A DNA stretch of 64,000 nucleotides from Nonomuraea soli. Lineage in GTDB: Bacteria; Actinomycetota; Actinomycetes; Streptosporangiales; Streptosporangiaceae. Location: NCBI RefSeq assembly GCF_013761175.1, contig NZ_JACDUR010000009.1, positions 62,001 to 126,000 on the forward strand. Reading direction: 5' to 3'. A program made the position numbers and the translations under genes. Positions 1 through 64,000 of this stretch are shown piece by piece (within the stretch, counting starts at the first letter, position 1; every line of letters begins with the position of its first letter). The notes under the pieces were generated by a model. The model ran no database searches and was not told the DNA's origin. It saw only the letters and a program-made list of their open reading frames with translations.

Positions 1-40
1 CGTATGGGCGTTCACTGATCTTCCCCCCAGGAGGCACCCC

Positions 41-3000
41 ATGTCCCTGCGGACGCGCCTAGGCGTGTCAGCGCTGGCTCTCGCCGTCCTGTCCACGACG
101 GCGGGCCCGGCCGGTGCGGCGGGATCCGTCGCGGGCAGCCGGCCTGCCGGCGCGGCGACCACGGCGACCACGGCGACCACGGCGACCACGGCGACCAGCG
201 TCACCCTGGTCACCGGCGACCGCGCGCTGGTCAGCACCGGCGCCGGCGGCAAGACCTCGGTCACCCTCGCCACCGATGAGCCCTATGCCACCCGTCAGGT
301 CGGCGACGACCTCTATGTGGTGCCCCAGAGCGCCGCCGCGATGATCGCGGCGGGACGGCTCGACGAGCGCCTGTTCAACGTCTCGGGCCTGATCCGCCAG
401 GGTTACGACGACGCCCGCAGGGACACCCTGCCGCTGATCGTGGACGGGGCGGCGGCGCTGCCGCGTTCCGCGGATGTGACGACGCGGGCCCTGGGTGCTT
501 CAGGCGCCACGGCGGTGCAGGTCAAGAAGACGGCGGCGGGCGCGTTGTTCGACGGTCTGACCGCCGCCAGGTCGATGGCCAAGATCTGGCTCGACGGCCG
601 TGTCTCCGGCGTCGATCTGGACCCGGGCACGGGTGTCGGCCAGACCGGCGCCGAGCAGGTGTGGAAGGCGGGCTTCGACGGCACCGGCACCAGGATCGCC
701 GTGCTGGACAGCGGCTACGACCCCGGCCATCCGGATCTGAAGGGCCAGGTCGCCGCCGCCGAGGACTTCACCGGCAGCGGCACCGCCGCCGACGGGGACG
801 GCCACGGCACCCATGTGGCCTCGACGGCTCTGGGCTCCGGCGCGGCCGACGCCTCGCGCAAGGGCATGGCGCCCGGGGCGAAGCTGCTGGTCGGCCGGGT
901 GCTCGACAGCTGGGGCGGCGGCCAGGAGTCGTGGATCATCGCGGGCATGGAGTGGGCCGTCGCCCAGGGCGCCGATGTGATCAACATGAGCCTGGGCAGC
1001 CAGGAGCCCACCGACTGCACCGACCCGATGAGCGCGGCGGCGCAGCGGCTGAGCGAGCAGAGCAGGAGCCTGTTCGTCATCGCGGCGGGCAACTCGGCCG
1101 CCCGTGAGACCGTCAGCTCTCCCGGCTGCGCGGCCGGGGTGCTGACCGTCGGCGCCGTCGACGCGAAGGGCGAGACCGCGGGCTTCTCCAGCCGCGGCCC
1201 CGTCCTGGGCGACCACCGGGTCAAGCCGGAGATCGCCGCACCCGGCGTGGAGACGGTCGGCGCGGCCAACGGCAGCGTCGGCGGCATCCACTATCTCAAG
1301 ATGTCGGGCACCTCGATGGCGTCGCCGCACGTCGCGGGCGCCGCGGCGCTGGTGCGCCAGGCTCACCCCGGCTGGACGGCGCAGCAGGTGAAGGCCGCCC
1401 TGGTCTCCGGGGTCAAGGCGAACGCCAAGGACCACGTCTACGCGCAGGGCGCGGGCGAGTTGTCCGTGCCCGGCGCCATCGCGGCGAGCGTGCAGGGGCC
1501 GGGCACCGTCGACCTGGGCAGCTTCGCCTGGCCGCACGACGACGGCGAGCGCGCCACCAAGGAGCTCGTGTACACCAACCTCGGTGACCGCGAGGTCAGG
1601 CTGCAGCTGAGGATCGAGGACCTGGCCGGGAAGAACGGCGCCAGGATCCCGCGCGACTCGCTCAAGCTCGGCCGCCACTCGATCACCGTTCCGGCGGGCG
1701 GCACCGCCACGGTGCCGGTCACCGCCGACCCCGACGGCCGTTTCGCCGACGAGGCCTACGGCGAGATCGGCGCCCGCGTCGTCGCCACGGGCCGCGGGGG
1801 CGTGACCGTCACCACGGCGGTCGGCTTCTGGGTGGCCCCGAAGATCGTGAAGCTCACCGTCAAGACGATCGGCCGCGACGGCAACGCCCCCACGGGCATC
1901 AGTTTCGTCGACGTCGTCGGCATGGACGAGGAGCGCGCCACCCGCGCCTACGTGGACGGGAGCCCCGAGACCGTCTACGAGCTGCCGGTCGGCCGCTACG
2001 CGGTCAGCGCCCTGATCCACACCGCGCCCGCGCTGGCCTACCTCGGCGACCCCGAGCTCGAGCTGGAGCGTGACACCACCCTGGTCTACGACGCCCGCAC
2101 GGCGCTGCCGATCCAGGTGAAGACCGACCGGCCTTCCACGCTCTCCTCCGGCGTCCTGCAGTACGGCCGCTGGTGGGACCGCTGGCAGACCGGCGGCGGC
2201 GTGACCGGCCCGATCACCGAGTTCTACGCCGCGCCCTCCTCGACCAGGGCCCGGCTGGGCGGCTTCGAGATGGGCGCGTACCTGCGCGCGACCTTCGACG
2301 GCGGCGTCTACAACCTGGCCTTCATCGACGAGGGCCGGGTCGGCCGCGACCAGTCGCACACCGTCCGCGACAGCCGGCTGGCCGCCGTCGAGGAGACCTG
2401 GTACGGCAAACAGGCCGACGAGCCGGCGGGCGACTACCTGGCGGTGCACCGTCCGTGGTCGGCCAACTCGTTCGGCGGCTGGGACGTGGACTTCACGGTG
2501 CCGGGCAAGCGCCTGTCGCTCTACAGCCCTGACGTCACCTTCGAGCAGATCGCCTATCGCGGCGGCCACCCGCTGTGGCGGGAGACCTGGTACGACATCC
2601 CGCGCACCTACGAGCCCGGCCAGAAGCGCGGCGCCACGTGGCTGCGCATGCCCTCCATGACGGGTCAGTTCCCCGGCTACCACATCGCCGAGCGGCAGGG
2701 TGACCTGATCGGCTACTCGACCTCCCGGTGGAAGGACTCCGACCCCGACCACTACGGGGCCGGCGCCTACTTCGGCGACGCGGGCAACCTGACCCTCAGC
2801 AAGGACGGCCAGGTCCTGGAGACCAGCGCCTGGCCCTTCGGCCAGTTCCTGATCACCGACGGCACCTACGAGCTGACCGGCCGCCAGCTGCGTTTCGGCT
2901 CCTACGACGGCGGCGACCAGGGCGCCATGACCACCACGACCTACCGCTTCACCACCACCCGCCCCCAGGGCGAGGAGGTCGTGGCGCTGCCGTTCCTGGT

Positions 3001-3331
3001 GGTCGGCTACGACGCCGAGGTGGACTCGCGCAACACCGCGGCGCCTGACGCGGTGTTCCCGGTGAGGATCTCGGTCACCGGTCAGCCCGACTACGACGCC
3101 GGTGCGATGGCCTCGGTCAAGGCGTGGGTGTCGACCGACGACCAGAAGGTCTGGGCCGAGGACGAGAGCGCCTGGAGCGAGGTGCCGGTCGCCTTCCGGG
3201 ACGGCGCCTGGGTGGCGAGCGTCGACAACGCCGCCGCGTCCGGCAGGCACGTGTCCATCAAGGTGAGCGCGGTCGACTCGCACGGCAACGCGATCACCCA
3301 GGTGGTCAACCGTTTGTACGGCGTGCGATAG
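41..3331 (+). CDS. Secreted subtilisin-like serine protease (S8 family), 1096 aa
   Basis: An exported endopeptidase of the subtilase family. The N-terminus has a Sec-type signal peptide (basic MSLRTRLG, hydrophobic stretch, AGA/AAG cleavage region near residue 26). The catalytic triad is visible: Asp223 in AVLDSGYDPGHPDL, His255 in DGHGTHVAS and Ser425 in SGTSMASPHVAG, with the oxyanion Asn in IAAGNSA. Residues 27-200 would be a propeptide, the protease core spans about 205-480, and a beta-rich C-terminal region of about 600 residues follows, the size seen in large actinomycete S8 proteases. The start is backed by an AGGAGG box at 29-34. A stem-loop follows the gene, so it is probably a single-gene unit. 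The substrate cannot be told from the sequence. Confidence 0.93.
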   Translation: MSLRTRLGVSALALAVLSTTAGPAGAAGSVAGSRPAGAATTATTATTATTATSVTLVTGDRALVSTGAGGKTSVTLATDEPYATRQVGDDLYVVPQSAAAMIAAGRLDERLFNVSGLIRQGYDDARRDTLPLIVDGAAALPRSADVTTRALGASGATAVQVKKTAAGALFDGLTAARSMAKIWLDGRVSGVDLDPGTGVGQTGAEQVWKAGFDGTGTRIAVLDSGYDPGHPDLKGQVAAAEDFTGSGTAADGDGHGTHVASTALGSGAADASRKGMAPGAKLLVGRVLDSWGGGQESWIIAGMEWAVAQGADVINMSLGSQEPTDCTDPMSAAAQRLSEQSRSLFVIAAGNSAARETVSSPGCAAGVLTVGAVDAKGETAGFSSRGPVLGDHRVKPEIAAPGVETVGAANGSVGGIHYLKMSGTSMASPHVAGAAALVRQAHPGWTAQQVKAALVSGVKANAKDHVYAQGAGELSVPGAIAASVQGPGTVDLGSFAWPHDDGERATKELVYTNLGDREVRLQLRIEDLAGKNGARIPRDSLKLGRHSITVPAGGTATVPVTADPDGRFADEAYGEIGARVVATGRGGVTVTTAVGFWVAPKIVKLTVKTIGRDGNAPTGISFVDVVGMDEERATRAYVDGSPETVYELPVGRYAVSALIHTAPALAYLGDPELELERDTTLVYDARTALPIQVKTDRPSTLSSGVLQYGRWWDRWQTGGGVTGPITEFYAAPSSTRARLGGFEMGAYLRATFDGGVYNLAFIDEGRVGRDQSHTVRDSRLAAVEETWYGKQADEPAGDYLAVHRPWSANSFGGWDVDFTVPGKRLSLYSPDVTFEQIAYRGGHPLWRETWYDIPRTYEPGQKRGATWLRMPSMTGQFPGYHIAERQGDLIGYSTSRWKDSDPDHYGAGAYFGDAGNLTLSKDGQVLETSAWPFGQFLITDGTYELTGRQLRFGSYDGGDQGAMTTTTYRFTTTRPQGEEVVALPFLVVGYDAEVDSRNTAAPDAVFPVRISVTGQPDYDAGAMASVKAWVSTDDQKVWAEDESAWSEVPVAFRDGAWVASVDNAAASGRHVSIKVSAVDSHGNAITQVVNRLYGVR
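155..199 (+). repeat. In-frame 9-bp tandem repeat in the protease propeptide
   Basis: Five copies of GCGACCACG (the last imperfect) encode an Ala-Thr-Thr run directly after the signal peptide. The unit length is a multiple of three, so copy number can change without a frameshift. It is likely a flexible linker. Confidence 0.85.
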
Positions 3332-3342
3332 ACAACCCCCAG

Positions 3343-3379
3343 CGCCCCGCGTCCGTTTCGTTACGGTCGCGGGGCGTTT
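3343..3379 (+). terminator. Rho-independent-type terminator after the S8 protease
   Basis: A perfect 9-bp stem, CGCCCCGCG (3343-3351) pairing with CGCGGGGCG (3368-3376), followed by TTT. It begins 12 bp after the protease stop codon. Confidence 0.75.
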
Positions 3380-3390
3380 CGCACATCTTT

Positions 3391-3407
3391 GGCCGACATA
3401 CTCGGCC
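3391..3407. promoter_or_regulatory. Short palindrome immediately before the TrmB/LuxR-type gene
   Basis: GGCCGA and TCGGCC form a perfect inverted repeat around CATAC, ending 3 bp before the GTG start at 3411. No Shine-Dalgarno sequence fits between them. It could be an operator or an RNA hairpin limiting translation; the sequence does not decide. Confidence 0.35.
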
Positions 3408-3410
3408 ATC

Positions 3411-4400
3411 GTGATCGAAAGCGATGTTCCCGACGACGTGGATCTGAACATCCTGGGCCTGGAACCGGCGGAGGAGCGTGCCTACCGGGCCCTGGTCGAT
3501 CTGGCCGCCGCCTCCCCCGCGGTCCTGGCCGACCGGTTACGGCTGCCCGCCTCCGACGCCCGCAGCCTGCTGCGCCGCCTGGAGAGCCTGGGCCTGGCCA
3601 GCCGCTCGGGCGGCGACCAGGAACGGCACGTGGCCGCCGCTCCCGACCTGGCGTTGCGGGCGATGCTGGTCGCCCGCCGCGACGAACTGCGCCGCAGCGA
3701 GCTGGCCATCAACGAGCTGACCGAGCTCTACCGGCGTACGGCGGGCAGCCGCGCGCCGGGCGACCTGATCGAGGTCGTGATCGGCTCCGACGCCACCCGC
3801 CAGCGGTTCGAGCAGTTGCAGCTGGGCGCCGAGCGCGAGGTGATGGCCTTCGTGACCGCGCCGACCGTGGTGCAGTCGGCCGAGGACAACCCCGCGGAGG
3901 ACGCCGCCGTACGGCGGGGCGTGCGCTACCGGGTGATCCTCGAACGCGACGTGCTCGACGGTCCCGGCGGCCTGAGCCAGGCCGAGCAGGCCACCCGTCA
4001 GGGCGAGGAGGTCGCGGTCGTCGACACCCTGCCGATGAAGATGATCGTCGCCGACCGCTCGGTGGCGCTGGTGCCGCTGAGCTCTCCAGGAGAGGAGCCG
4101 GGGGCGCTGGTCGTGCACGCGCGCGGCCTGCTCGGCGGCCTCATCCGGTTGTTCGAGTGGACGTGGGACCGGGCGGCCAAGCTGCACCTGGGCGCGGAGG
4201 AGGGCGACGAGGACGTCACCGCGCTGGACCGCAAGATCCTCGCGCTGCTGTTCGCCGGGCTGACCGACGAGGCCGTGGCCAAACAGTTGCAGCTGTCGCC
4301 ACGCACGGTGCAGCGCCGGGTACGCCACCTCATGGATCTGTCGGGAGCGACCACTCGGCTGCAGCTGGGTCGTTACGCTCCGGAGCGCGGCTGGGTCTAG
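3411..4400 (+). CDS. TrmB-like / LuxR-type transcriptional regulator, 329 aa
   Basis: Probable cytoplasmic one-component regulator. Residues about 15-75 resemble a TrmB-type winged helix (LGLEPAEERAYRALVDL ... LLRRLESLGLA). The middle (about 100-245) resembles the effector/phospholipase-D-like part of TrmB proteins. The last 60 residues are a LuxR-type helix-turn-helix (DRKILALLFAGLTDEAVAKQLQLSPRTVQRRVRHLM). Two DNA-binding modules in one chain is a recurring actinobacterial layout. The GTG start at 3411 was chosen because the TrmB-type fold begins soon after; no clear ribosome site precedes it, so translation may be leaderless or weak. It lies between the protease and the SARP gene, and its target is unknown. 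Confidence 0.8.
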   Translation: MIESDVPDDVDLNILGLEPAEERAYRALVDLAAASPAVLADRLRLPASDARSLLRRLESLGLASRSGGDQERHVAAAPDLALRAMLVARRDELRRSELAINELTELYRRTAGSRAPGDLIEVVIGSDATRQRFEQLQLGAEREVMAFVTAPTVVQSAEDNPAEDAAVRRGVRYRVILERDVLDGPGGLSQAEQATRQGEEVAVVDTLPMKMIVADRSVALVPLSSPGEEPGALVVHARGLLGGLIRLFEWTWDRAAKLHLGAEEGDEDVTALDRKILALLFAGLTDEAVAKQLQLSPRTVQRRVRHLMDLSGATTRLQLGRYAPERGWV

Positions 4401-4403
4401 GCT

Positions 4404-4528
4404 GAAATATCGAGTAACCGCTAAATCACCGAGCGCTTTCGTGAACGTGAACAAAGCCATTTCAGTGCGTCTCTAATTCGACGGCACTCGTTTACTCTTT
4501 TGAATTGAATATTGCTGGTCGCGATAAC
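4404..4528 (+). promoter_or_regulatory. Promoter region of the SARP gene
   Basis: The 176-bp gap before the SARP gene is unusually AT-rich for this window. It contains TTGAAT at 4500-4505 and GATAAC at 4523-4528, 17 bp apart, a plausible -35/-10 pair. Further upstream, GAAATATCGAGTAACCG (4404-4420) resembles the ATATCG-containing stretch in the central divergent promoter (16549-16565). No other gene is visible in this gap. Confidence 0.45.
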
Positions 4529-4576
4529 GCATGATCCACTTAGCCTGCAGGGTGATGGCTTCGCCGGGGATGGGGT

Positions 4577-7500
4577 ATGGATCAAGACCAATCGTTTCGA
4601 GTGCTCGGTTCACTCGAAATCATCATTGGCGCGAACCGGGTCGCCGTCCGCGGAACCCGCCAGCAGATCATCATGGCGACGCTCATTCTGCGGACCGGCC
4701 AGGTGGTCTCCATCGACCGCCTGGCCGAGGCCATCTGGGGCGACCACCTGCCGCCGACGGCCAGGAACCAGGTCGTCATCTGCGTCTCCAGCCTGCGCAA
4801 GGCCCTGGCCGACGCGGGCGCCCCCGCCGACCTGCTGGGCACCAACGCGCCCGGCTACGTGCTCAACGCCTCCCCCGACCAGGTCGACTCCCTGCACGCC
4901 GACCGGCTGGCGGCCAGGGCGCGCGCCGCGGAGGCCGCCGGCGATCTGGCGGAGGCCGCCCAGCTGTTCGCGCGCGCGTGCGGGTTGTGGCGTGGACCGA
5001 TCCTGGCGGGCATGGAGAGCTCCTTCGTGGAGGGCGAGGCCCGCAGGCTGGAGGACCGGCTGCTCACGCTGACCGAGGAGCGGCTGCGGGTGGAGCTGGC
5101 CCTGGGACGTCACCGCGAGCTCGCCGACGACCTGGCCGCGTTCGTGGAGGCCAATCCGCTGCGCGAGCTGCTGCGTGCCCAGCTCATGCTGGCGCAGTAC
5201 CGCTCGGGCCGCAGGGCGGCGGCCCTCGACACCTACCGGGCGGGCCGCGAGCACCTGATCGCCGAGCTCGGCATCGAACCCGGCACCGAGCTGCGCGAAC
5301 TGCACGAGGCGATCCTGAACGACAGCCCGGAGCTGACCCTCGCCGATCCCCCGCACAAGCCGCCGCCCGCGCCCTCCGCCGAGGAGGCGCACCCGCCGGC
5401 CGCCCAGGATCCGGCGCCCGCGCAGCTGCTGGCGGACGTGCCGCACTTCACCGGGCGCGCCGCCGAGGTCGAGCAGCTCGACACCCTGCTGGAGGAACGG
5501 TCCCGCCAGGGCCTGCTGACCATCGTGCTGATCACCGGCATCGGCGGCGTGGGCAAGTCGGGCCTCGCGGTCCACTGGGCGCACCGCGTGGCCCACCGCT
5601 TCCCCGACGGCCAGCTGTTCGCCGACATGCGCGGCTACGACCTCAACGCCGAACCGCTGAGCGCCGGGGCCGCGATGGACCGGTTCCTGCGCGCCTTCGG
5701 CGTGCGCGGCGAGCGCATCCCCGAAGACCTCGACGAGCGTGCCGCCCAGTTCCGCACCGTGATCGGCAAGCGCAGGGTGCTCGTCCTCCTCGACAACGTG
5801 CGCATGATCGAGCAGGTCAAGCCGCTGCTGCCCGGTTCCGGCCAGTGCTGCGTGATCGTGACCAGCCGCGACCCGCTCGGCGACCTGATCGCCCAGGAGG
5901 GCGCCACCGAGGTGCGCCTCGACGTGCTCGGCGCCGACGACTCGGCCGCCCTGCTCACCGGCATCGCCGACTCGGCGCTGGTCGGCGACGACCCGAACGC
6001 CACGGGCGCGCTCGGCGCGTTGTGCGACGGCCTGCCCCTGGCCCTGCGCATCGTGGGCGCCAAGCTCACGGGCCGCTCCTACTGGACCCCTGCGCGCCTG
6101 GTCAAACGCCTGACCGACGAGCGCCGCAGGCTCGACGAGCTCAGCTACGGGCAGATGACCGTGCGCGCCAGCTTCGCCCTCAGCTACCGCGACCTGAGCC
6201 CGGACGCCGCGCGCATGTTCCGCAGGCTCGGCCTGCTCAGCGCGCCCGACTTCGCCGCCTGGGCGGGCGCCGCTCTGCTCGACATCGGCGAGAGCGAGGC
6301 GGAGGACCTCATCGAGCAGCTCGTCGACGCCCAGATCCTCGAGGTCGTCGGCCGCGACTTCTCCGGGCAGATCCGCTACCGCTTCCACGACCTGGTCAGG
6401 CTCTACGCCAGGGAACGTGCCCAGGCGGAGGAGGACCCGCGGGAGTACCCCCTGGCGCTGAGCCGTACGTTGAGCGCGTGGCTGGCGCTGGCGGAGGAGG
6501 CCCACGAGCGGGAGTACGGCGGAGCCTTCACCCAGTTGCACAGCCCGGTCGAACGGTGGCGGCCCTGCGTGCCGGAGGCGCTGGTCGACCAGCCGCTCGA
6601 CTGGCTCGACGCCGAGCGCAGCGCCCTGGTGGCGGCGGTCTCCCAGGCGGCGGCGCTCGGGCTGCACGAGTTGTGCTGGGACCTGGCGGTCACCTCGACG
6701 ACCCTGTTCGAGGCGCGCAGCTACTTCGACGACTGGCGCCATACCCACGAGGTGGCGCTGTCGGCGTCCAGGGCGGCGGGCGACCGGCGCGGCGAGGCCG
6801 CCATCCTGTGCTCGATGGCCAGCATGTACCTGTTCCAGCAACTGCTGGACAAGGCGGGCGAGCCGCTCGACAAGGCGGTGGCGTTGTGCGAGGAGATCGG
6901 CGAGCCGTACGGTCTGGCGCTGGCGCTGCGCAACCTGTCGCTGCTCGACCGGCTGGCGGGGCGGTTCGGGGAGGCGCTCGACGGCTTCGGCCGGGCCAAG
7001 GAGATCTTCGCGCGGGTCGGCGACCGCTACGCCGAGGCCCACGTGCTCGGCGGCATCGCCCAGGTCCACGTGGACCAGGGGCGGCTGGAGCTGGCCGAGC
7101 CGATGCTCAGGCAGGCGCTGGAGGTCTTCCGCGAGTTGCGCAGCGAGCGCGGCCAGGCGCAGATCCTCAACCGGCTCGGCGAGATCCTGCTGCGCAAGGG
7201 CCGGCTCGTGGAGGCCGAGTCGGCCTGCGAGGCCGCCCTGGTGCTGGTGCGCGAGCGCCGCGACGTGATCGGCCAGGCCTACATCCTGTGCGGCCTGGGC
7301 GAGATCCGACTCATGCAGGAGCGGCCCGAGGCTGCCGCCGAGATCCTCAACGAGGCTCTGATCATCGCCCGCCAGGTGCGGGAGCGGTTCGTGGAGGCCA
7401 AGGTCTGCCTGGCCCTGGGGGCTCTGGAGTCGGGCTCAGGACGGCCGGGCGAGGCCGCGAGGTGGATCGACGCCGCCTGCGCGATCTTCGCCGAGCTGGA

Positions 7501-7684
7501 GATCCGGCTGTGGCGTTTCCGCTCGCTCGTGGCGCTGGGCGAGGTGCTGGCCCTGCAGGAAAAGGATCAGGAGGCTCTGGCCGCACTGGAAAGCTCCCTG
7601 ACCCACTGCGCCGATCAGGAATCGGCCGCGCCGGTCAGGGAGCTCATCGAGGAGATCAGGTCCAGGTGCTGTCGTCCAGTGTGA
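4577..7684 (+). CDS. AfsR/SARP-family regulator with NB-ARC and TPR domains, 1035 aa
   Basis: Probable pathway-specific activator of the lipopeptide cluster. Order of parts: OmpR-like winged helix (residues 5-95, FRVLGSLEI ... QVVICVSSLRKAL), bacterial transcriptional activation domain (about 100-250, ending ELRELHEAIL), a proline-rich linker, an NB-ARC STAND ATPase (about 290-600) with an intact P-loop GIGGVGKS (Lys327), and a helical TPR-type C-terminus (about 690-1030). STAND regulators are held inactive until the repeat region senses a ligand. SARPs usually bind direct repeats next to the -35 region. The ATG at 4577 starts exactly at the winged helix. The 3' end overlaps, tail-to-tail by 29 bp, a small secreted-peptide gene; I infer that the mature peptide may be the TPR ligand. 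Confidence 0.9.
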   Translation: MDQDQSFRVLGSLEIIIGANRVAVRGTRQQIIMATLILRTGQVVSIDRLAEAIWGDHLPPTARNQVVICVSSLRKALADAGAPADLLGTNAPGYVLNASPDQVDSLHADRLAARARAAEAAGDLAEAAQLFARACGLWRGPILAGMESSFVEGEARRLEDRLLTLTEERLRVELALGRHRELADDLAAFVEANPLRELLRAQLMLAQYRSGRRAAALDTYRAGREHLIAELGIEPGTELRELHEAILNDSPELTLADPPHKPPPAPSAEEAHPPAAQDPAPAQLLADVPHFTGRAAEVEQLDTLLEERSRQGLLTIVLITGIGGVGKSGLAVHWAHRVAHRFPDGQLFADMRGYDLNAEPLSAGAAMDRFLRAFGVRGERIPEDLDERAAQFRTVIGKRRVLVLLDNVRMIEQVKPLLPGSGQCCVIVTSRDPLGDLIAQEGATEVRLDVLGADDSAALLTGIADSALVGDDPNATGALGALCDGLPLALRIVGAKLTGRSYWTPARLVKRLTDERRRLDELSYGQMTVRASFALSYRDLSPDAARMFRRLGLLSAPDFAAWAGAALLDIGESEAEDLIEQLVDAQILEVVGRDFSGQIRYRFHDLVRLYARERAQAEEDPREYPLALSRTLSAWLALAEEAHEREYGGAFTQLHSPVERWRPCVPEALVDQPLDWLDAERSALVAAVSQAAALGLHELCWDLAVTSTTLFEARSYFDDWRHTHEVALSASRAAGDRRGEAAILCSMASMYLFQQLLDKAGEPLDKAVALCEEIGEPYGLALALRNLSLLDRLAGRFGEALDGFGRAKEIFARVGDRYAEAHVLGGIAQVHVDQGRLELAEPMLRQALEVFRELRSERGQAQILNRLGEILLRKGRLVEAESACEAALVLVRERRDVIGQAYILCGLGEIRLMQERPEAAAEILNEALIIARQVRERFVEAKVCLALGALESGSGRPGEAARWIDAACAIFAELEIRLWRFRSLVALGEVLALQEKDQEALAALESSLTHCADQESAAPVRELIEEIRSRCCRPV

Positions 7685-7802
7685 CGATGGGGCCGGGGGT
7701 GGGGGCTGCGGAGACGGCGGTGGCGGCGGTGCCCGCGACGGGGGCGGCGACCAGGCCGGCTACCAGGACGAACTTCGCGCTCCACGCCATCCGCTTCGAC
7801 AT
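7656..7802 (-). CDS. Small secreted peptide precursor (48 aa), candidate signalling peptide
   Basis: Too short for routine gene calling but well supported. Translation from ATG 7802 begins MSKRMAWSAKFVLVAGLVAA: a basic start, a hydrophobic core and an Ala-rich cleavage region (TAVSAA), then a short polar tail PTPGPIVTLDDSTWT and TGA. A GAGGG box precedes the ATG at suitable spacing. The mature product would be about 13-16 residues with an acidic/Trp end and no Cys, so it is not an evident lanthipeptide or defensin. It is convergent with, and overlaps by 29 bp, the gene of the TPR-containing SARP. Its promoter carries the 23-bp element that is also found before the XRE regulator at 41717. I infer an exported autoinducing peptide read by a TPR regulator, in the manner of the RRNPP systems of Firmicutes. 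Function is unproven. Confidence 0.72.
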   Translation of the reverse strand: MSKRMAWSAKFVLVAGLVAAPVAGTAATAVSAAPTPGPIVTLDDSTWT

Positions 7803-7831
7803 CTGATTCCCTCTCTCGTCGTCTGAGAAGG

Positions 7832-7875
7832 ACGGTATGGAGCGCCGGATACCCGTCGATATCGCGTCGGCTACC
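7832..7875 (-). promoter_or_regulatory. Promoter of the peptide gene with a 23-bp shared element
   Basis: On the minus strand, positions 7875-7853 hold a 23-bp element that begins GGTAGCCG and contains GCGATATCGACGG. Then come 15 bp and a TACCGT -10-like box (7837-7832). The same element, with 22 of 23 bases identical, lies at 41646-41668, also followed by 15 bp and TACGGT. An extra GGTAGCCG copy lies 11 bp upstream (7886-7879); that is the repeat period typical of SARP sites. The element overlaps the stop codon of the amidase gene. Confidence 0.68.
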
Positions 7876-9142
7876 GGCCGGCTACCAGCCCTCCGTCGAG
7901 CTGGAGAACGGCGCTGAGCAGCACGTCAGCGCCCTGGGTGAGCTGGTCGGGCGGGGTGTGCTCATCGGGTGCGTGGCTGACGCCGCCCGTGCTCGGCACG
8001 AAGATCATGCCGATCGGGGCGATGCGGGCGACGATCTGGGCGTCGTGCCCGGCCCCGCTCGGCAGCCGGTGCGAGCTCAGCCCGAGCTCGGCGGCGCAGC
8101 GGGCGATCAGGTCACGCAGGCCCGGATGGCAGTCGACGGGCGTGGTGCGTGCCCCGAGGCCGATCTCGATCTGGGTGCCGGTGGCCTTGGCGATCTCCTG
8201 GGCCAGCTCGCCCAGGCGGGCGACCGCGTCGTCGAGTGCCGAGGCCGTCACGTCGCGGAACTCCACGCCGAGCCGTACCAGGCCGGGGATGACGTTCCAC
8301 ATGCCGGGCTCCACCGAGCACGTCCCTGTGGTGGCGCGCAGCACGATCCCCTCGTCGGCCGCGATGGAGCGGACGGCCAGCAGCACACGCGCGGCGGCGT
8401 CGAGCGCGTCGACCCGGTGCTCCATGGGCGTGGTCCCGGCGTGGCCGGCGACGCCCTCGACCGTCACGGTGAGGTTCAGCCGTCCCGTGATCGACTCCAC
8501 CACGCCGATCGGCACGCCCAGCCGCTCCAGCACGCTGCCCTGCTCGATGTGCAGCTCCAGGTAGGCGGCGATCTCGTCGCGGGTCCAGGCCGCCTCGTCG
8601 AGCCGCAGGTGGTCGCCGCCGACGGCCGCCAGCAGGTCGGCGATGGTGATGCCCCGGTTGTCGCGTTCCTCGCCGAAGCCCGCGGGCAGCGCGCCGGTGA
8701 AGCCGTGCGCGCCGAGCATGCCCATCGTGCCGTGGGCGCCCTCCTCGTCGCAGAAGGCCACCACGACCAGCGGATGGCGCAGCCGTACACCCTCCTCGTG
8801 CAACACGCGGGCGACCTCGACGGCGGCGAGCACGCCGTAGGCCCCGTCGTAGGCGCCGCCGTTGACGACGGTGTCGATGTGGGAGCCGAGCACGAGCGCC
8901 GGGGCCGTGCCGTCGGCGCCCCGCCTCCTGCCGATGAGGTTGCCCGCCGCGTCGACCTCGACGGCCAGGCCCGCCTCCAGCATCAGCCCGGCCACGTAGG
9001 CGCGTCCCTGGACGTCCTCGGCGGTGAAGGCCAGCCGGGTCACGCCGCCGCCGGGGCCGCGGCCGATGTCCCCGAGGGCGGCGATGTGCCCGTTGAGCCG
9101 TCCGGCGTTGACGCGGGGCCGGGTCCCCTGGACGACCGTCAT
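7871..9142 (-). CDS. Zn-dependent M20 amidase (hydantoinase/carbamoylase family), 423 aa
   Basis: Member of the N-carbamoyl-amino-acid hydrolase / beta-ureidopropionase / allantoate amidohydrolase group, which cleaves ureido or amide bonds in the cytoplasm using two metals. Metal ligands are visible in GSHIDTV, GAYDGAYG, DEEG, LELHIEQG and GVSHAPDE; the dimerisation part carries GHAGTTPM. The length is normal. The start is set at ATG 9142, which overlaps the MbtH stop (ATGA); a longer reading would only translate the MbtH gene in another frame. It is the last gene of the seven-gene NRPS operon. A beta-ureidopropionase activity would yield beta-alanine, which fits the PanD gene of the sister operon, but processing of a product precursor is equally possible. 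Confidence 0.85.
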   Translation of the reverse strand: MTVVQGTRPRVNAGRLNGHIAALGDIGRGPGGGVTRLAFTAEDVQGRAYVAGLMLEAGLAVEVDAAGNLIGRRRGADGTAPALVLGSHIDTVVNGGAYDGAYGVLAAVEVARVLHEEGVRLRHPLVVVAFCDEEGAHGTMGMLGAHGFTGALPAGFGEERDNRGITIADLLAAVGGDHLRLDEAAWTRDEIAAYLELHIEQGSVLERLGVPIGVVESITGRLNLTVTVEGVAGHAGTTPMEHRVDALDAAARVLLAVRSIAADEGIVLRATTGTCSVEPGMWNVIPGLVRLGVEFRDVTASALDDAVARLGELAQEIAKATGTQIEIGLGARTTPVDCHPGLRDLIARCAAELGLSSHRLPSGAGHDAQIVARIAPIGMIFVPSTGGVSHAPDEHTPPDQLTQGADVLLSAVLQLDGGLVAGR

Positions 9143-9315
9143 GGCGTGCGCAGCGACTTGGGGCGCATGTCGGTCCACACCTGGCCGATGTGCTCCAGGC
9201 AGGCCTCGCGCTCGCCGGCGAACCCGGTCGGGCTCCAGCCCGGCGGCGGATCCTGGCTCTGCGGCCACAGCGAGTACTGCTCCTCGTCGTTGATCACCAC
9301 GGCGTAGGTGCTCAC
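9139..9315 (-). CDS. MbtH-like protein, 58 aa
   Basis: A small activator/chaperone that binds adenylation domains of NRPSs. The family signature is complete: NDEEQYSLWP, PPGW, then ACLEHIGQVWTDMRPKSLR. The three conserved tryptophans are present. Translation starts at GTG 9315, one base after the stop of the thioesterase gene, and the TGA overlaps the ATG of the amidase. Four A domains are encoded in the window but only this one MbtH protein, so it probably serves one or more of them in trans. Confidence 0.95.
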   Translation of the reverse strand: MSTYAVVINDEEQYSLWPQSQDPPPGWSPTGFAGEREACLEHIGQVWTDMRPKSLRTP

Positions 9316-9316
9316 G

Positions 9317-10066
9317 TCAGGCCTCCAGGTCTCGGGCGATGTGGTGGAGCAGCTCGGTACGCCGCTCGTGCAGGAAGAAGTGGCCGCCGGTCAGCACGCG
9401 CAGCCGGAAGTCGCCCGTCGCCTGCGCCGCCCACATCCGGGCGTGCTCCACGGGGACGATCTCGTCGTCGGTGCCGGCGTAGACCCGCAGCGGCAGGTCG
9501 AGCGGCGGCTCGGGTCGCGGCAGGTAGGTGTCGGTGATCTCCAGGTCGGCCCTGACGCGCGGCAGCACGACCGCCAGCAGCCGCGGGTCGTCGAGCGGCA
9601 TGCCCGCGCTGCCGTCCAGGCGCCGCATCCAGCCGACGAGCTCGGGCTCGGGCGCGTCGTACATGGCCGCGGAGCGCGGTCCGTGCGGCGGCGCGGCGGC
9701 GGCCGCCAGCAGGGCGCGCGGCGCGGGCGCGCCGCGCCTGCGCAGTTCCCTGGCCAGCTCGAACGCCACCCAGGCGCCCATGCTGTAACCGAACAGCGCG
9801 TACGGCGAGGCGGTCTCGCCCTCCAGGGCGTCGGCCAGTTCGGGGACCAGCTCGGTCATGCGGGTGCGGGCCCGCTCCCTGATCCTGCGCTCGCGCCCCG
9901 GCAGGTGCACGGGCCTCACTTCGACGGCCTCGGGCAGCAGGTCGGCCCACTGGTTGTACTCGACGGACCCTCCTCCCGCGTACGGCAGGCACAGCAGCCT
10001 GATCGCGGCGCCTGGGCGGGGCGCGGGCACGCTCACCCACGCCGCCACCCGGTCGAGCACGGTCAT
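9317..10066 (-). CDS. Type II thioesterase, 249 aa
   Basis: An alpha/beta hydrolase of the GrsT/RifR type that removes wrong or stalled acyl groups from carrier proteins. Visible are LCLPYAGGGSVEYNQW near the N-terminus, the nucleophile motif GYSMG at about residue 85, and the catalytic His in GGHFFLHER near the C-terminus. The length is typical. The ATG at 10066 has a GGAGG box 8 bp upstream; a GTG three codons earlier overlaps the NRPS stop and is an alternative start. Its position between the C-PCP-C protein and MbtH implies an editing role in this assembly line. Confidence 0.92.
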   Translation of the reverse strand: MTVLDRVAAWVSVPAPRPGAAIRLLCLPYAGGGSVEYNQWADLLPEAVEVRPVHLPGRERRIRERARTRMTELVPELADALEGETASPYALFGYSMGAWVAFELARELRRRGAPAPRALLAAAAAPPHGPRSAAMYDAPEPELVGWMRRLDGSAGMPLDDPRLLAVVLPRVRADLEITDTYLPRPEPPLDLPLRVYAGTDDEIVPVEHARMWAAQATGDFRLRVLTGGHFFLHERRTELLHHIARDLEA

Positions 10067-10071
10067 CCTCG

Positions 10072-13000
10072 TCACCTCCGCAACGGCAGGTCGGGGCCGG
10101 CCACCAGCTCGATGACCAGCCGCCGCAGCTCTTCGGCCATCGCGGCCACCGTCTGCGGCAGGAACAGGGCGGTGTCGTACTCCAGCACCGCGCGGGCGCT
10201 GTCGCCCAGGTCGGTGACCTCCAGGGCCAGGTCGAACTGGGCGGTGCCGAGGGGCACGGACATGCGGCGCATCGCCACACCGGGGAGCACGTCGTCGGCC
10301 GATTCGAGCAGCCGCCGGTCGTGCAGGGTGAACAGCAGGCCGAAGGGTTTGTCCCTGCCCAGGCCCAGCTCGGCCGAGAGCAGGGTCAGCGGGAGTTCCT
10401 GGTGCTCGTAGGCGTCGAGCAGGCCGCGCCTGACGACCGCGACGGCGTCGGAGAACGTGGCCGCGCCGGTCAGGTCGGTGCGCACCGGCAGGGCGTTGAC
10501 GAAGTGGCCGATCAGGTCGGCCGTCTGCGGCCTGGTGCGTCCGGAGACGACCGAGCCGGTGACCAGGTCCCAGGCGCCCGTGCGCCGCGCCTGCCAGATC
10601 TGGAAGGCGGCGAGGTGGACCATGTGCGCGGTAGCCCCGGTCGCCTCGCACAACGCCCGTACGTCCACGGGCAGGTCGAACACGTGCTGGGCGCCCTGGA
10701 AGAGGGGCCTGCGCGGGCGCGGCAGGTCGGTGGGGAACCGCGTCCTGTCGGCGCCGTCGAGGCGCTCGCGCCAGTGCGCCGCCAGTGTGCTCAGCCGCTC
10801 GCCCGACAGGCGTTCGCGCTCCCAGACCACGTGGTCGGCGTACTGCACGGCCAGGGCGGCTGGAACCGGGCCGCCCGTGGTCCTGGAGCGGTAGAAGGCG
10901 CACAACTCCCGCCAGAACACCGCCGTGGACCAGCCGTCGAAGGCGATGTGGTGGACCAGGAAGAGCAGCACGTGATCGTCGGGGGCGACCCTGAACAGCA
11001 CCGGCCGGATCGGGGGCCGCGACAGATCGAACGGCCTGCCGTACTCCTCCAGGACCGCGCGCACGGGGTCGGCGGTGTCGACGACGGGCAGCCGCAGCGG
11101 CGCGGGCTCGGCGATGCGCTGCACCGGCCCCCGCCGGGTGGCGGCGTAGGTGGTGCGCAACGGCTCGTGCCTGGCCACGACCTGGCCCAGCGCCCACTCC
11201 AGCGCCGGCACGTCGAGCTCGCCCTCCAGGTGGAAGGCGTGCGGTGCGCTGTAGGCGAGGCTGTGCGGAGCGAGCTGGTGCAGGATCCACAGGCTCTCCT
11301 GGGCGTAGGAGAGCGGGAGGTCCTGGCCGGGCGTCCTCGGCAGCGGCACCGGGCCCGCGTCGGCGGGGGTGGCGAGCATGCCGGCCAGCTCGGCGGGGGT
11401 CAGGTGGTGGAAGACGTCGGAGATCGACACCTCCACGCCCAGGGCCGCCTGGAGCTCCATCGCCACCTGGACGGCGGCCAGCGAGTGACCTCCGAGCGAG
11501 AAGAAGTCGTCGTCGGGCGCGATCTCGCCGGGCTCCAGGCCCAGGACGTTGCCCCAGATGCCGGTCACGGTGCCGACGAGCTCGGCCGGGGCCGTCACCG
11601 GCCCGGTCCCGGTGGCACCGGCCAGGGGTACGGCACGCGGGACGTTGTCGCGCGGGCGCCACGACAGCGTGCCGACGGGCCGGTCCGGCTCGGCCGTCAC
11701 CTCCTCCAGGATGCCGCGATACCCCTGCGCCAGCCAGGCGATCGTCTCGGCGTCGAACAGGTCGGTCGAGTAGCGCAGCAGGCCCGACAGCTCGCCGTCG
11801 GAGGAGATGAGCTCCATCTCCACGTCGAACCTGACCGTCTGCTGCTCCAGCGGGTAGGTGGCCAGGACCAGCTCACCCAGGTGGAGCAGCATGCCGCGCT
11901 CCCCCTCAGAAGGGGCCCCCAGCGGCGAGGCGGTCTCGCCGGACTCCGAGCGGGTGATCTCACCGCGCTGCGAGGCGCGCAGCGTGAACGCCACGTCGAA
12001 CAGGGGCGAGCGGCTCGGGTCCCGCCGCACGCCCAGGCGTTCGACCAGCAGCGGGAAGGGATAGTCCTGGTGCTCCAGCGCGTCGAGCACCACGCTCCTG
12101 GTGCGTGCGAGCAGCTGGGAGAAGCCGGGCTCGCCCGACAGGTCGGTCCTGACGACGACCGGGTTGACGAAGTAGCCGGCCACGCCCGCGAACTCCGGGC
12201 GGCTGCGGCCCGAGGTCCAGGTGCCCAGCAGGAACTCCCGCTGCCCCGCCGCCCTGCCCAGCAGGACCTGGAAGGCGGCCAGCAGGGTCGTGTACACCGT
12301 GGTGTCGTGCCGGGCGGCCAGCTCCTCGACCTTCGCGGTCAGCTCCGCGTCGAGACGGAAGGCGTGGCAGGCGCCGCGGAAACTCCGGTCGGCGGGCCTG
12401 GGCCGGTCCAGGGGCAGGGCGAGCGGGGGCGGCGGGTCGTGCAGCGCCTCCCTCCAGTGGTCGGCCAGCCGGTCGCCCCACGGGCCCGCCAGCATGGCCG
12501 CCTGCCAGGCGACGAAGTCGGCGTAGCCCGCCTCGGGCGCGGGCAGGTCGGGCTCGCGCCCGTGCAGGTAGGCCGTGTAGGCCCGGCCGAGCTCGTCGAG
12601 CATGAGGAAGAGCGACCAGCCGTCGATGGCGATGTGGTGGGTGACCCACAGCAGCACCGGCGGCGCGTCAGGGCGGCGGGCGAGCACGACACGGAAGACC
12701 GGTCCTGTGGCCAGGTCGAAGGGGCGGCCGGCCGCCTCCGCGAGCAGGTCGGCCAGCTCCTGCGGCGAGGCGGGGTCGGCGATCACGAGATCGGGCTCGG
12801 CCGCCCGGCTCACCCGCTGGACGGGGGTGCCGCGCACGTACGCGTAGGTGGTGCGCAGGATGGGATGGCGGGCCATCAGCCAGGCGAACGCGCGGCGCAG
12901 CGCGCCGGGGTCCACCGTGCCGCGGATCGTCCAGGCGAAGGGCATGTTGTAGGCGACGCTCGCCTCCCGCCGCACCCGGTCCATGAACCACAACGACTGC

Positions 13001-13098
13001 TGGCCCTGCGAGAGCGGGAAGGGCGCGGCGCCCGAGCTGATCAGCTCGGCCAGCAGGGCCCGTTTGTCCTCGCGCGACAACGACGCGGGCACGCTCAT
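10072..13098 (-). CDS. NRPS subunit C-PCP-C without an A domain, 1008 aa
   Basis: Peptide-bond-forming enzyme. Domains: condensation 1 (about 27-450; PLSQGQQSLWF, HHIAIDG with His154), PCP (about 500-575; LGGHSL with phosphopantetheine Ser539), condensation 2 (about 590-1008; LPLSYAQESLWI, HHIAFDG with His716). Both HHxxxDG motifs are intact. There is no adenylation domain, so Ser539 must be loaded in trans, most simply by the free-standing A domain encoded first in the same operon. C1 probably acylates the first amino acid with the PKS-made chain and C2 passes it to the next module (inference). ATG 13098 overlaps the stop of the LOG gene (ATGA). The second C domain ends the protein, so docking to a downstream A-PCP protein is expected. 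Confidence 0.92.
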   Translation of the reverse strand: MSVPASLSREDKRALLAELISSGAAPFPLSQGQQSLWFMDRVRREASVAYNMPFAWTIRGTVDPGALRRAFAWLMARHPILRTTYAYVRGTPVQRVSRAAEPDLVIADPASPQELADLLAEAAGRPFDLATGPVFRVVLARRPDAPPVLLWVTHHIAIDGWSLFLMLDELGRAYTAYLHGREPDLPAPEAGYADFVAWQAAMLAGPWGDRLADHWREALHDPPPPLALPLDRPRPADRSFRGACHAFRLDAELTAKVEELAARHDTTVYTTLLAAFQVLLGRAAGQREFLLGTWTSGRSRPEFAGVAGYFVNPVVVRTDLSGEPGFSQLLARTRSVVLDALEHQDYPFPLLVERLGVRRDPSRSPLFDVAFTLRASQRGEITRSESGETASPLGAPSEGERGMLLHLGELVLATYPLEQQTVRFDVEMELISSDGELSGLLRYSTDLFDAETIAWLAQGYRGILEEVTAEPDRPVGTLSWRPRDNVPRAVPLAGATGTGPVTAPAELVGTVTGIWGNVLGLEPGEIAPDDDFFSLGGHSLAAVQVAMELQAALGVEVSISDVFHHLTPAELAGMLATPADAGPVPLPRTPGQDLPLSYAQESLWILHQLAPHSLAYSAPHAFHLEGELDVPALEWALGQVVARHEPLRTTYAATRRGPVQRIAEPAPLRLPVVDTADPVRAVLEEYGRPFDLSRPPIRPVLFRVAPDDHVLLFLVHHIAFDGWSTAVFWRELCAFYRSRTTGGPVPAALAVQYADHVVWERERLSGERLSTLAAHWRERLDGADRTRFPTDLPRPRRPLFQGAQHVFDLPVDVRALCEATGATAHMVHLAAFQIWQARRTGAWDLVTGSVVSGRTRPQTADLIGHFVNALPVRTDLTGAATFSDAVAVVRRGLLDAYEHQELPLTLLSAELGLGRDKPFGLLFTLHDRRLLESADDVLPGVAMRRMSVPLGTAQFDLALEVTDLGDSARAVLEYDTALFLPQTVAAMAEELRRLVIELVAGPDLPLRR

Positions 13099-13706
13099 CG
13101 TGCCCCTCCGACGGGGACCAGCCGCTCGATGATCTCCAAGGCCTCCAGCGGCGACGACGCCGTGTGGAACATCGGCTGCTCGCCCGGAGAGATGAAGCCG
13201 AACCGGCCGAGCGTGGCGATCAGGTTGACCAGGTCGTCCCAGACTCCCTCCGTGTTGACGATGATCATCGGCTTGGCGGAGACGCCCAGATAGGTGGCGG
13301 AGATGACTTCGAGGATCTCGTCCAGGGTGCCGAAGCCGCCCGGCAGCGCCACGAAGGCGTCGGCGCTGCGCAGCATGTGCTCCTTGCGCTTGTAGAGCGT
13401 GTCGGTCAGCTGCGTCTCCTGGACGGGGGCGGCGATGGCGCGCTCGCGCTCGTACAGGAAGCGGGGGATGATGCCGCGGATCGGCGCGCCGTGCTCGGAG
13501 GCGGCCCAGGCCACCTCGCCCATCAGGCCGGAGCCACCGCCGCCGTACAGCAGCCGGTGCCCGCGCTCCCCGATGAGCCGGCCGGTCGCCCTGGCCATGT
13601 CGATCACGGCCTGCGAGGTGCACCGGCCGGCGCCGCAGAACACGCAGATCTCCAGGCGCCTCTCGCTGGGCGCCGACAGATCCGATTCGAGGATGGAGGT
13701 GGTCAC
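13095..13706 (-). CDS. LOG-family protein (nucleotide 5'-monophosphate phosphoribohydrolase-like), 203 aa
   Basis: Rossmann-like protein of the TIGR00730/LOG group, whose characterised members release a free base and ribose 5-phosphate from nucleoside monophosphates, including cytokinin activation. The signature PGGFGTLDE is intact, as is the N-terminal CVFCGAG stretch and GGGGSGLMG. The length is as expected. GTG 13706 overlaps the reductase stop (GTGA), and its own TGA overlaps the NRPS ATG, so it is translationally coupled inside the NRPS operon. No role for such an enzyme in lipopeptide assembly is known to me; modification or removal of a nucleotide moiety, self-resistance, or a housekeeping passenger are all possible. 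Confidence 0.85.
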   Translation of the reverse strand: MTTSILESDLSAPSERRLEICVFCGAGRCTSQAVIDMARATGRLIGERGHRLLYGGGGSGLMGEVAWAASEHGAPIRGIIPRFLYERERAIAAPVQETQLTDTLYKRKEHMLRSADAFVALPGGFGTLDEILEVISATYLGVSAKPMIIVNTEGVWDDLVNLIATLGRFGFISPGEQPMFHTASSPLEALEIIERLVPVGGAR

Positions 13707-15040
13707 GACGTCTCCTTGAAACGGGTGATGGAGGGCAGCAGCCGCTGCCGCAGCTCCTGGTCGCGCACGCCCAGCCCCTCCTCGGGCGCCAGGCACAGCA
13801 CGCCGACCTTGCCCTGGTGCACGTTCCTGCGCACGTCGTGCACCGCGTCGGCGGCGCTGGTGAGCGGGTAGGCGCGCGACAGGGTGGGGTGGATCATGCC
13901 CTTGGCGATCAGCCGGTTGGCCTGCCAGGCCTCGTGGTAGTTGGCGAAGTGGGTGCCGACGACCCGCTTGAGGTTCATCCACAGGTAGCGGTTGTCGAAG
14001 GAGTGCTGGAACCCGGTCGTCGAGGCGCAGGTGACGATGGTGCCGCCGCGCCGTGCCACGTACACGCTGGCGCCGAAGGTGTCGCGTCCCGGGTGCTCGA
14101 AGACGATGTCGGGGTCCTCGCCGCCGGTCAGGTCGCGGATGCACTGGCCGAACCTGCGCCACTCGGCGACATCCGGGGTGTGCTCGTCGCTCCAGAACGA
14201 GAAGCCCTCGGCCGCGCGGTCGATGACCAGCTCGGCGCCCGCCCGCCTGGCCAGCTCCGCCTTCTCGGGCGAGGAGACCACGCAGACCGGGGTGGCTCCG
14301 CCGTTGAGCGCGAACTGGGTCGCGTAGGAGCCGAGACCGCCTGAGGCGCCCCAGATCAGGACGGTGTCGCCCTGCTTCATCTGGGCGCCGTTGCGCGAGA
14401 CGAGCTGCCGGTAGGCGGTGGAGTTGACCAGGCCGGAGCAGGCCGCCTCCTCCCACGTGAGATGGGCGGGCATCGGCATGAGCTGGTTGGCCTTGACCAG
14501 CGCCAGCTCGGCCAGGCCGCCGAAGTTGGTCTCGAAGCCCCAGATGCGCTGCTCGGGATCGAGCATGCTGTCGTCGTGGCCCTCGGGGTCCTCCAGCTCG
14601 ACCGACAGGCAGTGGGCGACGACCCGGTCGCCCGGCTTCCACTTGCTGACTCCCGGGCCGACGCGCAGCACGACGCCCGACAGGTCGGAGCCCAGCACGT
14701 GGTACGGCAGGTCGTGGCGGCGGGCCAGCTCGCTGCGCCTGCCGTACCTGCGCAGGAAGGCGAAGGTGGGCAGCGGCTCGAAGATCGCCGACCAGACGGT
14801 GTTGTAGTTGACCGAGCTGGCCATGACGGCGACCAGCGCCTCCCCCGGGCCGGGCTCGGGCGTGGGCACCTCCTCCACGTGCAGGGACTTGCGCGGGTCC
14901 TTGAACTCCGAGCTCACGCCCTCGAACATGCCGACCTCGTCGGCGTGGACGGTCAGGGCCGTGTAGAACTCGGGCACGGGCATCGCCCCGAGGTCGCTCT
15001 CTCCGGCCAGTACGGCGTCGCGGATGGCACCGGTGCTCAT
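13703..15040 (-). CDS. ccr: Crotonyl-CoA carboxylase/reductase, 445 aa
   Basis: MDR-family enzyme that reduces enoyl-CoA with NADPH while fixing CO2. It makes ethylmalonyl-CoA from crotonyl-CoA, or longer alkylmalonyl-CoA. Diagnostic stretches are SVNYNTVW, IWGFETNFGGLAE, GASGGLGSYATQ (cofactor loop) and QHSFDNRYLWM. The Asn, Phe-Glu and His that line the CO2 pocket of known Ccr proteins appear conserved. ATG 15040 overlaps the A-domain stop. Its presence in the operon suggests that the single AT of the PKS uses an alkylmalonyl extender; the AT has VAGH where methylmalonyl-specific domains have YASH. A central-metabolism role is less likely given the tight coupling with NRPS genes. Confidence 0.92.
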   Translation of the reverse strand: MSTGAIRDAVLAGESDLGAMPVPEFYTALTVHADEVGMFEGVSSEFKDPRKSLHVEEVPTPEPGPGEALVAVMASSVNYNTVWSAIFEPLPTFAFLRRYGRRSELARRHDLPYHVLGSDLSGVVLRVGPGVSKWKPGDRVVAHCLSVELEDPEGHDDSMLDPEQRIWGFETNFGGLAELALVKANQLMPMPAHLTWEEAACSGLVNSTAYRQLVSRNGAQMKQGDTVLIWGASGGLGSYATQFALNGGATPVCVVSSPEKAELARRAGAELVIDRAAEGFSFWSDEHTPDVAEWRRFGQCIRDLTGGEDPDIVFEHPGRDTFGASVYVARRGGTIVTCASTTGFQHSFDNRYLWMNLKRVVGTHFANYHEAWQANRLIAKGMIHPTLSRAYPLTSAADAVHDVRRNVHQGKVGVLCLAPEEGLGVRDQELRQRLLPSITRFKETS

Positions 15041-16524
15041 CGTGTTCCCTCCAGGGCGAGCCGGTCGAGCTTGCCGTTGGGGTTGAGTGGAAACTCCGCC
15101 ACGGTGTGGAACCTGGCGGGGATCATGTGCGCGGGCAGCCGCTCGCCGCACCGCTCGCGCAGCTCCCGAGCCGGGGCGGGCTCGCCCACCAGGTAGGCGA
15201 CGATCAGCGGCTCGCCGCCCGGCGGCGTCTTGACGAGCACCGCGGCGTCGTTCACACCGTCCAGGCCGCGCAGGACGGCCTCGATCTCGCCCAGCTCGAT
15301 GCGGAAGCCGCGGATCTTGACCTGGGAGTCGATGCGGCCCAGGTACGCGAAGGAGCCGTCGTCGAGCCGCCTGACCAGGTCACCCGTGCGATACCAGCGG
15401 CGCTCGCCCTCTCCCAGGTCGACCACGGGGAACCGCTCGGCGTTGAGCTCGGGCCTGCCCACGTAGCCGGCGGCCAGGGCGGTGCCGCCGATCCACAGCT
15501 CGCCCTCGGCGCATGCCGTACCGTCCGTGCCGACGACGGCGGTCCGCACGTGGCGCAGGGGCCTGCCGATGTTGGTGGGGCCGGTCGGGTCGGTGACGGC
15601 GGCGCGGTCGACGACGGTGCAGGTGGCGAAGACGGTGGTCTCCGTCGGGCCGTAGATGTTGACGATCTCCTCGCGCCCGCCCGTCAGGTCCATCCAGGCG
15701 CGGATGGTGTCGCGGTCGATGGCCTCGCCGCCGAAGATCAGGTAGCGCAGGTCGAGCGGGCGCGGATCCTGCTCCATGGCCCAGGCCAGGTACTTGAACA
15801 TGCTGGGCACCTGGCACAGCACGGTGACGCGCTCGTCGGTGAGGGTGCCCAGCAGCCGGCGCGGGTCGCGTCCGACGTCGGGCGGGATCACCACGAGGCG
15901 GCCGCCGTGCACCAGCGGACCCCAGATCTCCCAGACGGAGAAGTCGAAGCAGTGGCTGTGGAACCAGGTCCACACGTCACGCGAGTCGAAGGCGAACCGC
16001 TCGGCCGCCGAGGCGAACAGCTCGCTGACGGCGTGCTCGGGCGTGGCCACCCCCTTCGGCCTGCCGGTCGAGCCGGAGGTGTAGATGATGTGGGTGGGAA
16101 TGTCGGGCGAGCGCCCGGCCGGGGCCAGGATCGGCGCCCCGTCGCCGGTGACCTCGATCCTCGGCACGCCCTGGAAGGGCCAGGGACCGCCGGGGTCGGC
16201 GCAGATCGCGCCGAGTCGGCTGTCGCCGGCCATGAAGCGCACCCGGTCGGCGGGGTAGTCGGGATCCAGCGGGACGTAGGTGCAGCCGTGGCCGACCACC
16301 GCGACGATGGCGGCCACGACCTTCCAGGATCGCCGCATGAAGATGCCGACACGGTCGCCGGGCGCCAGGCCCAGCGCGGTCAGCGAGCCCCGGATCCCGG
16401 CCGCGGCGGCGGCCAGCTCCGCGTAGGTGACGTGGGCGGGCCCGTCTGTGACGGCGACGGCGTCGGGCCGCCGTCGCACGTGCTCGTAGAACGACGAGCC
16501 GAGGAAGCCGGATTCTTGGTCCAC
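15037..16524 (-). CDS. Free-standing NRPS adenylation domain, 495 aa, Thr/diaminobutyrate-like code
   Basis: Activates an amino acid as aminoacyl-AMP and loads a carrier protein in trans. Core motifs are present: YTSGSTGRPKG (A3), FDFSVWEIW (A4), IYGPTETT (A5), YRTGDL (A7), GRIDSQVKIRGFRIELGEIE (A8), NPNGKLDR (A10). It ends there, with no PCP. Reading the ten-position code by eye gives D-F-W-C-I-G-I-V-F-(K), nearest to the threonine code DFWNIGMVH. Because 2,3-diaminobutyrate is threonine with NH2 in place of OH and a pathway for it is encoded at 38154-41592, that residue is a good alternative. First gene of the minus operon, GTG start. The likely acceptor is Ser539 of the C-PCP-C protein. 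Confidence 0.9.
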   Translation of the reverse strand: MDQESGFLGSSFYEHVRRRPDAVAVTDGPAHVTYAELAAAAAGIRGSLTALGLAPGDRVGIFMRRSWKVVAAIVAVVGHGCTYVPLDPDYPADRVRFMAGDSRLGAICADPGGPWPFQGVPRIEVTGDGAPILAPAGRSPDIPTHIIYTSGSTGRPKGVATPEHAVSELFASAAERFAFDSRDVWTWFHSHCFDFSVWEIWGPLVHGGRLVVIPPDVGRDPRRLLGTLTDERVTVLCQVPSMFKYLAWAMEQDPRPLDLRYLIFGGEAIDRDTIRAWMDLTGGREEIVNIYGPTETTVFATCTVVDRAAVTDPTGPTNIGRPLRHVRTAVVGTDGTACAEGELWIGGTALAAGYVGRPELNAERFPVVDLGEGERRWYRTGDLVRRLDDGSFAYLGRIDSQVKIRGFRIELGEIEAVLRGLDGVNDAAVLVKTPPGGEPLIVAYLVGEPAPARELRERCGERLPAHMIPARFHTVAEFPLNPNGKLDRLALEGTR

Positions 16525-16655
16525 ACCCGAGGACGATCCCCAATTGCCCGAAATATCGGTATTCGTCCGCCGACTAGGCTTGCCGCCCCGGTCTGGACCT
16601 CCGGCTAGGTACGGCTCGCGTCCTGAGGCGGGCGACGCGGCGCGGCCCGCTGACC
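16525..16655. promoter_or_regulatory. Divergent promoter region between the two assembly-line operons
   Basis: This 131-bp gap must hold promoters for both NRPS/PKS operons. CGAAATATCGGTATTCG (16549-16565) is an imperfect inverted repeat (CGAA.TA and TATTCG) with an ATATCG core shared with the region before the SARP gene and, loosely, with the 23-bp element at 7853 and 41646. Clear -10 boxes are not obvious. No gene fits here. Confidence 0.5.
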
Positions 16656-19600
16656 ATGCTTCAGGGCATGAAGCGTGTCGTATTCGTCTTCCCCGGACAG
16701 GGCACCCAATGGCACGGCATGGGCGCCGCCCTGCTGGAGCGGGAACCCGCCTTCGCAGAAGCGGTCGCGGACTGTGACAAGGCCCTGGCGCCCCTGCTGG
16801 GCTGGTCGGTGACCGACGCGCTGTCGGGCGCCCGCGACATCGTCGACATCGACGCCATCCAGCCCGCCCTGTTCGCCCTCCAGGTGGGCCTGGCCAGGCT
16901 CTGGCGGTCCAAGGGCGTGCACCCCTCCGCCCTCGTGGGACACAGCCTCGGCGAGGTCGCCGCCGCCCACGTCGCCGGCGCGCTCACCCTGGAGCAGGCG
17001 GCCGGCGTGGTCGTCGCCCGCAGCCGCCTGTACCGGCGGCTCAGCGGCTCGGGCGCGATGGCGCTCGTGGGACTCGGCTGGGCGCAGGCCACCGCCGCGA
17101 TCGACGAGCAGGACGGGCGCGTCTGCCTGGCCGCCACCAACGCCCCGGGCTCGACCGTGGTCGCCGGCGACCACGACGCCGTCCACGCCCTCGTCCAGCG
17201 GTTGCGCTGGGACGACGTGTTCTGCCGCCTCATCGGCGCCGACGTCGCCGGGCACAGCCACCACGTCGACCCGCTCCTGCCGGAACTGCGCCGCGAACTG
17301 GCCGGGCTGGAACCCTCCGACGCCACGATTCCGCTGTGGTCGACGGTCACCGCACGAACCGGTGCGCGCCTCGACGCCGCGTACTGGTGCAGGAACCTGC
17401 GCGAACCCGTGCTGTTCTGGCCGGTGATCAGGGAGCTGTCCGAGGCGGGACACGACACGTTCCTGGAGCTCAGCCCGCACCCGACCCTGCTGTCAGGGCT
17501 GCGGGAGACGCCCGCCAGGCTGCTGGCCTCGCTCCACCAGGAGGACCCGGGGACGCTCGGCGCCTCCCTCGCCGAGCTGCGGGCGGTGGAGCTGGAGCCG
17601 GACGGGGTGCTGGGCGATCACCGCGTCGAGGGCGAGGTGATCGTCCCTGGCGCGGCCTTCGTCGCCGCCGCCCTGGCCGAGGCACCGGTGCTGGACGACG
17701 TGGCCTTCCACGTCCCCCTCGTCCTCGGCTCGCCGCGACGCCTGCGCACCACACGCACCGGCGACGACCTCACGCTGACCTGCGACGGCGTCGTCCACGC
17801 CACCGCGCGCACCACCACCCCACCCACGGCCGCCTCGCACGCCGACAGCACGCACTCCGACACCGCCCGCACGGCCACCGCCCGCACGGCCACCGCCCGC
17901 ACGGCCACCGCCCGCCGAGCCGTCGTCGACCTGCCCCTCGTGCGCACGCGGTGCGCCACCGCCCTCGACGCCGGGGAGTTCTACGCGCGTCTCGCCGGGC
18001 GCGGCATGGAGTACGGCCCCGCCTTCCGCCGCGTCGAGACGATCGCCACCGGGGCGGGCGAGACCCTCGTACGGCTCGCCGGGCCGTACACGCTCGACGC
18101 CCCCTCGATCGACGCCGCCCTCCAGTCCCTCGCACCCCTGCTCGACGAACTCGACGGCCTCATCCTCCCCCACCGCATCGGCCAGATCGCGGTCCTCGGC
18201 GAGGTGGCGGGCGCGCGATGGGCGCACGCCAGGCGCGTGCGCGACACCGAGTTCGACATCGACGTCTGCGACGACGGAGGCCGCGTGGTGCTGGCCCTGC
18301 GTCGCGTGACGGTGCGCCGCATCACCCGCGACCGCGGGTGGAGTCACGCGGCGCGGTGGACCCGAACGGCACCTGGCGAGGGGGTGCCGTTCGGGGGCCG
18401 CCTCCACCGGGTCCCGCCCGGCCTGCCCGCGGAACGCGCCGTCGCCGAGGTGCTGGAGCTGGCCCGCGAACTCGCCGAGCAGGCCGAACCGCCCCGGTTG
18501 TGGGTGGTCACCGAGCTGGCGCAGGCCGTCGAGACGGGCGACGCCGTCCGGCCCGGCGCCGCCGCCGTGTGGGGCCTGGTGCGGGCGATCCGCCACGAGC
18601 ACCCGGAACTGGGATGCACGCTCATCGACCTGGACGGCGGGCCGCTGCCCGAGCTCTGGGAGCTGGGCGAGGAGAACGAGGTCGCCTACCGGGACGGGCA
18701 GCCCTTCGCGCTGCGGCTCGTCCCCCGGCCCGCGCCGCGCCGCGAGGCGGAGCCGTACCGGGTGGTCCTGTCCGAGCAGGGGGAGCTGGGCGGGCTGCGG
18801 CTGGAGTCCGCGCCGGAGCGCGAGCCCGGGGCCGGGGAGCTCAGGGTGCGGGTACGGGCGGCCGGGCTCAACTTCAACGACGTGCTGCGCGCCAACGGCA
18901 TGCTGGCGGAGGCGGGGCCGCTGGCTTTCGGGCTGGAGTGCGCGGGCGAGGTCATCGCCGTCGGCCCGGACGCGACCAGCTCCCCAGGCGCCGGAGACAC
19001 GGGGCTCGGTCACACGGGCCCGGACGCCACGCGGTTCGCCGTCGGAGATCGGGTCGTCTGCCTCGTCTCCGAGATCGGGGCGATGGCCACGCACCTCACC
19101 GTCGACGCCCGCCTGGCCGCCCGCATCCCCGACAACCTCGGATACGCGCAGGCCGCCACGCTGCCCGCCGCCTACCTCACCGCCGTCCACGGCATGGCCG
19201 GCCTGCGCGAGGGCGAGCGGGTGCTCGTGCACGCCGGAGCGGGCGGCGTCGGCCAGGCGGCGCTCCACCTGGCCCGCCGCTCGAACGCCGAGGTCATGGC
19301 CACCGCGGGCTCCGAACGCAAGCGTGCCTGGCTCAGGGAGCAGGGCGTGCGCCACGTGTTCGACTCCCGCTCCACCGCCTTCGCCGGGCAGGTCATGGAG
19401 GCGACGGGCGGCCGGGGCGTCGACATGGTCGTCAACTGCCTGAGCGGCGAGGCCATCGAGGCGGGACTGTCGGTCCTGGCGCCGTTCGGGCGTTTCGTGG
19501 AGCTCGGCAAGCGCGACATCGCCGAGAACCGGCCGCTGGCGCTGGGGCCGTTCGCCAGGAGCCTGACCTTCCACGCGGTCGAGGCGTTCTCGCTCACCCG

Positions 19601-21029
19601 GCTGCGGCCCGCGCTGGTCGGCGGGCTCCTGCGCGAGATCGTCGCGGCGGTGGCGGCCGGGGAGCTGCAGCCGCTGCCGGTGACCGTACTCCCGGCCGCC
19701 GAGGCGGGCGACGCGTTCCGCCACATGGCGGCGGCCAGGCACATCGGCAAGATCGTGCTGACCTTCGACGACGCGGTGCCGCGCGCCGACGGGACCTACC
19801 TGGTCACCGGTGGCCTCAGCGGGCTGGGCCTGGCCGCCGCCGAGCGGCTGGCCCGCGACGGCGCCCGGCACCTGGCGCTGCTGGGGCGCGGGGCGCCGCG
19901 CCCGGAGAACGCCGCCCGCATCGACGCGCTGCGCGAGGCGGGGGTCGAGGTGACGGTGCTGGCCGCCGACGTGGCCGACGCCGACGCCCTGGCAGCGGCC
20001 CTCGCCACCCTCCGCGGCACCGGCCCCGCGGCCGGAGCCGACAACGCGGCGGCCGGGGCCGGCAACGCGGCGGCCAGGGCCGACAGTGCAGCGGCCGGGG
20101 CCGACAGCGCGGCGGAGCGGCCGCCGATTCGTGGCGTCGTGCACGCCGCCGGTGTCCTGCGCGACCGCATCATGACCGCCATGGACGCCGCCTCGTTGCG
20201 CGAGGTCCTGCGCCCCAAGGTCGACGGCACCCTCAACCTCCACCGTCTCACCGCCCGCGACCCCCTCGACTTCTTCGTCCTGTTCTCCTCCGCCGCCGGC
20301 CTGCTCGGCTCGGCCGCCCAGACCGGCTACGCGGCGGGCAACGCCTTCCTGGACGGCTTCGCCCACTGGCGCCGCTCCCAGGGACTGACCGCCACGAGCA
20401 TCGGCTGGGGCCCCTGGTCGCAGACCGGTCTGGCCGCCACCGAGGAGCGCGCCGGGCGGCTGGCCCTGCGCGGCATGGGCGGCATCGACGTCGCCCACGG
20501 CCTGGACCTGTTCGCCGCCGCCCTGGCCGAGCGGCCCGCGCACGTGGCGTTCGTCCCGCTGGACGCGCCGACGTGGTTCGCGCACAACCCCGGACAGGAC
20601 CGCTGGTCGATCTTCGCCGGGATGCGCGGCGAGCCGGCGGCGTCCGGCCGGCTGGAGTTCTCGACGCCGCAGGAGCTGCAGGAGGCGATGACCGCCTGGG
20701 TCGCCGGCGTCCTGCGCACCTCGCCCGCCGCCATCGACCCGCATCTCTCCCTGACCAGGCTGGGTCTCGACTCGCTGATGGCCGTCGAGCTGCGCAACCT
20801 CGTGGAGTCCCGGCTCGGCGTGCGCCTGCCCACCCCCGCCTTCCTCGACGGGCCGTCGGTGGCCGAGCTGACCGGGCGAGTGCTGGCCCGCCTCGGCGAA
20901 GGGCCCGGCCACGACGACGGTCACGGCCAGGGCGACCCCATGGTGGCCCGGCTCGAAGCCCTGTCCGACGCCCAGGTGGACGCGCTCCTGGACGAGCTGC
21001 TCAACAACCCCATCGGAGGCGTCGCGTGA
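16656..21029 (+). CDS. KS-less modular type I PKS: AT-DH-ER-KR-ACP, 1457 aa
   Basis: Selects and fully reduces one extender unit. Domains: AT (about 5-300; PGQGTQ, GHSLGE with Ser97, specificity stretch VAGH at 197-200), DH (about 305-560; GDHRVEGEVIVPG with His322 and IDAALQ with Asp486), ER (about 690-1010; NFNDVLRANG and HAGAGGVGQA), KR (about 1040-1260; VTGGLSGLG, FSSAAG, GYAAGNAF), ACP (about 1330-1410; GLDSL with Ser1373). All reductive sites look intact. There is no ketosynthase: the protein begins with the AT, and the missing KS is encoded separately at 22744. VAGH differs from YASH (methylmalonyl) and HAFH (malonyl), consistent with ethylmalonyl. ATG 16668 is an alternative start; neither has a strong ribosome site. 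The stop overlaps a GTG just before the acyl-AMP ligase start. Confidence 0.93.
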   Translation: MLQGMKRVVFVFPGQGTQWHGMGAALLEREPAFAEAVADCDKALAPLLGWSVTDALSGARDIVDIDAIQPALFALQVGLARLWRSKGVHPSALVGHSLGEVAAAHVAGALTLEQAAGVVVARSRLYRRLSGSGAMALVGLGWAQATAAIDEQDGRVCLAATNAPGSTVVAGDHDAVHALVQRLRWDDVFCRLIGADVAGHSHHVDPLLPELRRELAGLEPSDATIPLWSTVTARTGARLDAAYWCRNLREPVLFWPVIRELSEAGHDTFLELSPHPTLLSGLRETPARLLASLHQEDPGTLGASLAELRAVELEPDGVLGDHRVEGEVIVPGAAFVAAALAEAPVLDDVAFHVPLVLGSPRRLRTTRTGDDLTLTCDGVVHATARTTTPPTAASHADSTHSDTARTATARTATARTATARRAVVDLPLVRTRCATALDAGEFYARLAGRGMEYGPAFRRVETIATGAGETLVRLAGPYTLDAPSIDAALQSLAPLLDELDGLILPHRIGQIAVLGEVAGARWAHARRVRDTEFDIDVCDDGGRVVLALRRVTVRRITRDRGWSHAARWTRTAPGEGVPFGGRLHRVPPGLPAERAVAEVLELARELAEQAEPPRLWVVTELAQAVETGDAVRPGAAAVWGLVRAIRHEHPELGCTLIDLDGGPLPELWELGEENEVAYRDGQPFALRLVPRPAPRREAEPYRVVLSEQGELGGLRLESAPEREPGAGELRVRVRAAGLNFNDVLRANGMLAEAGPLAFGLECAGEVIAVGPDATSSPGAGDTGLGHTGPDATRFAVGDRVVCLVSEIGAMATHLTVDARLAARIPDNLGYAQAATLPAAYLTAVHGMAGLREGERVLVHAGAGGVGQAALHLARRSNAEVMATAGSERKRAWLREQGVRHVFDSRSTAFAGQVMEATGGRGVDMVVNCLSGEAIEAGLSVLAPFGRFVELGKRDIAENRPLALGPFARSLTFHAVEAFSLTRLRPALVGGLLREIVAAVAAGELQPLPVTVLPAAEAGDAFRHMAAARHIGKIVLTFDDAVPRADGTYLVTGGLSGLGLAAAERLARDGARHLALLGRGAPRPENAARIDALREAGVEVTVLAADVADADALAAALATLRGTGPAAGADNAAAGAGNAAARADSAAAGADSAAERPPIRGVVHAAGVLRDRIMTAMDAASLREVLRPKVDGTLNLHRLTARDPLDFFVLFSSAAGLLGSAAQTGYAAGNAFLDGFAHWRRSQGLTATSIGWGPWSQTGLAATEERAGRLALRGMGGIDVAHGLDLFAAALAERPAHVAFVPLDAPTWFAHNPGQDRWSIFAGMRGEPAASGRLEFSTPQELQEAMTAWVAGVLRTSPAAIDPHLSLTRLGLDSLMAVELRNLVESRLGVRLPTPAFLDGPSVAELTGRVLARLGEGPGHDDGHGQGDPMVARLEALSDAQVDALLDELLNNPIGGVA
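17862..17906 (+). repeat. 15-bp tandem repeat inside the DH domain
   Basis: Three full copies of ACCGCCCGCACGGCC plus a partial fourth encode a Thr-Ala-Arg-Thr-Ala run in a surface insertion of the dehydratase, between its double-hotdog halves. In frame. Confidence 0.85.
20028..20111 (+). repeat. 21-bp tandem repeat inside the KR domain
   Basis: Four copies of a 21-bp unit (GCGGCCGGAGCCGACAACGC-type, 7 codons each) encode Ala-Ala-Gly-Ala-Asp-Asn/Ser-Ala repeats. They lie between the second Rossmann half and the HAAGVL strand of the ketoreductase, so a loop has been enlarged without breaking the frame. Confidence 0.85.
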
Positions 21030-21052
21030 CTGAGCGCGCCGAAGGAGGCATC

Positions 21053-22747
21053 ATGACCTACCCATCCATCCTCGACAGGCTCCTCGACGACGCCGGGGCG
21101 CACGGGGACCGGCCGGCCCTGACCTTCCTCGGCCGCGAGGGCAAGCAGGTCCAGACCTTCGCCGGCCTGGCGGACGACGCCCTTCGGGTGGCCGCCCGGC
21201 TGGGCGAGCGCGGGGCACGCGGCGAGCGGGTGCTGATGATCTGCCCGACCTCGCCGGAGTACGCCTCGGTCTTCTACGGGTGCCTGCTGGCGGGGGCCGT
21301 ACCCGTGCCCGTCTACCTGCCGTCGGTGGCGCACTTCCGGTCGGCGTGGTCGAAGATCTCGGCCATCGCCCGCGACTCGGGCGCCGCCTTCGCCATCGCG
21401 CCGGCGCCGCTGCCCGACGGCGAGATCCTCGCCGCGCTGCCCGGCTTCCGCGGCTGGCTGCACTTCGCCGACCTGCTCGCGGGTACGGCGGAGCGGACCA
21501 TCGAGCTGCCCGGCCACGACGACCTGGCCTTCCTGCAATACACCTCGGGCTCGACCGGCCACCCCAAGGGCGTCATGGTCACCCACGACCGGCTGGCCCA
21601 CAACGCCTCGGCCGTGGCCAGGGCCGTGGGCGCCGACCACACCACCACCACGATCTCCTGGCTGCCGCTCTACCACGACATGGGCATCATCGGCTCGCTC
21701 ATCTCGCCCCTCTACTGGGGCGCGCACGTGGTCAAGATGACCCCGCAGAACTTCGCCTCCCGCCCGACCTCCTGGCTGAAGGCGATCAGCGAGCACCAGG
21801 GCGTGCTGTCGTACGCCCCCAACTTCGCCTACGAGCTGTGCAGCCGCAAGGTCACCGAGGCGGAGCTGGCCGAGCTGGACCTGTCGAGCTGGCGGGTGGC
21901 CGTCAACGGCGCGGAGCCGATCAGGGAGGCCACGATCAGGCGCTTCGCCGACCGGTTCGCCTCCACCGGGTTCACCCCCGGCGACATGCACTTCGCGTGG
22001 GGCATGGCCGAGACGACGCTGGTCGTCACCACCAGGCCGTGGGGCGGCGGCGACCCGGCCCTGCGGGTCGGCGACCGCTCCTACGTGCGCTGCGGCCCGG
22101 CCCTGGAGGGCATGACGGTGATCATCGCCGATCCGCGGACCGGCCGCGAGTGCGCGCAGGGCGAGGTCGGCGAGATCTGGGTGCACGGACCGTCGGTGAC
22201 CGCAGGCTACTGGCAGCGCCCCGACCTCACCGAGGAGATCTTCCACGCCCGCGTGCCGGGCCGCGACGAGTCGTTCCTGCGCACCGGCGACCTCGGGGTG
22301 ATCAGCCCCGACGGCGAGGTCGTGATCGTCGGCCGGCACAAGGACCTGATCGTCGTCAACGGCGTCAACCACTACCCGCAGGACGTGGAGTACACCGTCG
22401 AGCAGGTCCACCCCGGCCTGCGCGGCGGCTGCACGGCCGCCTTCTCCACCGAACCGACCGGCGACGTGCCGCAGGCCGAGGCCGCCATCGTGGTCGCCGA
22501 GGCTAGCGGCACCGCGCACGAGCTCGCCGAGCTGATCACCGAGATCCGCCTGGCCGTCGCCAAGGAGCACGACCTGGTGCTCGACGGCGTCTTCCTGGTC
22601 GAGCCGCGCTCGGTGCCCAAGACCACGAGCGGCAAGATTCAGCGCCGCGCCAGCCGCGACATGCTCCTGTCAGGGCGCTTCCCCGTGCTGGCCGGCTGGG
22701 TCTCGCCCGCGCTGCCCGACCTCGAACCCGCGGCGGCGGCCAGATGA
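21053..22747 (+). CDS. Fatty acyl-AMP ligase (FAAL-type starter enzyme), 564 aa
   Basis: Activates a free fatty acid as acyl-adenylate and hands it to an ACP, starting the lipopeptide chain. Motifs: YTSGSTGHPKGVMVTH, SWLPLYHDMGIIGSL (typical of FAALs), FAWGMAETTL, RTGDLG, GRHKDLIVVNGVNHYPQDVE and the C-terminal KTTSGKIQRR lysine. The wording is FAAL-like rather than acyl-CoA synthetase-like, and the next gene begins with an ACP. ATG 21053 was chosen for its strong AAGGAGG box; a GTG at 21026 overlaps the PKS stop. Its stop overlaps the start of the ACP-KS gene (ATGA). Chain length cannot be predicted. Confidence 0.9.
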   Translation: MTYPSILDRLLDDAGAHGDRPALTFLGREGKQVQTFAGLADDALRVAARLGERGARGERVLMICPTSPEYASVFYGCLLAGAVPVPVYLPSVAHFRSAWSKISAIARDSGAAFAIAPAPLPDGEILAALPGFRGWLHFADLLAGTAERTIELPGHDDLAFLQYTSGSTGHPKGVMVTHDRLAHNASAVARAVGADHTTTTISWLPLYHDMGIIGSLISPLYWGAHVVKMTPQNFASRPTSWLKAISEHQGVLSYAPNFAYELCSRKVTEAELAELDLSSWRVAVNGAEPIREATIRRFADRFASTGFTPGDMHFAWGMAETTLVVTTRPWGGGDPALRVGDRSYVRCGPALEGMTVIIADPRTGRECAQGEVGEIWVHGPSVTAGYWQRPDLTEEIFHARVPGRDESFLRTGDLGVISPDGEVVIVGRHKDLIVVNGVNHYPQDVEYTVEQVHPGLRGGCTAAFSTEPTGDVPQAEAAIVVAEASGTAHELAELITEIRLAVAKEHDLVLDGVFLVEPRSVPKTTSGKIQRRASRDMLLSGRFPVLAGWVSPALPDLEPAAAAR

Positions 22748-25485
22748 ACCGGCTGGAGCTGATCCTCGCCCTCGTCGCCGAGCGGACGGGGCTGTCGCCC
22801 GTCGATCCCGACCGGTTGTTCATCGACTACGGGATCGGGTCGGCGGACGCGGTGGCCCTGGCCGCCGACCTCGGCGGGCGCCTCGGGGTGGAGCTGCCCA
22901 CCACGGTGTTCTACGACCACCCGACCGCCAGGGCACTCGACCGCCACCTGTCCGCCCTCGCCGTACGGCACGAGCCGGACCGTGATTTGTCCCGCCTGGC
23001 CGTACGGCAAGAGCCGGACCGTGATTTGTCCCGGCTGGCCGTACGGCAAGAGCAGGACCGCCATCCGTCCGGCCTGGCCGTACGGCAGGACGGGCCGGGT
23101 CGCCTGGAGCCGGTGGCGATCGTCGGCATCGGCTGCCGGGTTCCCGGCGCGGCCGGCCCCGAGGCGTTCTGGCGGCTGCTGTCCGAAGGGCTCGACGCGG
23201 TCGTGCCGGTGCCACGCGAGCGGGCCGGGCGCCACCACGGCTGGAGCGAGCCCGGCGTCGGCGTCGGCGGCTTCCTGCCCGACGTGCAGGCCTTCGACCG
23301 GGCGTTCTTCTCGATCAACGCCAGGGAGGCCGCGGCCATGGACCCGCAGCAGCGCATGCTGCTGGAGGTCGCCCACGAGTCGCTGCAGGACGCCGGCATC
23401 CGCGCGAACGACCTGGCAGGCAGCCAGACCGGCGTCTTCGTCGGCATCAGCAGCGGCGACTTCCTGGTGGAGAGCTTCTCGCCGGGCAGCGAGCGCGACG
23501 GCTACACGCCCACCGGAGCGGCGCACAGCGTGGCGGCCAACCGCATCTCCTACGTCTTCGACCTGCACGGCCCCTCGATGGCCGTCGACACGGCCTGCTC
23601 CTCGTCGCTGGTCGCCGTCCACCAGGCGGTCATCGCCCTGCAGACCGGCCAGTGCGACACCGCCCTCGCCGGAGGGGTCAACGCCATCCTGACGCCCGAC
23701 TTCGGGCTGTGCTTCCGCACCGCCGGCGTGCTCGCGCCCGACGGACGCTGCAAGTCGTTCGGCGCCAAGGCCGACGGCATGGGCCGGTCAGAAGGCGCCG
23801 TCGTGCTGGCGCTCAGGCGCCTCTCCGACGCCGAGGCCGCGGGCGACCGGGTGTACGCGCTCATCCTGGGCGGAGCCGTCAACAGCGACGGGCGAACCAA
23901 CGGGCTCATGTCGCCGAGCGCACCCGCCCAGGCCAGGCTCCTGCGCGCCGCGTGCAGCGCCGCCGGGGTGGAGCCGGGCGAGATCGGCTACGTGGAGGCG
24001 CACGGGTCCGGCACCAAGCTGGGCGATCTGATGGAGCTGCGCGCGCTGTCGGAGGTCCTGGGCGGTCGCGGCGGCGAGCCGGTGCGGGTGGGGTCGGTCA
24101 AGAGCAACATCGCCCATCTGGAGGCGGCGGCGGGGGCGGCGGGGCTGGCCAAGCTGGCGCTCGCGCTGCACCGCGGCGTGCTGCCCGCGAGCCTGCACGC
24201 CGACGAGCCGGCGGACGACTTCGACTGGGGGGCCGGCGGGCTGGCCGTCCAGACGAGGACGGAGCCGTGGGCGGGACGGGTGGCGGGGGTCAGCTCGTTC
24301 GGCTTCGGCGGGACCAACGCACACCTGATCCTCCAGGCACCACCGCGACCGGACCCCGGCATCGCCACCGGGAGCGGGAGCGGGGTGTTGCGGCTCCCCT
24401 TGTCCGCGCACACTCCGGCGGCCCTGCGCGCTCTCACCGAGCGATGGCTGGACGCCCTGGCCGACCCCGGCCTGAACCTGGCCGCCGCCTGCCATACCGC
24501 CGTCGAGCGGCGCGACCACCACGCCTACCGCCTGGCCGTGTCCGGCGCCGACGCCTCGCAGCTCACGGCCGAGCTGGAACGCGCCCTCACCGCGCTCGTC
24601 GTCAGCCCGCCTCCCCCTGCGGCAGGCGGCCCCGTGGCCCTGGTCTTCACCGGCGGCCACGCCTTCGACGCAGCTCAGGGCCGGGCCTACGACGCGGCCC
24701 ACGAGCGGGCCCTGGGGCTCGTCGAGGCCGGGGCCGGGGTGGCGATGGTGATCGGTCACGGGTCCGGTGAGGTGGCCGCGGCCGCGTTCGCCGGGGTCCT
24801 GTCTCCCGGCGACGCCGCCCTCGTGACCGCGCAGCGTGCCCGGCTGCTGGCGCCGCTCGCGCCCGTGTCCACCCTGCGCGTACGGCTGGCGCCGCGTCTG
24901 GCCGCCGCGCTGTGCGAGCGGGTGGGCGCACGGGCGGCCGTCTCCCTGCACGAGGACGCCCAGACCTGCGTCCTGGCAGGACCGCCCGCCGAGCTGGCCA
25001 AGCTCACCGCCGCCCTGGCCGGGAGCCGCGTCCTGCACGACGACCTCGGCCCCGCGACGCCGGACCACAGCGGCCTGGCCGCCGAGATCGCCGGCGAGCT
25101 GCGCAGTGCCCTGGAGGATCTGCCCGCCAACGTCGGCCACCTCCCCCTGGTCTCTTCGCTCACCGGCGCGCCGCTCGACGGCCGGGCGATGGGCGCGAGG
25201 CACTGGGTCAGGCAACTGTGCGAGCCCAGCCGGCTCGGTGAGGCGCTCGACCACGCGATCGCGCAGGGTGTGCGCACGTTCGTGGAGCTCGGCCCCGGCC
25301 TGGCTGCTCCGCTGCTGCGGGCGCGGACGGCCGCCGTGGTGCGGTGCGCCACGGACGCCGACGTGCCGGCCGCCCTGATCCGCCTCTACGAGCTCGGCCA
25401 CGACCCGACCCGGCCCACCCCTGCCGCTTCTTCGCCCCCGATGGTCTCGATCCCCCTGCTGCCCTGGTCACGGAGGCCGGCGTGA
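22744..25485 (+). CDS. ACP-KS-AT(inactive) polyketide synthase subunit, 913 aa
   Basis: Carries the starter acyl chain and condenses it with the extender. Residues 1-75 are an ACP (GIGSAD, Ser33), then a 13-residue repeat linker, then a ketosynthase (about 118-540) with Cys285 in DTACSSSL and the two His in EAHGSGT and KSNIAHLE. From about 630 comes an AT-like region that is clearly degenerate. The GHSxGE nucleophile motif reads GHGSGE (Gly673 in place of Ser), and only about 40 residues separate the first strand from it instead of about 90. The rest (to 913) keeps AT-like fold sequence. So the KS most likely works with the AT-DH-ER-KR-ACP protein, the two forming one split module. ATG 22744 overlaps the ligase stop. 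Confidence 0.9.
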   Translation: MNRLELILALVAERTGLSPVDPDRLFIDYGIGSADAVALAADLGGRLGVELPTTVFYDHPTARALDRHLSALAVRHEPDRDLSRLAVRQEPDRDLSRLAVRQEQDRHPSGLAVRQDGPGRLEPVAIVGIGCRVPGAAGPEAFWRLLSEGLDAVVPVPRERAGRHHGWSEPGVGVGGFLPDVQAFDRAFFSINAREAAAMDPQQRMLLEVAHESLQDAGIRANDLAGSQTGVFVGISSGDFLVESFSPGSERDGYTPTGAAHSVAANRISYVFDLHGPSMAVDTACSSSLVAVHQAVIALQTGQCDTALAGGVNAILTPDFGLCFRTAGVLAPDGRCKSFGAKADGMGRSEGAVVLALRRLSDAEAAGDRVYALILGGAVNSDGRTNGLMSPSAPAQARLLRAACSAAGVEPGEIGYVEAHGSGTKLGDLMELRALSEVLGGRGGEPVRVGSVKSNIAHLEAAAGAAGLAKLALALHRGVLPASLHADEPADDFDWGAGGLAVQTRTEPWAGRVAGVSSFGFGGTNAHLILQAPPRPDPGIATGSGSGVLRLPLSAHTPAALRALTERWLDALADPGLNLAAACHTAVERRDHHAYRLAVSGADASQLTAELERALTALVVSPPPPAAGGPVALVFTGGHAFDAAQGRAYDAAHERALGLVEAGAGVAMVIGHGSGEVAAAAFAGVLSPGDAALVTAQRARLLAPLAPVSTLRVRLAPRLAAALCERVGARAAVSLHEDAQTCVLAGPPAELAKLTAALAGSRVLHDDLGPATPDHSGLAAEIAGELRSALEDLPANVGHLPLVSSLTGAPLDGRAMGARHWVRQLCEPSRLGEALDHAIAQGVRTFVELGPGLAAPLLRARTAAVVRCATDADVPAALIRLYELGHDPTRPTPAASSPPMVSIPLLPWSRRPA
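22957..23094 (+). repeat. 39-bp minisatellite in the ACP-KS linker
   Basis: Three full 39-bp units (22957-22995, 22996-23034, 23035-23073) and a partial fourth encode LAVRxExDRxxSx repeats. The first two are nearly identical in DNA, which suggests recent duplication. The linker length may tune movement of the ACP. Confidence 0.9.
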
Positions 25486-26891
25486 ACACCGTCCTGCACG
25501 AGGTCGCCCGGCAGGTGGCGAGCACCCCGCACGCCCCCGCCGTCGTCGACGCCGCCGGCACGCGCACCTACGGCGAGCTGGCCGCCCAGGCCGCGGCCGT
25601 CGCCGAGGGGCTGCGGGCACGCGGGGTACGGCCAGGCGACACGATCGCCGTCGCCCTGCCGAGAACCGGCGACCATGTGGCCGCGCTCCTGGGCGTGTGG
25701 CAGGCCGGCGGGGTCGTCGTCCCGCTGGATCCGACCTCGCCGCCCGAGCGCACCAGGTTCCAGCGCGAGCAGGCGCAGGTGACGCATCTGCTCGACTCCG
25801 TCCCGCCGCCGCGTGGCTCCGCCGCCGTCCTGGCGACCGGCGACGTGGGTGCCGAGCAGTGCGCGTACATCATGTTCACCTCCGGCTCGACCGGCAGGCC
25901 CAAGGCCGTCCAGGTCACCCATGCCTCGCTGCTGCACTGCGTGCGCGCGGTCGCCGAGATTCTGCGCCCCGCTCCCGAGGACCGTTACGCCGCCAACCAG
26001 ACCTTCGCCTTCGACATCTCCCTGCTGGAGATCCTGCTGCCGCTCACGCATGGCGGGGCCTCCCTGGTGACCTCCGAGCAGCTGCAAGCCGACCCGGGAC
26101 GGCTGGTCGCCTGGCTGGAGGGGCACGACGTCAGCGTCGTCCACGCCACCCCGACCGCCTGGCGCTCGCTGCTGCCGTACCTGACGCCGGGACGCACCCG
26201 CCTGCAGGCGGTCTGCGGCGGCGAGGTGCTGACGGCCAGGCTGGCCGCCGAGCTGGCCGGCCGGGCGGGCCAGGTGTGGAACTTCTACGGCCCCACCGAG
26301 GTCACCGTCTGGTGCACGGCGGGCCTGGTCGAGCCTGGCGAGGGCGACCCGCTGCCGGTGGGGCGCCCGCTGCCCGGCTACCGCGTCGAGATCCTCGACG
26401 CGGGCGGCGACCCGGTCGCCGGCGGCGTGGAGGGCGAGATCCACGTCGGCGGGCCCGGCGTGGCCGTCGGCTACCGGGGCGCGCCTGATCTGACCGCCGA
26501 GCGGTTCGTGGAGCATCCGCGGCTGGGCCGGCTGTACCGCACGGGCGACGTCGGCCGCCTGCTGCCCGACGGCAGGCTGCACTTCGCGGGCCGCCGCGAC
26601 CGCCAGGTCCAGCTGGGCGGCTACCGGATCGAGCTGGGCGAGATCGAGTGCGTCGCCCAGGAGCACCCGCTGGTGGAGCTGGCCGCGGCCCAGGTGGTGG
26701 GGGGCGAGCTGCTGCTGTTCGCGCAGGGTCCGGTCACCGCCCGCGCCCTGCGCAAGCACCTGGCCGCTCACCTGCCCATCTCCATGATCCCGCCGCGCAT
26801 CGAGGTCCGCGCGGCCTTCCCCCTCACCGTCACCAAGAAGATCGACCGCGTCGCGCTGGTGGCGTCGGCGACCGGATGGGAAAAGACATGA
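25482..26891 (+). CDS. Second free-standing adenylation domain, 469 aa, glycine-like code
   Basis: Aminoacyl-AMP-forming domain without a carrier. Motifs: MFTSGSTGRPK (A3), FAFDISLLEILLPL (A4), FYGPTEVTVW (A5), YRTGDVG (A7), QVQLGGYRIELGEIE (A8), TVTKKIDR (A10, with the catalytic Lys but lacking the usual NGK wording). The code read by eye is D-I-L-H-V-G-F-V-W, most like the glycine code DILQLGLIW; treat this as tentative. GTG 25482 overlaps the preceding TGA, and the stop overlaps the next ATG. Its natural acceptor would be the orphan PCP at 30469-30723 in the same operon. The threonine aldolase at 35807 could supply glycine. Confidence 0.88.
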   Translation: MNTVLHEVARQVASTPHAPAVVDAAGTRTYGELAAQAAAVAEGLRARGVRPGDTIAVALPRTGDHVAALLGVWQAGGVVVPLDPTSPPERTRFQREQAQVTHLLDSVPPPRGSAAVLATGDVGAEQCAYIMFTSGSTGRPKAVQVTHASLLHCVRAVAEILRPAPEDRYAANQTFAFDISLLEILLPLTHGGASLVTSEQLQADPGRLVAWLEGHDVSVVHATPTAWRSLLPYLTPGRTRLQAVCGGEVLTARLAAELAGRAGQVWNFYGPTEVTVWCTAGLVEPGEGDPLPVGRPLPGYRVEILDAGGDPVAGGVEGEIHVGGPGVAVGYRGAPDLTAERFVEHPRLGRLYRTGDVGRLLPDGRLHFAGRRDRQVQLGGYRIELGEIECVAQEHPLVELAAAQVVGGELLLFAQGPVTARALRKHLAAHLPISMIPPRIEVRAAFPLTVTKKIDRVALVASATGWEKT

Positions 26892-29800
26892 CCGAGCTTG
26901 CCGAGGTCACCACGACGACGTGCCTGCACGAACTGGTCGAGGCCCAGGTGCGGCGCACCCCCGAGGCGATCGCCGTGGTCGACGACGACGGTTTCTCCCT
27001 CACCTACCTGCAGCTCGACGAGCGCGCCAACCAGATCGCCCGCCATCTGCGGGAGCTGGGCGTGGTCGCCGACACGCCGGTGGCCCTGGCCGTGCACCGC
27101 GGGCTCGACCTGGTCATCGCCCTGCTCGGGATCCTCAAGGCCGGCGGCGCCTACCTGCCGATCGATCCGGACTCGCCCGCAGCGCGGGTCCGTCTCATGG
27201 TCGAGCAGGCGCGGGCGCCGGTCTGCGTGGGCGAGCAGGCCCTGGCCGACCGCCTGCCGGACGACATCGCGCGGGTGGTGCTGCTCGACCGCGACCGCCA
27301 CCTGATCGACCGGCACGAGTCGAGCCCGGTCGGCTCCGGTGTGCGGCCGGGCCACCTGGTGTCGATCTACTTCACCTCCGGCTCGACGGGCACTCCCAAG
27401 GGCGTGGCCAGCACGCACGGGGGCTGGCTCAACCGGATGCGGTGGATGCAGGAGGAGCACCGGCTGATGCCGGGCGAGAGCGTGCTGCACAAGACCACGC
27501 TCAGCTTCGACGACTCGGCCGTGGAGATCTTCTGGCCGCTGTCGATGGGCGGCGTCGTCGCCGTGCTGCCTCCGGAGGAGCACAAGGACCCGGTGGCCCT
27601 GCTGGAGGCCGCGCGCCGCCACCAGGCGGCGGTGGTGCAGTTCGTGCCGAGCATGCTCAGCCTGTTCCTGGAGGCGCACCGCCGGGCCGGGCTGCCGCGC
27701 CTGGCCCACCTGCGCCACGTGATCTCCAGCGGCGAGGCGCTGACCGCCCCGCTGGCACTGGCCTTCCACGAGCAGCTCGGCGTGTACGGCTGCCGCCTGC
27801 ACAACCAGTGGGGCGCCACCGAGGTCTCGATCGACTCCACGCTCTACACCTACGACCCCCACGACCCGTACGCGGGGCCTGTCGTCTCCATCGGCTCGGC
27901 CTTCACCGGCAACACCGTGCACGTGCTCGACCAGGACATGCGCCCGGTGCCCGACGGCGAGACCGGGGAGCTGTTCATCGGCGGCATCGGCCTGGCCCGC
28001 GGCTACCACCTGCGGCCCGCCCTGACCGCCTCCCGTTTCGTGCCCGACCCGTACGGCCCGCCGGGATCGCGCCTGTACCGCACGGGCGACCTGGGCCGCC
28101 GCCGCCCCGACGGCGCCCTGGACTTCCTGGGCCGCACCGACCACCAGGTCAAGATCCGCGGGGTGCGGATCGAGCTGGGCGAGATCGAGGCCGCCCTGGA
28201 GACGCATCCGAGCGTGCGCCAGGTCGTCGCCCTCGTCTCCGGCGAGCGGCTGGTCGCCTACGTCGCGGGCGCCGAGCCGGACCCGGCCGAGCTGCGCGCC
28301 CATCTGGTCGAGCGGCTGCCGTCGTACCTGATTCCGGCGCAGATCGTGCCGCTGGAGCACATCCCGCTCAACGCCAACGGCAAGGTGGACCGGGCCGCGC
28401 TCCCGGAGGTCACAGCACAGGCCGAACGGCCGGACGTGCGGGCTCCCGTCACCGCCACGCAGAAGGCCCTGGCCGCGATCTGGGCCGACGTGCTCGACGT
28501 CGACCAGGTCGGCCTGGAGGACAACTTCTTCGAGCTGGGCGGCAACTCGCTGCTGGCCACCCAGGTGATGTTCAGGATCCAGGACCACCTGCGCATCGAC
28601 TTCCCGCTCTATCTGCTCTTCTCGGCCGAGACGCTGGAGGAGCTGGCCGAGGAGGTGGACGAGAGCCGGGTCGCGCAGATCCCGCCGCTGCCCGCGGCCG
28701 GCAGGGACGGCGTGCTGCCGCTGTCGTTCAGCCAGGAGCGGCTGTGGTTCCTGCACCGGCTGGCGCCCCATTCGACCGCCTACAACGTGCCGATCGCCTG
28801 CCGGTTGGTCGGCCGCCTGGACCAGGGCGCGTTCGTCCGCGCCTTCGACGGGCTGGTGTCGCGGCACGAGATCCTGCGCACCCGCTACGTGGAGAACGCC
28901 GGCGGCGTCCCCGAGGTGCGCATCGACGAGCGGGGCCCGCGCCTGGCGACCGGGATCGCGGCCGGGCGCGACCGGGTCTCGCGGGAGGCGGCCGCCTCCC
29001 GCGCCCTGCAGTCCGACTGGGACACCCCGTTCGACCTGGCCCGCGAGGCTCCGGTGCGGGCCAGGCTGACCAAGCTCGACGACTACGAGCACGTCTTCTC
29101 GATGGTCGTGCACCACATCGCCTACGACGCGGGCTCGGAGCCGGTCTTCTGGCAGGAGCTCGGCACCCTCTACGAGGCCGCGCTGTCGGGCCGTCCCGCC
29201 GTCCTGCCGGGGCTGGGCGTGCAGTACGCCGACCATGCGGCCTGGCAGCGCGGCCAGGGCGGCGACGGGGCGCAGATCGACTACTGGCGCGACCAGCTCG
29301 CGGGCCTGAGCCCGGTGCCGCTGCCGACCGACCGGCCGCGCCCGCCTGTGCAGACCTTCGACGGCGCCCGCACCTCCTTCATGCTCGACGAGCAGGTGAC
29401 GGAGCGGCTGCGCAAGCTCAGCCGCGAGGCGGGCACGACGTTGTTCGTCACCATGCTCGCCGGCTTCCAGGCCGCCCTGGCCAGGGTGAGCGGCAGCGAC
29501 GACGTGGCCGTCGGCTCCCCGGTGCCGGGCCGTACCCGGCCCGAGACCGAGCACATGATCGGATTCTTCGCCAACACGCTGGTGCTGCGTACCTCGCTGG
29601 CGGGCTCCCCCACCTTCGCCGAGCTGGTCGGCCGGGTGCGGGAGGTCGTGCACGCCGCCTACGCCCACCAGGACGTGCCGTTCGAGCGCCTGGTCCAGGC
29701 CCTGCGCCCGCGACGCGACCCGGGCCGCATGCCGTACTTCGACGTCATCTTCAACGGCGTCCCCCTCAGTGCCCTGACCAGCGCGGAAGCCGTACGGCTG

Positions 29801-30025
29801 CCGCAGCTGACCGTCACCCCCATCGACCTGGCGACCCGTACCACCGTCGCCGACCTCGTCTGCTCGGTCGCGGAGACCCCTGACTCGATCATCGGCGAGG
29901 TCACCTACAACACCGACCTGTTCGACGCCACGACCGTCGAAGGCCTGGTGGACGTCTGGTTGCACCTGGTGAGAGCGGCGGCGCGCGACCCGCACACGCC
30001 GCTCTCACCGGTCCCGCAGGCCTGA
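26888..30025 (+). CDS. NRPS subunit A-PCP-C, 1045 aa, candidate beta-alanine module
   Basis: Domains: adenylation (about 10-510; FTSGSTGTPKG, LSFDDSAVEIFW, NQWGATEVS, YRTGDLG, NANGKVDR), PCP (about 520-590; LGGNSL, Ser554), condensation (about 605-1040; LPLSFSQERLWF, HHIAYDAGS from His742). The code read by eye is D-D-V-Q-I-S-Q-I-D. It agrees with the known beta-alanine pattern V-D-x-x-I-S-x-x-D at positions 236, 299, 301 and 331, and PanD, which makes beta-alanine, is the next gene. The condensation motif has Ala after the catalytic-region Asp (HHxxxDA, not DG). ATG 26888 overlaps the previous TGA. Confidence 0.9.
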   Translation: MTELAEVTTTTCLHELVEAQVRRTPEAIAVVDDDGFSLTYLQLDERANQIARHLRELGVVADTPVALAVHRGLDLVIALLGILKAGGAYLPIDPDSPAARVRLMVEQARAPVCVGEQALADRLPDDIARVVLLDRDRHLIDRHESSPVGSGVRPGHLVSIYFTSGSTGTPKGVASTHGGWLNRMRWMQEEHRLMPGESVLHKTTLSFDDSAVEIFWPLSMGGVVAVLPPEEHKDPVALLEAARRHQAAVVQFVPSMLSLFLEAHRRAGLPRLAHLRHVISSGEALTAPLALAFHEQLGVYGCRLHNQWGATEVSIDSTLYTYDPHDPYAGPVVSIGSAFTGNTVHVLDQDMRPVPDGETGELFIGGIGLARGYHLRPALTASRFVPDPYGPPGSRLYRTGDLGRRRPDGALDFLGRTDHQVKIRGVRIELGEIEAALETHPSVRQVVALVSGERLVAYVAGAEPDPAELRAHLVERLPSYLIPAQIVPLEHIPLNANGKVDRAALPEVTAQAERPDVRAPVTATQKALAAIWADVLDVDQVGLEDNFFELGGNSLLATQVMFRIQDHLRIDFPLYLLFSAETLEELAEEVDESRVAQIPPLPAAGRDGVLPLSFSQERLWFLHRLAPHSTAYNVPIACRLVGRLDQGAFVRAFDGLVSRHEILRTRYVENAGGVPEVRIDERGPRLATGIAAGRDRVSREAAASRALQSDWDTPFDLAREAPVRARLTKLDDYEHVFSMVVHHIAYDAGSEPVFWQELGTLYEAALSGRPAVLPGLGVQYADHAAWQRGQGGDGAQIDYWRDQLAGLSPVPLPTDRPRPPVQTFDGARTSFMLDEQVTERLRKLSREAGTTLFVTMLAGFQAALARVSGSDDVAVGSPVPGRTRPETEHMIGFFANTLVLRTSLAGSPTFAELVGRVREVVHAAYAHQDVPFERLVQALRPRRDPGRMPYFDVIFNGVPLSALTSAEAVRLPQLTVTPIDLATRTTVADLVCSVAETPDSIIGEVTYNTDLFDATTVEGLVDVWLHLVRAAARDPHTPLSPVPQA

Positions 30026-30040
30026 GAGAAGGGACAGCCC

Positions 30041-30469
30041 ATGTTGCTCACCATGTTCAAATCCAAGATCCATCGCGCCACCGTGACCCACGCCGACCTG
30101 CACTACGTGGGATCGGTGACCATCGACGAGGAGCTGATGGAGGCGGCCGGCCTGCTGGAAGGCGAGCAGGTGACGATCGTCGACATCACCAACGGCGCCA
30201 GGCTCGAGACCTATGTGATCACCGGGGAGCGCGGCAGCCGCGTGGTCGGCATCAACGGCGCCGCCGCCCACCTGGTCAGCCCGGGTGACCTGGTCATCAT
30301 GATCGCCTATGCGCAGTACGCGGAGGAGGAGCTGAACCGTTACCGGCCCCGCGTCGTGCACGTCGACCACGCCAACCGCATCGTGGACGTCGACGCCGAC
30401 CCCGCGCGCCCGGTGCCGGGGGCGGCCGACCAGCTCGTGCCCGCGCACGCCGCGAGGAGGCCGTGGTGA
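30041..30469 (+). CDS. panD: Aspartate 1-decarboxylase precursor, 142 aa
   Basis: Pyruvoyl enzyme converting L-aspartate to beta-alanine. The sequence is canonical: [20 protein letters not shown] then the self-cleavage site Gly24-Ser25, followed by [52 protein letters not shown]. An AAGGGA box precedes ATG 30041. PanD normally serves pantothenate synthesis beside panC; here it stands between two NRPS genes and no panB/panC is near, so it probably supplies beta-alanine to the assembly line (inference). The stop overlaps the PCP start. Confidence 0.95.
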
Positions 30470-30723
30470 TGGCCGCCGCCGTGCGGGAGGCCCTGGCCGG
30501 CGACTGGGCGGTCCTGCTCGGGCTCGACGACGTGGGGCCCGACGACGACTTCTTCGAGCTGGGCGGCCACTCGCTGATCGCCGTCCAGCTCGTCGCCCGG
30601 ATCCGGGCGCGCCACGGCATCGAGCTCCCCGTCGCGGACGTGTTCACCTACCCGACCGTGACCGAGCTGGCCACGGTGATCAGCCAGGTGTTGGAGGCCG
30701 AGAATGCGGCTGGAAGCGTCTGA
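30469..30723 (+). CDS. Free-standing peptidyl carrier protein, 84 aa
   Basis: A single PCP: LLGLDDVGPDDDFFELGGHSLIAVQ carries the phosphopantetheine serine in GGHSL, with the usual third helix (VADVFTYPTVTELATVI) after it. ATG 30469 is preceded by AGGAGG at 8 bp; GTG 30463 and 30466 are alternatives. The gene overlaps PanD by one base and the next NRPS gene by 20 bp. It has no fused A domain, so the operon's free-standing A domain (25482) is its likely partner. The chain would be accepted from the C domain of the A-PCP-C protein and passed to the C domain at 30704. Confidence 0.93.
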   Translation: MAAAVREALAGDWAVLLGLDDVGPDDDFFELGGHSLIAVQLVARIRARHGIELPVADVFTYPTVTELATVISQVLEAENAAGSV

Positions 30724-33700
30724 GAGCGCCCTGAGCCACGCCCAGGAGCGCCTGTGGGTCAACCACCTGTTGGATCCCTCGGGCGCGGAGTACAACGTGT
30801 GCCTGGCCCTGCGCCTGCGGGGCCGGCTCGACCCGCGGGCGCTGGGCGCGGCGCTGACCGCGCTCGCCGCCCGCCACGAGCCGCTGCGCACGGTGTACAC
30901 CAGCCGCGACGGCCGCCCCGTGGCCACCGTGCTCCCTCCCCGTCCCGTCGGCCTGGACCTGCACCGGGTCGACGGCGAGGAGGGCGCGCGGCGCCTGGCA
31001 GAGTCGCAAGCCCGCACGCCCTTCGACCTGGCCTCGGGCCCGGCTCTGCGGGCGTGCCTGGCCGTGCTCGGCACCGACGACCACGTGCTGATCCTGACCG
31101 TGCACCACATCGCCTTCGACGAGTGGTCCATGGGCATCCTGCTGGCCGAGCTCGACACCCTCTACCAGGGCGGGGAGCTGCCGCCGCTGCCCGCGGCGCA
31201 CGCCGAGGTGGTGGCCGCCGAGCGCGGAGCCGACCTGGACGCCGCGCACCGCCACTGGCGGGCGGCGCTCGACGGGCTGGCCGGGCTCGACCTGCCCACC
31301 GACCACGCCCCGGCCGCCGAGCCGTCCTCCGGGGGCGCGGTGATCACCTTCACCGTGCCAGCGCCCGTGGCCGCCGCCCTCGGCGCCGTGGGCAGGCGGG
31401 CCAGGGCCACGCCGTACATGACGGGGCTGGCGGCCTTCACCGCCTTCCTGTCGCGTTACTGCGGGCAGGACGACATCGCGATCGGCACCACGGTCGCCAA
31501 CCGGGCACTGCCGCACTCCGAGCACCTGATCGGCGCCTTCTTCAACACCGTGGTCATGCGCGGAGACGTCTCGGGCGACCCCGGCTTCACCGGCCTGCTC
31601 GGCCGTACGAGGAACGCGTGCCTGGGGGCGCTGACCCACCAGCACCTGCCGTACCCGATGCTGGCCGACGGGCGCGCCCCGCTGTTCCGCGTGCTGTACG
31701 AGATGCACGCGGGCGTCCCCGCCGGGCTGCGGCTCGGCGATCTGGAGGCCGAGGCGTTCGAGTTCCCCGACACCGCCGCCAAGTACGACCTGGCGTTGTC
31801 GCTGATGCCGTCGGACGGCACGCTGGTCGGCCGCCTGACCTACCGGACGGAACTGTTCGAGCCCGGCACCGCGCAGCGCATCGCCGACTCCTTCCTCCAC
31901 GTGCTGGAGCAGCTCGCCGCCGCGCCGGACACCCGGATCGGCGCGCTGGAGCTGCTGCCGCCCGACCGGCGCGCCGAGGTGCTGGCCGCCTCCACGGGCG
32001 CGCCGCCCCTCGGCCCCCTCGACCAGCGCCTCCACGACCTGTTCGTACGGCAGGCGCGGCGCACCCCGCAGGCCACCGCCCTGTCGTACGGGAGCACCCG
32101 CCTCAGCTACCGCGACCTCGACGAGCGCGCCAACCGCATCGCGCACTGGCTGCGCGGCCAGGGCGTGGGCCGGGGCAGCGTCGTGGGGATCTGCATGGAG
32201 CGCTCCGACTGGCTCGTCGCGGCCTTCCTGGGCGTCTGGAAGGCCGGCGCCGCCTACCTGCCGCTCGATCCGGGCCTGCCCGCCGAGCGCATCGGCTACA
32301 TGGTGGGCGACTCGGGCGCGAGCCTGGTGCTGCGCTCCGCGCCGGACCTGGAGGCGGCCGTCGCCTCGTGCCCCGCCACCGACCCCGTCGCGCCCTCGAC
32401 GCCCGCCGACCTGGCCTACGTGATCTACACCTCGGGCTCCACCGGACGGCCCAAGGGTGTCATGGTGCCGCACCGGGGGCTGGTGAACTTCCTGCACTGG
32501 TGCGTGTCGGCCTACGCGGTCGGCGGCGTGGGCGGCGCGCCGCTGTTCTCCTCCGTCGCCTACGACATGGTCGTGCCCAACATCTACACGCCGCTCGTCA
32601 CCGGGCAGTGCGTGCACCTGCTCGACGAGGACACGAGCCTCGACGAGCTGCGCGAAGGGCTGTCCGGCCGGCCGTACGGCTTCGTCAAGCTCACCCCGGG
32701 GCATCTGGAGGTCCTCGCCGGCCAGCTGCCGCCCGCCGAGGCGGCGCGGCTGGCCGGGGTGCTGGTGGTGGGGGCCGACGCCTTCCCCGGCAGGGCGCTG
32801 GCCTTCTGGCAGGCGCTGGACCCGCCGCCCGTGCTGCTCAACGAGTACGGGCCGACGGAGGCGTCGGTGGCCAACTGCGTGCACACCGTCACCGGCCCCG
32901 TGGGCGGCGAGCTGGTCCCCATCGGCCGGCCGATCCCCGGCACCACCATGTACGTGCTGGACGCGGGGATGCGGCCGCTGCCCTTCGGGGTGCCCGGCGA
33001 GCTGTACATCGGCGGCGAGTGCGTGGTGCGCGGCTACCACGGCAGGCCCGCGCTGACCGCGGAACGGTTCGTGCCCGACCCGTACGGCGAGCCGGGGGCG
33101 CGGCTGTATCGCACCGGCGACCTGGGCCGCCTGCGCGCCAACGGCGAGTTCGAGTTCCTCGGGCGGCTGGACGACCAGGTCAAGATCAGGGGGTACCGTG
33201 TCGAGCTCGGAGAGATCGAGGCAGCGCTGGACGAACTGCCGGGAGTCGAGCGCTCGGTCGTGGTGGCCGCACCCGACGGAGCAGGAGGACGACGGCTCGT
33301 CGCCTACGTCGTCGGCGCCACCCCGCCGGCGCGGCTGCGCGCGGGGCTCGCCGACGCCTTGCCCGAGTACATGGTGCCCGCGCTGTTCGTGCCGCTGCCC
33401 GCGATCCCGCTCAACCGCAACGGCAAGGTCGACAGATCAGCGCTGCCGGTGGTGGTGAACGGGCACGCCGAGCTCCCCGCCGGCACCCCCGCAGAGCCCC
33501 CCACCGGCGCCTCCGCGCTCGCCGAAACGTTTCTCGGGCCGCTCGCCTCGCTGGTGACCGAGGTCCTCGGAGCCGCCGACGTGCGCCCCGAGGAGGACCT
33601 GTTCACCCGCGGCCTCGACTCGCTCGGCGCGGTCAGGCTCCTGGCCGCCGTCAAGGACCGCCTCGGCGCCACGGTCAAACTGCGCGCCTTCCTCACCGAC

Positions 33701-34522
33701 CCCACCCTGGGCGGCCTCGGCGAGCTGATCTTCTCGGTCCCCTCCTCCCGCGCCCCGGAGCGCACGCGCCCGATCCTCGTCCCGCTCGCACCCGCCCCGG
33801 CCTCGTCCGCTCCCCCGGTCTACTGCGTGCACCCCCTCGGCGGCTCCGCCCACTGCTACGCCGCCCTGGCCGCCAGGCTCGCCCCCGACCGGCCCGTCCA
33901 CGGCCTGCAGGCGCTCGACTCCGCCCAGGACACCCGCTCCCTCACCACCCTGGCCGCCCGCTACGCCGACGAGCTGTCCCACAGCGCCCCCGGCACTCTC
34001 GTGGGCTGGTCGGCGGGCGGCGTGCTCGCCTTCGAGACCGCCCGGCAGCTGCGCGAACGCGGCCACAAGAGCGAGCGCGTGCTGCTCGTGGACTCGGTCC
34101 CCCCGCAGGAGATGCTCCCCGAGCTGCTGGAGGACCTGCTGGAGCTGGAGGAGCTGATCGAACGCCTGGAGCCCCTCGGCCCGCGTGCCGCCCGCGCGGC
34201 CCTGCTGGAGCGGGAGGTCGGCTTCTTCGCCGGTCTCGGCCTGACCTCCGAGCAGGTCGGCGCCTACTACGAGGCGTACGGCCCCGGCCTGCTGCGGCTG
34301 TGGCGCGACGGCCTCGAAGGCCTGGCCGGCTACCGGCCGGCACGCTACGACGGGCCCGTCACCCTGCTCGTGAGCGAGAGCAACCCCGCCTGGGTCCGCA
34401 CCGCCCAGATCTCCGGATGGCGATCCGCCGCCACCGACCTGACCGTCCGCATCGTCGAGGGCGAGCACCACGACCTGCTCCGCCCCACCCACGTCGGCCG
34501 CCTCATCCCGTGGCTGACGTGA
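30704..34522 (+). CDS. Terminal NRPS subunit C-A-PCP-TE, 1272 aa
   Basis: Adds the last residue and releases the product. Domains: condensation (about 8-425; HHIAFDEWS from His134, with Glu in place of the usual Gly), adenylation (about 445-925; YTSGSTGRPKGVM, VAYDMVVPNIYTPL, EYGPTEASVAN, YRTGDLG, NRNGKVDR), PCP (about 940-1010; GLDSL, Ser973) and a type I thioesterase (about 1030-1272; GWSAGG with Ser1103, LLVDS Asp, EGEHHDL His). The code read by eye is D-M-P-K-L-V-E-V-A. It shares D, K, L, E and V with the asparagine code DLTKLGEVG but is not a clear match, so I assign no residue. Release as a free acid or as a ring cannot be told. Confidence 0.93.
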   Translation: MRLEASESALSHAQERLWVNHLLDPSGAEYNVCLALRLRGRLDPRALGAALTALAARHEPLRTVYTSRDGRPVATVLPPRPVGLDLHRVDGEEGARRLAESQARTPFDLASGPALRACLAVLGTDDHVLILTVHHIAFDEWSMGILLAELDTLYQGGELPPLPAAHAEVVAAERGADLDAAHRHWRAALDGLAGLDLPTDHAPAAEPSSGGAVITFTVPAPVAAALGAVGRRARATPYMTGLAAFTAFLSRYCGQDDIAIGTTVANRALPHSEHLIGAFFNTVVMRGDVSGDPGFTGLLGRTRNACLGALTHQHLPYPMLADGRAPLFRVLYEMHAGVPAGLRLGDLEAEAFEFPDTAAKYDLALSLMPSDGTLVGRLTYRTELFEPGTAQRIADSFLHVLEQLAAAPDTRIGALELLPPDRRAEVLAASTGAPPLGPLDQRLHDLFVRQARRTPQATALSYGSTRLSYRDLDERANRIAHWLRGQGVGRGSVVGICMERSDWLVAAFLGVWKAGAAYLPLDPGLPAERIGYMVGDSGASLVLRSAPDLEAAVASCPATDPVAPSTPADLAYVIYTSGSTGRPKGVMVPHRGLVNFLHWCVSAYAVGGVGGAPLFSSVAYDMVVPNIYTPLVTGQCVHLLDEDTSLDELREGLSGRPYGFVKLTPGHLEVLAGQLPPAEAARLAGVLVVGADAFPGRALAFWQALDPPPVLLNEYGPTEASVANCVHTVTGPVGGELVPIGRPIPGTTMYVLDAGMRPLPFGVPGELYIGGECVVRGYHGRPALTAERFVPDPYGEPGARLYRTGDLGRLRANGEFEFLGRLDDQVKIRGYRVELGEIEAALDELPGVERSVVVAAPDGAGGRRLVAYVVGATPPARLRAGLADALPEYMVPALFVPLPAIPLNRNGKVDRSALPVVVNGHAELPAGTPAEPPTGASALAETFLGPLASLVTEVLGAADVRPEEDLFTRGLDSLGAVRLLAAVKDRLGATVKLRAFLTDPTLGGLGELIFSVPSSRAPERTRPILVPLAPAPASSAPPVYCVHPLGGSAHCYAALAARLAPDRPVHGLQALDSAQDTRSLTTLAARYADELSHSAPGTLVGWSAGGVLAFETARQLRERGHKSERVLLVDSVPPQEMLPELLEDLLELEELIERLEPLGPRAARAALLEREVGFFAGLGLTSEQVGAYYEAYGPGLLRLWRDGLEGLAGYRPARYDGPVTLLVSESNPAWVRTAQISGWRSAATDLTVRIVEGEHHDLLRPTHVGRLIPWLT

Positions 34523-34531
34523 ACACGCGCA

Positions 34532-34562
34532 AGGGGCGGGCCGAGATCCCCGGCCCGCCCCT
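34532..34562. terminator. Bidirectional terminator between convergent operons
   Basis: A perfect 11-bp stem, AGGGGCGGGCC (34532-34542) pairing with GGCCCGCCCCT (34552-34562), and a 9-nt loop. It starts 10 bp after the terminal NRPS stop and faces the MFS gene that ends at 34581. Confidence 0.7.
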
Positions 34563-34580
34563 CCGCCACCTCCCCGCGGC

Positions 34581-35792
34581 TCAGCCGCCGCGCGTCACGG
34601 CCGCCGCACCCGCCAGGCACAACGCGGCGGCCGTCCAGAACACGACCGGGACCCCGGCCACCGCGCCCACCACCCCGGCCAGGGCCGCGCCCACCGGCAT
34701 CGCGCCCGAGCCGACCAGCCGGCACGCGGCGTTCACCCGGCCCAGCAGCTCCTCGGGGATCAGGCTCTGGCGGCGCGACACCGCGATCACGTTGGTGACC
34801 GCGTTGGCCAGCCCGAGCCCGGCGGCGGCCGCGAAGACCGCCCACGTCACGGGCGCCAGGAGCGGCACCAGCAGCAGGACCCCGTTGAGCAGGGTGATCA
34901 GCACCAGGGTCCTGATCTGGCCGAGCAGGCCGCCCAGGGCGGAGGCGAGCACCGAGCCCGCCACGGCGCCCACGGCGAGGGTCGCGGCCAGCAGGCCGTA
35001 CGCCTGGGGGGTCAGGCCGACGGCGGAGCCGGGGCCCGCCACCCAGAGCACGAACACGGCGAAGTAGGCGCCGTTGGAGAGGTTGACCAGGCCGGTGAAG
35101 GCCGTCAGCGAGCGCAGCGCCCGATGCCGCCACAGGAAGCGCAGGCCCGCCCCGATGTCGCCGGTCAGCGTGGTCCTGGCCGCGCCGGGCTCGACGCGGA
35201 AACGGCCGCTCATCGCGATCAGCACCAGGGCGCCGAGCAGATAGAGCAGCGCGGCCGCGCCGAAGACGGCCGAGGCGGACAGGCCCACCAGCAGGCCCGC
35301 CAGCGGGGCGCCGGCGAAGTGGTTGCCGAGCGTCTGCGTGGCGGTCAGCCGGCCGTTGGCCGCCGGCAGCCGGTCGGACGCGACCGTCATGGGCAGCACC
35401 GACTGGGCGGCGGTGTCGGCGAAGACCTCGGCGATCCCGGCCAGCAGGACGGCGGCGATCAGCAGCGGGAGGGAGAGCCAGCCGAACCAGGCGGCGGTGG
35501 CGGCGCCGGCCAGCACCGCCGCCCGCGTCCACCCGGCGGCGGCGACGATCCGCCGCCGGTCGGCCCGGTCGGCGATCGCCCCCGCGTGCAGGGACAGCAG
35601 GAGCCACGGCAGCGTCGTGGCGACGCTGACCAGGGCGACGGGCAGCGGGTCGGCCGACAGGGAGACGGCCAGCAGCGGAACGCCGACGAGCAGGACCCCG
35701 TCGGCGAGATTGGTCAGGCTGGTCGAGGCCCACAGAACGTGGAAGGCCCGCCCCAGCCCCGCGCCCTTTTCGGCGGTCGGTTCCGCGGCCAC
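34581..35792 (-). CDS. MFS transporter, probable product exporter, 403 aa
   Basis: Integral membrane protein of about 12 hydrophobic segments; the motif-A-like loop AGAIADRADRRRIV follows segment 2 as in drug-efflux MFS proteins (MFS_3/enterobactin-exporter type). Start GTG 35792 has a GGAGGGGAGCGAG box; GTG 35810 overlaps the aldolase stop but lacks one. Last gene of the minus-strand precursor operon. I infer export of, and self-protection from, the lipopeptide. The substrate is not shown by sequence. Confidence 0.85.
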   Translation of the reverse strand: MAAEPTAEKGAGLGRAFHVLWASTSLTNLADGVLLVGVPLLAVSLSADPLPVALVSVATTLPWLLLSLHAGAIADRADRRRIVAAAGWTRAAVLAGAATAAWFGWLSLPLLIAAVLLAGIAEVFADTAAQSVLPMTVASDRLPAANGRLTATQTLGNHFAGAPLAGLLVGLSASAVFGAAALLYLLGALVLIAMSGRFRVEPGAARTTLTGDIGAGLRFLWRHRALRSLTAFTGLVNLSNGAYFAVFVLWVAGPGSAVGLTPQAYGLLAATLAVGAVAGSVLASALGGLLGQIRTLVLITLLNGVLLLVPLLAPVTWAVFAAAAGLGLANAVTNVIAVSRRQSLIPEELLGRVNAACRLVGSGAMPVGAALAGVVGAVAGVPVVFWTAAALCLAGAAAVTRGG

Positions 35793-35806
35793 CTCGCTCC
35801 CCTCCC

Positions 35807-36910
35807 TCACCGGGGACGGCCCGTCGGGGCGAGCAGGTCGGCGAAGACGCCGACGGCGCGGTCGATCGCGACGTCCGTGACGTTCGCGTGCGTCACCGCG
35901 CGGATGCGGCCGTGCCCCAGCTCCTCCACCCGCACCCCGCGCCGGTGCGCGGCCGTGATGAACGAGCGCGTCGTGTAGCGCTCGTCCCGCACCCGGAAGA
36001 ACACCATGTTGGTGATCGGCGGCCCCGGATCCAGCCGGATGCCGGGGATCCGCGACAACCCGCGCGCCAGCCGCGCGGCCCGCTCGTGGTCCTCGGCCAG
36101 GCGTCCCGTCATCTCGCTGAGCGCCACGATGCCGCACGCGGCGATCATCCCCGCCTGCCGCATGCCGCCGCCGAGCATCTTGCGGATGCGCCGCGCCTGC
36201 GCGATCGTCGCCCGGTCGCCGGCGAGCACCGACCCGATCGGCGCGCACAGCCCCTTCGACAGGCAGACCTGCACCGTGTCGGCGTAGAAGGCGATCTCGG
36301 CGGGCATCACGCCCAGCGCCACGGAGGCGTTGAAGATGCGGGCGCCGTCGAGGTGGAGCGCCACCCCGTGGGCCCGGGTCAGCTGGGCGACCTCGGCCAG
36401 GTAGTCGAGCTGCAGCGGGATGCCGCCGCACCGGTTCTGCGGCGTCTCCAGGCTCACCACGGCGGGCGGCGCGATCTGCGGGTCGGTGCGGTCGACGACC
36501 AGCGACTCCTCCAGCGCCTCCAGGCTGATCGTGCCGTCGGGCAGGTTGGGCAGCGGGTCGTAGACGATGCCGCCGCACATCGAGGCCCCTCCCGCCTCGT
36601 AGACGTACAGGTCGGACTCGTGGCCGACGATGGCTTTGCTGCCACGACGGCAGTGGGCCAGGAGGGCGGCCAGGTTGCCCATGGTGCCGCTCGGCATGAG
36701 GCAGGCGGCCGCCTTGCCCAGCAGGTTGGCGGCCAGGCGCTCCAGCTTGATGACGGTCGGGTCCTCGCCGTACACATCGTCGCCGAGCGGCGCGTTGGCC
36801 GCCGCCTCCAGCATCTCGGGCGTGGGCAGCGTGAAGGTGTCGCTGCGTAACTCGACGCTGTCGTCGAGCTCGGCGGGCACCGGCTCGCGGGTGTCCAGCA
36901 GGGTGGTCAT
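35807..36910 (-). CDS. Low-specificity threonine aldolase-like PLP enzyme, 367 aa
   Basis: Fold-type I PLP enzyme that interconverts threonine/allo-threonine with glycine and acetaldehyde. Motifs: LRSDTFTLPTPEM near the N-terminus, DDVYGEDPTVIKLE, LHLDGARIFNASVALG and the PLP lysine in VCLSKGLCAPIGS. The length fits. ATG 36910 overlaps the ATP-grasp stop (ATGA). In this operon it could supply glycine for the Gly-like A domain or shape the threonine pool used for diaminobutyrate. It could also form another beta-hydroxy amino acid; I cannot choose. Confidence 0.88.
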   Translation of the reverse strand: MTTLLDTREPVPAELDDSVELRSDTFTLPTPEMLEAAANAPLGDDVYGEDPTVIKLERLAANLLGKAAACLMPSGTMGNLAALLAHCRRGSKAIVGHESDLYVYEAGGASMCGGIVYDPLPNLPDGTISLEALEESLVVDRTDPQIAPPAVVSLETPQNRCGGIPLQLDYLAEVAQLTRAHGVALHLDGARIFNASVALGVMPAEIAFYADTVQVCLSKGLCAPIGSVLAGDRATIAQARRIRKMLGGGMRQAGMIAACGIVALSEMTGRLAEDHERAARLARGLSRIPGIRLDPGPPITNMVFFRVRDERYTTRSFITAAHRRGVRVEELGHGRIRAVTHANVTDVAIDRAVGVFADLLAPTGRPR

Positions 36911-38157
36911 CGCACTCCCATCGGTTGGCGCAGTACGGGGCGGAGCAGGTCGAGCGCGGCGTCGAGGGTCCCGTGGAGCCGCGCGTGGTCGGGGGCGTGG
37001 GCGATCACGTGGCCCAGCCGGTCGTAGCTGCTGCGCGCGTGCCGTACGGCGCTGCCAGGAGCGGCGGTGACGGTCACCGCGTCGACGTGCTCCAGGGCCA
37101 GGGCGTGCTCCACCCCGCCGATCTCGGCCAGCACCGCGTCGGGCGGCGGGTCGTGGGCGAGCAGGAAGGCGATCCCGGCCGGCAGGAAGATCTCCGGCAG
37201 CGGCGGCACGGGCAGCCCCAGGGCGAGGCGCAGGTGGGCCTCGACGAGGTCGAAGCCGCAGGAGGTACGGATGACCTGCGGGATCATGCCCCCGGCCGGC
37301 CGCGCGTTGACCTCGACGACGTAGCCTCGCCGGTCGATGAGTTTCATCTCGACGTGGGTGACGCCGTCGGTGACGCCGAGGGCGGCCAGCGCGCGGCAGG
37401 CGGTCTGCGCCAGTGTCCTGGCCGCGTCGTCGTCGAGCGGCGCGGGGAAGACGTGGCGGCACTCGACGAAGGACGGCGGCGGGGTGACCTGCTTGGCGAC
37501 GATGCCCACGCACCGGTGCGCGCCGCGGGCGCTCAGCATCTCGACGCTGAACTCGGGCCCGTTGAGGTAGCCCTCGACGAGGGCGGTGCCCGAGCTGCGC
37601 TGGCCGCGGACGTTGACGGTGCTGCCCAGCAGCTTGCGGCAATGGGCCAGGACCTCCTGCGAGGTCGTGCAGAGGACGACGTCGAGGGAGCCGGTGTCGT
37701 CGACGGGCTTGACCACGCACGGCATGGCGATCCTGGCCAGCGTGGCCTGGACCTGCCGTTCGAGGTCGTCGTCCGGCGTGATGACCTCGAAGGCGGGCGA
37801 GGGCAGCCGCTCGGCGGCCAGGATCCGCCGCATGCGGCCCTTGTCGCGGCAGGCGGCCACCGCCTCGGGCGGGTTGCCGGGCAGGCCCAGCTCGCCGGCG
37901 GTCCTGGCGACCGTGGTGACGTAGAACTCGCTCGTCGTGGTGACGCCCGCGATCTCGCCGAGCTCGTCGCGCAGCACCCTGGCCAGGTCGCCCTCGTTGG
38001 TGTCGCAGGCCAGCACGCGCACGCCGGTCTCGGCCAGGCCCGCGTACCGGGAGGGGTCGGCGGTGGCCAGGACGGGCGTGCTGCCCAGGGCGCGGGCCCC
38101 GGCGAAGGCGAGCATGCCGGAGCCGGTGGTGTTGGACTCGACGAAGACCAGGTTCAT
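36907..38157 (-). CDS. ATP-grasp carboxylate-amine ligase, 416 aa
   Basis: ATP-grasp fold: pre-ATP-grasp Rossmann part (1-105), central lid (CVVKPVDDTGSLDV) and the metal-binding stretch HVEMKLIDRRGYVVEVNARPAGG. Such enzymes make an acyl-phosphate and join it to an amine, as in peptide-like bond formation by the dapdiamide, carnosine synthase and PurK-like groups. It is translationally coupled on both sides (ATGA overlaps) with the aldolase and the PLP enzyme. It may link diaminobutyrate to a carboxylic acid or modify a building block before loading; the actual substrates are unknown. Confidence 0.85.
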   Translation of the reverse strand: MNLVFVESNTTGSGMLAFAGARALGSTPVLATADPSRYAGLAETGVRVLACDTNEGDLARVLRDELGEIAGVTTTSEFYVTTVARTAGELGLPGNPPEAVAACRDKGRMRRILAAERLPSPAFEVITPDDDLERQVQATLARIAMPCVVKPVDDTGSLDVVLCTTSQEVLAHCRKLLGSTVNVRGQRSSGTALVEGYLNGPEFSVEMLSARGAHRCVGIVAKQVTPPPSFVECRHVFPAPLDDDAARTLAQTACRALAALGVTDGVTHVEMKLIDRRGYVVEVNARPAGGMIPQVIRTSCGFDLVEAHLRLALGLPVPPLPEIFLPAGIAFLLAHDPPPDAVLAEIGGVEHALALEHVDAVTVTAAPGSAVRHARSSYDRLGHVIAHAPDHARLHGTLDAALDLLRPVLRQPMGVR

Positions 38158-39179
38158 GCGTACTCCAGCGCGCGGCCGAGCCCGGCGTACGACCAGCTCG
38201 CCGCGGTGTCGGTGATCTCGATGCGGCGCGGCTCGCCCGGCACGCTCAGGTCGGTGAGCTGGTGGGCGGCGCGGTACTCGGCGCTGTAGATCGTGTTGAC
38301 GTAGCGGTCGCCGCGGTCGGGGAAGATCGCCACCACCGTGGCGCCGGGCCCGAGGCGGGCGCCCAGCCAGCGCGCCACGAGGTAGGCCGAGCCCGAGCTG
38401 TTGCCGGCGAACAGCTTCTCGTACGAGGCCAGCTCCAGGGTCCCGGCGAAGGCCTCGCGGTCCGACAGCCAGTGCACCTCGTCGATCACGGAGAAGTCGA
38501 CGTTGGCGGGGATCAGGCTGTTGCCCAGGCCGCTCTGCAGCCGCTGGGGATGGTCGGGCTGGCCGAAGATGGCGCTGCCCACGGCGTCGACGGCGACCAC
38601 GCGCAGGCGCGGGTTGCTCCGGCGCAGCGCCCGCGCGGTGCCGCAGAGCGAGCCCCCGCTGCCGACCGGGCCGACCAGCACGTCCACCGAGTCCAGCTCC
38701 GCCAGCAGCTCATCGGCCAGCTGGGTGTAGGCGGCCGGGTTGGCCGGGTTGTCGTACTGCCGCGGCCAGAACGCCCCCGGGTTGGCGGCCATCACCGCCC
38801 GCAAACGTTCGAGCCTGGCGCTCTGCCAGCCGTTGCCGGTCATGGCGGGCACGATGTCGAGCGTGGCGCCGAGCGCACTGAGCTTGGCCATCGTGAGCGG
38901 GTCGATGCGGGGATCGGTGACGATGTGGACCGGATGCCCCAGGTAGCCGCCGACGAGGGCGACGCCCAGCGCCAGGGTGCCGGAGGAACTCTCGACGATC
39001 AGGCCGCCCTCGCGCAGCGTGCCGTCGGCCCTGGCGGTCAGGATCGCCTGCTTGGCGACGCGGTCCTTCATGCCGTAGGGGTTGGCCAGCTCGAGTTTGG
39101 CGTGGACGGAGCCGCCCGCGCGCAGGCGCAGCAGCGGGGTGCGGCCGATGGCGTCGATGGCGTCTGTTCTGAGTGTCAT
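38154..39179 (-). CDS. Cysteine-synthase-like PLP enzyme, candidate 2,3-diaminobutyrate synthase, 341 aa
   Basis: Fold-type II PLP enzyme: IGRTPLLRL, PLP lysine in NPYGMKDRVA, a substrate loop ESSSGTLALG (different from EPTSGNTG of true cysteine synthases and closer to the diaminopropionate SbnA type), and the phosphate cradle GPVGSGGSLCG. It should replace the beta-substituent of an O-phospho-hydroxyamino acid by an amine donor. With the threonine-kinase-like gene and the ArgH-like gene next to it, the set resembles the three-gene diaminobutyrate (dab) cassettes I recall from friulimicin-type lipopeptide clusters. ATG 39179 overlaps the kinase stop. Confidence 0.83.
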   Translation of the reverse strand: MTLRTDAIDAIGRTPLLRLRAGGSVHAKLELANPYGMKDRVAKQAILTARADGTLREGGLIVESSSGTLALGVALVGGYLGHPVHIVTDPRIDPLTMAKLSALGATLDIVPAMTGNGWQSARLERLRAVMAANPGAFWPRQYDNPANPAAYTQLADELLAELDSVDVLVGPVGSGGSLCGTARALRRSNPRLRVVAVDAVGSAIFGQPDHPQRLQSGLGNSLIPANVDFSVIDEVHWLSDREAFAGTLELASYEKLFAGNSSGSAYLVARWLGARLGPGATVVAIFPDRGDRYVNTIYSAEYRAAHQLTDLSVPGEPRRIEITDTAASWSYAGLGRALEYA

Positions 39180-40087
39180 GTCCTGCTCGTGCTCCTGCAG
39201 ACGATGAGCGGCCGCCCCAGGCGCTCCAGTTCCTTGAGCGCCCTGGCCAGCCGGGGACCGTGGTCGGGGTCGTGGCGCGACAGCAGGATGCCGAGGCAGG
39301 TGCCGCTGTGGCCGACGACGGTGCCCAGGCCGCCGACCTCGCGGCAGATCTCCTCGACCTGCGCCAGGTGGGGCTTGGGGTTGAAGGTCTGGAACAGCCG
39401 GGCGCTGGCCGTGGAGACGGCGCCCACGGCGGCCAGGTCGCGCGTGCGGACCGCGGTGGTGAGCTGGTCGAGCAGTTCTCCGTACCTGTCGGCCCAGTGG
39501 GGCGGGATCGGTTTCCTGGTCCTGTTGAAGGTGATCGTGTCGACGCTGTCGCCGTCGTCGATTCCGGCGATGGTCAGCTGGGGCAGCACGCCCAGCCGCC
39601 GGTGCAGGCGTACCTCCCGGTGGAAGAAGGCGGTGATGCCGGGATGCATCACGCCGTCGGACGGCTCGATCTCGGCCATCAACTGCTTGAGCCGCCTGTT
39701 CGGCAGTTTCAGCCGGAAGGCCGAGTCGACCGCTCGCGCGGTGGCGACCAGATCGGCGGTGGAGCTGGCCATGCCCTTGCCCTCGGGCAGCGAGCTGTTG
39801 AGCATCAGCCAGCCGCCGGTGTGCCTGCCGTGGGCGGCCAGGATGCGGGTGGCCAGGCGCTGGGACTTGCCCTTGTGCGGCGGGGAGACGATGACCTGGT
39901 CGAGCTGGGGGTCCGGCTCGAAGACGGCCTCGACGTAGAGGTCGACGGGGAAGGTCACCAGGAAGTCGGTGCCCGGCCGCAGGATGCCCTGCAGCAGTTC
40001 GCCGAAAGTGCCGGGCGCCCTGCCCCTGCCGACGCCTCCGGGGCCGGAGGATCCGGAGATCTCGCTGGTCAGCAAACTAATGGTCAT
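39176..40087 (-). CDS. GHMP kinase, L-threonine kinase (PduX)-like, 303 aa
   Basis: GHMP-fold small-molecule kinase. APGTFGELLQG at the N-terminus and the ATP loop SLPEGKGMASSTADL are PduX-like wording, PduX being the threonine kinase of cobamide synthesis. C-terminal GHSGTCLGILLS is also typical. Here it most likely makes O-phospho-L-threonine for the neighbouring PLP enzyme, not a cobalamin intermediate, since no cobalamin genes are present. ATG 40087 overlaps the lyase stop (ATGA). Confidence 0.85.
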   Translation of the reverse strand: MTISLLTSEISGSSGPGGVGRGRAPGTFGELLQGILRPGTDFLVTFPVDLYVEAVFEPDPQLDQVIVSPPHKGKSQRLATRILAAHGRHTGGWLMLNSSLPEGKGMASSTADLVATARAVDSAFRLKLPNRRLKQLMAEIEPSDGVMHPGITAFFHREVRLHRRLGVLPQLTIAGIDDGDSVDTITFNRTRKPIPPHWADRYGELLDQLTTAVRTRDLAAVGAVSTASARLFQTFNPKPHLAQVEEICREVGGLGTVVGHSGTCLGILLSRHDPDHGPRLARALKELERLGRPLIVCRSTSRT

Positions 40088-41592
40088 GCCGCGTCGCCCG
40101 CTTTCTGTCCGGAGGTGCGCTGCCAGGCCGAGCTCAGCCGTACCGACTGCGCGCCGGCCCGCCGGGCGACGGCGGCCAGCCGGAGGTCGACGCCCTCCAG
40201 GAGGCGGTGGACCTCCTCGGGCCTGGTCGACCCGCTGGTGCGCCTGCGCGCGACGCTCGCCTCCGCGTCGAGCAGCGTGCGCAGCCACACCTCGGTGACC
40301 GAGAGCGGGTGTCCCTGGTCGGCGGCGGCCTTGGCCAGTCCGTCGGCGGTCAGCAGGCCGGGCGTCAGGTCGTCGCCGGGGCCGAGCTCCTGCGTGGCGG
40401 CCAGGATCCACGCGCCCACCACCACCTGGGCGGTGCGGGCCGGGATGCCGTGCTCCAGGGTCAGCCGGTTGGCCACGGTGGAGGCGGCCAGCAGGTCGCC
40501 GCGCACCGCGCGGGCGGCGCGTTCCCGCTGGAAGCGCAGCCGGCGCACGACCTGCTCGGTCAGGGCGAGCATGGTGCCGCACAGCGAGAACAGGTCCTCC
40601 AGGAAGCGGGTGCTCTCCTTGGAGACCTCGACGAGGTTGGTGTAGCCGGTGTTGCGCTGGCCCACCATGAGGTCGACCGACAGGCCCACCAGGTGCCCGC
40701 TCATGCCCCTGGCACGCTCCAGCACCGGGAAGTTGCGCTTGTGCGGCATGACGGAGGAGATGCCGGCCAGCTCGTCGGGCAGGTCGAGGAAGCGGCAGCT
40801 CGATCCGCTCCACCAGATGAGGTCGGTCAGGAAGCGGCTGAGCGTGGTGCCGAGCACCGACAGCTCGGCGGCGATCCGCGACGCCCAGGCGCGTGAGGCG
40901 ACCGCGGTCAGCGCGTGCGGCTGCGGGCCGGAGAAGCCGAGCGCGTCGGCGAGCCTGGCCCGGTCCCAGGGCAGCTCCAGCCCGGCGAACGCGCCCGCGC
41001 CGAGCGGGGAGAGGTTGATGGAGTCGTACAGGGCGTGCAGCGACTCGGCCGAGGCGGTGGCCGACTCGGCGAGGGCGGCCAGGTAGAAGCCGAAGGTGAT
41101 CGCCTGAGCGGTCTGGTGCTGGGTGTAGCCCGGCATGACCGAGCGGTCGTGGCGGGCGGCGACCTTGCGGGCCGCCCTGGCCAGGCCGGTCACGGCCGCG
41201 GCCACGCCCAGCAGCCGCTCTCGTCCCAGCATGAGCTGGGCGCAGGCCTGAACGTCGTTGCGGCTGCGGTCGACGTGCCAGGCGCCGGCCTTCTCGGTGA
41301 GCCCGTTGTGGACGCAGCGTTCCAGGGCGAACAGGGCGTCGGACATGGCGGAGGACCGTTCAGCGGTGACCCGGTCGGCCGTCAGATCAAGCAGCCTGCG
41401 CCGGATGGCCGCGGCGGTGTCGTGGTCGAGCAGCTCCATCCTGAGGTACTCGTCGAGGTGGGCCAGCTCGATCCACTGGTAGTGGCGCAGCAGGTGGCGC
41501 ATCTCCCACTCGAAGCGGCGGCCCAGAACCTCCTGGTCCAGCAGCTCGGCGGGAGCCTGCTTGATCCGTCCTGTCGGAATCATGTTCTTCAC
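40084..41592 (-). CDS. Argininosuccinate-lyase-like enzyme, 502 aa
   Basis: Fumarase/aspartase superfamily. Signature region SSVMPHKRNFPVLERARG (ArgH has SSxMPxKxNP), plus HVDRSRNDVQACAQL and MPGYTQHQTAQAITFG, all ArgH-like. The real arginine pathway is absent around it. I infer that it eliminates fumarate from an aspartyl adduct made by the PLP enzyme, leaving 2,3-diaminobutyrate. First gene of the six-gene minus operon. GTG 41592 is used; ATG 41583 three codons later is an alternative, and no clear Shine-Dalgarno decides. Confidence 0.83.
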   Translation of the reverse strand: MKNMIPTGRIKQAPAELLDQEVLGRRFEWEMRHLLRHYQWIELAHLDEYLRMELLDHDTAAAIRRRLLDLTADRVTAERSSAMSDALFALERCVHNGLTEKAGAWHVDRSRNDVQACAQLMLGRERLLGVAAAVTGLARAARKVAARHDRSVMPGYTQHQTAQAITFGFYLAALAESATASAESLHALYDSINLSPLGAGAFAGLELPWDRARLADALGFSGPQPHALTAVASRAWASRIAAELSVLGTTLSRFLTDLIWWSGSSCRFLDLPDELAGISSVMPHKRNFPVLERARGMSGHLVGLSVDLMVGQRNTGYTNLVEVSKESTRFLEDLFSLCGTMLALTEQVVRRLRFQRERAARAVRGDLLAASTVANRLTLEHGIPARTAQVVVGAWILAATQELGPGDDLTPGLLTADGLAKAAADQGHPLSVTEVWLRTLLDAEASVARRRTSGSTRPEEVHRLLEGVDLRLAAVARRAGAQSVRLSSAWQRTSGQKAGDAA

Positions 41593-41633
41593 GGTGACAG
41601 CGGCCCCTGGGCCTCACCAGGCGGAATCACCGG

Positions 41634-41689
41634 CGATATCGGCCGGGTAGCCGCCGCGATATCGACGGATAACACCCCCTTCCTACGGT
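41634..41689. promoter_or_regulatory. Divergent promoter/operator with 23-bp shared element
   Basis: Two CGATATCG palindromes lie 23 bp apart (41634-41641 and 41657-41664). Facing right, the 23-bp element 41646-41668 (GGTAGCCG, then CGCGATATCGACGG) precedes TACGGT (41684-41689) by 15 bp, the same layout as the peptide-gene promoter at 7832-7875. Facing left, GGCCGATATCGCCGGTGAT reads toward the lyase/kinase operon. So the regulator gene and the precursor operon appear to share one control region. Confidence 0.68.
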
Positions 41690-41716
41690 GAGGCCATCCG
41701 ATCGAGGAGGGTTTCT

Positions 41717-42442
41717 GTGCAGACCGCGTTGCTGCCTGACGGCCAGAGATTCGCCCAGCTGCTGCGCACGCATCGTGACAGGGCGCGGCTGACCCAGGAG
41801 GAACTCGCCGAACGTGCCCGCATGAGCGTGCGCGCCCTGCGCGACCTGGAGCGGGGCCGTACCCGTTATCCCCACCGCACCTCCGTGCACCGCCTGGCGG
41901 CGGCCCTTGAGCTGACCGGCGAGGAGCGGGTGGCCTTCGAGTCGACGCCGCCGCGCTCGGCCGGCGGTCCTGGGCGGGCCGCGTGGGAGCCGCCCCCGGC
42001 GAGCGCCAGCATCGCCCTGCGCTGGGTGCCGCTGCTGAGGGAGGTCGAGGACGCGGTCTGCACCGGGGCGGGCGGCGGCCATCCGGCGGTGGTGACGATC
42101 GCCGGACCCGGTCGCGGCACGTTCGCCGTGCAGTGTGCCCACGTGGTGAGGGTCAGGCTGGACCTGGAGGTGATCTACGTGGATCTCGGACGCGAGGTCC
42201 GCGACGTCGAGACCCTGTGCGCGCAGGCCCGCCAGGCCCAGCTGGAGCGGGCGCTGGACGGCAGGCGCTGCCTTCTCGTGGTGGACGGGGTGCGCGCGGG
42301 TGACGATGTCGGGCCGCTGCTCCGGCTGGGCTTCACCGGCGTGTTGATCGCCGCGGAAACGACCGGCGGGACGGACGGCGGGGCGAGCCGCGTGCCGTAC
42401 GGCGGGCCGGACGGGGTCACGCGGCGGGTCACGCTGACATGA
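41717..42442 (+). CDS. XRE-type regulator with a degenerate STAND domain, 241 aa
   Basis: The N-terminal 75 residues are a standard XRE helix-turn-helix (LTQEELAERARMSVRALRDLERGRTRYPHR). In full-length relatives an NB-ARC ATPase and repeats follow. Here the rest is short: the loop at about 128-138 reads AGPGRGTFAV, lacking the P-loop lysine, and there is no repeat region. It therefore probably binds DNA without ATP control. GTG 41717 has a GAGGAGG box 6 bp upstream. The stop overlaps the next ATG, pairing it with the NarL-like regulator. Its promoter carries the 23-bp element shared with the secreted-peptide gene. Confidence 0.8.
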   Translation: MQTALLPDGQRFAQLLRTHRDRARLTQEELAERARMSVRALRDLERGRTRYPHRTSVHRLAAALELTGEERVAFESTPPRSAGGPGRAAWEPPPASASIALRWVPLLREVEDAVCTGAGGGHPAVVTIAGPGRGTFAVQCAHVVRVRLDLEVIYVDLGREVRDVETLCAQARQAQLERALDGRRCLLVVDGVRAGDDVGPLLRLGFTGVLIAAETTGGTDGGASRVPYGGPDGVTRRVTLT

Positions 42443-43080
42443 GCGAGATCCGGGTGCTGGTCTGCCATCCCGAGCAGCTGCTGCGCTCCGGGATCAAGGC
42501 GCTGCTGAACTCAGAGCCGGGAGTGCGTGTGGTGGGCGAGGCGGCCGACGGCTTCGACGCGCTGTCCAAGGCGCGCGGGCTGCGGCCGGACGTGGCGCTC
42601 ATCGAGGAGCGGCTGGTGGGGCTGCCCGGGGTCGAGGTCACCGAGCGGCTGGCCGACGGCGTGCGCTGCATCATCCTCATCGAGCATCCGGACACCATGT
42701 TCGAGGCGGTCAAGGCCGGGGCCCGCGGTTTCCTGCTGCACTCCAGCGGCCAGGACGAGCTGCTGGGCGCGGTGCGGGCCACCGCCAGGGGCGAGGCGTT
42801 CTTCGCCCCGCAGGTGGCCAGCAGGTTCCTGCAGCGCTTCGAGAGCGGGCTGCGCCAGCCGGCGACCGCGGTGGCCGACACGCTCACCGAGCGGGAACGT
42901 GAGGTGCTGGGGCTGGTGGCGGAGGGCATGGACAACGCCGAGATCGCGGCCAAGCTGTACGTCAGCAGGGCGACGGTGAAGTTCCACGTGTCGAACCTGC
43001 TGGTCAAGCTGGGTCTGCGTGATCGGCTGCAGATCGCGGTGTACGCCCACCGGGTCGGGGTGGTGGGTGCGCTGAGCTGA
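42439..43080 (+). CDS. NarL-type response regulator with an atypical receiver, 213 aa
   Basis: Receiver-like domain (1-120) joined to a LuxR/NarL helix-turn-helix (about 147-205, LTEREREVLGLVAEGMDNAEIAAKLYVSRATVKFHVSNLLVKL). The receiver lacks its phosphorylation chemistry: VCHPEQ stands where VVDDH is expected, Glu (ALIEERLVG) replaces the phosphoacceptor Asp, and His replaces the conserved Lys in FLLHSS. No histidine kinase is encoded nearby. Such orphan regulators in antibiotic clusters work without phosphorylation, sometimes by binding the end product. It overlaps the XRE gene by 4 bp (ATGA). Confidence 0.88.
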   Translation: MSEIRVLVCHPEQLLRSGIKALLNSEPGVRVVGEAADGFDALSKARGLRPDVALIEERLVGLPGVEVTERLADGVRCIILIEHPDTMFEAVKAGARGFLLHSSGQDELLGAVRATARGEAFFAPQVASRFLQRFESGLRQPATAVADTLTEREREVLGLVAEGMDNAEIAAKLYVSRATVKFHVSNLLVKLGLRDRLQIAVYAHRVGVVGALS

Positions 43081-43109
43081 GCGGCGGGCCGGGCGAGTGT
43101 GGATGGACC

Positions 43110-45731
43110 TCACGAGCAGGTACGGCCGGTGGCGAGGTGGCCGCGGGTGGCGCTGATCGCCAGGCGGGCGTGTTCCTTGGCGCCCACCTGGGCCACCAGC
43201 AGCGCGTGCGGGATCTCCAGCGCGTAGGGGATCCCGCCGGGCAGGGCGTCCAGGATGCCCCGCACGTCGATGCCGCCCTCGCCGGGGAACAGGCGCTCGA
43301 AGCGGGCGGTGTGGATCAGCCCCTCCTGGGTCGCGGGCACCGAGGCGGGCGCGTCGCAGACGTGGGCGAAGTGGAACCACTCGCGCGGCAGCGCGCGCAG
43401 CTCCTCCAGGCTGGAGCCCGAGCGGGCGAAGTGCAGCAGGTCGATGAGCATGCCGGCATTGGGCTGGCCGGCGGCGCGCAGCACCCGGGTGGCCTCGGCC
43501 AGGTCGGGCGTCTCGGTCCACGACGGGAACTCCAGGTCGACGGTGAGGCCGAGGGGTCTGGCCAGCTCGCACAGGCGCGCGTACCGCTCGGCCTTGCGCG
43601 CGAAATCGGGGTCGGGCAGCTGGGTGATGACGTGGCGGGCGCCGAGCTCGGCTCCGGCCTCCAGGAAGCGCAGGTAGTCGCGCGGGTTGCCGTCGGGGCC
43701 GATCCTGGCCAGCTCGATGTCGAGGACCTCGATGCCGGTGGCCGCGAGCCGTACCTTGGTCGTGCGCATGAGGGCCGGGTCGGTGGCGAGCGGATGGTGC
43801 GGTTCCTGCGGCGTGACCGGCGTCAGGCGCAGCCCGACGTAGCGGTATCCGGCTTCGGCGGCCGCCTCGACCAGTTCGGGCGGTGACAGGCTGAGCGCGG
43901 TCAGGTGGGCCAGGCTGTAGTCGTGGCGTGAGGGTCCCGGGGTGTGCCGCAGGGCGGCGAGCCTGCGGCGGCGGTGGGCGGCCATGCGGACGGCGGTGCT
44001 GTTGGAGGCGCCGTATCCGGTGTAGCCGCCGGTGCGCTGCACCACCTCGAAGAAGATCCGCGATCCCAGCAGCTCGCTGTAGACGTGGAGATACTCGCCG
44101 CCGGCGTCGCGGTCGTAGAGCACCGAGTGTTCCCGCATCGTGGCGAGCATGGGCGGGGCCAGGCGGGCGTCGAGGTCGTCGTAGTAGTTGCCGGGGATCT
44201 TCAGCAGGTGCGGTCCCATGGCCTTCGCGCACGCGAACACATCGGTGGTGGAGAAGGCGATGTGCTGCGGGCTGTGGACGGTCGGGGCCCAGTCGCCGCG
44301 CCGCAGGGGCGCGGTGTTGAGCGTGATCCGCACGGTGTGGTCAGGGTCGGTCGCGGCCCTGGTGTGGATCAGGCCGAAGGGCGCGGGCAGCTCGGTGGTC
44401 TGGTCGGGGCGCATGCCCAGCACGGCTCGGTAGAAGAGCACGGCGTGGTCGAAGTCGTCGACCGACTCGGTGAGCGCGACGTGGTCGGTGCCGGTTATCA
44501 GGCCCTCGTCGCGCGGCGGCTCGCCGGTGGGCAGGAAGTCGCCGAGCCAGTCGCGTCCGCAGAAGAAGACGGCGGTCCCGTCGGGGGCGGCGACCGAGCG
44601 CAGCTCCGCCTCCTCCGGGCGGCGGGCGCGGGGCAGCACGGGCGCCAGGAGCCGCTCGGCCCGCCGCGCCGAGCCCTCGGGGTCGGCGCTCTCCACGGCC
44701 AGCGCGCACAGCGAGGCGCCGCCGGCGTGCCCGCTGCGCTGCGCGGCGTGGTTGAGCAGGATCCGGGCGCCGCCCTGCTCCCACAGCTCGACCGGCTTGG
44801 AGCGGTGCCGTCCGGTGCGGGCGAATCCGAGGGCGCCGAGGATGGCGGCCACGGCGGGTCCCGAGACGTCGTCGACGGCCAGTTCGGTGAAGGCGTGCCC
44901 GGCCAGGCGCGGCGCGGGTGGCAGTCCGTGGGCGCTCTCCTGCAGCGCCAGCAGCGAGCGCATCGCGTCGACGGCGGCCTGGCGCGGGTCCGACTGCCGG
45001 TAGACGTCGTTGACGACCTCCAGCGAGAGCGGCCCTCGGTAGCCGGTCTCCAGCACCTGGCCGACGAAGCCGGTCAGGTCGAAGGCGCCCTGGCCGGGGA
45101 AGAGCCGGTGGTGGCGGCCGAGCTGGAGCGGGGCCATGGCCAGGCGCGGCGCGTCGGCCAGCTGCACGTGGAAGATCTTCTCGCCGGGTACGGCCCGCAG
45201 CCCGGACAGCGCTCCCCCGCCTCCTGCGAGCATGTGGAAGCTGTCGAGGCACAGCCCGAGCGCGGGGTGCGCGGCCCGCCGCACGATGTTCCACGCGTGC
45301 AGGTAGCCGGTGACGTGCCTGCCCCAGGCCTGCGCCTCGTAGGCGACGCGCAGGCCGCGCAGCTGGGCGCGCACGGCCAGCGAGTGCAGGTGTTCGGCGG
45401 CCAGGTCGTCGTCGTCCACGGCCAGGGCGGATTCGGTGGAGCAGACCAGCAGCGTGCCCGCGCCGAGCTGTTCCAGGACGTCGAACTTGCGCTCGGCGCG
45501 GCGCAGGTCGGGTTCCGGCATCGACTCGAAGTCGCGGAAGGGCTGGTAGGCCTCGATCGACAGGCCCAGGTCTTCGCATTCCTGGCGTACCCGGCGCGGG
45601 GACCAGGTGCTCATGACGAGGTCGTCCTCGAAGATCTCGATCCCGCCGAAGCCGGCGGCCGCGGCGGCTGCCAGCTTGTCCTCCAGTGTGCCGGACAGGC
45701 ACGCCGTCGAGATGAGCAGGCGAGGGGCCAT
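43110..45731 (-). CDS. Three-domain fusion: dehydroshikimate-dehydratase-like TIM barrel, HPPD-like VOC, second TIM barrel, 873 aa
   Basis: Residues 1-275 are a sugar-isomerase-like barrel of the 3-dehydroshikimate dehydratase (QuiC) type with metal ligands in YEAQAWGRH, CLDSFHML, HVQLADAP and LSLEVVND. Residues about 285-600 are a 4-hydroxyphenylpyruvate-dioxygenase-like vicinal-oxygen-chelate part (TDHVALTES, SPQHIAFS, RIFFEVVQR). This two-part protein is a known bacterial form. Unusually, residues about 620-873 add another isomerase/AP-endonuclease-2-like barrel (DLEFPSW, LIDLLHFARSG, ALEIPHAL). It should make protocatechuate from 3-dehydroshikimate; the third domain's job is unknown. ATG 45731 is preferred over GTG 45740 for its AGAGGG spacing. 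A TetR-type palindrome lies just upstream. Confidence 0.87.
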   Translation of the reverse strand: MAPRLLISTACLSGTLEDKLAAAAAAGFGGIEIFEDDLVMSTWSPRRVRQECEDLGLSIEAYQPFRDFESMPEPDLRRAERKFDVLEQLGAGTLLVCSTESALAVDDDDLAAEHLHSLAVRAQLRGLRVAYEAQAWGRHVTGYLHAWNIVRRAAHPALGLCLDSFHMLAGGGGALSGLRAVPGEKIFHVQLADAPRLAMAPLQLGRHHRLFPGQGAFDLTGFVGQVLETGYRGPLSLEVVNDVYRQSDPRQAAVDAMRSLLALQESAHGLPPAPRLAGHAFTELAVDDVSGPAVAAILGALGFARTGRHRSKPVELWEQGGARILLNHAAQRSGHAGGASLCALAVESADPEGSARRAERLLAPVLPRARRPEEAELRSVAAPDGTAVFFCGRDWLGDFLPTGEPPRDEGLITGTDHVALTESVDDFDHAVLFYRAVLGMRPDQTTELPAPFGLIHTRAATDPDHTVRITLNTAPLRRGDWAPTVHSPQHIAFSTTDVFACAKAMGPHLLKIPGNYYDDLDARLAPPMLATMREHSVLYDRDAGGEYLHVYSELLGSRIFFEVVQRTGGYTGYGASNSTAVRMAAHRRRRLAALRHTPGPSRHDYSLAHLTALSLSPPELVEAAAEAGYRYVGLRLTPVTPQEPHHPLATDPALMRTTKVRLAATGIEVLDIELARIGPDGNPRDYLRFLEAGAELGARHVITQLPDPDFARKAERYARLCELARPLGLTVDLEFPSWTETPDLAEATRVLRAAGQPNAGMLIDLLHFARSGSSLEELRALPREWFHFAHVCDAPASVPATQEGLIHTARFERLFPGEGGIDVRGILDALPGGIPYALEIPHALLVAQVGAKEHARLAISATRGHLATGRTCS

Positions 45732-45751
45732 GCCGTCCACCCTCTTATTGA

Positions 45752-45765
45752 ACGAACTAGATAAT
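45752..45765. promoter_or_regulatory. TetR-type operator half-site A
   Basis: ACGAACTAGATAAT matches the left half of the 14-bp palindrome ACGNACTAGTNCGT found at 54705 and 62374. It lies 20 bp upstream of the dehydratase fusion start in a short AT-rich gap, so that gene probably has its own promoter here. Confidence 0.55.
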
Positions 45766-45776
45766 TACTTATAGGC

Positions 45777-46679
45777 CTAGCGGCAGAAGGGCGCCATGCC
45801 CATCGCCGACTTGATGCCCCCGACCAGGTGCTGGGTGAAGTACTGGTCGCCTTCGAGCGGCTCGTCGGTCCAGGCCTTGACGTCGTGTCCGAGCGTGGTC
45901 AGCCAGGCCCTGCCGCCGTCGTAGTACTGACACCAGCTCACCGGGTGCTCGCGGCCGTGTCCCGGATGCCCGAGGCTGCCGCGCACCCCGCGGGCGAGCG
46001 TGCTCTCGTCGACCTTGGCCAGCACCCGCACGCGCGTCGGATAGGGCACGAGGTTGTACCACTCGTCGCTGAAGTTCCAGCGGTGCGGCAGCTCCTGCAC
46101 CGAGACGTCGCGCCGGCCGACGGTCTCCACGACGCCGGGCTGGTGGGCGCTGTGGTCGTAGAAGTTGGCATTGCCGAGCAGGCCTTCGTACCAGGGCCAG
46201 TTGTACTCCGTGCCGAAGGCGTTGTGCACGCCCACGAAGCCGCCTCCGGCCCTGACGTACTGCCGCAGTGCGGTCTGCGCGGGGTCGTCGAGGGTGTCGC
46301 GGGTGGTACTGAGGAACATCACCGCGTTGTAGCGCAGCAGCCGTCCCGCCGAGCCGAGCTGGGCGACGTCCTCGGTGTAGTCGACGGCGAAGCCGTTGTC
46401 CCGGCCGAGCCCGACGACCGCCTTCACCGCGACGTTGTCGTCGTTGAGCGGCGGGTTGAGCCCGGGGCCGAGCGGGGTGCCCAGGTGCGCGTGGCGCGGG
46501 CCCGCCGTGCGGGAGTAGACCAGCAGCCGGTAGCCGTCGGCCGGGTCGAAGTTGCCCCAGTCGTGGTAGCAGCGCGAATCGGTGCCACGGCAGACGCCGT
46601 AGTCGGGGTCGCCCAGCTCGGTGGCGCCCACCGGCGAGACGACCAGGCCTAAGAGCAGAGCGGCGAGGGTGATACGCAT
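45777..46679 (-). CDS. Secreted ThuA-like domain protein, 300 aa
   Basis: A signal peptide (MRITLAALLLGLVVSPVGA) precedes a ThuA-type glutamine-amidotransferase-like fold: LLVYSRTAGPRHAH, DYTEDVAQL, MFLSTTRDTLDDPAQTALRQYVRAGG, VGVHNAFGTEYNWPWYEGL, and LTTLGHDVKAWTD near the end. ThuA domains occur in sugar-utilisation and secreted carbohydrate-active proteins; the reaction is not established. Transcribed away from the PQQ-type dehydrogenase across a shared 127-bp control region with IclR-like boxes. Confidence 0.85.
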   Translation of the reverse strand: MRITLAALLLGLVVSPVGATELGDPDYGVCRGTDSRCYHDWGNFDPADGYRLLVYSRTAGPRHAHLGTPLGPGLNPPLNDDNVAVKAVVGLGRDNGFAVDYTEDVAQLGSAGRLLRYNAVMFLSTTRDTLDDPAQTALRQYVRAGGGFVGVHNAFGTEYNWPWYEGLLGNANFYDHSAHQPGVVETVGRRDVSVQELPHRWNFSDEWYNLVPYPTRVRVLAKVDESTLARGVRGSLGHPGHGREHPVSWCQYYDGGRAWLTTLGHDVKAWTDEPLEGDQYFTQHLVGGIKSAMGMAPFCR

Positions 46680-46687
46680 GGACCGCC

Positions 46688-46791
46688 TCCACTAGATGGA
46701 CCGAATGATCCGAACAGTGGATTGAACGTAGCCGGGCGGCGCGATATACACAAGACCAGCCTCCGGATCTTTGAGTCCACCTAGCGGACCA
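46688..46791. promoter_or_regulatory. Divergent control region with IclR-like boxes
   Basis: TCCACTAGATGGACC (46688-46702) and AGTCCACCTAGCGGACCA (46774-46791) are inverted repeats of the TCCA/TGGA, GTCC/GGAC kind. Similar boxes flank the iclR-type gene at 51446-51533. The right box is 16 bp before ATG 46807 and the left one 9 bp before ATG 46679, positions suited to repression of both genes. Confidence 0.5.
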
Positions 46792-46806
46792 TTGGAAGGA
46801 TCTCGC

Positions 46807-48816
46807 ATGCTCCGTCGCAGGGAATTACTCATGGCCGCGGCAGCGGCTCCCGTCCTCGCCCACCTCGACACCTCACCCGGCCTGCCCGGCCGCGACTTCC
46901 CCAAGGTCGGCGGCGACCTGGCCAACCAGAACCACAGCACGCTGCGCGGCATCCACCGCGGCAACGTCAGCCGGCTCAAGGGCGCCTGGGTCAACCACAT
47001 CGAGGGCGGCGCGATGGCGGGCAACAGCCAGAGCACCACCGTGGCCGTGGACGGCGTGCTCTACATCGAGTCGGCGCTGGGCAACGTCACCGCCGTCGAC
47101 GGGCGCACGGGGCAGACGAGGTGGAAGTACCTCCAGACCCGCGGGCCGCTCACCCGCCGCGGAGTCGCCGTCGGCGCGGGCAAGGTCTTCACCTGCGGCA
47201 ACGACAACTGGCTGATCGCCCTGGACCAGGCGACGGGCCGGGTCGTGTGGGAGCGCCAGCACCTCGGCCACGGCAACCTGGAGAAGGTCGCCGTCGTCTA
47301 CCACGACGGCCGGCTGCACGTCGGCACCAACGACGGCCCGCGCGGCGCGGCGCTCTGCTTCGACGCCGAGACCGGCGACAAACTCTGGCACTTCTGGGGC
47401 GCCGCCGGGCCCGGCGAGTTCGGCGGCGACACCTGGGAGGGCCAGTCGGCCCTGCAGGGCGGCGCCACCCCGTGGATGCACTGCGCCATCGACCCGGGGC
47501 TCGGGCTCGTCTACTGGACCTTCGGCAACGCGCGCGGCGGCCGGTCGTCACAGGACGGCTCCGAGCGCGGCGGCATGAACCTGTTCGCCAACTCGATCGT
47601 GGCCCTCGACCTGGCGACCGGGGCCTATCGCTGGCACTTCCAGTCGGTCCACCACGACATCTGGGACATGGACAACGTCATGGCCCCGGTGCTGTGCGAC
47701 ATCGGCCGCCGCAAGCTCGTGATCTACGGCAGCAAGACCGGCATGTACTACATCCTGAACCGGGTCGACGGCACCGCCCCGCTGGGCATCGACGAGCGGC
47801 CCGTGCCCCAGGAGCCCCGGCAGAAGACCTGGCCCACCCAGCCCTTCCCGCGCCAGGGCGGCTGGACCGAGCAGATCCCGGTGCTGCAGCCGCTCGGCAC
47901 GGCGATCCCCGGCGACCCCAACCGGGCCGTGCCGAACTTCACCATCGGCCCGCTCTACACCCCCCACTGGGACGAGCCGATCCTCACCATCCCCGGCCAC
48001 GGCGGCGGCGCGGACTGGAACCACCAGTCCTTCAGCCGCCGCACCGGCCTGGTGTACACCGGCTTCGGTTACGTCGCCGCCGCGCACTCCCTGACCGAGT
48101 CGTCCAACGGGCTGCGCCCGCCCGGGGAGTACATGACGGGCGGCATCGTGGCCGTCGATCCGTCGACGAACCGGGTGCGGTGGAAGAAGCGCATGCCGTA
48201 CTCCATGGCCCACGGCAACGGCATCCTCACCACCGGCTCCGACCTGCTGTTCGTCGGGCAGCCCGACGGCAACCTGCTCTGCCTGGACGCCCGCAACGGC
48301 CGCGAGCTCTGGCGATGGCAGACCGGCGCCTCGGTGAGCAGCAGCCCGATCGCCTACGAGGTCGACGGCGAGCAGTACCTCGCCGTCTACGCGGGCGGCA
48401 CCGGCATCCCGTACGGCGACTCGGCTCCGCGCGGCGACCACCTGTGGGCCTTCAAGCTGGACGGCACGCAGCCGCCCGCCGCCACGCCGGCGCCGCCGGT
48501 CGTGCGGCGGCCCGTCTCGGGCCCGCCCGTGGAGGGCGACACGATCGTCATGGGGCGCGTCAACGGCGGCGCCGTCGAGTCGGACGCGGTGAACGCCTTC
48601 ACCCCCACCCACCTGCGGGTGCCCGCGGGGACGACGGTGACGTTCGTCAACCCGGCCGGCAACGTCAAGACCAGGAAGGCCACGCAGTTCTTCGAGGGGC
48701 TCTTCGACTTCACGCTCAAGCCCGGCGAGAGTGCCACGTTCACCTTCACCGAGCCGGGCGAGTACTTCTACAACGGCGGCCGCCCGGCCGGGAAGGTCGA
48801 GGTCTATCCGAGGTAG
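46807..48816 (+). CDS. PQQ-type quinoprotein alcohol dehydrogenase with C-terminal cupredoxin-like domain, 669 aa
   Basis: Exported oxidoreductase. The N-terminus MLRRRELLMAAAAAPVLAH looks like a Tat signal. Residues about 40-560 form the eight-bladed quinoprotein propeller with repeated tryptophan-docking strands (GRTGQTRWKY, TGRVVWERQ, TGDKLWHFWG, NGRELWRWQTG) and HHDIWDMDN in the active-site region. It would oxidise an alcohol to an aldehyde using PQQ. The last 100 residues have cupredoxin-like strands (VPAGTTVTFVNPAGN ... FTFTEPGEYFYNGG) but no Cys/His copper ligands where relatives carry them. ATG 46807 is set by GGAAGGA. The 3' end overlaps the convergent citryl-CoA-lyase-like gene by 13 bp. 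Confidence 0.87.
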   Translation: MLRRRELLMAAAAAPVLAHLDTSPGLPGRDFPKVGGDLANQNHSTLRGIHRGNVSRLKGAWVNHIEGGAMAGNSQSTTVAVDGVLYIESALGNVTAVDGRTGQTRWKYLQTRGPLTRRGVAVGAGKVFTCGNDNWLIALDQATGRVVWERQHLGHGNLEKVAVVYHDGRLHVGTNDGPRGAALCFDAETGDKLWHFWGAAGPGEFGGDTWEGQSALQGGATPWMHCAIDPGLGLVYWTFGNARGGRSSQDGSERGGMNLFANSIVALDLATGAYRWHFQSVHHDIWDMDNVMAPVLCDIGRRKLVIYGSKTGMYYILNRVDGTAPLGIDERPVPQEPRQKTWPTQPFPRQGGWTEQIPVLQPLGTAIPGDPNRAVPNFTIGPLYTPHWDEPILTIPGHGGGADWNHQSFSRRTGLVYTGFGYVAAAHSLTESSNGLRPPGEYMTGGIVAVDPSTNRVRWKKRMPYSMAHGNGILTTGSDLLFVGQPDGNLLCLDARNGRELWRWQTGASVSSSPIAYEVDGEQYLAVYAGGTGIPYGDSAPRGDHLWAFKLDGTQPPAATPAPPVVRRPVSGPPVEGDTIVMGRVNGGAVESDAVNAFTPTHLRVPAGTTVTFVNPAGNVKTRKATQFFEGLFDFTLKPGESATFTFTEPGEYFYNGGRPAGKVEVYPR

Positions 48817-49541
48817 GTGGGCTGGATCGACGGCGGCAGGGGACCCTTGTTGCGGCGCCCCTGCCCCGACTCCTCCCAGGCGTGGGCCAGGATGCCGACG
48901 CTGCGGCTGAGCACGAACAGGCCCCTGGCCAGGGGCGCGGGGAAGCCGAGCTCGGCGTAGACGACGGCGGTGGCGCCGTCGATGTTCATGGGGACCGGGT
49001 GGATGATCCGCTCGACCCGCAGCGCCGCTTCCAGGAAGTGCCCGGGGACGAGGCCGTCGGAGCGTGCCTCGGCCACCAGGTGCAGGAGGGGGTCGCGGCG
49101 GGGGTCGTAGGAGTGGAACCGGTGGCCGAAGCCGGGCAGGTAGCGGTCGCGGGCCCGCCATCGCGCGACCGCCTCGTCGCCCTCCTCCACGACCTCCTCC
49201 AGGAGCCGCACGCACTGCTCCCCCGCCCCGCCGTGCACGTCGCCCAGGAGGTTCACCCCGGTGGCCACGGCGTTGTTGAGCCCGACCCCGCAGGTGATCG
49301 CCATCCGGGCCACGGCGATCGACGGGGCGTGCGGCCCGTGGTCGACCCCGGCCACCAGGGCGGCCTCCAGCAGCGCGGCCCGCCGGGCCTCGGGCAGCTC
49401 GCCCCTGAGCATGAGCCAGATCATCTGGCCGAAGCCCACCTTCCCGATGAGCTCCTGCACCGGGTGGCCGCGCAGCTCGATCAGCCCCGGCGAGACGCGG
49501 GAGACGGCGGTGCCCCACCAGTCGGCGGCCTCAGTGCTCAT
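48804..49541 (-). CDS. Citrate-synthase-family protein, citryl-CoA-lyase-like, 245 aa
   Basis: Short member of the citrate synthase superfamily. The catalytic trio can be located: His in GDVHGGAG, His in PGFGHRFH and Asp in MNIDGATAVVYAELG. Citrate synthases have about 370-430 residues; this length (about 250) is that of citryl-CoA lyase-like proteins, which cleave a citryl-type CoA ester. ATG 49541 overlaps the CoA-transferase gene by 11 bp, so a CoA transferase followed by a lyase is the likely sequence of steps. The substrate is unknown. Confidence 0.82.
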   Translation of the reverse strand: MSTEAADWWGTAVSRVSPGLIELRGHPVQELIGKVGFGQMIWLMLRGELPEARRAALLEAALVAGVDHGPHAPSIAVARMAITCGVGLNNAVATGVNLLGDVHGGAGEQCVRLLEEVVEEGDEAVARWRARDRYLPGFGHRFHSYDPRRDPLLHLVAEARSDGLVPGHFLEAALRVERIIHPVPMNIDGATAVVYAELGFPAPLARGLFVLSRSVGILAHAWEESGQGRRNKGPLPPSIQPTYLG

Positions 49542-50661
49542 TGTGCTGTCCCAGCAGGGGAGGCGGACCGCTCGGCCGCAGCGGCGCCGAGTCGACGAGC
49601 ACGCCGTTGCCCATCACCCGCAGCGCCCGGTCCGAGCCGCCCGGGAACTTCAGGTCGGTCAGGAATCCCCGGTGCCGGAGCTGGTCGAGCTCGAGCGCCT
49701 GCGGCACGGTCAGGATGCGGGCCGCGGGCACCCCCGCCGCCGAGAGCACGCGTTCCCACTCGGCGGCGGGCCGCGCCCGCAGCGCCTCGGTGAGCTCGGT
49801 GTTCAGCTCCTGCCTGTGCCGTTTGCGCGCCTCCCCGGAGGAGAAGCGCGGGTCTGCGACGAGCGAGGGCCGCTCCACCAGCCTGCACAGGGTCTCGAAC
49901 TGCTGCTGCTGGTTGGCGGCGATGTTGAGCGGCCCGTCGAGGGTGTCGAAGGTGCCCGAGGGCGCGGCGGTGGCGTTCTGGTCGCCCATCGGCTCCGGCG
50001 CGACGCCGCTGACCAGGTAGTTGGAGACGGCCCAGCCCATCGCGGAGATCGAGGCCTCCAGCATCGAGACGTCGAGGAAACATCCGCGTCCCGAGGAGGC
50101 CCGCCCGGCGAGCGCGGCGCAGACGGCCAGTGCGGACATGAGCCCGCCCACCGTGTCGCACACGGGGAACCCCACCCGCAGGGGCGCGGTCGAGGGGGTG
50201 CCGGTGATCGCCATCATCCCGGACAGGCCCTGGATGATCTGGTCGTAGGCGGGGGCCTGCGCCATCGGCCCGGTCTGCCCGAATCCCGAGATGGCGCAGT
50301 AGACCAGGCCGGGATTGAGCGCCCGCAGGGCCTCCCACGGGTAGCCGAGCCTGCCCAGCACTCCGGCACGGAAGTTCTCCAGCAGCACGTCGGCCGAGCC
50401 CGCGAGTTCCTCGAACCGCTCGCGTCCCGCCGCGGACTTCAGGTCGAGCTCCACCGATTTCTTGCCGGCGTTCTGGGCCAGGAACGAGGCGCCGATCCCG
50501 GCGGCGTTGAGCGTCGGTTCCGGGCCGAGCCTCCGGGCGAGGTCGCCCACGCCGGGCAGCTCGACCTTGGTGACCTCGGCTCCGAACAGGGAGAGCTGGT
50601 AACTGCAGTACGGGCCGGCCAGGACGTTCGTCAGGTCGAGGACCTTGATCCCCTTCAGCAT
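49531..50661 (-). CDS. CaiB/BaiF-type (family III) CoA transferase, 376 aa
   Basis: Moves CoA between carboxylic acids in the cytoplasm. Motifs: VLDLTNVLAGPYCSYQLSLFGAEVTKVE at the N-terminus (family hallmark), NAGKKSVELDLK, ENFRAGVL, and the catalytic Asp in APAYDQIIQGLSG. The length is slightly short (400 is usual) but both halves of the interlocked fold are present. It lies 15 bp after the IclR-type gene and overlaps the lyase-like gene, so the three form one operon. Confidence 0.92.
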   Translation of the reverse strand: MLKGIKVLDLTNVLAGPYCSYQLSLFGAEVTKVELPGVGDLARRLGPEPTLNAAGIGASFLAQNAGKKSVELDLKSAAGRERFEELAGSADVLLENFRAGVLGRLGYPWEALRALNPGLVYCAISGFGQTGPMAQAPAYDQIIQGLSGMMAITGTPSTAPLRVGFPVCDTVGGLMSALAVCAALAGRASSGRGCFLDVSMLEASISAMGWAVSNYLVSGVAPEPMGDQNATAAPSGTFDTLDGPLNIAANQQQQFETLCRLVERPSLVADPRFSSGEARKRHRQELNTELTEALRARPAAEWERVLSAAGVPAARILTVPQALELDQLRHRGFLTDLKFPGGSDRALRVMGNGVLVDSAPLRPSGPPPLLGQHNEH

Positions 50662-50676
50662 GAAGTCTCCATCACG

Positions 50677-51426
50677 TCATCGCAGTGGATGATCGAACCC
50701 TCGCTCCGCCATCCGCTTGGCCGCGTCGCGTAGGTCGGCCACGAACGCCTCGATCTTGTCGCCGGTGAAGCGCACGCTGGGACCGCTCAGCGTCAGCGCG
50801 GCCACGATCGCCCCGCCGCCGCTGACCACGGGCACCGCGACCGCCGAGGTGCCGGGTTCGCGCTCGCCGTGGCTGACGGCGTATCCGTCGGCCGAGGCCC
50901 GGGCGATCCAGCCCCGCAGCGTCTCCAGGTGCTCCTTGCCGTGCGGCGAGCTGCGGGCCACGCGGGCCAGCAGCGGTTCGTCCACGTCGCGCAGCAGGAT
51001 CTTGGCCGAGGCCCCGCCCCACAGCGGCAGTTCGTCGCCGACGCGCACCACGTGGCGCAGCGACTGCGGGCTCTCCTGCTGGGCGATGCAGACCCGGTGG
51101 ATGCCCTTGGCCACGTAGAGGTTGACGGTCTCGCGCTGCCTCGTGCCCAGCTCGCGCATGAGCTGCATGGTCTCCGGCGGCAGTTCCCAGGCGCTCCTGG
51201 CCAGGTGCGCCCAGCGCCACAACGCGGGTCCGGCCGTGTAGCCCTTGGAGGTGGCCCACAGCAGGCCCATCTGCTCCAGGGTCTGGAGCAGGCGCAGAGC
51301 TGTCGTCTTGGCCAGGCCGGTCTCCTCGACCACCTCGCGGATGGTCAGCGTCCGGCGTTCCTCTGTGAGCAGGGAGAGAATCTCGAAAGCCCGCTGCACA
51401 CTGCGGACACCGGTTTCGGCCGACAT
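50677..51426 (-). CDS. IclR-family transcriptional regulator, 249 aa
   Basis: N-terminal winged helix (SVQRAFEILSLLTEERRTLTIREVVEETGLAKTTALRLLQTLE) and C-terminal GAF-like effector domain (about 85-245). Normal length. First gene of the operon with the CoA transferase and the lyase-like gene, and divergent from the aldehyde dehydrogenase. Boxes of the form TCCAN5TGGA or GTCCN6-7GGAC occur in this gap and before the PQQ dehydrogenase, so I infer that it controls all three transcription units. Confidence 0.92.
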   Translation of the reverse strand: MSAETGVRSVQRAFEILSLLTEERRTLTIREVVEETGLAKTTALRLLQTLEQMGLLWATSKGYTAGPALWRWAHLARSAWELPPETMQLMRELGTRQRETVNLYVAKGIHRVCIAQQESPQSLRHVVRVGDELPLWGGASAKILLRDVDEPLLARVARSSPHGKEHLETLRGWIARASADGYAVSHGEREPGTSAVAVPVVSGGGAIVAALTLSGPSVRFTGDKIEAFVADLRDAAKRMAERGFDHPLR

Positions 51427-51445
51427 GGGGGTGAGACTAACACCC

Positions 51446-51533
51446 AGTCCACTCAGTGGTCCACACGATCCGTCACGCGGACTCTTGTCAGGAGTCGAAG
51501 CGGCTCATACGGTGAGCTAATCCATGGTGTGGA
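51446..51533. promoter_or_regulatory. IclR-like operator pair in the iclR/aldehyde dehydrogenase gap
   Basis: AGTCCACTCAGTGGTCC (51446-51462) contains the perfect palindrome CCACTCAGTGG and lies near the iclR-type start. TCCATGGTGTGGA (51521-51533) lies 16 bp before the aldehyde dehydrogenase ATG. The gap (123 bp) holds no gene. Confidence 0.5.
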
Positions 51534-51549
51534 CTCTAAGGACCATCTG

Positions 51550-52989
51550 ATGGACATGATCTATGAAGCCGGATGCCTTGTCGCGGGCACGTGGCTGGAC
51601 CAGGGCCACCGCGAGGAACGCGCCGGGCCGTACGTGCGGCGCACGGTCAGCACGGCCCGTACGGCGCGACCGGACGACATCGCGGCGGCCACCTCTTACG
51701 CCCGCGAGGGGCAACGGGCGGTGGCCCGGCTGGCACCCGCCACCAGGGCGGAGATCCTGGAGCGCGCCGCGCGGCTGGCGGGCGAGCGCACCGGCGAGCT
51801 GGCCCGCCTGCTCGCCCTGGAGCTGGGCAAACCGCTGAAGGACGGCGCCGGCGAGATGGTCAGGGTCGCCGACACCCTGGCCGTGGCCGCGGCCGAGGCA
51901 CGGGCGATCGGCGGCGAGACCTTACCCGTGGCGGGCTGGGCACGCGGGGTCGGCAACACGGCCTTCACCCATCGGGCCCCCGCCGGTCCCGTGCTGGCCG
52001 TCACGCCCTTCAACGCCCCGGCCAACCTCCTGGCCCACAAGCTGTCCGCCTCGTTCGCGGCGGGCAACACCACGATCGTCAAGCCGCCGCCGCAGGCTCC
52101 CGCGGTCTCGACCGAGCTGGTCAGGCTCCTGCTCGACGCGGGCATGCCGGTGGAGGCCGTGCAGGTGCTGCACGGCGGCGCCGAGGTCGGCGCGGCCCTG
52201 TGCGCGGCGCCCGAGGTGGCCGTGGTGAGCTTCACCGGCAGCGCGGCGGCCGGTGCCGCGGTCGCCCACGCCGCCGGGCCCAAACGGGTGCTGCTGGAGC
52301 TGGGCGGCAACGCCGCAACGATCGTCTGCGAGGACGCCGACATCGAGCAGGCGGCGGCGGTCTGCGCGCGGACCGGCTACAGCAACTCCGGCCAGAGCTG
52401 CATCTCGGTGCAGCGTGTCTACGTGCAGCGCGAGCGTTTCGAGGAGTTCGTCGCCGCCTTCACCGACCAGGTCAAGGCGCTCCAGGTGGGCGATCCCCTC
52501 GACCCGTCGACCGACGTCGGCTCGATGGTCGACGACGAGGCGGCCGAGCGGGTGGTGCGCTGGAGCGCCGAGGCGGGCGGCACGATCACCGTCGGCGGGG
52601 GCCGCAACGGAGCCGTCATGTCCCCGACCGTGGTGGCCGGGCCCGCGCCCGGCTCGACGCTGGTCAGGGAGGAGGTCTTCGGCGCGTGCGTGGCCGTCCT
52701 GCCGTACGGCTCGTTCGAGGATGTCGTGGAGACCTGCAACCGCAGCAGGTACGGCCTGCAGGCCGGCCTGTTCACCCACGACGTGCGCCGCATCCTCGCC
52801 GCCTGGCGCGACCTGCAGGTCGGCGGGCTGGTCGTGAACGGCTCGTCCAACTTCCGCCTCGACCACGTGCCCTTCGGCGGTGTGAAGGACTCGGGCGTCG
52901 GCCGCGAGTCGCCGCGCTGGATGATCGAGGACTTCACCGTGACCAAGACCCTCCTGCTGCGCGGGACGTCCATCTGGGGAGAGCAGTGA
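51550..52989 (+). CDS. NAD(P)-dependent aldehyde dehydrogenase, 479 aa
   Basis: Oxidises an aldehyde to the acid. ALDH signatures: TPFNAPANLLAHKLSASFAAGNTTIVKPP, SFTGSAAAGAAV, the general base Glu in LLELGGNAA and the nucleophile Cys in SNSGQSCISVQR. EEVFGACVAVLPY and PFGGVKDSGVGRES complete it. ATG 51550 has AAGGA 7 bp upstream; ATG 51556 is possible. The stop overlaps the TPP-enzyme GTG. It may act after the PQQ-type alcohol dehydrogenase under the same IclR control (inference); the PQQ enzyme would be outside the membrane, so the aldehyde would have to enter the cell. Confidence 0.92.
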   Translation: MDMIYEAGCLVAGTWLDQGHREERAGPYVRRTVSTARTARPDDIAAATSYAREGQRAVARLAPATRAEILERAARLAGERTGELARLLALELGKPLKDGAGEMVRVADTLAVAAAEARAIGGETLPVAGWARGVGNTAFTHRAPAGPVLAVTPFNAPANLLAHKLSASFAAGNTTIVKPPPQAPAVSTELVRLLLDAGMPVEAVQVLHGGAEVGAALCAAPEVAVVSFTGSAAAGAAVAHAAGPKRVLLELGGNAATIVCEDADIEQAAAVCARTGYSNSGQSCISVQRVYVQRERFEEFVAAFTDQVKALQVGDPLDPSTDVGSMVDDEAAERVVRWSAEAGGTITVGGGRNGAVMSPTVVAGPAPGSTLVREEVFGACVAVLPYGSFEDVVETCNRSRYGLQAGLFTHDVRRILAAWRDLQVGGLVVNGSSNFRLDHVPFGGVKDSGVGRESPRWMIEDFTVTKTLLLRGTSIWGEQ

Positions 52990-54656
52990 CCACAGCAGCC
53001 GAAGCCCTGGTGAGCCAGCTGGAGGAGCTCGGGGTCGAGATGGTCTTCGGCACCTGCGGGCACACCAACATCGCCGTGCTCGACGCCCTGGGCCGCAGTT
53101 CCGTCCGCTTCGTCATCGCCCGCCACGAGCAGGCCGCCGCGCACGCCGCCGACGGTTACGCACGGGCCTCGGGCCGGCCTGGCGTGGTCCTCGTGCACGT
53201 CGGCCCGGGGCTCACCAACACGATCACCGGCGCCATGACCGCGGCACTCGACTCGGTGCCGCTCGTGGTGATCTCCGGCGACATCCCCTCCTACTACCGG
53301 GGCCGCCATCCGCACCAGGAGATCAACCTGCACGCCGACGCCGACCAGGCCTCGCTCTTCCGTCCGTTCGCCAAGCGGGTGTGGGACGTGCACCGCCCGG
53401 AGGACCTGGGCCGCGCGGTCGAGCGGGCGTTCTGGACCGCGACCACGGGACGCCCCGGCGCGGTGCTGGTCAACGTGCCGATGGACGTCTTCTCGCGTCC
53501 CGCCTGGCCCTACCCTCGCCGCAGTGTGACCGGCCCGCCCGGCCTTCCCGCCGGTACGGCGGAGCGGATCGCCGCCGAGCTGGCCGGGGCCGAGCGCCCG
53601 CTGATCTACGTGGGCGGCGGCCTGCGGGAGGATGCGGCCGCGCTGATCACCCTGGCCGAGCACCTCGACATCCCGATCGCGCACTCCCTGATGGCCAAGG
53701 GCACGGTGCCCGACGCCCACCCGCTGCAGCTGGGCATGACCGGCTTCTGGGGCAGGGAGCTCACCAACGCCTACGCCCGCGAGGCCGACGTGGTCCTCGC
53801 CCTGGCCACCCGCTTCGCCGAGACCGACGCCAGCTCCTGGGATCCCCGCTTCACCTGGGACTTCTCGCGGACCACGCTGATCCAGATCGACATCGACCCG
53901 GCCGAGCTGGGCCGCAGCTACCCGGTCTCGATCGGCGCCGTCGCCGACGTGGGCCTCGCGATCAGCGCCGTCGCCGAGGCCGCCCTGTCCCATCCGCCGG
54001 TCGAGCGGGCCGATCTCAGGCGGCGGATCGCCGCCTCGCAGGTCTTCGTCCACGACCGCGGCGAGGACTTCCCGCTGCGTCCCCAGCGCATCCTCACCGA
54101 CCTGCGCGAGGCGCTGCCGCCCGACACGATCCTGGTGACCGACGTGGGGTGGAACAAGAACGGCGTCGCCCAGTGCTACGAGCTGCCGCAAGGGGGGCGT
54201 TTCATCACGCCCGGAGGCGCCTCCACGATGGGCTTCGGCCCGGCGGCGGCGGTGGGCGTCCAGCTGGCCCTGCCGGAGCGGACCGTCGTGGCGCTGATCG
54301 GCGACGGCGGGATGAGCGCCCAGCTTCCCGCCCTGTCCATGGCGGTCGAGCAGGACGCGCCCGTGCTGTTCGTCGTGATGAACAACCAGTCGCACGGCAC
54401 GATCTCGGACCTGCAGTCGACGTTCTTCGGCAGCGGTTTCGGCTGCGACTTCGCCTCCGGCCCCGACTTCGCCGCGCTCGGCGTGGCGTGCGGGGCCGAC
54501 GGCCATGCCGTACGCGCTCCACGAGAGCTGGCTACGGCCCTGCGCCAGGCCGTCACCAGGAGAAGGCCTGCCGTCATCGATGTCCCGATGGTGAACGAGC
54601 CGGTCCCCACCCCGGGCCACTGGAACATCAAGGACATCTACCAAGGCATCTTCTAA
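52986..54656 (+). CDS. Thiamine-diphosphate-dependent enzyme, acetolactate-synthase-like, 556 aa
   Basis: Three-domain TPP enzyme: N-terminal Pyr domain with the activating Glu in ARHEQAAAHAADGYARASG, a central Rossmann domain, and a PP domain with the TPP/Mg motif GDGGMSAQLPALSMAVEQDA ending in NN. This superfamily includes acetolactate synthase, benzoylformate decarboxylase, sulfoacetaldehyde acetyltransferase and others; which reaction applies is open. It is translationally coupled with the aldehyde dehydrogenase (GTGA), so decarboxylation of a 2-oxo acid to an aldehyde followed by oxidation is one reasonable idea. Confidence 0.88.
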   Translation: MTTAAEALVSQLEELGVEMVFGTCGHTNIAVLDALGRSSVRFVIARHEQAAAHAADGYARASGRPGVVLVHVGPGLTNTITGAMTAALDSVPLVVISGDIPSYYRGRHPHQEINLHADADQASLFRPFAKRVWDVHRPEDLGRAVERAFWTATTGRPGAVLVNVPMDVFSRPAWPYPRRSVTGPPGLPAGTAERIAAELAGAERPLIYVGGGLREDAAALITLAEHLDIPIAHSLMAKGTVPDAHPLQLGMTGFWGRELTNAYAREADVVLALATRFAETDASSWDPRFTWDFSRTTLIQIDIDPAELGRSYPVSIGAVADVGLAISAVAEAALSHPPVERADLRRRIAASQVFVHDRGEDFPLRPQRILTDLREALPPDTILVTDVGWNKNGVAQCYELPQGGRFITPGGASTMGFGPAAAVGVQLALPERTVVALIGDGGMSAQLPALSMAVEQDAPVLFVVMNNQSHGTISDLQSTFFGSGFGCDFASGPDFAALGVACGADGHAVRAPRELATALRQAVTRRRPAVIDVPMVNEPVPTPGHWNIKDIYQGIF

Positions 54657-54704
54657 CCGTTGCCGGACAGATATTTCACCGGCCTTTCCAGCACGTTATA
54701 ACTA

Positions 54705-54718
54705 ACGTACTAGTTCGT
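54705..54718. promoter_or_regulatory. TetR-type operator B before the ABC transporter operon
   Basis: ACGTACTAGTTCGT, a complete copy of the palindrome ACGNACTAGTNCGT, 25 bp before the start of the substrate-binding protein. Confidence 0.62.
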
Positions 54719-54743
54719 GAGTTACGGCACTCAGAGGTGAACC

Positions 54744-55880
54744 GTGAGAATCACGCTCGTCGCCACCGCCCTCTTAGCAGCCTTGACCGCCTGCGCCCCT
54801 CCCGGACAGTCCGGGAGCACGGGCACCCAGGCCTCAGGACCTATCAAGATCGCCAACATCAACGCCCAGAGCGGCCAGCTCAGCTCCCTCGGCCAGTGGG
54901 AGAACAAGGGCGTCAAGCTCGCCATCAAGGAGGTCAACGCCGCCGGAGGCGTCAACGGCCGCCAGATCCAGCTCGACCTCTTCGACGACCAGGGAGACCC
55001 GACGGTCGGCACCAACCTGGCCAGGAAGATCGCCGCCGAGGGCTACATCGCGATGCTCGGCACCGCCGAGAGCGCGGTGACCCTGGCCATGGCGCCCATA
55101 CTCAAGGACGCCAAGATCCCCAACATCACCTCAGGGCAGTCGCCCAAGCTGGCCGAGCTGAAGAGCCCCTTCCTCTTCCTCAACGCCCCGACCAGCGTCA
55201 CCTTCGACGAGACGCTCGCCAAGTACCTGGTCGACGAGAAGGGCTACAAGAAGATCGCGCTGATCAGCAACAACGGCGCGTACGGCAGCGGCGAGCACGA
55301 CGCCTTCCTCACCTCCCTGAAGACCAGGCGCGTCACCCCGGTCGCCGACGAGGTCGTCACCCCCGACCAGAAGGACTTCAACGCCAACCTCGCCAAGATC
55401 CGCGAGCAGGACCCCGAGGTGCTCTTCATCGGCGCCGAGGAGGTCCAGTCGGGCCTCATCGCCAAGCAGGCGCGCGAGCTCGGGCTGAAGGCCGTCATCG
55501 CGGGCGGCGCGCCGATCGGGACCGACGTCTACGCCACCACCGCCGGGCTCCCGAACGCCGAGGGCTCGATCGTCAGCTCGCCCTACCTGAGCAACGAGGC
55601 CAGCGACGCGATCAAGGCCTTCGCCGCCAAGTACAAGACCGAGTACAACGAGGACGCGCGCATGCACGTGGCCAAGGCCTACGACGGCGCGATGATCATG
55701 GTCGAGGCGCTCAGGGCCACCGGCGGCGAGGGCGGCCAGAAGCTCGCCGACGCCATCCGCGCCGTCAAGCGCGACGGACTGCTGGGCGCCTACACCTACG
55801 ACGAGTTCGGCGTGGGCATCCACGAAACCAAGATCGGCCTGGTCAAGGACGGCAAGGTCGTTCCCGAGGCCGCGAGCTGA
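54744..55880 (+). CDS. ABC transporter substrate-binding lipoprotein, branched-chain amino acid type, 378 aa
   Basis: Extracytoplasmic receptor of a Liv-type importer. The lipobox LTAC gives the lipid-anchored Cys near residue 17. The peripla-binding-6 fold is visible in IANINAQSGQLSSLGQWENKGVKLAIKEVN, VGTNLARKIAAEGYIAMLGTAES and KKIALISNNGAYGSG. Relatives bind amino acids, ureas, or aromatic and shikimate-like acids. The shared operator with dehydroshikimate genes suggests the last kind (inference). First gene of a four-gene operon. Confidence 0.92.
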   Translation: MRITLVATALLAALTACAPPGQSGSTGTQASGPIKIANINAQSGQLSSLGQWENKGVKLAIKEVNAAGGVNGRQIQLDLFDDQGDPTVGTNLARKIAAEGYIAMLGTAESAVTLAMAPILKDAKIPNITSGQSPKLAELKSPFLFLNAPTSVTFDETLAKYLVDEKGYKKIALISNNGAYGSGEHDAFLTSLKTRRVTPVADEVVTPDQKDFNANLAKIREQDPEVLFIGAEEVQSGLIAKQARELGLKAVIAGGAPIGTDVYATTAGLPNAEGSIVSSPYLSNEASDAIKAFAAKYKTEYNEDARMHVAKAYDGAMIMVEALRATGGEGGQKLADAIRAVKRDGLLGAYTYDEFGVGIHETKIGLVKDGKVVPEAAS

Positions 55881-55881
55881 C

Positions 55882-56751
55882 GTGCAGGTCCTCCTTCAGA
55901 CACTGATCGGCGGCATCACGTTCGGTGCGGTGTACGCGCTGGTCGCCATGGGCTTCTCGATCGTCTACCGCACCATGGGCCTGGTCAACTTCGCCCACGG
56001 CAGCGTGGTGATGATCGGCGCGTACGCCGCATCGACGTTCTACATGGCCACCAGGCTGCCCTTCGCGGTGGCCATGGTGGTGGCGATCGTGGTGACCGGC
56101 CTCATCGGCCTGATCATCGAGCGGTTCCTGCGCCCGCTGGAGAACAAGGACTTCACGCTGATGCTGATCGGCACGATCGGTTTCGGCGCCGTGCTGGAGG
56201 CCCTGGCCATCCTCATCTGGGGAGCCACCGGGCACGCCGTGCCCAACCCGGTCGCCACCGAGCCGATCGACCTCGGCGGGGTGCGCATCCCGACCTACAG
56301 CCTGCTGGTGATCGGCGTGGCGGCCCTGGCCACCGCACTGCTGGCGCTGTTCCTGCAGCGCACCAAGACGGGCGCGGCCATGCAGGCCGTCGCGATGGAC
56401 CACGAGGCGGCCACCGCCTGCGGCATCCACGTCGGCCGCAGCAACGCGACCGCCTTCGCCATCGGCGCGTGCCTGGCCGCCGTGGCCGGCAGCCTCATCG
56501 GGCCCATGCTCTACGTCAACCCGACCATGGGCGGCACGCTCGGCATCAAGGGCTTCGCCGCGGCCATGCTGGGCGGCTTCGGCAGCATGCCGGGAGCCAT
56601 CGTGGGCGGCATGGCCTTCGGGCTGCTCGACGCCTTCGCGGCGGGCAACTTCCAGGAGTACTCCGAGCTGGTGACGTTCGTGGTCTTCGCCGTGGTCGTG
56701 ATGATCCGGCCGATGGGCATCTTCGGGGAGGCGACGGTGAACCGGGCATGA
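55882..56751 (+). CDS. livH: Branched-chain-type ABC transporter permease, LivH-like, 289 aa
   Basis: Membrane protein with about eight hydrophobic segments and the LivH wording GGITFGAVYALVAMGFSIVYRTMGLVNFAHG at the start and GFAAAMLGGFGSMPGAIVGG later. GTG 55882 lies 1 bp after the receptor stop; the TGA overlaps the next ATG. Confidence 0.92.
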   Translation: MQVLLQTLIGGITFGAVYALVAMGFSIVYRTMGLVNFAHGSVVMIGAYAASTFYMATRLPFAVAMVVAIVVTGLIGLIIERFLRPLENKDFTLMLIGTIGFGAVLEALAILIWGATGHAVPNPVATEPIDLGGVRIPTYSLLVIGVAALATALLALFLQRTKTGAAMQAVAMDHEAATACGIHVGRSNATAFAIGACLAAVAGSLIGPMLYVNPTMGGTLGIKGFAAAMLGGFGSMPGAIVGGMAFGLLDAFAAGNFQEYSELVTFVVFAVVVMIRPMGIFGEATVNRA

Positions 56752-58514
56752 GATGGCTCCTCGGCATCGCCGCGTTCGCCGCGGCCTGGCTGCTGCCCTA
56801 CGCCCTGGGCGGCTACTCGATGCACGTGGTCGACGTGGCGATCATCTTCGCCGTCCTGGCCATCGGGCTGGGGCTGACCATGGGCGTGGCCGGGCAGATC
56901 AACCTGGCGCAGGTCGCCTTCTTCGGCGTCGGCGCCTACGCCGTGGCGATCCTGACCACCGGGGCCGGGCTCGGCTTCTGGACCGCCTCGGTGCTGGCCC
57001 TGGTCGCCGCGGTGGTGGCCGGGCTGCTGGCGGGCATCCCCGCGCTGCGCATGCAGTCGCACTACCTGGGCATCGTCACCCTCGGCCTGGCGCTGGCCTT
57101 CATCAACTGGGTCACCAACGCGCACGTCGCCGGTCGCGCCGAGGGCATCAGCGACATCCCGGTGCCGCCCATGTTCGGCATCGACCTGTCCAGCGCCTAC
57201 CTCTTCTACTACGTCGAGCTGATCGTCTTCGTGGTCTTCCTGGCGCTGGCGCTGTTCGTCACCCACTCGCCGCTCGGCCGCCGGCTGCGGGCCATGCGCG
57301 ACGACGACCTGGCCGCCGGCGCGCTCGGGGCCGAGATCCCGCTCCTGCGCATGACCGCGTTCGTGCTGTCCGGCCTCTACGGCGGCGTGGCGGGCGTGCT
57401 GTACGCCGGGCTCATCCGCTTCGTGGCGCCCGAGACCTTCAGCATCGGCAACATGTTCCTGCTGCTGGCCATGGTCATCATCGGCGGGCGCTCCAGCATC
57501 GTCGGCTGCGTGGTCGGCGCGCTGGCGCTGGCCTTCGTCCGCGAGGCGCTGCTCGACGTGTCGGCTTTCGCCCAGCTCGGCTACGGCGTCATCGTCGTGC
57601 TGGTGGTCGTCTTCTTCCCGAAGGGCCTGGCCGGGCTGCTCTCCCGGCGCAAGGCGGGCGGCCGGGCCAGGCTCGGCCCCTTCCAGGAGTACGGCACGGC
57701 CGCCGCGGACGAGGGCACCGTGCTGGAGGTCGAGGGCGTCACCAAGCGGTTCAGGGGCCTGGTCGCCCTGGAGGACATCACGCTGTCGGTGCCCGCCGGG
57801 CAGATCCGCGGCATCGTCGGGCCCAACGGCTCGGGCAAGACCACGCTGTTCAACGTGGTCAGCGGCTTCTACTCCCCCACCAGGGGCCGGGTGCGGCTGC
57901 ACGGGCGCGACGTGACGAACCTGGCGCCCTACCGGCTGTCGTTGCGCGGCGTGGCCCGCACCTTCCAGAACCTGCGGCTGTTCGAGGACCTGAGCGTGCG
58001 GGAGAACGTCCTGCTCGGCCTCGACCGCACCCGCACCGCGTGGATCTGGCGCTACCTGGCGACGCCCTGGGCCGTGGCCCGCTACTCGCGCGGGCTGAAC
58101 CGGTCGGCCGAGGAGATCATCGCCAGGTTCGGCCTGCAGGAGGTGGCCGACGCCGTCCCGCGCGCGTTGCCGTACGGGATCCAGCGGCGCGTGGAGATCG
58201 CGCGGGCCATGGCCATGTCGCCCTCCCTGCTCCTGCTCGACGAGCCCGCCGCCGGGCTCAACGGAGAGGAGGTGCGCCAGCTCGCCGAGATCGTGCGCTC
58301 CATCCGCGGCTCCGGGGTCACGGTCGTGGTGATCGAGCACAACATGGGCCTGGTCATGTCGTTGTGCGACCACGTGACCGTGCTCTCCAGCGGGCGCGTG
58401 ATCGCCGACGGCCCGCCCGACGAGGTCGCGGTCGACCCCGACGTGGTGGCCGCCTACCTGGGGGACTCCATGGCCGCCCCGACCGAGAGCGAGGTCGAAC
58501 ATGCTGAGGGTTGA
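56748..58514 (+). CDS. Fused LivM permease / LivG ATPase, 588 aa
   Basis: Residues 1-300 are the LivM-type permease (GLTMGVAGQINLAQVAFFGVGAYAVAI, MVIIGGRSSIVG). Residues about 325-575 are the LivG ATPase, with Walker A GPNGSGKTT, a signature replaced by LPYGIQRRVEIARA, and Walker B LLLLDEPAAGL. Fusion of these two subunits occurs in several actinobacteria and ensures equal amounts. The 3' end overlaps livF by 14 bp. Confidence 0.92.
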   Translation: MRWLLGIAAFAAAWLLPYALGGYSMHVVDVAIIFAVLAIGLGLTMGVAGQINLAQVAFFGVGAYAVAILTTGAGLGFWTASVLALVAAVVAGLLAGIPALRMQSHYLGIVTLGLALAFINWVTNAHVAGRAEGISDIPVPPMFGIDLSSAYLFYYVELIVFVVFLALALFVTHSPLGRRLRAMRDDDLAAGALGAEIPLLRMTAFVLSGLYGGVAGVLYAGLIRFVAPETFSIGNMFLLLAMVIIGGRSSIVGCVVGALALAFVREALLDVSAFAQLGYGVIVVLVVVFFPKGLAGLLSRRKAGGRARLGPFQEYGTAAADEGTVLEVEGVTKRFRGLVALEDITLSVPAGQIRGIVGPNGSGKTTLFNVVSGFYSPTRGRVRLHGRDVTNLAPYRLSLRGVARTFQNLRLFEDLSVRENVLLGLDRTRTAWIWRYLATPWAVARYSRGLNRSAEEIIARFGLQEVADAVPRALPYGIQRRVEIARAMAMSPSLLLLDEPAAGLNGEEVRQLAEIVRSIRGSGVTVVVIEHNMGLVMSLCDHVTVLSSGRVIADGPPDEVAVDPDVVAAYLGDSMAAPTESEVEHAEG

Positions 58515-59196
58515 GGGCCTGAGCGTGCACTACGGCGGGGTCCGTGCCGCCCACGACGTGAGCTTCACCGTGGTTCCCGGCCAGTCGCTGGGCATCATCG
58601 GCGCCAACGGCGCGGGCAAGACCTCGACGCTGAAGGCGGTCATGGGCCTGGCCCCCCGCCAGGCCCGCGGCCTGCGCTTCGGCGAGGTCGACCTGCTCAA
58701 GGCCGCCCCGCACACGCTGGTACGGCACGGCCTGGGCTACGTGCCCGAGGGCAGGCACGTCTTCCCGGGGCTGCCGGTGGAGAAGAACCTGCTGCTCGGC
58801 GCCTACACCTCGTCGTGGAAGCAGACCCCCATCGACGAGGTCTACGAGCTGTTCCCCGTCCTCAAGGAGATGCGGCACCGGCTGGCCGGGGCCCTGTCGG
58901 GCGGCCAGCAGCAGATGCTCGCCGTGGGCAGGGCGCTGATGTGCCGGCCCAAGGTGATGTTGCTGGACGAGCCGTCGATGGGCCTGTCGCCGATCCTCGT
59001 GGCCGAGATCGCCGCCGTGCTCAAGCGCCTCAACGACGACGGCCTGGCCATCGTGCTGGTGGAGCAGAACGCCAAGCTCACCTTCGAGGTCACCACCACC
59101 TGCCTGGTGATGGAGAACGGCGAGATCGCCGCCACCGGCACCTCGGCCGACCTGCGCCACGACCCTCGGGTCAGGCGGATCTATCTGGGCCTTTGA
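58501..59196 (+). CDS. livF: Branched-chain-type ABC transporter ATPase, LivF-like, 231 aa
   Basis: Walker A GANGAGKTS, signature LSGGQQQMLAVGRAL, Walker B VMLLDEPSMGL, switch His region VLVEQNA. Completes the importer with the LivM-LivG fusion. Its last 26 bp overlap, tail-to-tail, the tetR-type gene. Confidence 0.93.
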   Translation: MLRVEGLSVHYGGVRAAHDVSFTVVPGQSLGIIGANGAGKTSTLKAVMGLAPRQARGLRFGEVDLLKAAPHTLVRHGLGYVPEGRHVFPGLPVEKNLLLGAYTSSWKQTPIDEVYELFPVLKEMRHRLAGALSGGQQQMLAVGRALMCRPKVMLLDEPSMGLSPILVAEIAAVLKRLNDDGLAIVLVEQNAKLTFEVTTTCLVMENGEIAATGTSADLRHDPRVRRIYLGL

Positions 59197-59821
59197 GGTA
59201 GGACACGACCATCTCCCCCACCATGCGGCGCAGGCGGGCGCGGTGTTCGGGCGCGGCCATGTCGCGCCCGAACAGGGCCCCGAAGGTGTGCTGGTTGGCG
59301 ACGCGGAAGAAGCAGAACGCGCTGATCATCATGTGTACGTCGATGGCGTCGGCCTCGGTGACGAACTCGCCCGAGGCCGTGCCGGAGTCGAGGATGCGCT
59401 CGATCAGATCCAGCACGGGCGTGCCGAGGTTGGCCAGCACCTCGGACTTGCGGATGTGCTCGGCCTGGTGGATGTTCTCGATCGCGACCAGCTTGATGAA
59501 CTCGCGGTGCGCGTCGTGGTGGTCGAAGGTCAGCTCGGCCAGGGTGCGGATGGCCTCGACGGGGGCCAGGTGCTCGACGTCGGCGGTGCGCTCCACCTCG
59601 CGGACCTCGGCGTAGGCCTTCTCCAGGACCGCGATGTAGAGCCGTTCCTTGCTGCCGAAGTAGTAGTAGATCATGCGCTTGGTGGTGCGCATGAGCGCGG
59701 CGATCTCGTCGACCCGCGCACCCGCGTAGCCGTTGCGGGCGAACTCGCGCTGGGCGACCTCGAGGATCTCCGCCCGGGTGCGTTCAGCGTCGCGCTGGCG
59801 AGTGGCTTGCGGCAAGGTCAC
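59171..59821 (-). CDS. TetR-family repressor, 216 aa
   Basis: N-terminal helix-turn-helix (AEILEVAQREFARNGYAGARVDEIAALMRTTKRMIYYYFGSKERLY) and a ligand-binding C-terminus with a TetR_C-type pattern. GTG 59821 overlaps the dehydratase stop (GTGA), so it is last in the shikimate dehydrogenase - dehydratase - tetR operon and would be under its own control through operator C at 62374. I infer that it represses four transcription units until a shikimate- or quinate-derived ligand binds. Confidence 0.9.
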   Translation of the reverse strand: MTLPQATRQRDAERTRAEILEVAQREFARNGYAGARVDEIAALMRTTKRMIYYYFGSKERLYIAVLEKAYAEVREVERTADVEHLAPVEAIRTLAELTFDHHDAHREFIKLVAIENIHQAEHIRKSEVLANLGTPVLDLIERILDSGTASGEFVTEADAIDVHMMISAFCFFRVANQHTFGALFGRDMAAPEHRARLRRMVGEMVVSYLKGPDRSA

Positions 59822-61521
59822 GGGCTCATCCTAGAGTGCTGCACCGCCAGCCGGACCGGGGCGTTGGCCGCGCCGTAACCCTGGTAACCGCCGAACCGCT
59901 GGACGAGCTCGAAGAAGACCCTGCCCACGGTGACCGTGTACAGGTGCAGGAACTCCCCGTGCTCGTCGCGGTCGTACAGCACGCCGAGCTCGCGCAGCTC
60001 GGGATCCACCTCGTGGCGGGCCTCCAGGTCGTCGTAGTAGTTGGCGGGGATCGGCAGCAGCAGCCCGGGGTGTTCGGCACGGAGCCTGCGGGCGAGCCTC
60101 AGCAGGTCGGCGCAGGCCAGGGCGACGTGCTGGCTGGGCGGCTGCCCGGCGGCGTGGGCGACGTTGAGCACCATCCTGGTCCCGCCTCCGGTCATGGCCT
60201 TGCTGCGCAGCAGGCCGTAGGGGTCGGCGAACTCCAGGCTCTCCTGCGGGCTCAGGCCGAGCACCTGGCGGTAGAACAGCTCGGCCTCGTCGAAGTGGTG
60301 CACCGGCTGGGCCAGGGCGATGTGGTCGATGTGGGTGACGTCCTGGGAGCCGGCCCTGGCCGGGTCGAAGTCCTGGAGCCAGCCGCCGGGCTGGGCCGTA
60401 CGGCAGAAGAAGATCTGCGTGCCGTCGGGCGCGGCGATCGCGTCGAGCTTGGCCTCGTCGCGTGCCCGTACCCTGGGCAGCACCGGGGCCAGCAGCGACT
60501 CGGCCCGCTTGACCGCGTCGGTGGGCTCCGGGCTCTCCAGGCCGATCGCCGTCAGGGCCGCCTCGTGCCCGGTCGCGTGGAGCAGCAGGCGGGCCTCGCC
60601 CTGCTCCCACAACTCGACGGGCTTGGTGCCGTGCACGCCCGTGCGGGTGAAGCCGAGCGCGGAGGCCAGGTCCCGCAGCCCGCCGGTCAGCTCGGCGAAG
60701 GCGAACCCGGACGGGGCCGCCGCCTCGTGCGCCGTCCCTTCGAGCGCGATCAGGGAGCGCATGGCGTCCAGGGCCGTACGGCGGGCGTCGGTCTGGCGGA
60801 AGTGGTCGTTGAAGACCTCCAGCGACAGCGGGCCCCGGTATCCGGCGGCGCGCACATGCGACAGGAATCCGGGCAGGTCGAAGCCGCCCTGTCCGGGGAA
60901 GCACCGGTGGTGGCGGCTCCATTGCAGCACGTCCATGGCCAGCAGCGGCGCGTCGGCCAGCTGCAGGAAGAAGATCTTGTCACCGGGTATCGCCTCGATG
61001 CCGATCGGGTCGGAGCCGCGCGACAGGATGTGGAAGCTGTCCAGGCAGACGCCCAGGTTCGGATGGTCGGCCGCGCGCACGATGCGCCAGGAGTGCAGGT
61101 AGTCGTTGACGTGCCGGCCCCAGGCCAGCGCCTCGTAGGCGATGCGGATGCCGTGCTCGGCGGCGCGCCCTGCCAGCAGCCGCAGGTGCTCGGCCGCCAG
61201 ATCGTCGTCCCCGGCCGCCAGGGGTGAGACGTTGGAGCAGACCAGCAGCAGGTCGGCCCCGAGACGCTCCATGAGGCGGAACTTGCGGTCGGCCCGGCGC
61301 AGGTCGAGCTCCGGCATGGCCTCGAAGTCACGGAAGGGCTGGTAGAGGTCGATGGTCAGGCCCAGGTCCGCCGCGCGCCGCCGTACCTCCTCGGGAGGCA
61401 GCGGGCAGGTGATCAGGTCGTGCTCGAAGATCTCGACCCCGTCGAACCCCGCCGCGGCGATCGCCTCCAGCTTGTCCACCAGGGTCCCGGACACGGACAC
61501 GGTGGCGATCGACTTACGCAT
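59818..61521 (-). CDS. 3-Dehydroshikimate dehydratase / HPPD-like two-domain protein, 567 aa
   Basis: QuiC-type enzyme turning 3-dehydroshikimate into protocatechuate. TIM-barrel part (1-275) with metal ligands in YEALAWGRHVNDY, CLDSFHILSRG, LQLADAP and LSLEVFND; VOC part (about 280-560) with IDHIALAQP, QHVALACAD and RVFFELVQRFGGYQGYG. It is a shorter paralogue of the 873-residue fusion at 43110 and has the normal two-domain length. ATG 61521 overlaps the shikimate dehydrogenase stop by 8 bp. Confidence 0.9.
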   Translation of the reverse strand: MRKSIATVSVSGTLVDKLEAIAAAGFDGVEIFEHDLITCPLPPEEVRRRAADLGLTIDLYQPFRDFEAMPELDLRRADRKFRLMERLGADLLLVCSNVSPLAAGDDDLAAEHLRLLAGRAAEHGIRIAYEALAWGRHVNDYLHSWRIVRAADHPNLGVCLDSFHILSRGSDPIGIEAIPGDKIFFLQLADAPLLAMDVLQWSRHHRCFPGQGGFDLPGFLSHVRAAGYRGPLSLEVFNDHFRQTDARRTALDAMRSLIALEGTAHEAAAPSGFAFAELTGGLRDLASALGFTRTGVHGTKPVELWEQGEARLLLHATGHEAALTAIGLESPEPTDAVKRAESLLAPVLPRVRARDEAKLDAIAAPDGTQIFFCRTAQPGGWLQDFDPARAGSQDVTHIDHIALAQPVHHFDEAELFYRQVLGLSPQESLEFADPYGLLRSKAMTGGGTRMVLNVAHAAGQPPSQHVALACADLLRLARRLRAEHPGLLLPIPANYYDDLEARHEVDPELRELGVLYDRDEHGEFLHLYTVTVGRVFFELVQRFGGYQGYGAANAPVRLAVQHSRMSP

Positions 61522-62362
61522 GGACGATCTCCTTGAAGTGGGCGAGCATCCGCTCGCTGTCGGGCTCGCGTCCTGTGAACAGGCGGAAGGCGTGCACGGC
61601 CTGGAAGACGGCCATGCCGCCGCCGTCGAGGGTCCTGCAGCCGTGCGCGCGGGCCTGGCTGAGCAGTTCGGTGACGAGCGGGCGGTAGACGATGTCGGCC
61701 ACCCACAACGGCGCCTGCAGCAGCTCGGCCGGCACGGGGATGCCTGGGTGGTGCGCCATGCCGACCGGTGAGGTGTTGACCAGGCCGTCGGCCTCGCCCA
61801 GCAGCTCGGGCAGTTCCTCGCGGCCTGCGTACCGTACCCGGGAGGCGCCGAACCGGTCTCCCAGCTCGCCCGCGAGCCTTACGGCGGGCTCGGGGTCGGC
61901 GTCGACGACGGTCAGCCGGTCGGCTCCGAGCGTCAGCAGCGCGTGGGCGATCGCCGCGCCCGCGCCTCCGGCGCCGAGCTGGACGATCCGCCGGGTGGGC
62001 ACGTCGGGCAGGCCGCGGGCGAAGGATTGCGCGAAGCCCGTCCAGTCGGTGTTGTGGCCCACCGCGCGCTCGCCGGTGAACACGACGGTGTTGACGGCGC
62101 CCAGGGTGGCCGCGTCGGGCGACAGCTCGTCGAGATGCGGGATGACCGCCTGTTTGTGGGGGTGGGTGATGTTCAGCCCGTCGTATCCCATGCGCCGGGC
62201 CGTACGGACCAGCTCGCCGACGTCCCCGCCCAGCACGTCGGTGTCGAGCAGCCGGTAGACGTAATGCAGGCCATGGTGGGCGGCCTCGTCCTCGTGCAGG
62301 GTGGGGCTCAGCGAAGGGCCGATGCCGGAGCCGATCAGTCCGATCAGGTACGACTTGTTCAC
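61514..62362 (-). CDS. Shikimate/quinate 5-dehydrogenase family protein, 282 aa
   Basis: Substrate part: GLIGSGIGPSLSPTLHEDEA, NITHPHKQAVIPHLDEL (catalytic Lys), AVNTVV, GHNTDWTGF (catalytic Asp). Cofactor loop: QLGAGGAGAAIAHAL. The GxGxGxSxSP and THPHK wording is that of catabolic quinate/shikimate dehydrogenases rather than biosynthetic AroE (inference). GTG 62362 start. First gene of the operon, with operator C 12 bp upstream. Confidence 0.9.
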   Translation of the reverse strand: MNKSYLIGLIGSGIGPSLSPTLHEDEAAHHGLHYVYRLLDTDVLGGDVGELVRTARRMGYDGLNITHPHKQAVIPHLDELSPDAATLGAVNTVVFTGERAVGHNTDWTGFAQSFARGLPDVPTRRIVQLGAGGAGAAIAHALLTLGADRLTVVDADPEPAVRLAGELGDRFGASRVRYAGREELPELLGEADGLVNTSPVGMAHHPGIPVPAELLQAPLWVADIVYRPLVTELLSQARAHGCRTLDGGGMAVFQAVHAFRLFTGREPDSERMLAHFKEIVHA

Positions 62363-62373
62363 GGCTCTAATGT

Positions 62374-62387
62374 ACGGACTAGTACGT
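62374..62387. promoter_or_regulatory. TetR-type operator C
   Basis: ACGGACTAGTACGT, a complete palindrome, directly before the shikimate dehydrogenase operon (minus strand). Confidence 0.62.
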
Positions 62388-62451
62388 TAACTGCCTAGAG
62401 GGCCTTGACACGCGCCACAACCCGCGACCACGATGACAGCCACGTTAATTA

Positions 62452-62465
62452 ACTATCTAGTTCGT
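62452..62465. promoter_or_regulatory. TetR-type operator D before the MHS transporter
   Basis: ACTATCTAGTTCGT matches the right half of the palindrome and lies 26 bp before the GTG of the transporter gene. The rest of the 128-bp gap has TTGACA at 62407-62412 as a possible -35 box and no gene. Confidence 0.52.
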
Positions 62466-62490
62466 AAGATAGTTGGCCAGAGGAGCCGTC

Positions 62491-63822
62491 GTGATCGACC
62501 CACCCCCCGGGACACCACGCAAGGCCGCGGTAGCCGCCTGGATCGGCAGCGCGCTGGAGTACTACGACTTCTTCATCTACGGCAGTGCCGCCGCCCTCAT
62601 CTTCTCCAAGGTCTTCTTCGACGCCTCCGACCCGGCGACCGCCACCCTGCTGTCGCTGGCCAGCTTCGGCGTCGCCTACGCGGCCCGTCCCGTCGGCGCG
62701 TTCTTCCTGGGCCACGTCGGCGACCGCTTCGGGCGAAAAAAGATCATGGTCTTCACCCTGATCCTCATGGGCGTCTCGACCTTCCTCATCGGCTGCCTGC
62801 CCACCCGCGACCAGGTCGGCGGCCTGGCGCCGGTGCTTCTGGTGCTGCTGCGCGTGCTGCAGGGCCTGTCGGCCGCCGGAGAGCAGGCCAGCGCCAACTC
62901 CATGACGCTGGAGCACGCGCCGCAGGAGCGCCGCGGCTACTACACCAGCTTCACCCTGAACGGCACGCAGTTCGGCCAGATCCTGGCCACCTTCGTCTTC
63001 ATCCCGGTCGCCGCGCTCCCCGAGGAGCAGTTGCTCAGCTGGGGCTGGCGGGTGCCGTTCTGGCTCAGCGTCGCCGTGGCCGTGGCCGGGTGGGTCATCA
63101 GGCGCAAGCTCGACGAGACCCCGGCCTTCGAGGCGGAGAAGGCCCAGGGCACCGTCCCCAGGCTGCCGCTGGTCGTGCTCTTCCGTGATCACTGGCGGAG
63201 CGTGCTGCGCGTGATCTGCGCCGCGCTGATCGCCACGGTGAGCACCATCTTCACCGTGTGGGCGCTCAACTACGCCACCAGCGACGAGATCGGCCTCGAC
63301 AAGGCCACCATGCTGTGGGTCAGCGTCGCCGCGAACGCGGTCGCCCTGATCGCCCTGCCGATGTGGGCCAGGCTCTCCGACCGGATCGGCCGCAGGCCGG
63401 TGTTCCTCATCGGGGCCGTCGGCAGCCCGATCATGATCTTCCTGTACCTGGCCGCGATCAACTCCAAGAACTACCCGCTGATCTTCCTCGTCGGCATCCT
63501 GACGCTGGGCGTCGTCTACAGCGCCTCGAACGGCATCTGGCCCTCGCTCTACGGCGAGATGTTCACCACCCGGGTACGGCTGTCCGGCACGGCCATCGGC
63601 ACCCAGATCGGCTTCGCCGTCGCCGGGTTCGCGGTCGCCTCGGCCGCCGGCATCGTCACCCCCGCGGGATGGCTCGGGCTCCACGGCTGGACGGGAGTGG
63701 CGGTCTTCACCGCGATCCTGTGCGCAATCAGCGCCGTCGCGGTGGCGACGGCGCGTGAGACCCATCGGGTGCCGACGGCCGAGCTCGGCCTCCCGGCAGG
63801 AGAGCCGACAGCGGCCCGATAG
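62491..63822 (+). CDS. MFS transporter of the metabolite:H+ symporter family (shikimate-type), 443 aa
   Basis: Twelve hydrophobic segments. AAWIGSALEYYDFFIYGSAAALIF at the N-terminus, ARPVGAFFLGHVGDRFGRKKIMVFTL (motif A) and RVLQGLSAAGEQASANSMTLEHAP are typical of the MHS/ShiA-ProP group that takes up shikimate, alpha-ketoglutarate or similar acids with protons. GTG 62491 has AGAGGAG 5 bp upstream; a TTG further upstream is less likely. With the TetR-type box before it, import of shikimate or quinate is the best inference. Confidence 0.9.
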   Translation: MIDPPPGTPRKAAVAAWIGSALEYYDFFIYGSAAALIFSKVFFDASDPATATLLSLASFGVAYAARPVGAFFLGHVGDRFGRKKIMVFTLILMGVSTFLIGCLPTRDQVGGLAPVLLVLLRVLQGLSAAGEQASANSMTLEHAPQERRGYYTSFTLNGTQFGQILATFVFIPVAALPEEQLLSWGWRVPFWLSVAVAVAGWVIRRKLDETPAFEAEKAQGTVPRLPLVVLFRDHWRSVLRVICAALIATVSTIFTVWALNYATSDEIGLDKATMLWVSVAANAVALIALPMWARLSDRIGRRPVFLIGAVGSPIMIFLYLAAINSKNYPLIFLVGILTLGVVYSASNGIWPSLYGEMFTTRVRLSGTAIGTQIGFAVAGFAVASAAGIVTPAGWLGLHGWTGVAVFTAILCAISAVAVATARETHRVPTAELGLPAGEPTAAR

Positions 63823-63829
63823 CGGGGAC

Positions 63830-63868
63830 AAGGCCCGCCACCACGCCCCTGCGGTGGTGGCGGGCCTT
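63830..63868. terminator. Strong stem-loop after the MHS transporter
   Basis: A perfect 15-bp inverted repeat (AAGGCCCGCCACCAC at 63830-63844 and its complement at 63854-63868) around a 9-nt loop, between two convergent genes; it can serve both. Confidence 0.78.
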
Positions 63869-63872
63869 GCGG

Positions 63873-64000
63873 TCACCGGACGTAGAAGAGGTAGGTGCGC
63901 TCGGGACCGGGCGATCCGGCCCGGTCGACGCTCTTCACCTCGAGCCGGTGCGGACCGGCGGCGGAAGGAGTGAACGGGATGACCGCCGTGCCGTCGGCCG
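63873..64000 (-). CDS. C-terminal end of a probable secreted Ig/fibronectin-like protein (cut by window edge)
   Basis: An open frame on the minus strand runs in from the window end and stops at TGA 63875-63873. The 42 visible residues (TAVIPFTPSAAGPHRLEVKS, then DRAGSPGPERTYLFYVR) look like the last strands of a bacterial Ig-like or fibronectin-type domain often found at the end of actinomycete secreted proteins. The function cannot be told from this piece. Confidence 0.65.
   Translation of the reverse strand, partial: ADGTAVIPFTPSAAGPHRLEVKSVDRAGSPGPERTYLFYVR

Follow-up and report, generated by a model that had tools for sequence, protein, structure and literature searches.

In the RRNPP systems of Bacillota (Rap-Phr, NprR-NprX, PlcR-PapR and AimR), a small propeptide gene lies adjacent to the gene of a TPR receptor, and the signal is a short peptide. 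RRNPP propeptides are exported by the Sec route; the mature peptide is taken up again by Opp and binds the TPRs of its intracellular receptor. Inhibitory pheromones occur in some of these systems. The NB-ARC-TPR relatives known from FxSxx-COOH and HaaT (cyclophane RiPP) systems are linked to a small precursor peptide as well. A section of PMC10075063 gives RRNPP receptors a length of 250–500 aa and describes the signals of actinomycetes typically as small molecules.

SARPs act at direct heptamer repeats with an 11-bp period before their target promoters (sections of PMC5930380 and PMC10972967). NosP and NocP are SARPs that respond to ligands from a ribosomal precursor peptide; in the section of PMC10972967 that concerns them, the ligands are the thiopeptide product itself and an intermediate, with apparently no dedicated exported signal; peptidyl ligands also appear in the title of the primary paper. 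For the sensor of AfsR (8jke/8k60), a large SARP, inducer binding "remains elusive" in the wording of a passage of PMC10936776, and the inducer of the STAND regulator MalT is given there as the small molecule maltotriose, not a peptide.

Here, we describe a large SARP gene paired with a small gene for a tryptophan-containing peptide in a 64,000-nucleotide stretch of Nonomuraea soli (contig NZ_JACDUR010000009.1; hereafter the window). Judged from the DNA, the pair has the appearance of a peptide hormone system not described before, one that would switch on its own biosynthetic cluster. A search of an open-access PMC library listed no paper naming this pairing. The pair shares with RRNPP systems an adjacent small propeptide gene whose product is predicted to be secreted, a short proposed signal, and a proposed TPR receptor with a superhelix like those of the Rap and NprR structures. 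It differs from them in its phylum (Actinomycetota), in its tryptophan core, in the multiple cores of some precursors, and in its proposed receptor, which is 1035 aa long and includes SARP and NB-ARC domains. Because of this difference in receptor length, we do not file it as an RRNPP member but as a system that may work like one.

Results

Organization of the locus

The earlier note on this DNA had described a 48-codon gene with a ribosome site, a signal peptide and a DDSTWT tail, overlapping a regulator gene tail to tail by 29 bp, and each of these features is found (Table 1). The overlap comprises positions 7656–7684. The ribosome-binding site GAGAGAGGG stops 6 bases 5' of the peptide ATG. 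The 48-aa precursor (MSKRMAWSAKFVLVAGLVAAPVAGTAATAVSA/APTPGPIVTLDDSTWT) is predicted by a rule-based score to be cut after residue 33, a cut after residue 32 being equally plausible, which leaves 15–16 residues with the tail LDDSTWT.

Table 1 Features of the pair and its surroundings in the window
Feature	Position	Strand	Remark
SARP-NB-ARC-TPR regulator	4577..7684	+	1035 aa; candidate receptor of the peptide, candidate activator
Arm and TPR superhelix	6434..7681	+	residues 620-1035; proposed peptide groove
48-codon peptide precursor gene	7656..7802	-	ORF; similar small genes adjoin related regulators
Conserved C-terminal core DSTWT	7659..7673	-	proposed mature signal; ending common to relatives
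Predicted signal peptide	7704..7802	-	residues 1-33; rule-based score
Ribosome-binding site GAGAGAGGG of peptide gene	7809..7817	-	read from sequence
Four tandem 11-bp units GTAGCCGGCCG GTAGCCGACGC GATATCGACGG GTATCCGGCGC	7842..7885	-	putative SARP-type operator of peptide gene
M20 hydantoinase/carbamoylase-type hydrolase	7871..9268	-	upstream of peptide gene; cluster gene
NRPS-PKS biosynthetic cluster	10072..39179	.	presumed output; Pfam
Second, only other genomic copy of 22-bp element	41647..41668	+	flanked by lyase gene 41592 (-) and HTH gene 41717 (+)
Genes of an HTH_31 protein and a LuxR-type response regulator	41717..43080	+	behind second operator

Neighbouring genes vary between clades (L103–L110). 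The M20 hydrolase was considered as a part of the module and rejected, as it travels with cluster genes and does not belong to the pair in other clades; a homologue is adjacent in only L103 and L105 among L103–L110. A subtilase gene beside the pair was rejected likewise, with no match among L103–L110. The ten neighbours scanned in L107–L110 include neither a shared modifying enzyme nor a radical SAM domain.

The regulator and its TPR superhelix

Models for Trans_reg_C, BTAD, NB-ARC and several TPRs all exceed their Pfam cut-offs in the regulator, in agreement with the winged helix, activation domain, NB-ARC and TPRs assigned to it earlier. By its domains (OmpR-type winged helix, BTAD, NB-ARC/NOD and TPR) it is a large SARP of the AfsR type, a STAND protein. 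It shares with AfsR the domain order, homology over residues 7–966 and, by their sequence, SARP-type 11-bp operators; the phmmer match to the AfsR structure has an E-value of 2.5e-123, and the score against the NCBIfam AfsR-like model is 608 bits, short of the model cut-off of 1430. Against the NCBIfam models of the FxSxx-COOH and HaaT proteins, in contrast, it stays far below the cut-offs (338 versus 1125 and 77 versus 300).

The AF2 model of the arm and TPR superhelix has a pLDDT of 94.2. Among the structures it matches are those of peptide-bound Rap and NprR, along with eukaryotic TPR proteins; entry 4gyo is RapJ. The resemblance is a broad one, many TPR folds matching.

Positions 2, 5, 6, 9, 12 and 13 are the ligand positions of TPRs. 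The concave TPR positions are conserved at 0.67 in the W-peptide regulators, versus 0.39 for helix B (p 9e-8). In distant large SARPs, the corresponding values are 0.42 and 0.39 (p 0.33; n=31 aligned). The concave face, the proposed peptide groove, is thus conserved in the W-peptide regulators and not in the distant SARPs as a group.

Occurrence of the pair

The regulators belong to a family that switches antibiotic clusters in filamentous soil bacteria. By automatic rules, a W-peptide gene adjoins 92 of 134 related regulators; two matches (L146 and L202, both upstream) were judged false and six were added by eye. The same rules find none beside 38 distant large SARPs, a set that does not include S. 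coelicolor AfsR. The small gene is therefore kept in the regulator clade, as the earlier note would have it for orthologous regulators. It lies either convergent at the 3' end of the regulator gene or co-directional upstream; the upstream peptides were found later than the convergent ones, under looser rules. In Herbidospora, two SARPs stand side by side, each with its own peptide. About 38 of the 134 clade regulators have no W-peptide, including L163 and L164 (two genomes of another family) and L165, and some of these loci include little upstream DNA. A subclade of 34 rows, later 54, had been taken as peptide-less. This was rejected: many of its members have an upstream co-directional W-peptide, so the subclade is unfit as a negative group, and comparison is properly made with the distant SARPs.

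A rule-based signal peptide is present in 83 of the 90 accepted automatic hits, for which it was itself a selection criterion; the other seven passed solely the rule that requires none. Several upstream peptides of one subclade (e.g. L122, L126, L131 and L141) have no obvious signal peptide.

A strict filter for convergent peptides, designed after many of the 126 loci had been inspected, matches 41 of 126 regulators, one of which, L001, is an incomplete copy of the regulator in the window. It matches 0/126 on the other strand, 22/2520 Markov shuffles and 32/3056 random genomic positions, some of the last coinciding with true peptides. Applied unchanged to a fresh set, it matches 12 of 47 previously unseen regulators and 0/47 on the other strand. 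The fresh set comprises 48 loci with 47 regulators (L208 has no regulator ORF), two of which, L176 and L178, are identical. L042, which has 23 bp beyond its regulator, L208 and duplicate regulators across loci were left out before counting, and further W-bearing ORFs in L202 and L127 were excluded from the counts.

A search with the peptide only, across 298 genomes of the family and viral contigs, gave noise and no convincing relatives, because conservation spans only about five residues; the relatives' peptides were reached through a regulator-anchored search. The expectation that codon changes would look coding-like is borne out, with a pooled pN/pS of 0.39–0.66 in five peptide sets (single pairs, 0.17–1.1).

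The tryptophan core

The ending DSTWT is identical in L103, L104, L105, L106 and L171. The (D/S)xTW end proposed earlier is one local form, and the general core is broader, [N/D/G]-x-[P/H/T]-W-[G/T/D/M]. This profile arises partly by construction, since a W motif is required by the filters, and a W near the end by the rules for upstream peptides. The flanking positions, which the filters do not demand, carry P, H or T before W in 42 and G, T, D or M after W in 40 of 50 distinct downstream peptides. Among upstream peptides with a signal peptide, the counts are 30/30 and 27/30. W is the last or second-last residue in only 18 of the 50 downstream peptides, the others having a tail.

In some precursors the core is repeated two to five times: five DTHW in L216, four AEPWG in L200, three GPGDPWG in L156, three GPPWG in L149, and two DTHW per precursor in L181, L182 and L187. 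Other loci have two or three tandem precursor genes with little in common except the core; those of one locus share NMHWGN and hardly anything else. Comparison of the precursors indicates that the core is the selected part.

Putative repeat operators

The four tandem 11-bp units before the peptide gene, with a TACCGT-like -10 downstream, match the classical SARP operator in sequence. The 22-mer GTAGCCGMCGCGATATCGACGG, at up to 3 mismatches, has exactly two sites in the genome of 10,085,083 bases (reversed control, 0), one at 7853–7874 (-) before the peptide gene and the other at 41647–41668 (+), before a regulator gene that lies beyond the NRPS-PKS genes on their far side. The idea that the peptide promoter carries an element shared with the cluster thus holds, as sequence, for one cluster promoter. 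The element also lies 5' of the peptide in L103, L104 and L105, all three being training sequences; a scan of L106 gives no operator site. At the place in L104 equivalent to the second site, a weak site reaches 15.4 bits, a score that shuffles also attain (best, 16.5 bits with a slightly different matrix).

Direct repeats with an 11-bp period occur in many, not all, peptide promoters; those of the CDSxWM subclade show no clear 11-bp repeats. Pairs of TATAC occur at 15 sites with period 11 and at none with eight other periods (8 to 16), AAAGCG at 4 sites and at none with nine other periods, and GATA at 21 sites and at 0–3 with nine other periods. Because the three motifs were chosen from promoters already inspected, their seed sites are counted by construction; outside the inspected promoters lie the TATAC sites that precede distal tandem precursors (L084/L109, L085, L091, L092 and L095). 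The scanned loci overlap in part, and totals of scanned bases are gross. A lenient automatic rule finds a downstream ORF at 20/21 GATA and 14/15 TATAC sites; by eye, about 15/21 and 13/15 precede W-peptides.

With 34 promoters, a generic test of spacing is only mildly positive, spacings 11 and 12 being tied. In a set of 74 promoters, spacing 11 leads in the 45 downstream ones, with 10 at ≥8/9 letters and 21 at ≥7/9. In the 29 upstream promoters it ties three other spacings at ≥8/9 letters (2 each) and leads with 11 at ≥7/9. The motif tests are stronger than the generic test.

Discussion

We propose, with a probability of about 0.75, that the pair is a peptide autoinduction module that resembles RRNPP systems and has a new class of receptor; the autoinduction interpretation of the earlier note is supported by our sequence comparisons. 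The precursor that the small gene encodes would leave the cell through the Sec route, as its predicted signal peptide suggests. Proteolysis would release a short W-containing peptide, here DSTWT or perhaps a few residues more; conservation of the core, and precursors with several copies of it, suggest a short mature form. An oligopeptide permease would take the peptide back into the cell, and the genome encodes 25 SBP_bac_5 proteins, so that means for oligopeptide uptake exist. The peptide would then dock on the neighbouring regulator, at the conserved concave face of its TPR superhelix, and lift a STAND-type autoinhibition, allowing the SARP domain to act on the 11-bp direct repeats. The SARP would activate the peptide gene and the biosynthetic cluster, closing a positive loop by which density or confinement would be sensed.

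Autoinduction has to be weighed against a loop of the opposite sign, in which the peptide, its gene being activated by the regulator, acts back on the regulator as an inhibitor, so that the pair limits or times cluster expression. An operator at the peptide promoter is compatible with either sign, and in a passage of PMC10936776 it is ATP binding that relieves the inhibition of AfsR by its NOD and TPR, a peptide going unmentioned there. Multi-copy precursors and tandem genes suit amplification better than negative feedback; they do not fix the sign, and we consider this loop unlikely. Less probable still is a peptide that serves as an exported effector or product (a bacteriocin, a toxin-like peptide or a RiPP) and that the SARP simply regulates, with the TPRs sensing something else. 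Product genes often adjoin SARPs, and in NCBIfam the TPR part is distantly like the TPR proteins of cyclophane RiPP systems (HaaT and FxSxx). However, no shared tailoring enzyme is seen among the clades of L103–L110, whose neighbours differ, the window pair adjoins an NRPS-PKS cluster, and only about five peptide residues are conserved while the proposed receptor groove is conserved as well.

Least probable, and to be given hardly any weight, is a fortuitous small gene. Spurious ORFs are abundant in GC-rich DNA, in which antisense overlap with the end of a regulator gene could yield signal-like ORFs, and the window's small gene does overlap the regulator gene with its final nine codons and stop. 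In L104 and L105, however, DSTWT is kept without overlap, the stop lying 13 bp beyond the regulator. In addition, the filter controls are near 1%, the fresh set gave matches, and pooled pN/pS is below 1. This reading is already contradicted by the conservation.

Parallel pairs in other genomes have their own cores and thus possibly form private channels. It is likely, in our estimate, that they represent a class of peptide pheromones in Actinomycetota, with single- or multi-copy precursors, intracellular sensing by SARP-STAND-TPR activators, and several private channels in each genome, every channel tied to a gene cluster of its own; the present genome would have three or four such channels. 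If so, W-peptides would be the first natural inducer class for AfsR-type regulators. Silent clusters might be switched on with synthetic pentapeptides serving as pathway-specific inducers, and the pairs might supply orthogonal parts for engineering. As the peptide code would be legible from DNA, the question of what induces AfsR-type regulators may become testable with cheap synthetic peptides.

The regulator–peptide pair

The regulator is homologous over residues 7-966 to the AfsR of solved structure. The earlier note had placed a small peptide gene with a signal-like start tail to tail with it, and both features are seen: the two genes have 29 bp in common, and the precursor runs from a basic start through a hydrophobic stretch and an AxA-type cut site to the tail APTPGPIVTLDDSTWT. 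An M20-type hydrolase gene and an NRPS-PKS cluster lie upstream of the peptide gene.

The regulator scores 338 bits against NCBIfam HaaT and 77 bits against FxSxx_TPR, both below the cut-off. HaaT and FxSxx_TPR are TPR proteins of RiPP systems, and this likeness may point to a common origin of peptide-linked NB-ARC-TPR proteins. The subtilase ahead of the regulator was set aside as the peptide protease because no homologue of it was matched in the related loci L103-L110.

Features of the pair and its surroundings in the window
Feature	Position	Strand	Description
Subtilase (S8)	41-3331		Large, signal-like start; two genes ahead of the regulator
SARP-NB-ARC-TPR regulator	4577-7684	+	1035 aa; Trans_reg_C, BTAD, NB-ARC and TPR domains
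Peptide precursor gene	7656-7802	-	48 residues
Four successive 11-bp units	7842-7885		Upstream of the peptide gene; followed by a TACCGT-like -10

Conservation of the pair

A query with the peptide only gave no convincing relatives, whereas a search anchored on the regulator did find small genes. The relatives comprised 38 named loci, family genomes and later additions; in a search with the TPR part, 104 of 250 family genomes matched at E 1e-40 or better, and seven candidates were scored per genome. The flanks of these regulators were searched for short ORFs that combine a signal peptide, a ribosome site and a tryptophan (W) motif. A strict convergent rule was positive at 41/126 regulators and, on the opposite strand, at 0/126, compared with 22/2520 shuffles, 32/3056 random genomic positions and 6/1290 window positions, the position controls including some true peptides. 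Because the rule had been drawn up with many of the 126 loci already known, it was run unchanged on 47 fresh regulators, 12 of which were positive (opposite strand, 0). The small gene that the earlier note had anticipated beside related regulators is thus found, and in a tree of 116 regulators the peptide-gene label is restricted to a single 85-row clade. In the regulator orthologue at L106, the frame is broken near the 3' end, by either sequencing error or decay, and a GDSTWT-ending peptide frame persists beyond.

The view of one large subclade as peptide-less was overturned: many members carry the gene upstream, in the same direction as the regulator, with endings such as NTPWG, NPWG, NPWD and GDPWG. 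With both arrangements considered, the automatic test was positive at 92/134 clade regulators (window excluded), 52 downstream and the remainder upstream. Two automatic positives (L146 and L202) were judged false, and six extra downstream peptides were recognized by eye (L101, L106, L120, L188, L192 and L216). None of the 38 distant large SARPs was positive under any rule (90/134 vs 0/38; Fisher p = 1.7e-15, kinship ignored). Several of the clade misses have little upstream DNA; further misses, for example L163 and L164 (both from another family) and L165, have enough, and no W-peptide. At L122, L126, L131 and L141, the small upstream ORFs have a W-type end but no clear signal peptide, and may be decayed, exported otherwise or active intracellularly.

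The tryptophan core

Among 90 distinct C-termini, N/D/G lies three residues before the W in 74, P/H/T directly before it in 82 and G/T/D/M directly after it in 76, counts partly demanded by the filters. At filter-free positions, P/H/T precedes the W in 42/50 distinct downstream peptides and in 30/30 upstream peptides with a signal peptide, and G/T/D/M follows it in 40/50 and 27/30, respectively. The (D/S)xTW-type end proposed earlier is a local variant of this broader core. In 18/50 downstream peptides, the W or the residue after it is the last one, and the rest have a tail, mostly of 6-9 residues. Codon changes in five peptide sets look coding-like, with a pN/pS of 0.39-0.66 when pooled and of 0.17-1.1 for single pairs.

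Several precursors repeat the core: five copies of DTHW with SGGQVVA-type spacers (L216), four of AEPWG (L200), three each of GPGDPWG (L156), DFPW[G/S] (L160) and GPPWG (L149), three of GTPWG plus two of SLWG (L188), and two of DTHW each in L181, L182 and L187. At loci with two or three tandem precursor genes, the copies have NMHWGN in common and little else. The short core is probably the active product; the architecture would otherwise be hard to explain.

Putative operator repeats

A 22-bp model was built from four peptide promoters, with the window peptide site inside the training set and the second site outside it. Across the 64-kb window it picks out two sites (30.8 and 28.4 bits; next, 11.5), the best score in five shuffles being 16.5 bits. 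Exactly these two sites are found in the whole genome at <=3 mismatches. The second is flanked by a lyase gene and an HTH gene, past the distal end of the NRPS-PKS genes, so the promoter element claimed to be shared by the cluster does have, by sequence, a second genomic copy there. The site at the corresponding position of L104 is weak (15.4 bits), and the operator scan found no site in L106.

The period of 11 is common to other subclades; the letters differ. TATAC pairs occur at 15 sites at period 11 and at 0 at each of 8-10 and 12-16 (1.13 Mb), AAAGCG pairs at 4 and at 0 at nine other periods, and GATA pairs at 21 and at 0-3 at nine other periods (1.53 Mb). Because these motifs were chosen from promoters already seen, the seed sites count by construction; the sites of distal tandem precursors are new. 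Most repeat sites lie directly ahead of W-peptide genes (by eye, 13/15 for TATAC and about 15/21 for GATA), and one further TATAC site is located ahead of another type of small secreted protein. A second kind of small secreted protein, ending in VLAGHIAVD and without the W core, is present at L102:3854 (-) and in the downstream region of L091; the L102 copy has the same TATAC operator in front of it. A period of 11 bp is classical for SARP sites, according to passages in PMC5930380 and PMC10972967. By inspection, no 11-bp direct repeats are visible in the peptide promoters of the CDSxWM subclade; those of L080, L083 and L086 seemingly have an inverted-repeat-like stretch, CACC...GGTGAT, instead.

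Proposed mechanism and relation to known systems

The sequences establish the conserved pair, the core, the operators as sequence and a conserved groove; the steps that follow are inferred. The precursor would be exported and processed, and the peptide re-imported (the genome encodes 25 oligopeptide-binding proteins). Binding of the peptide to the TPRs would release the STAND autoinhibition, and the freed regulator would activate the peptide gene and the cluster. Multi-copy precursors and the presence of an operator suggest that the peptide activates, but it may instead be inhibitory.

The pair would work like the RRNPP systems, but with 1035 aa the regulator is longer than the 250-500 aa given for RRNPP receptors (PMC10075063), and it has a SARP as its output domain. 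According to a review (PMC10972967), NosP responds both to the product it controls and to an intermediate. For AfsR, it "remains elusive" whether the TPR sensor has an inducer as ligand (PMC10936776). Literature searches in an open-access PMC library brought up no description of a SARP/W-peptide pairing.

The window's own genome carries three further pairs, one at L111 (NFHWT) and two at L112 (CDMYWTDD and the weaker core NPWPNPD); two of the three are in tandem. One Herbidospora contig has two adjoining regulators, one paired with an SMPWV peptide and the other with an NMPWG peptide. In the window's subclade, several cluster genes accompany the pair in L103 and L105, fewer do so in L104 and L106, and L107-L110 show different neighbours. 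The unit is therefore the pair itself.
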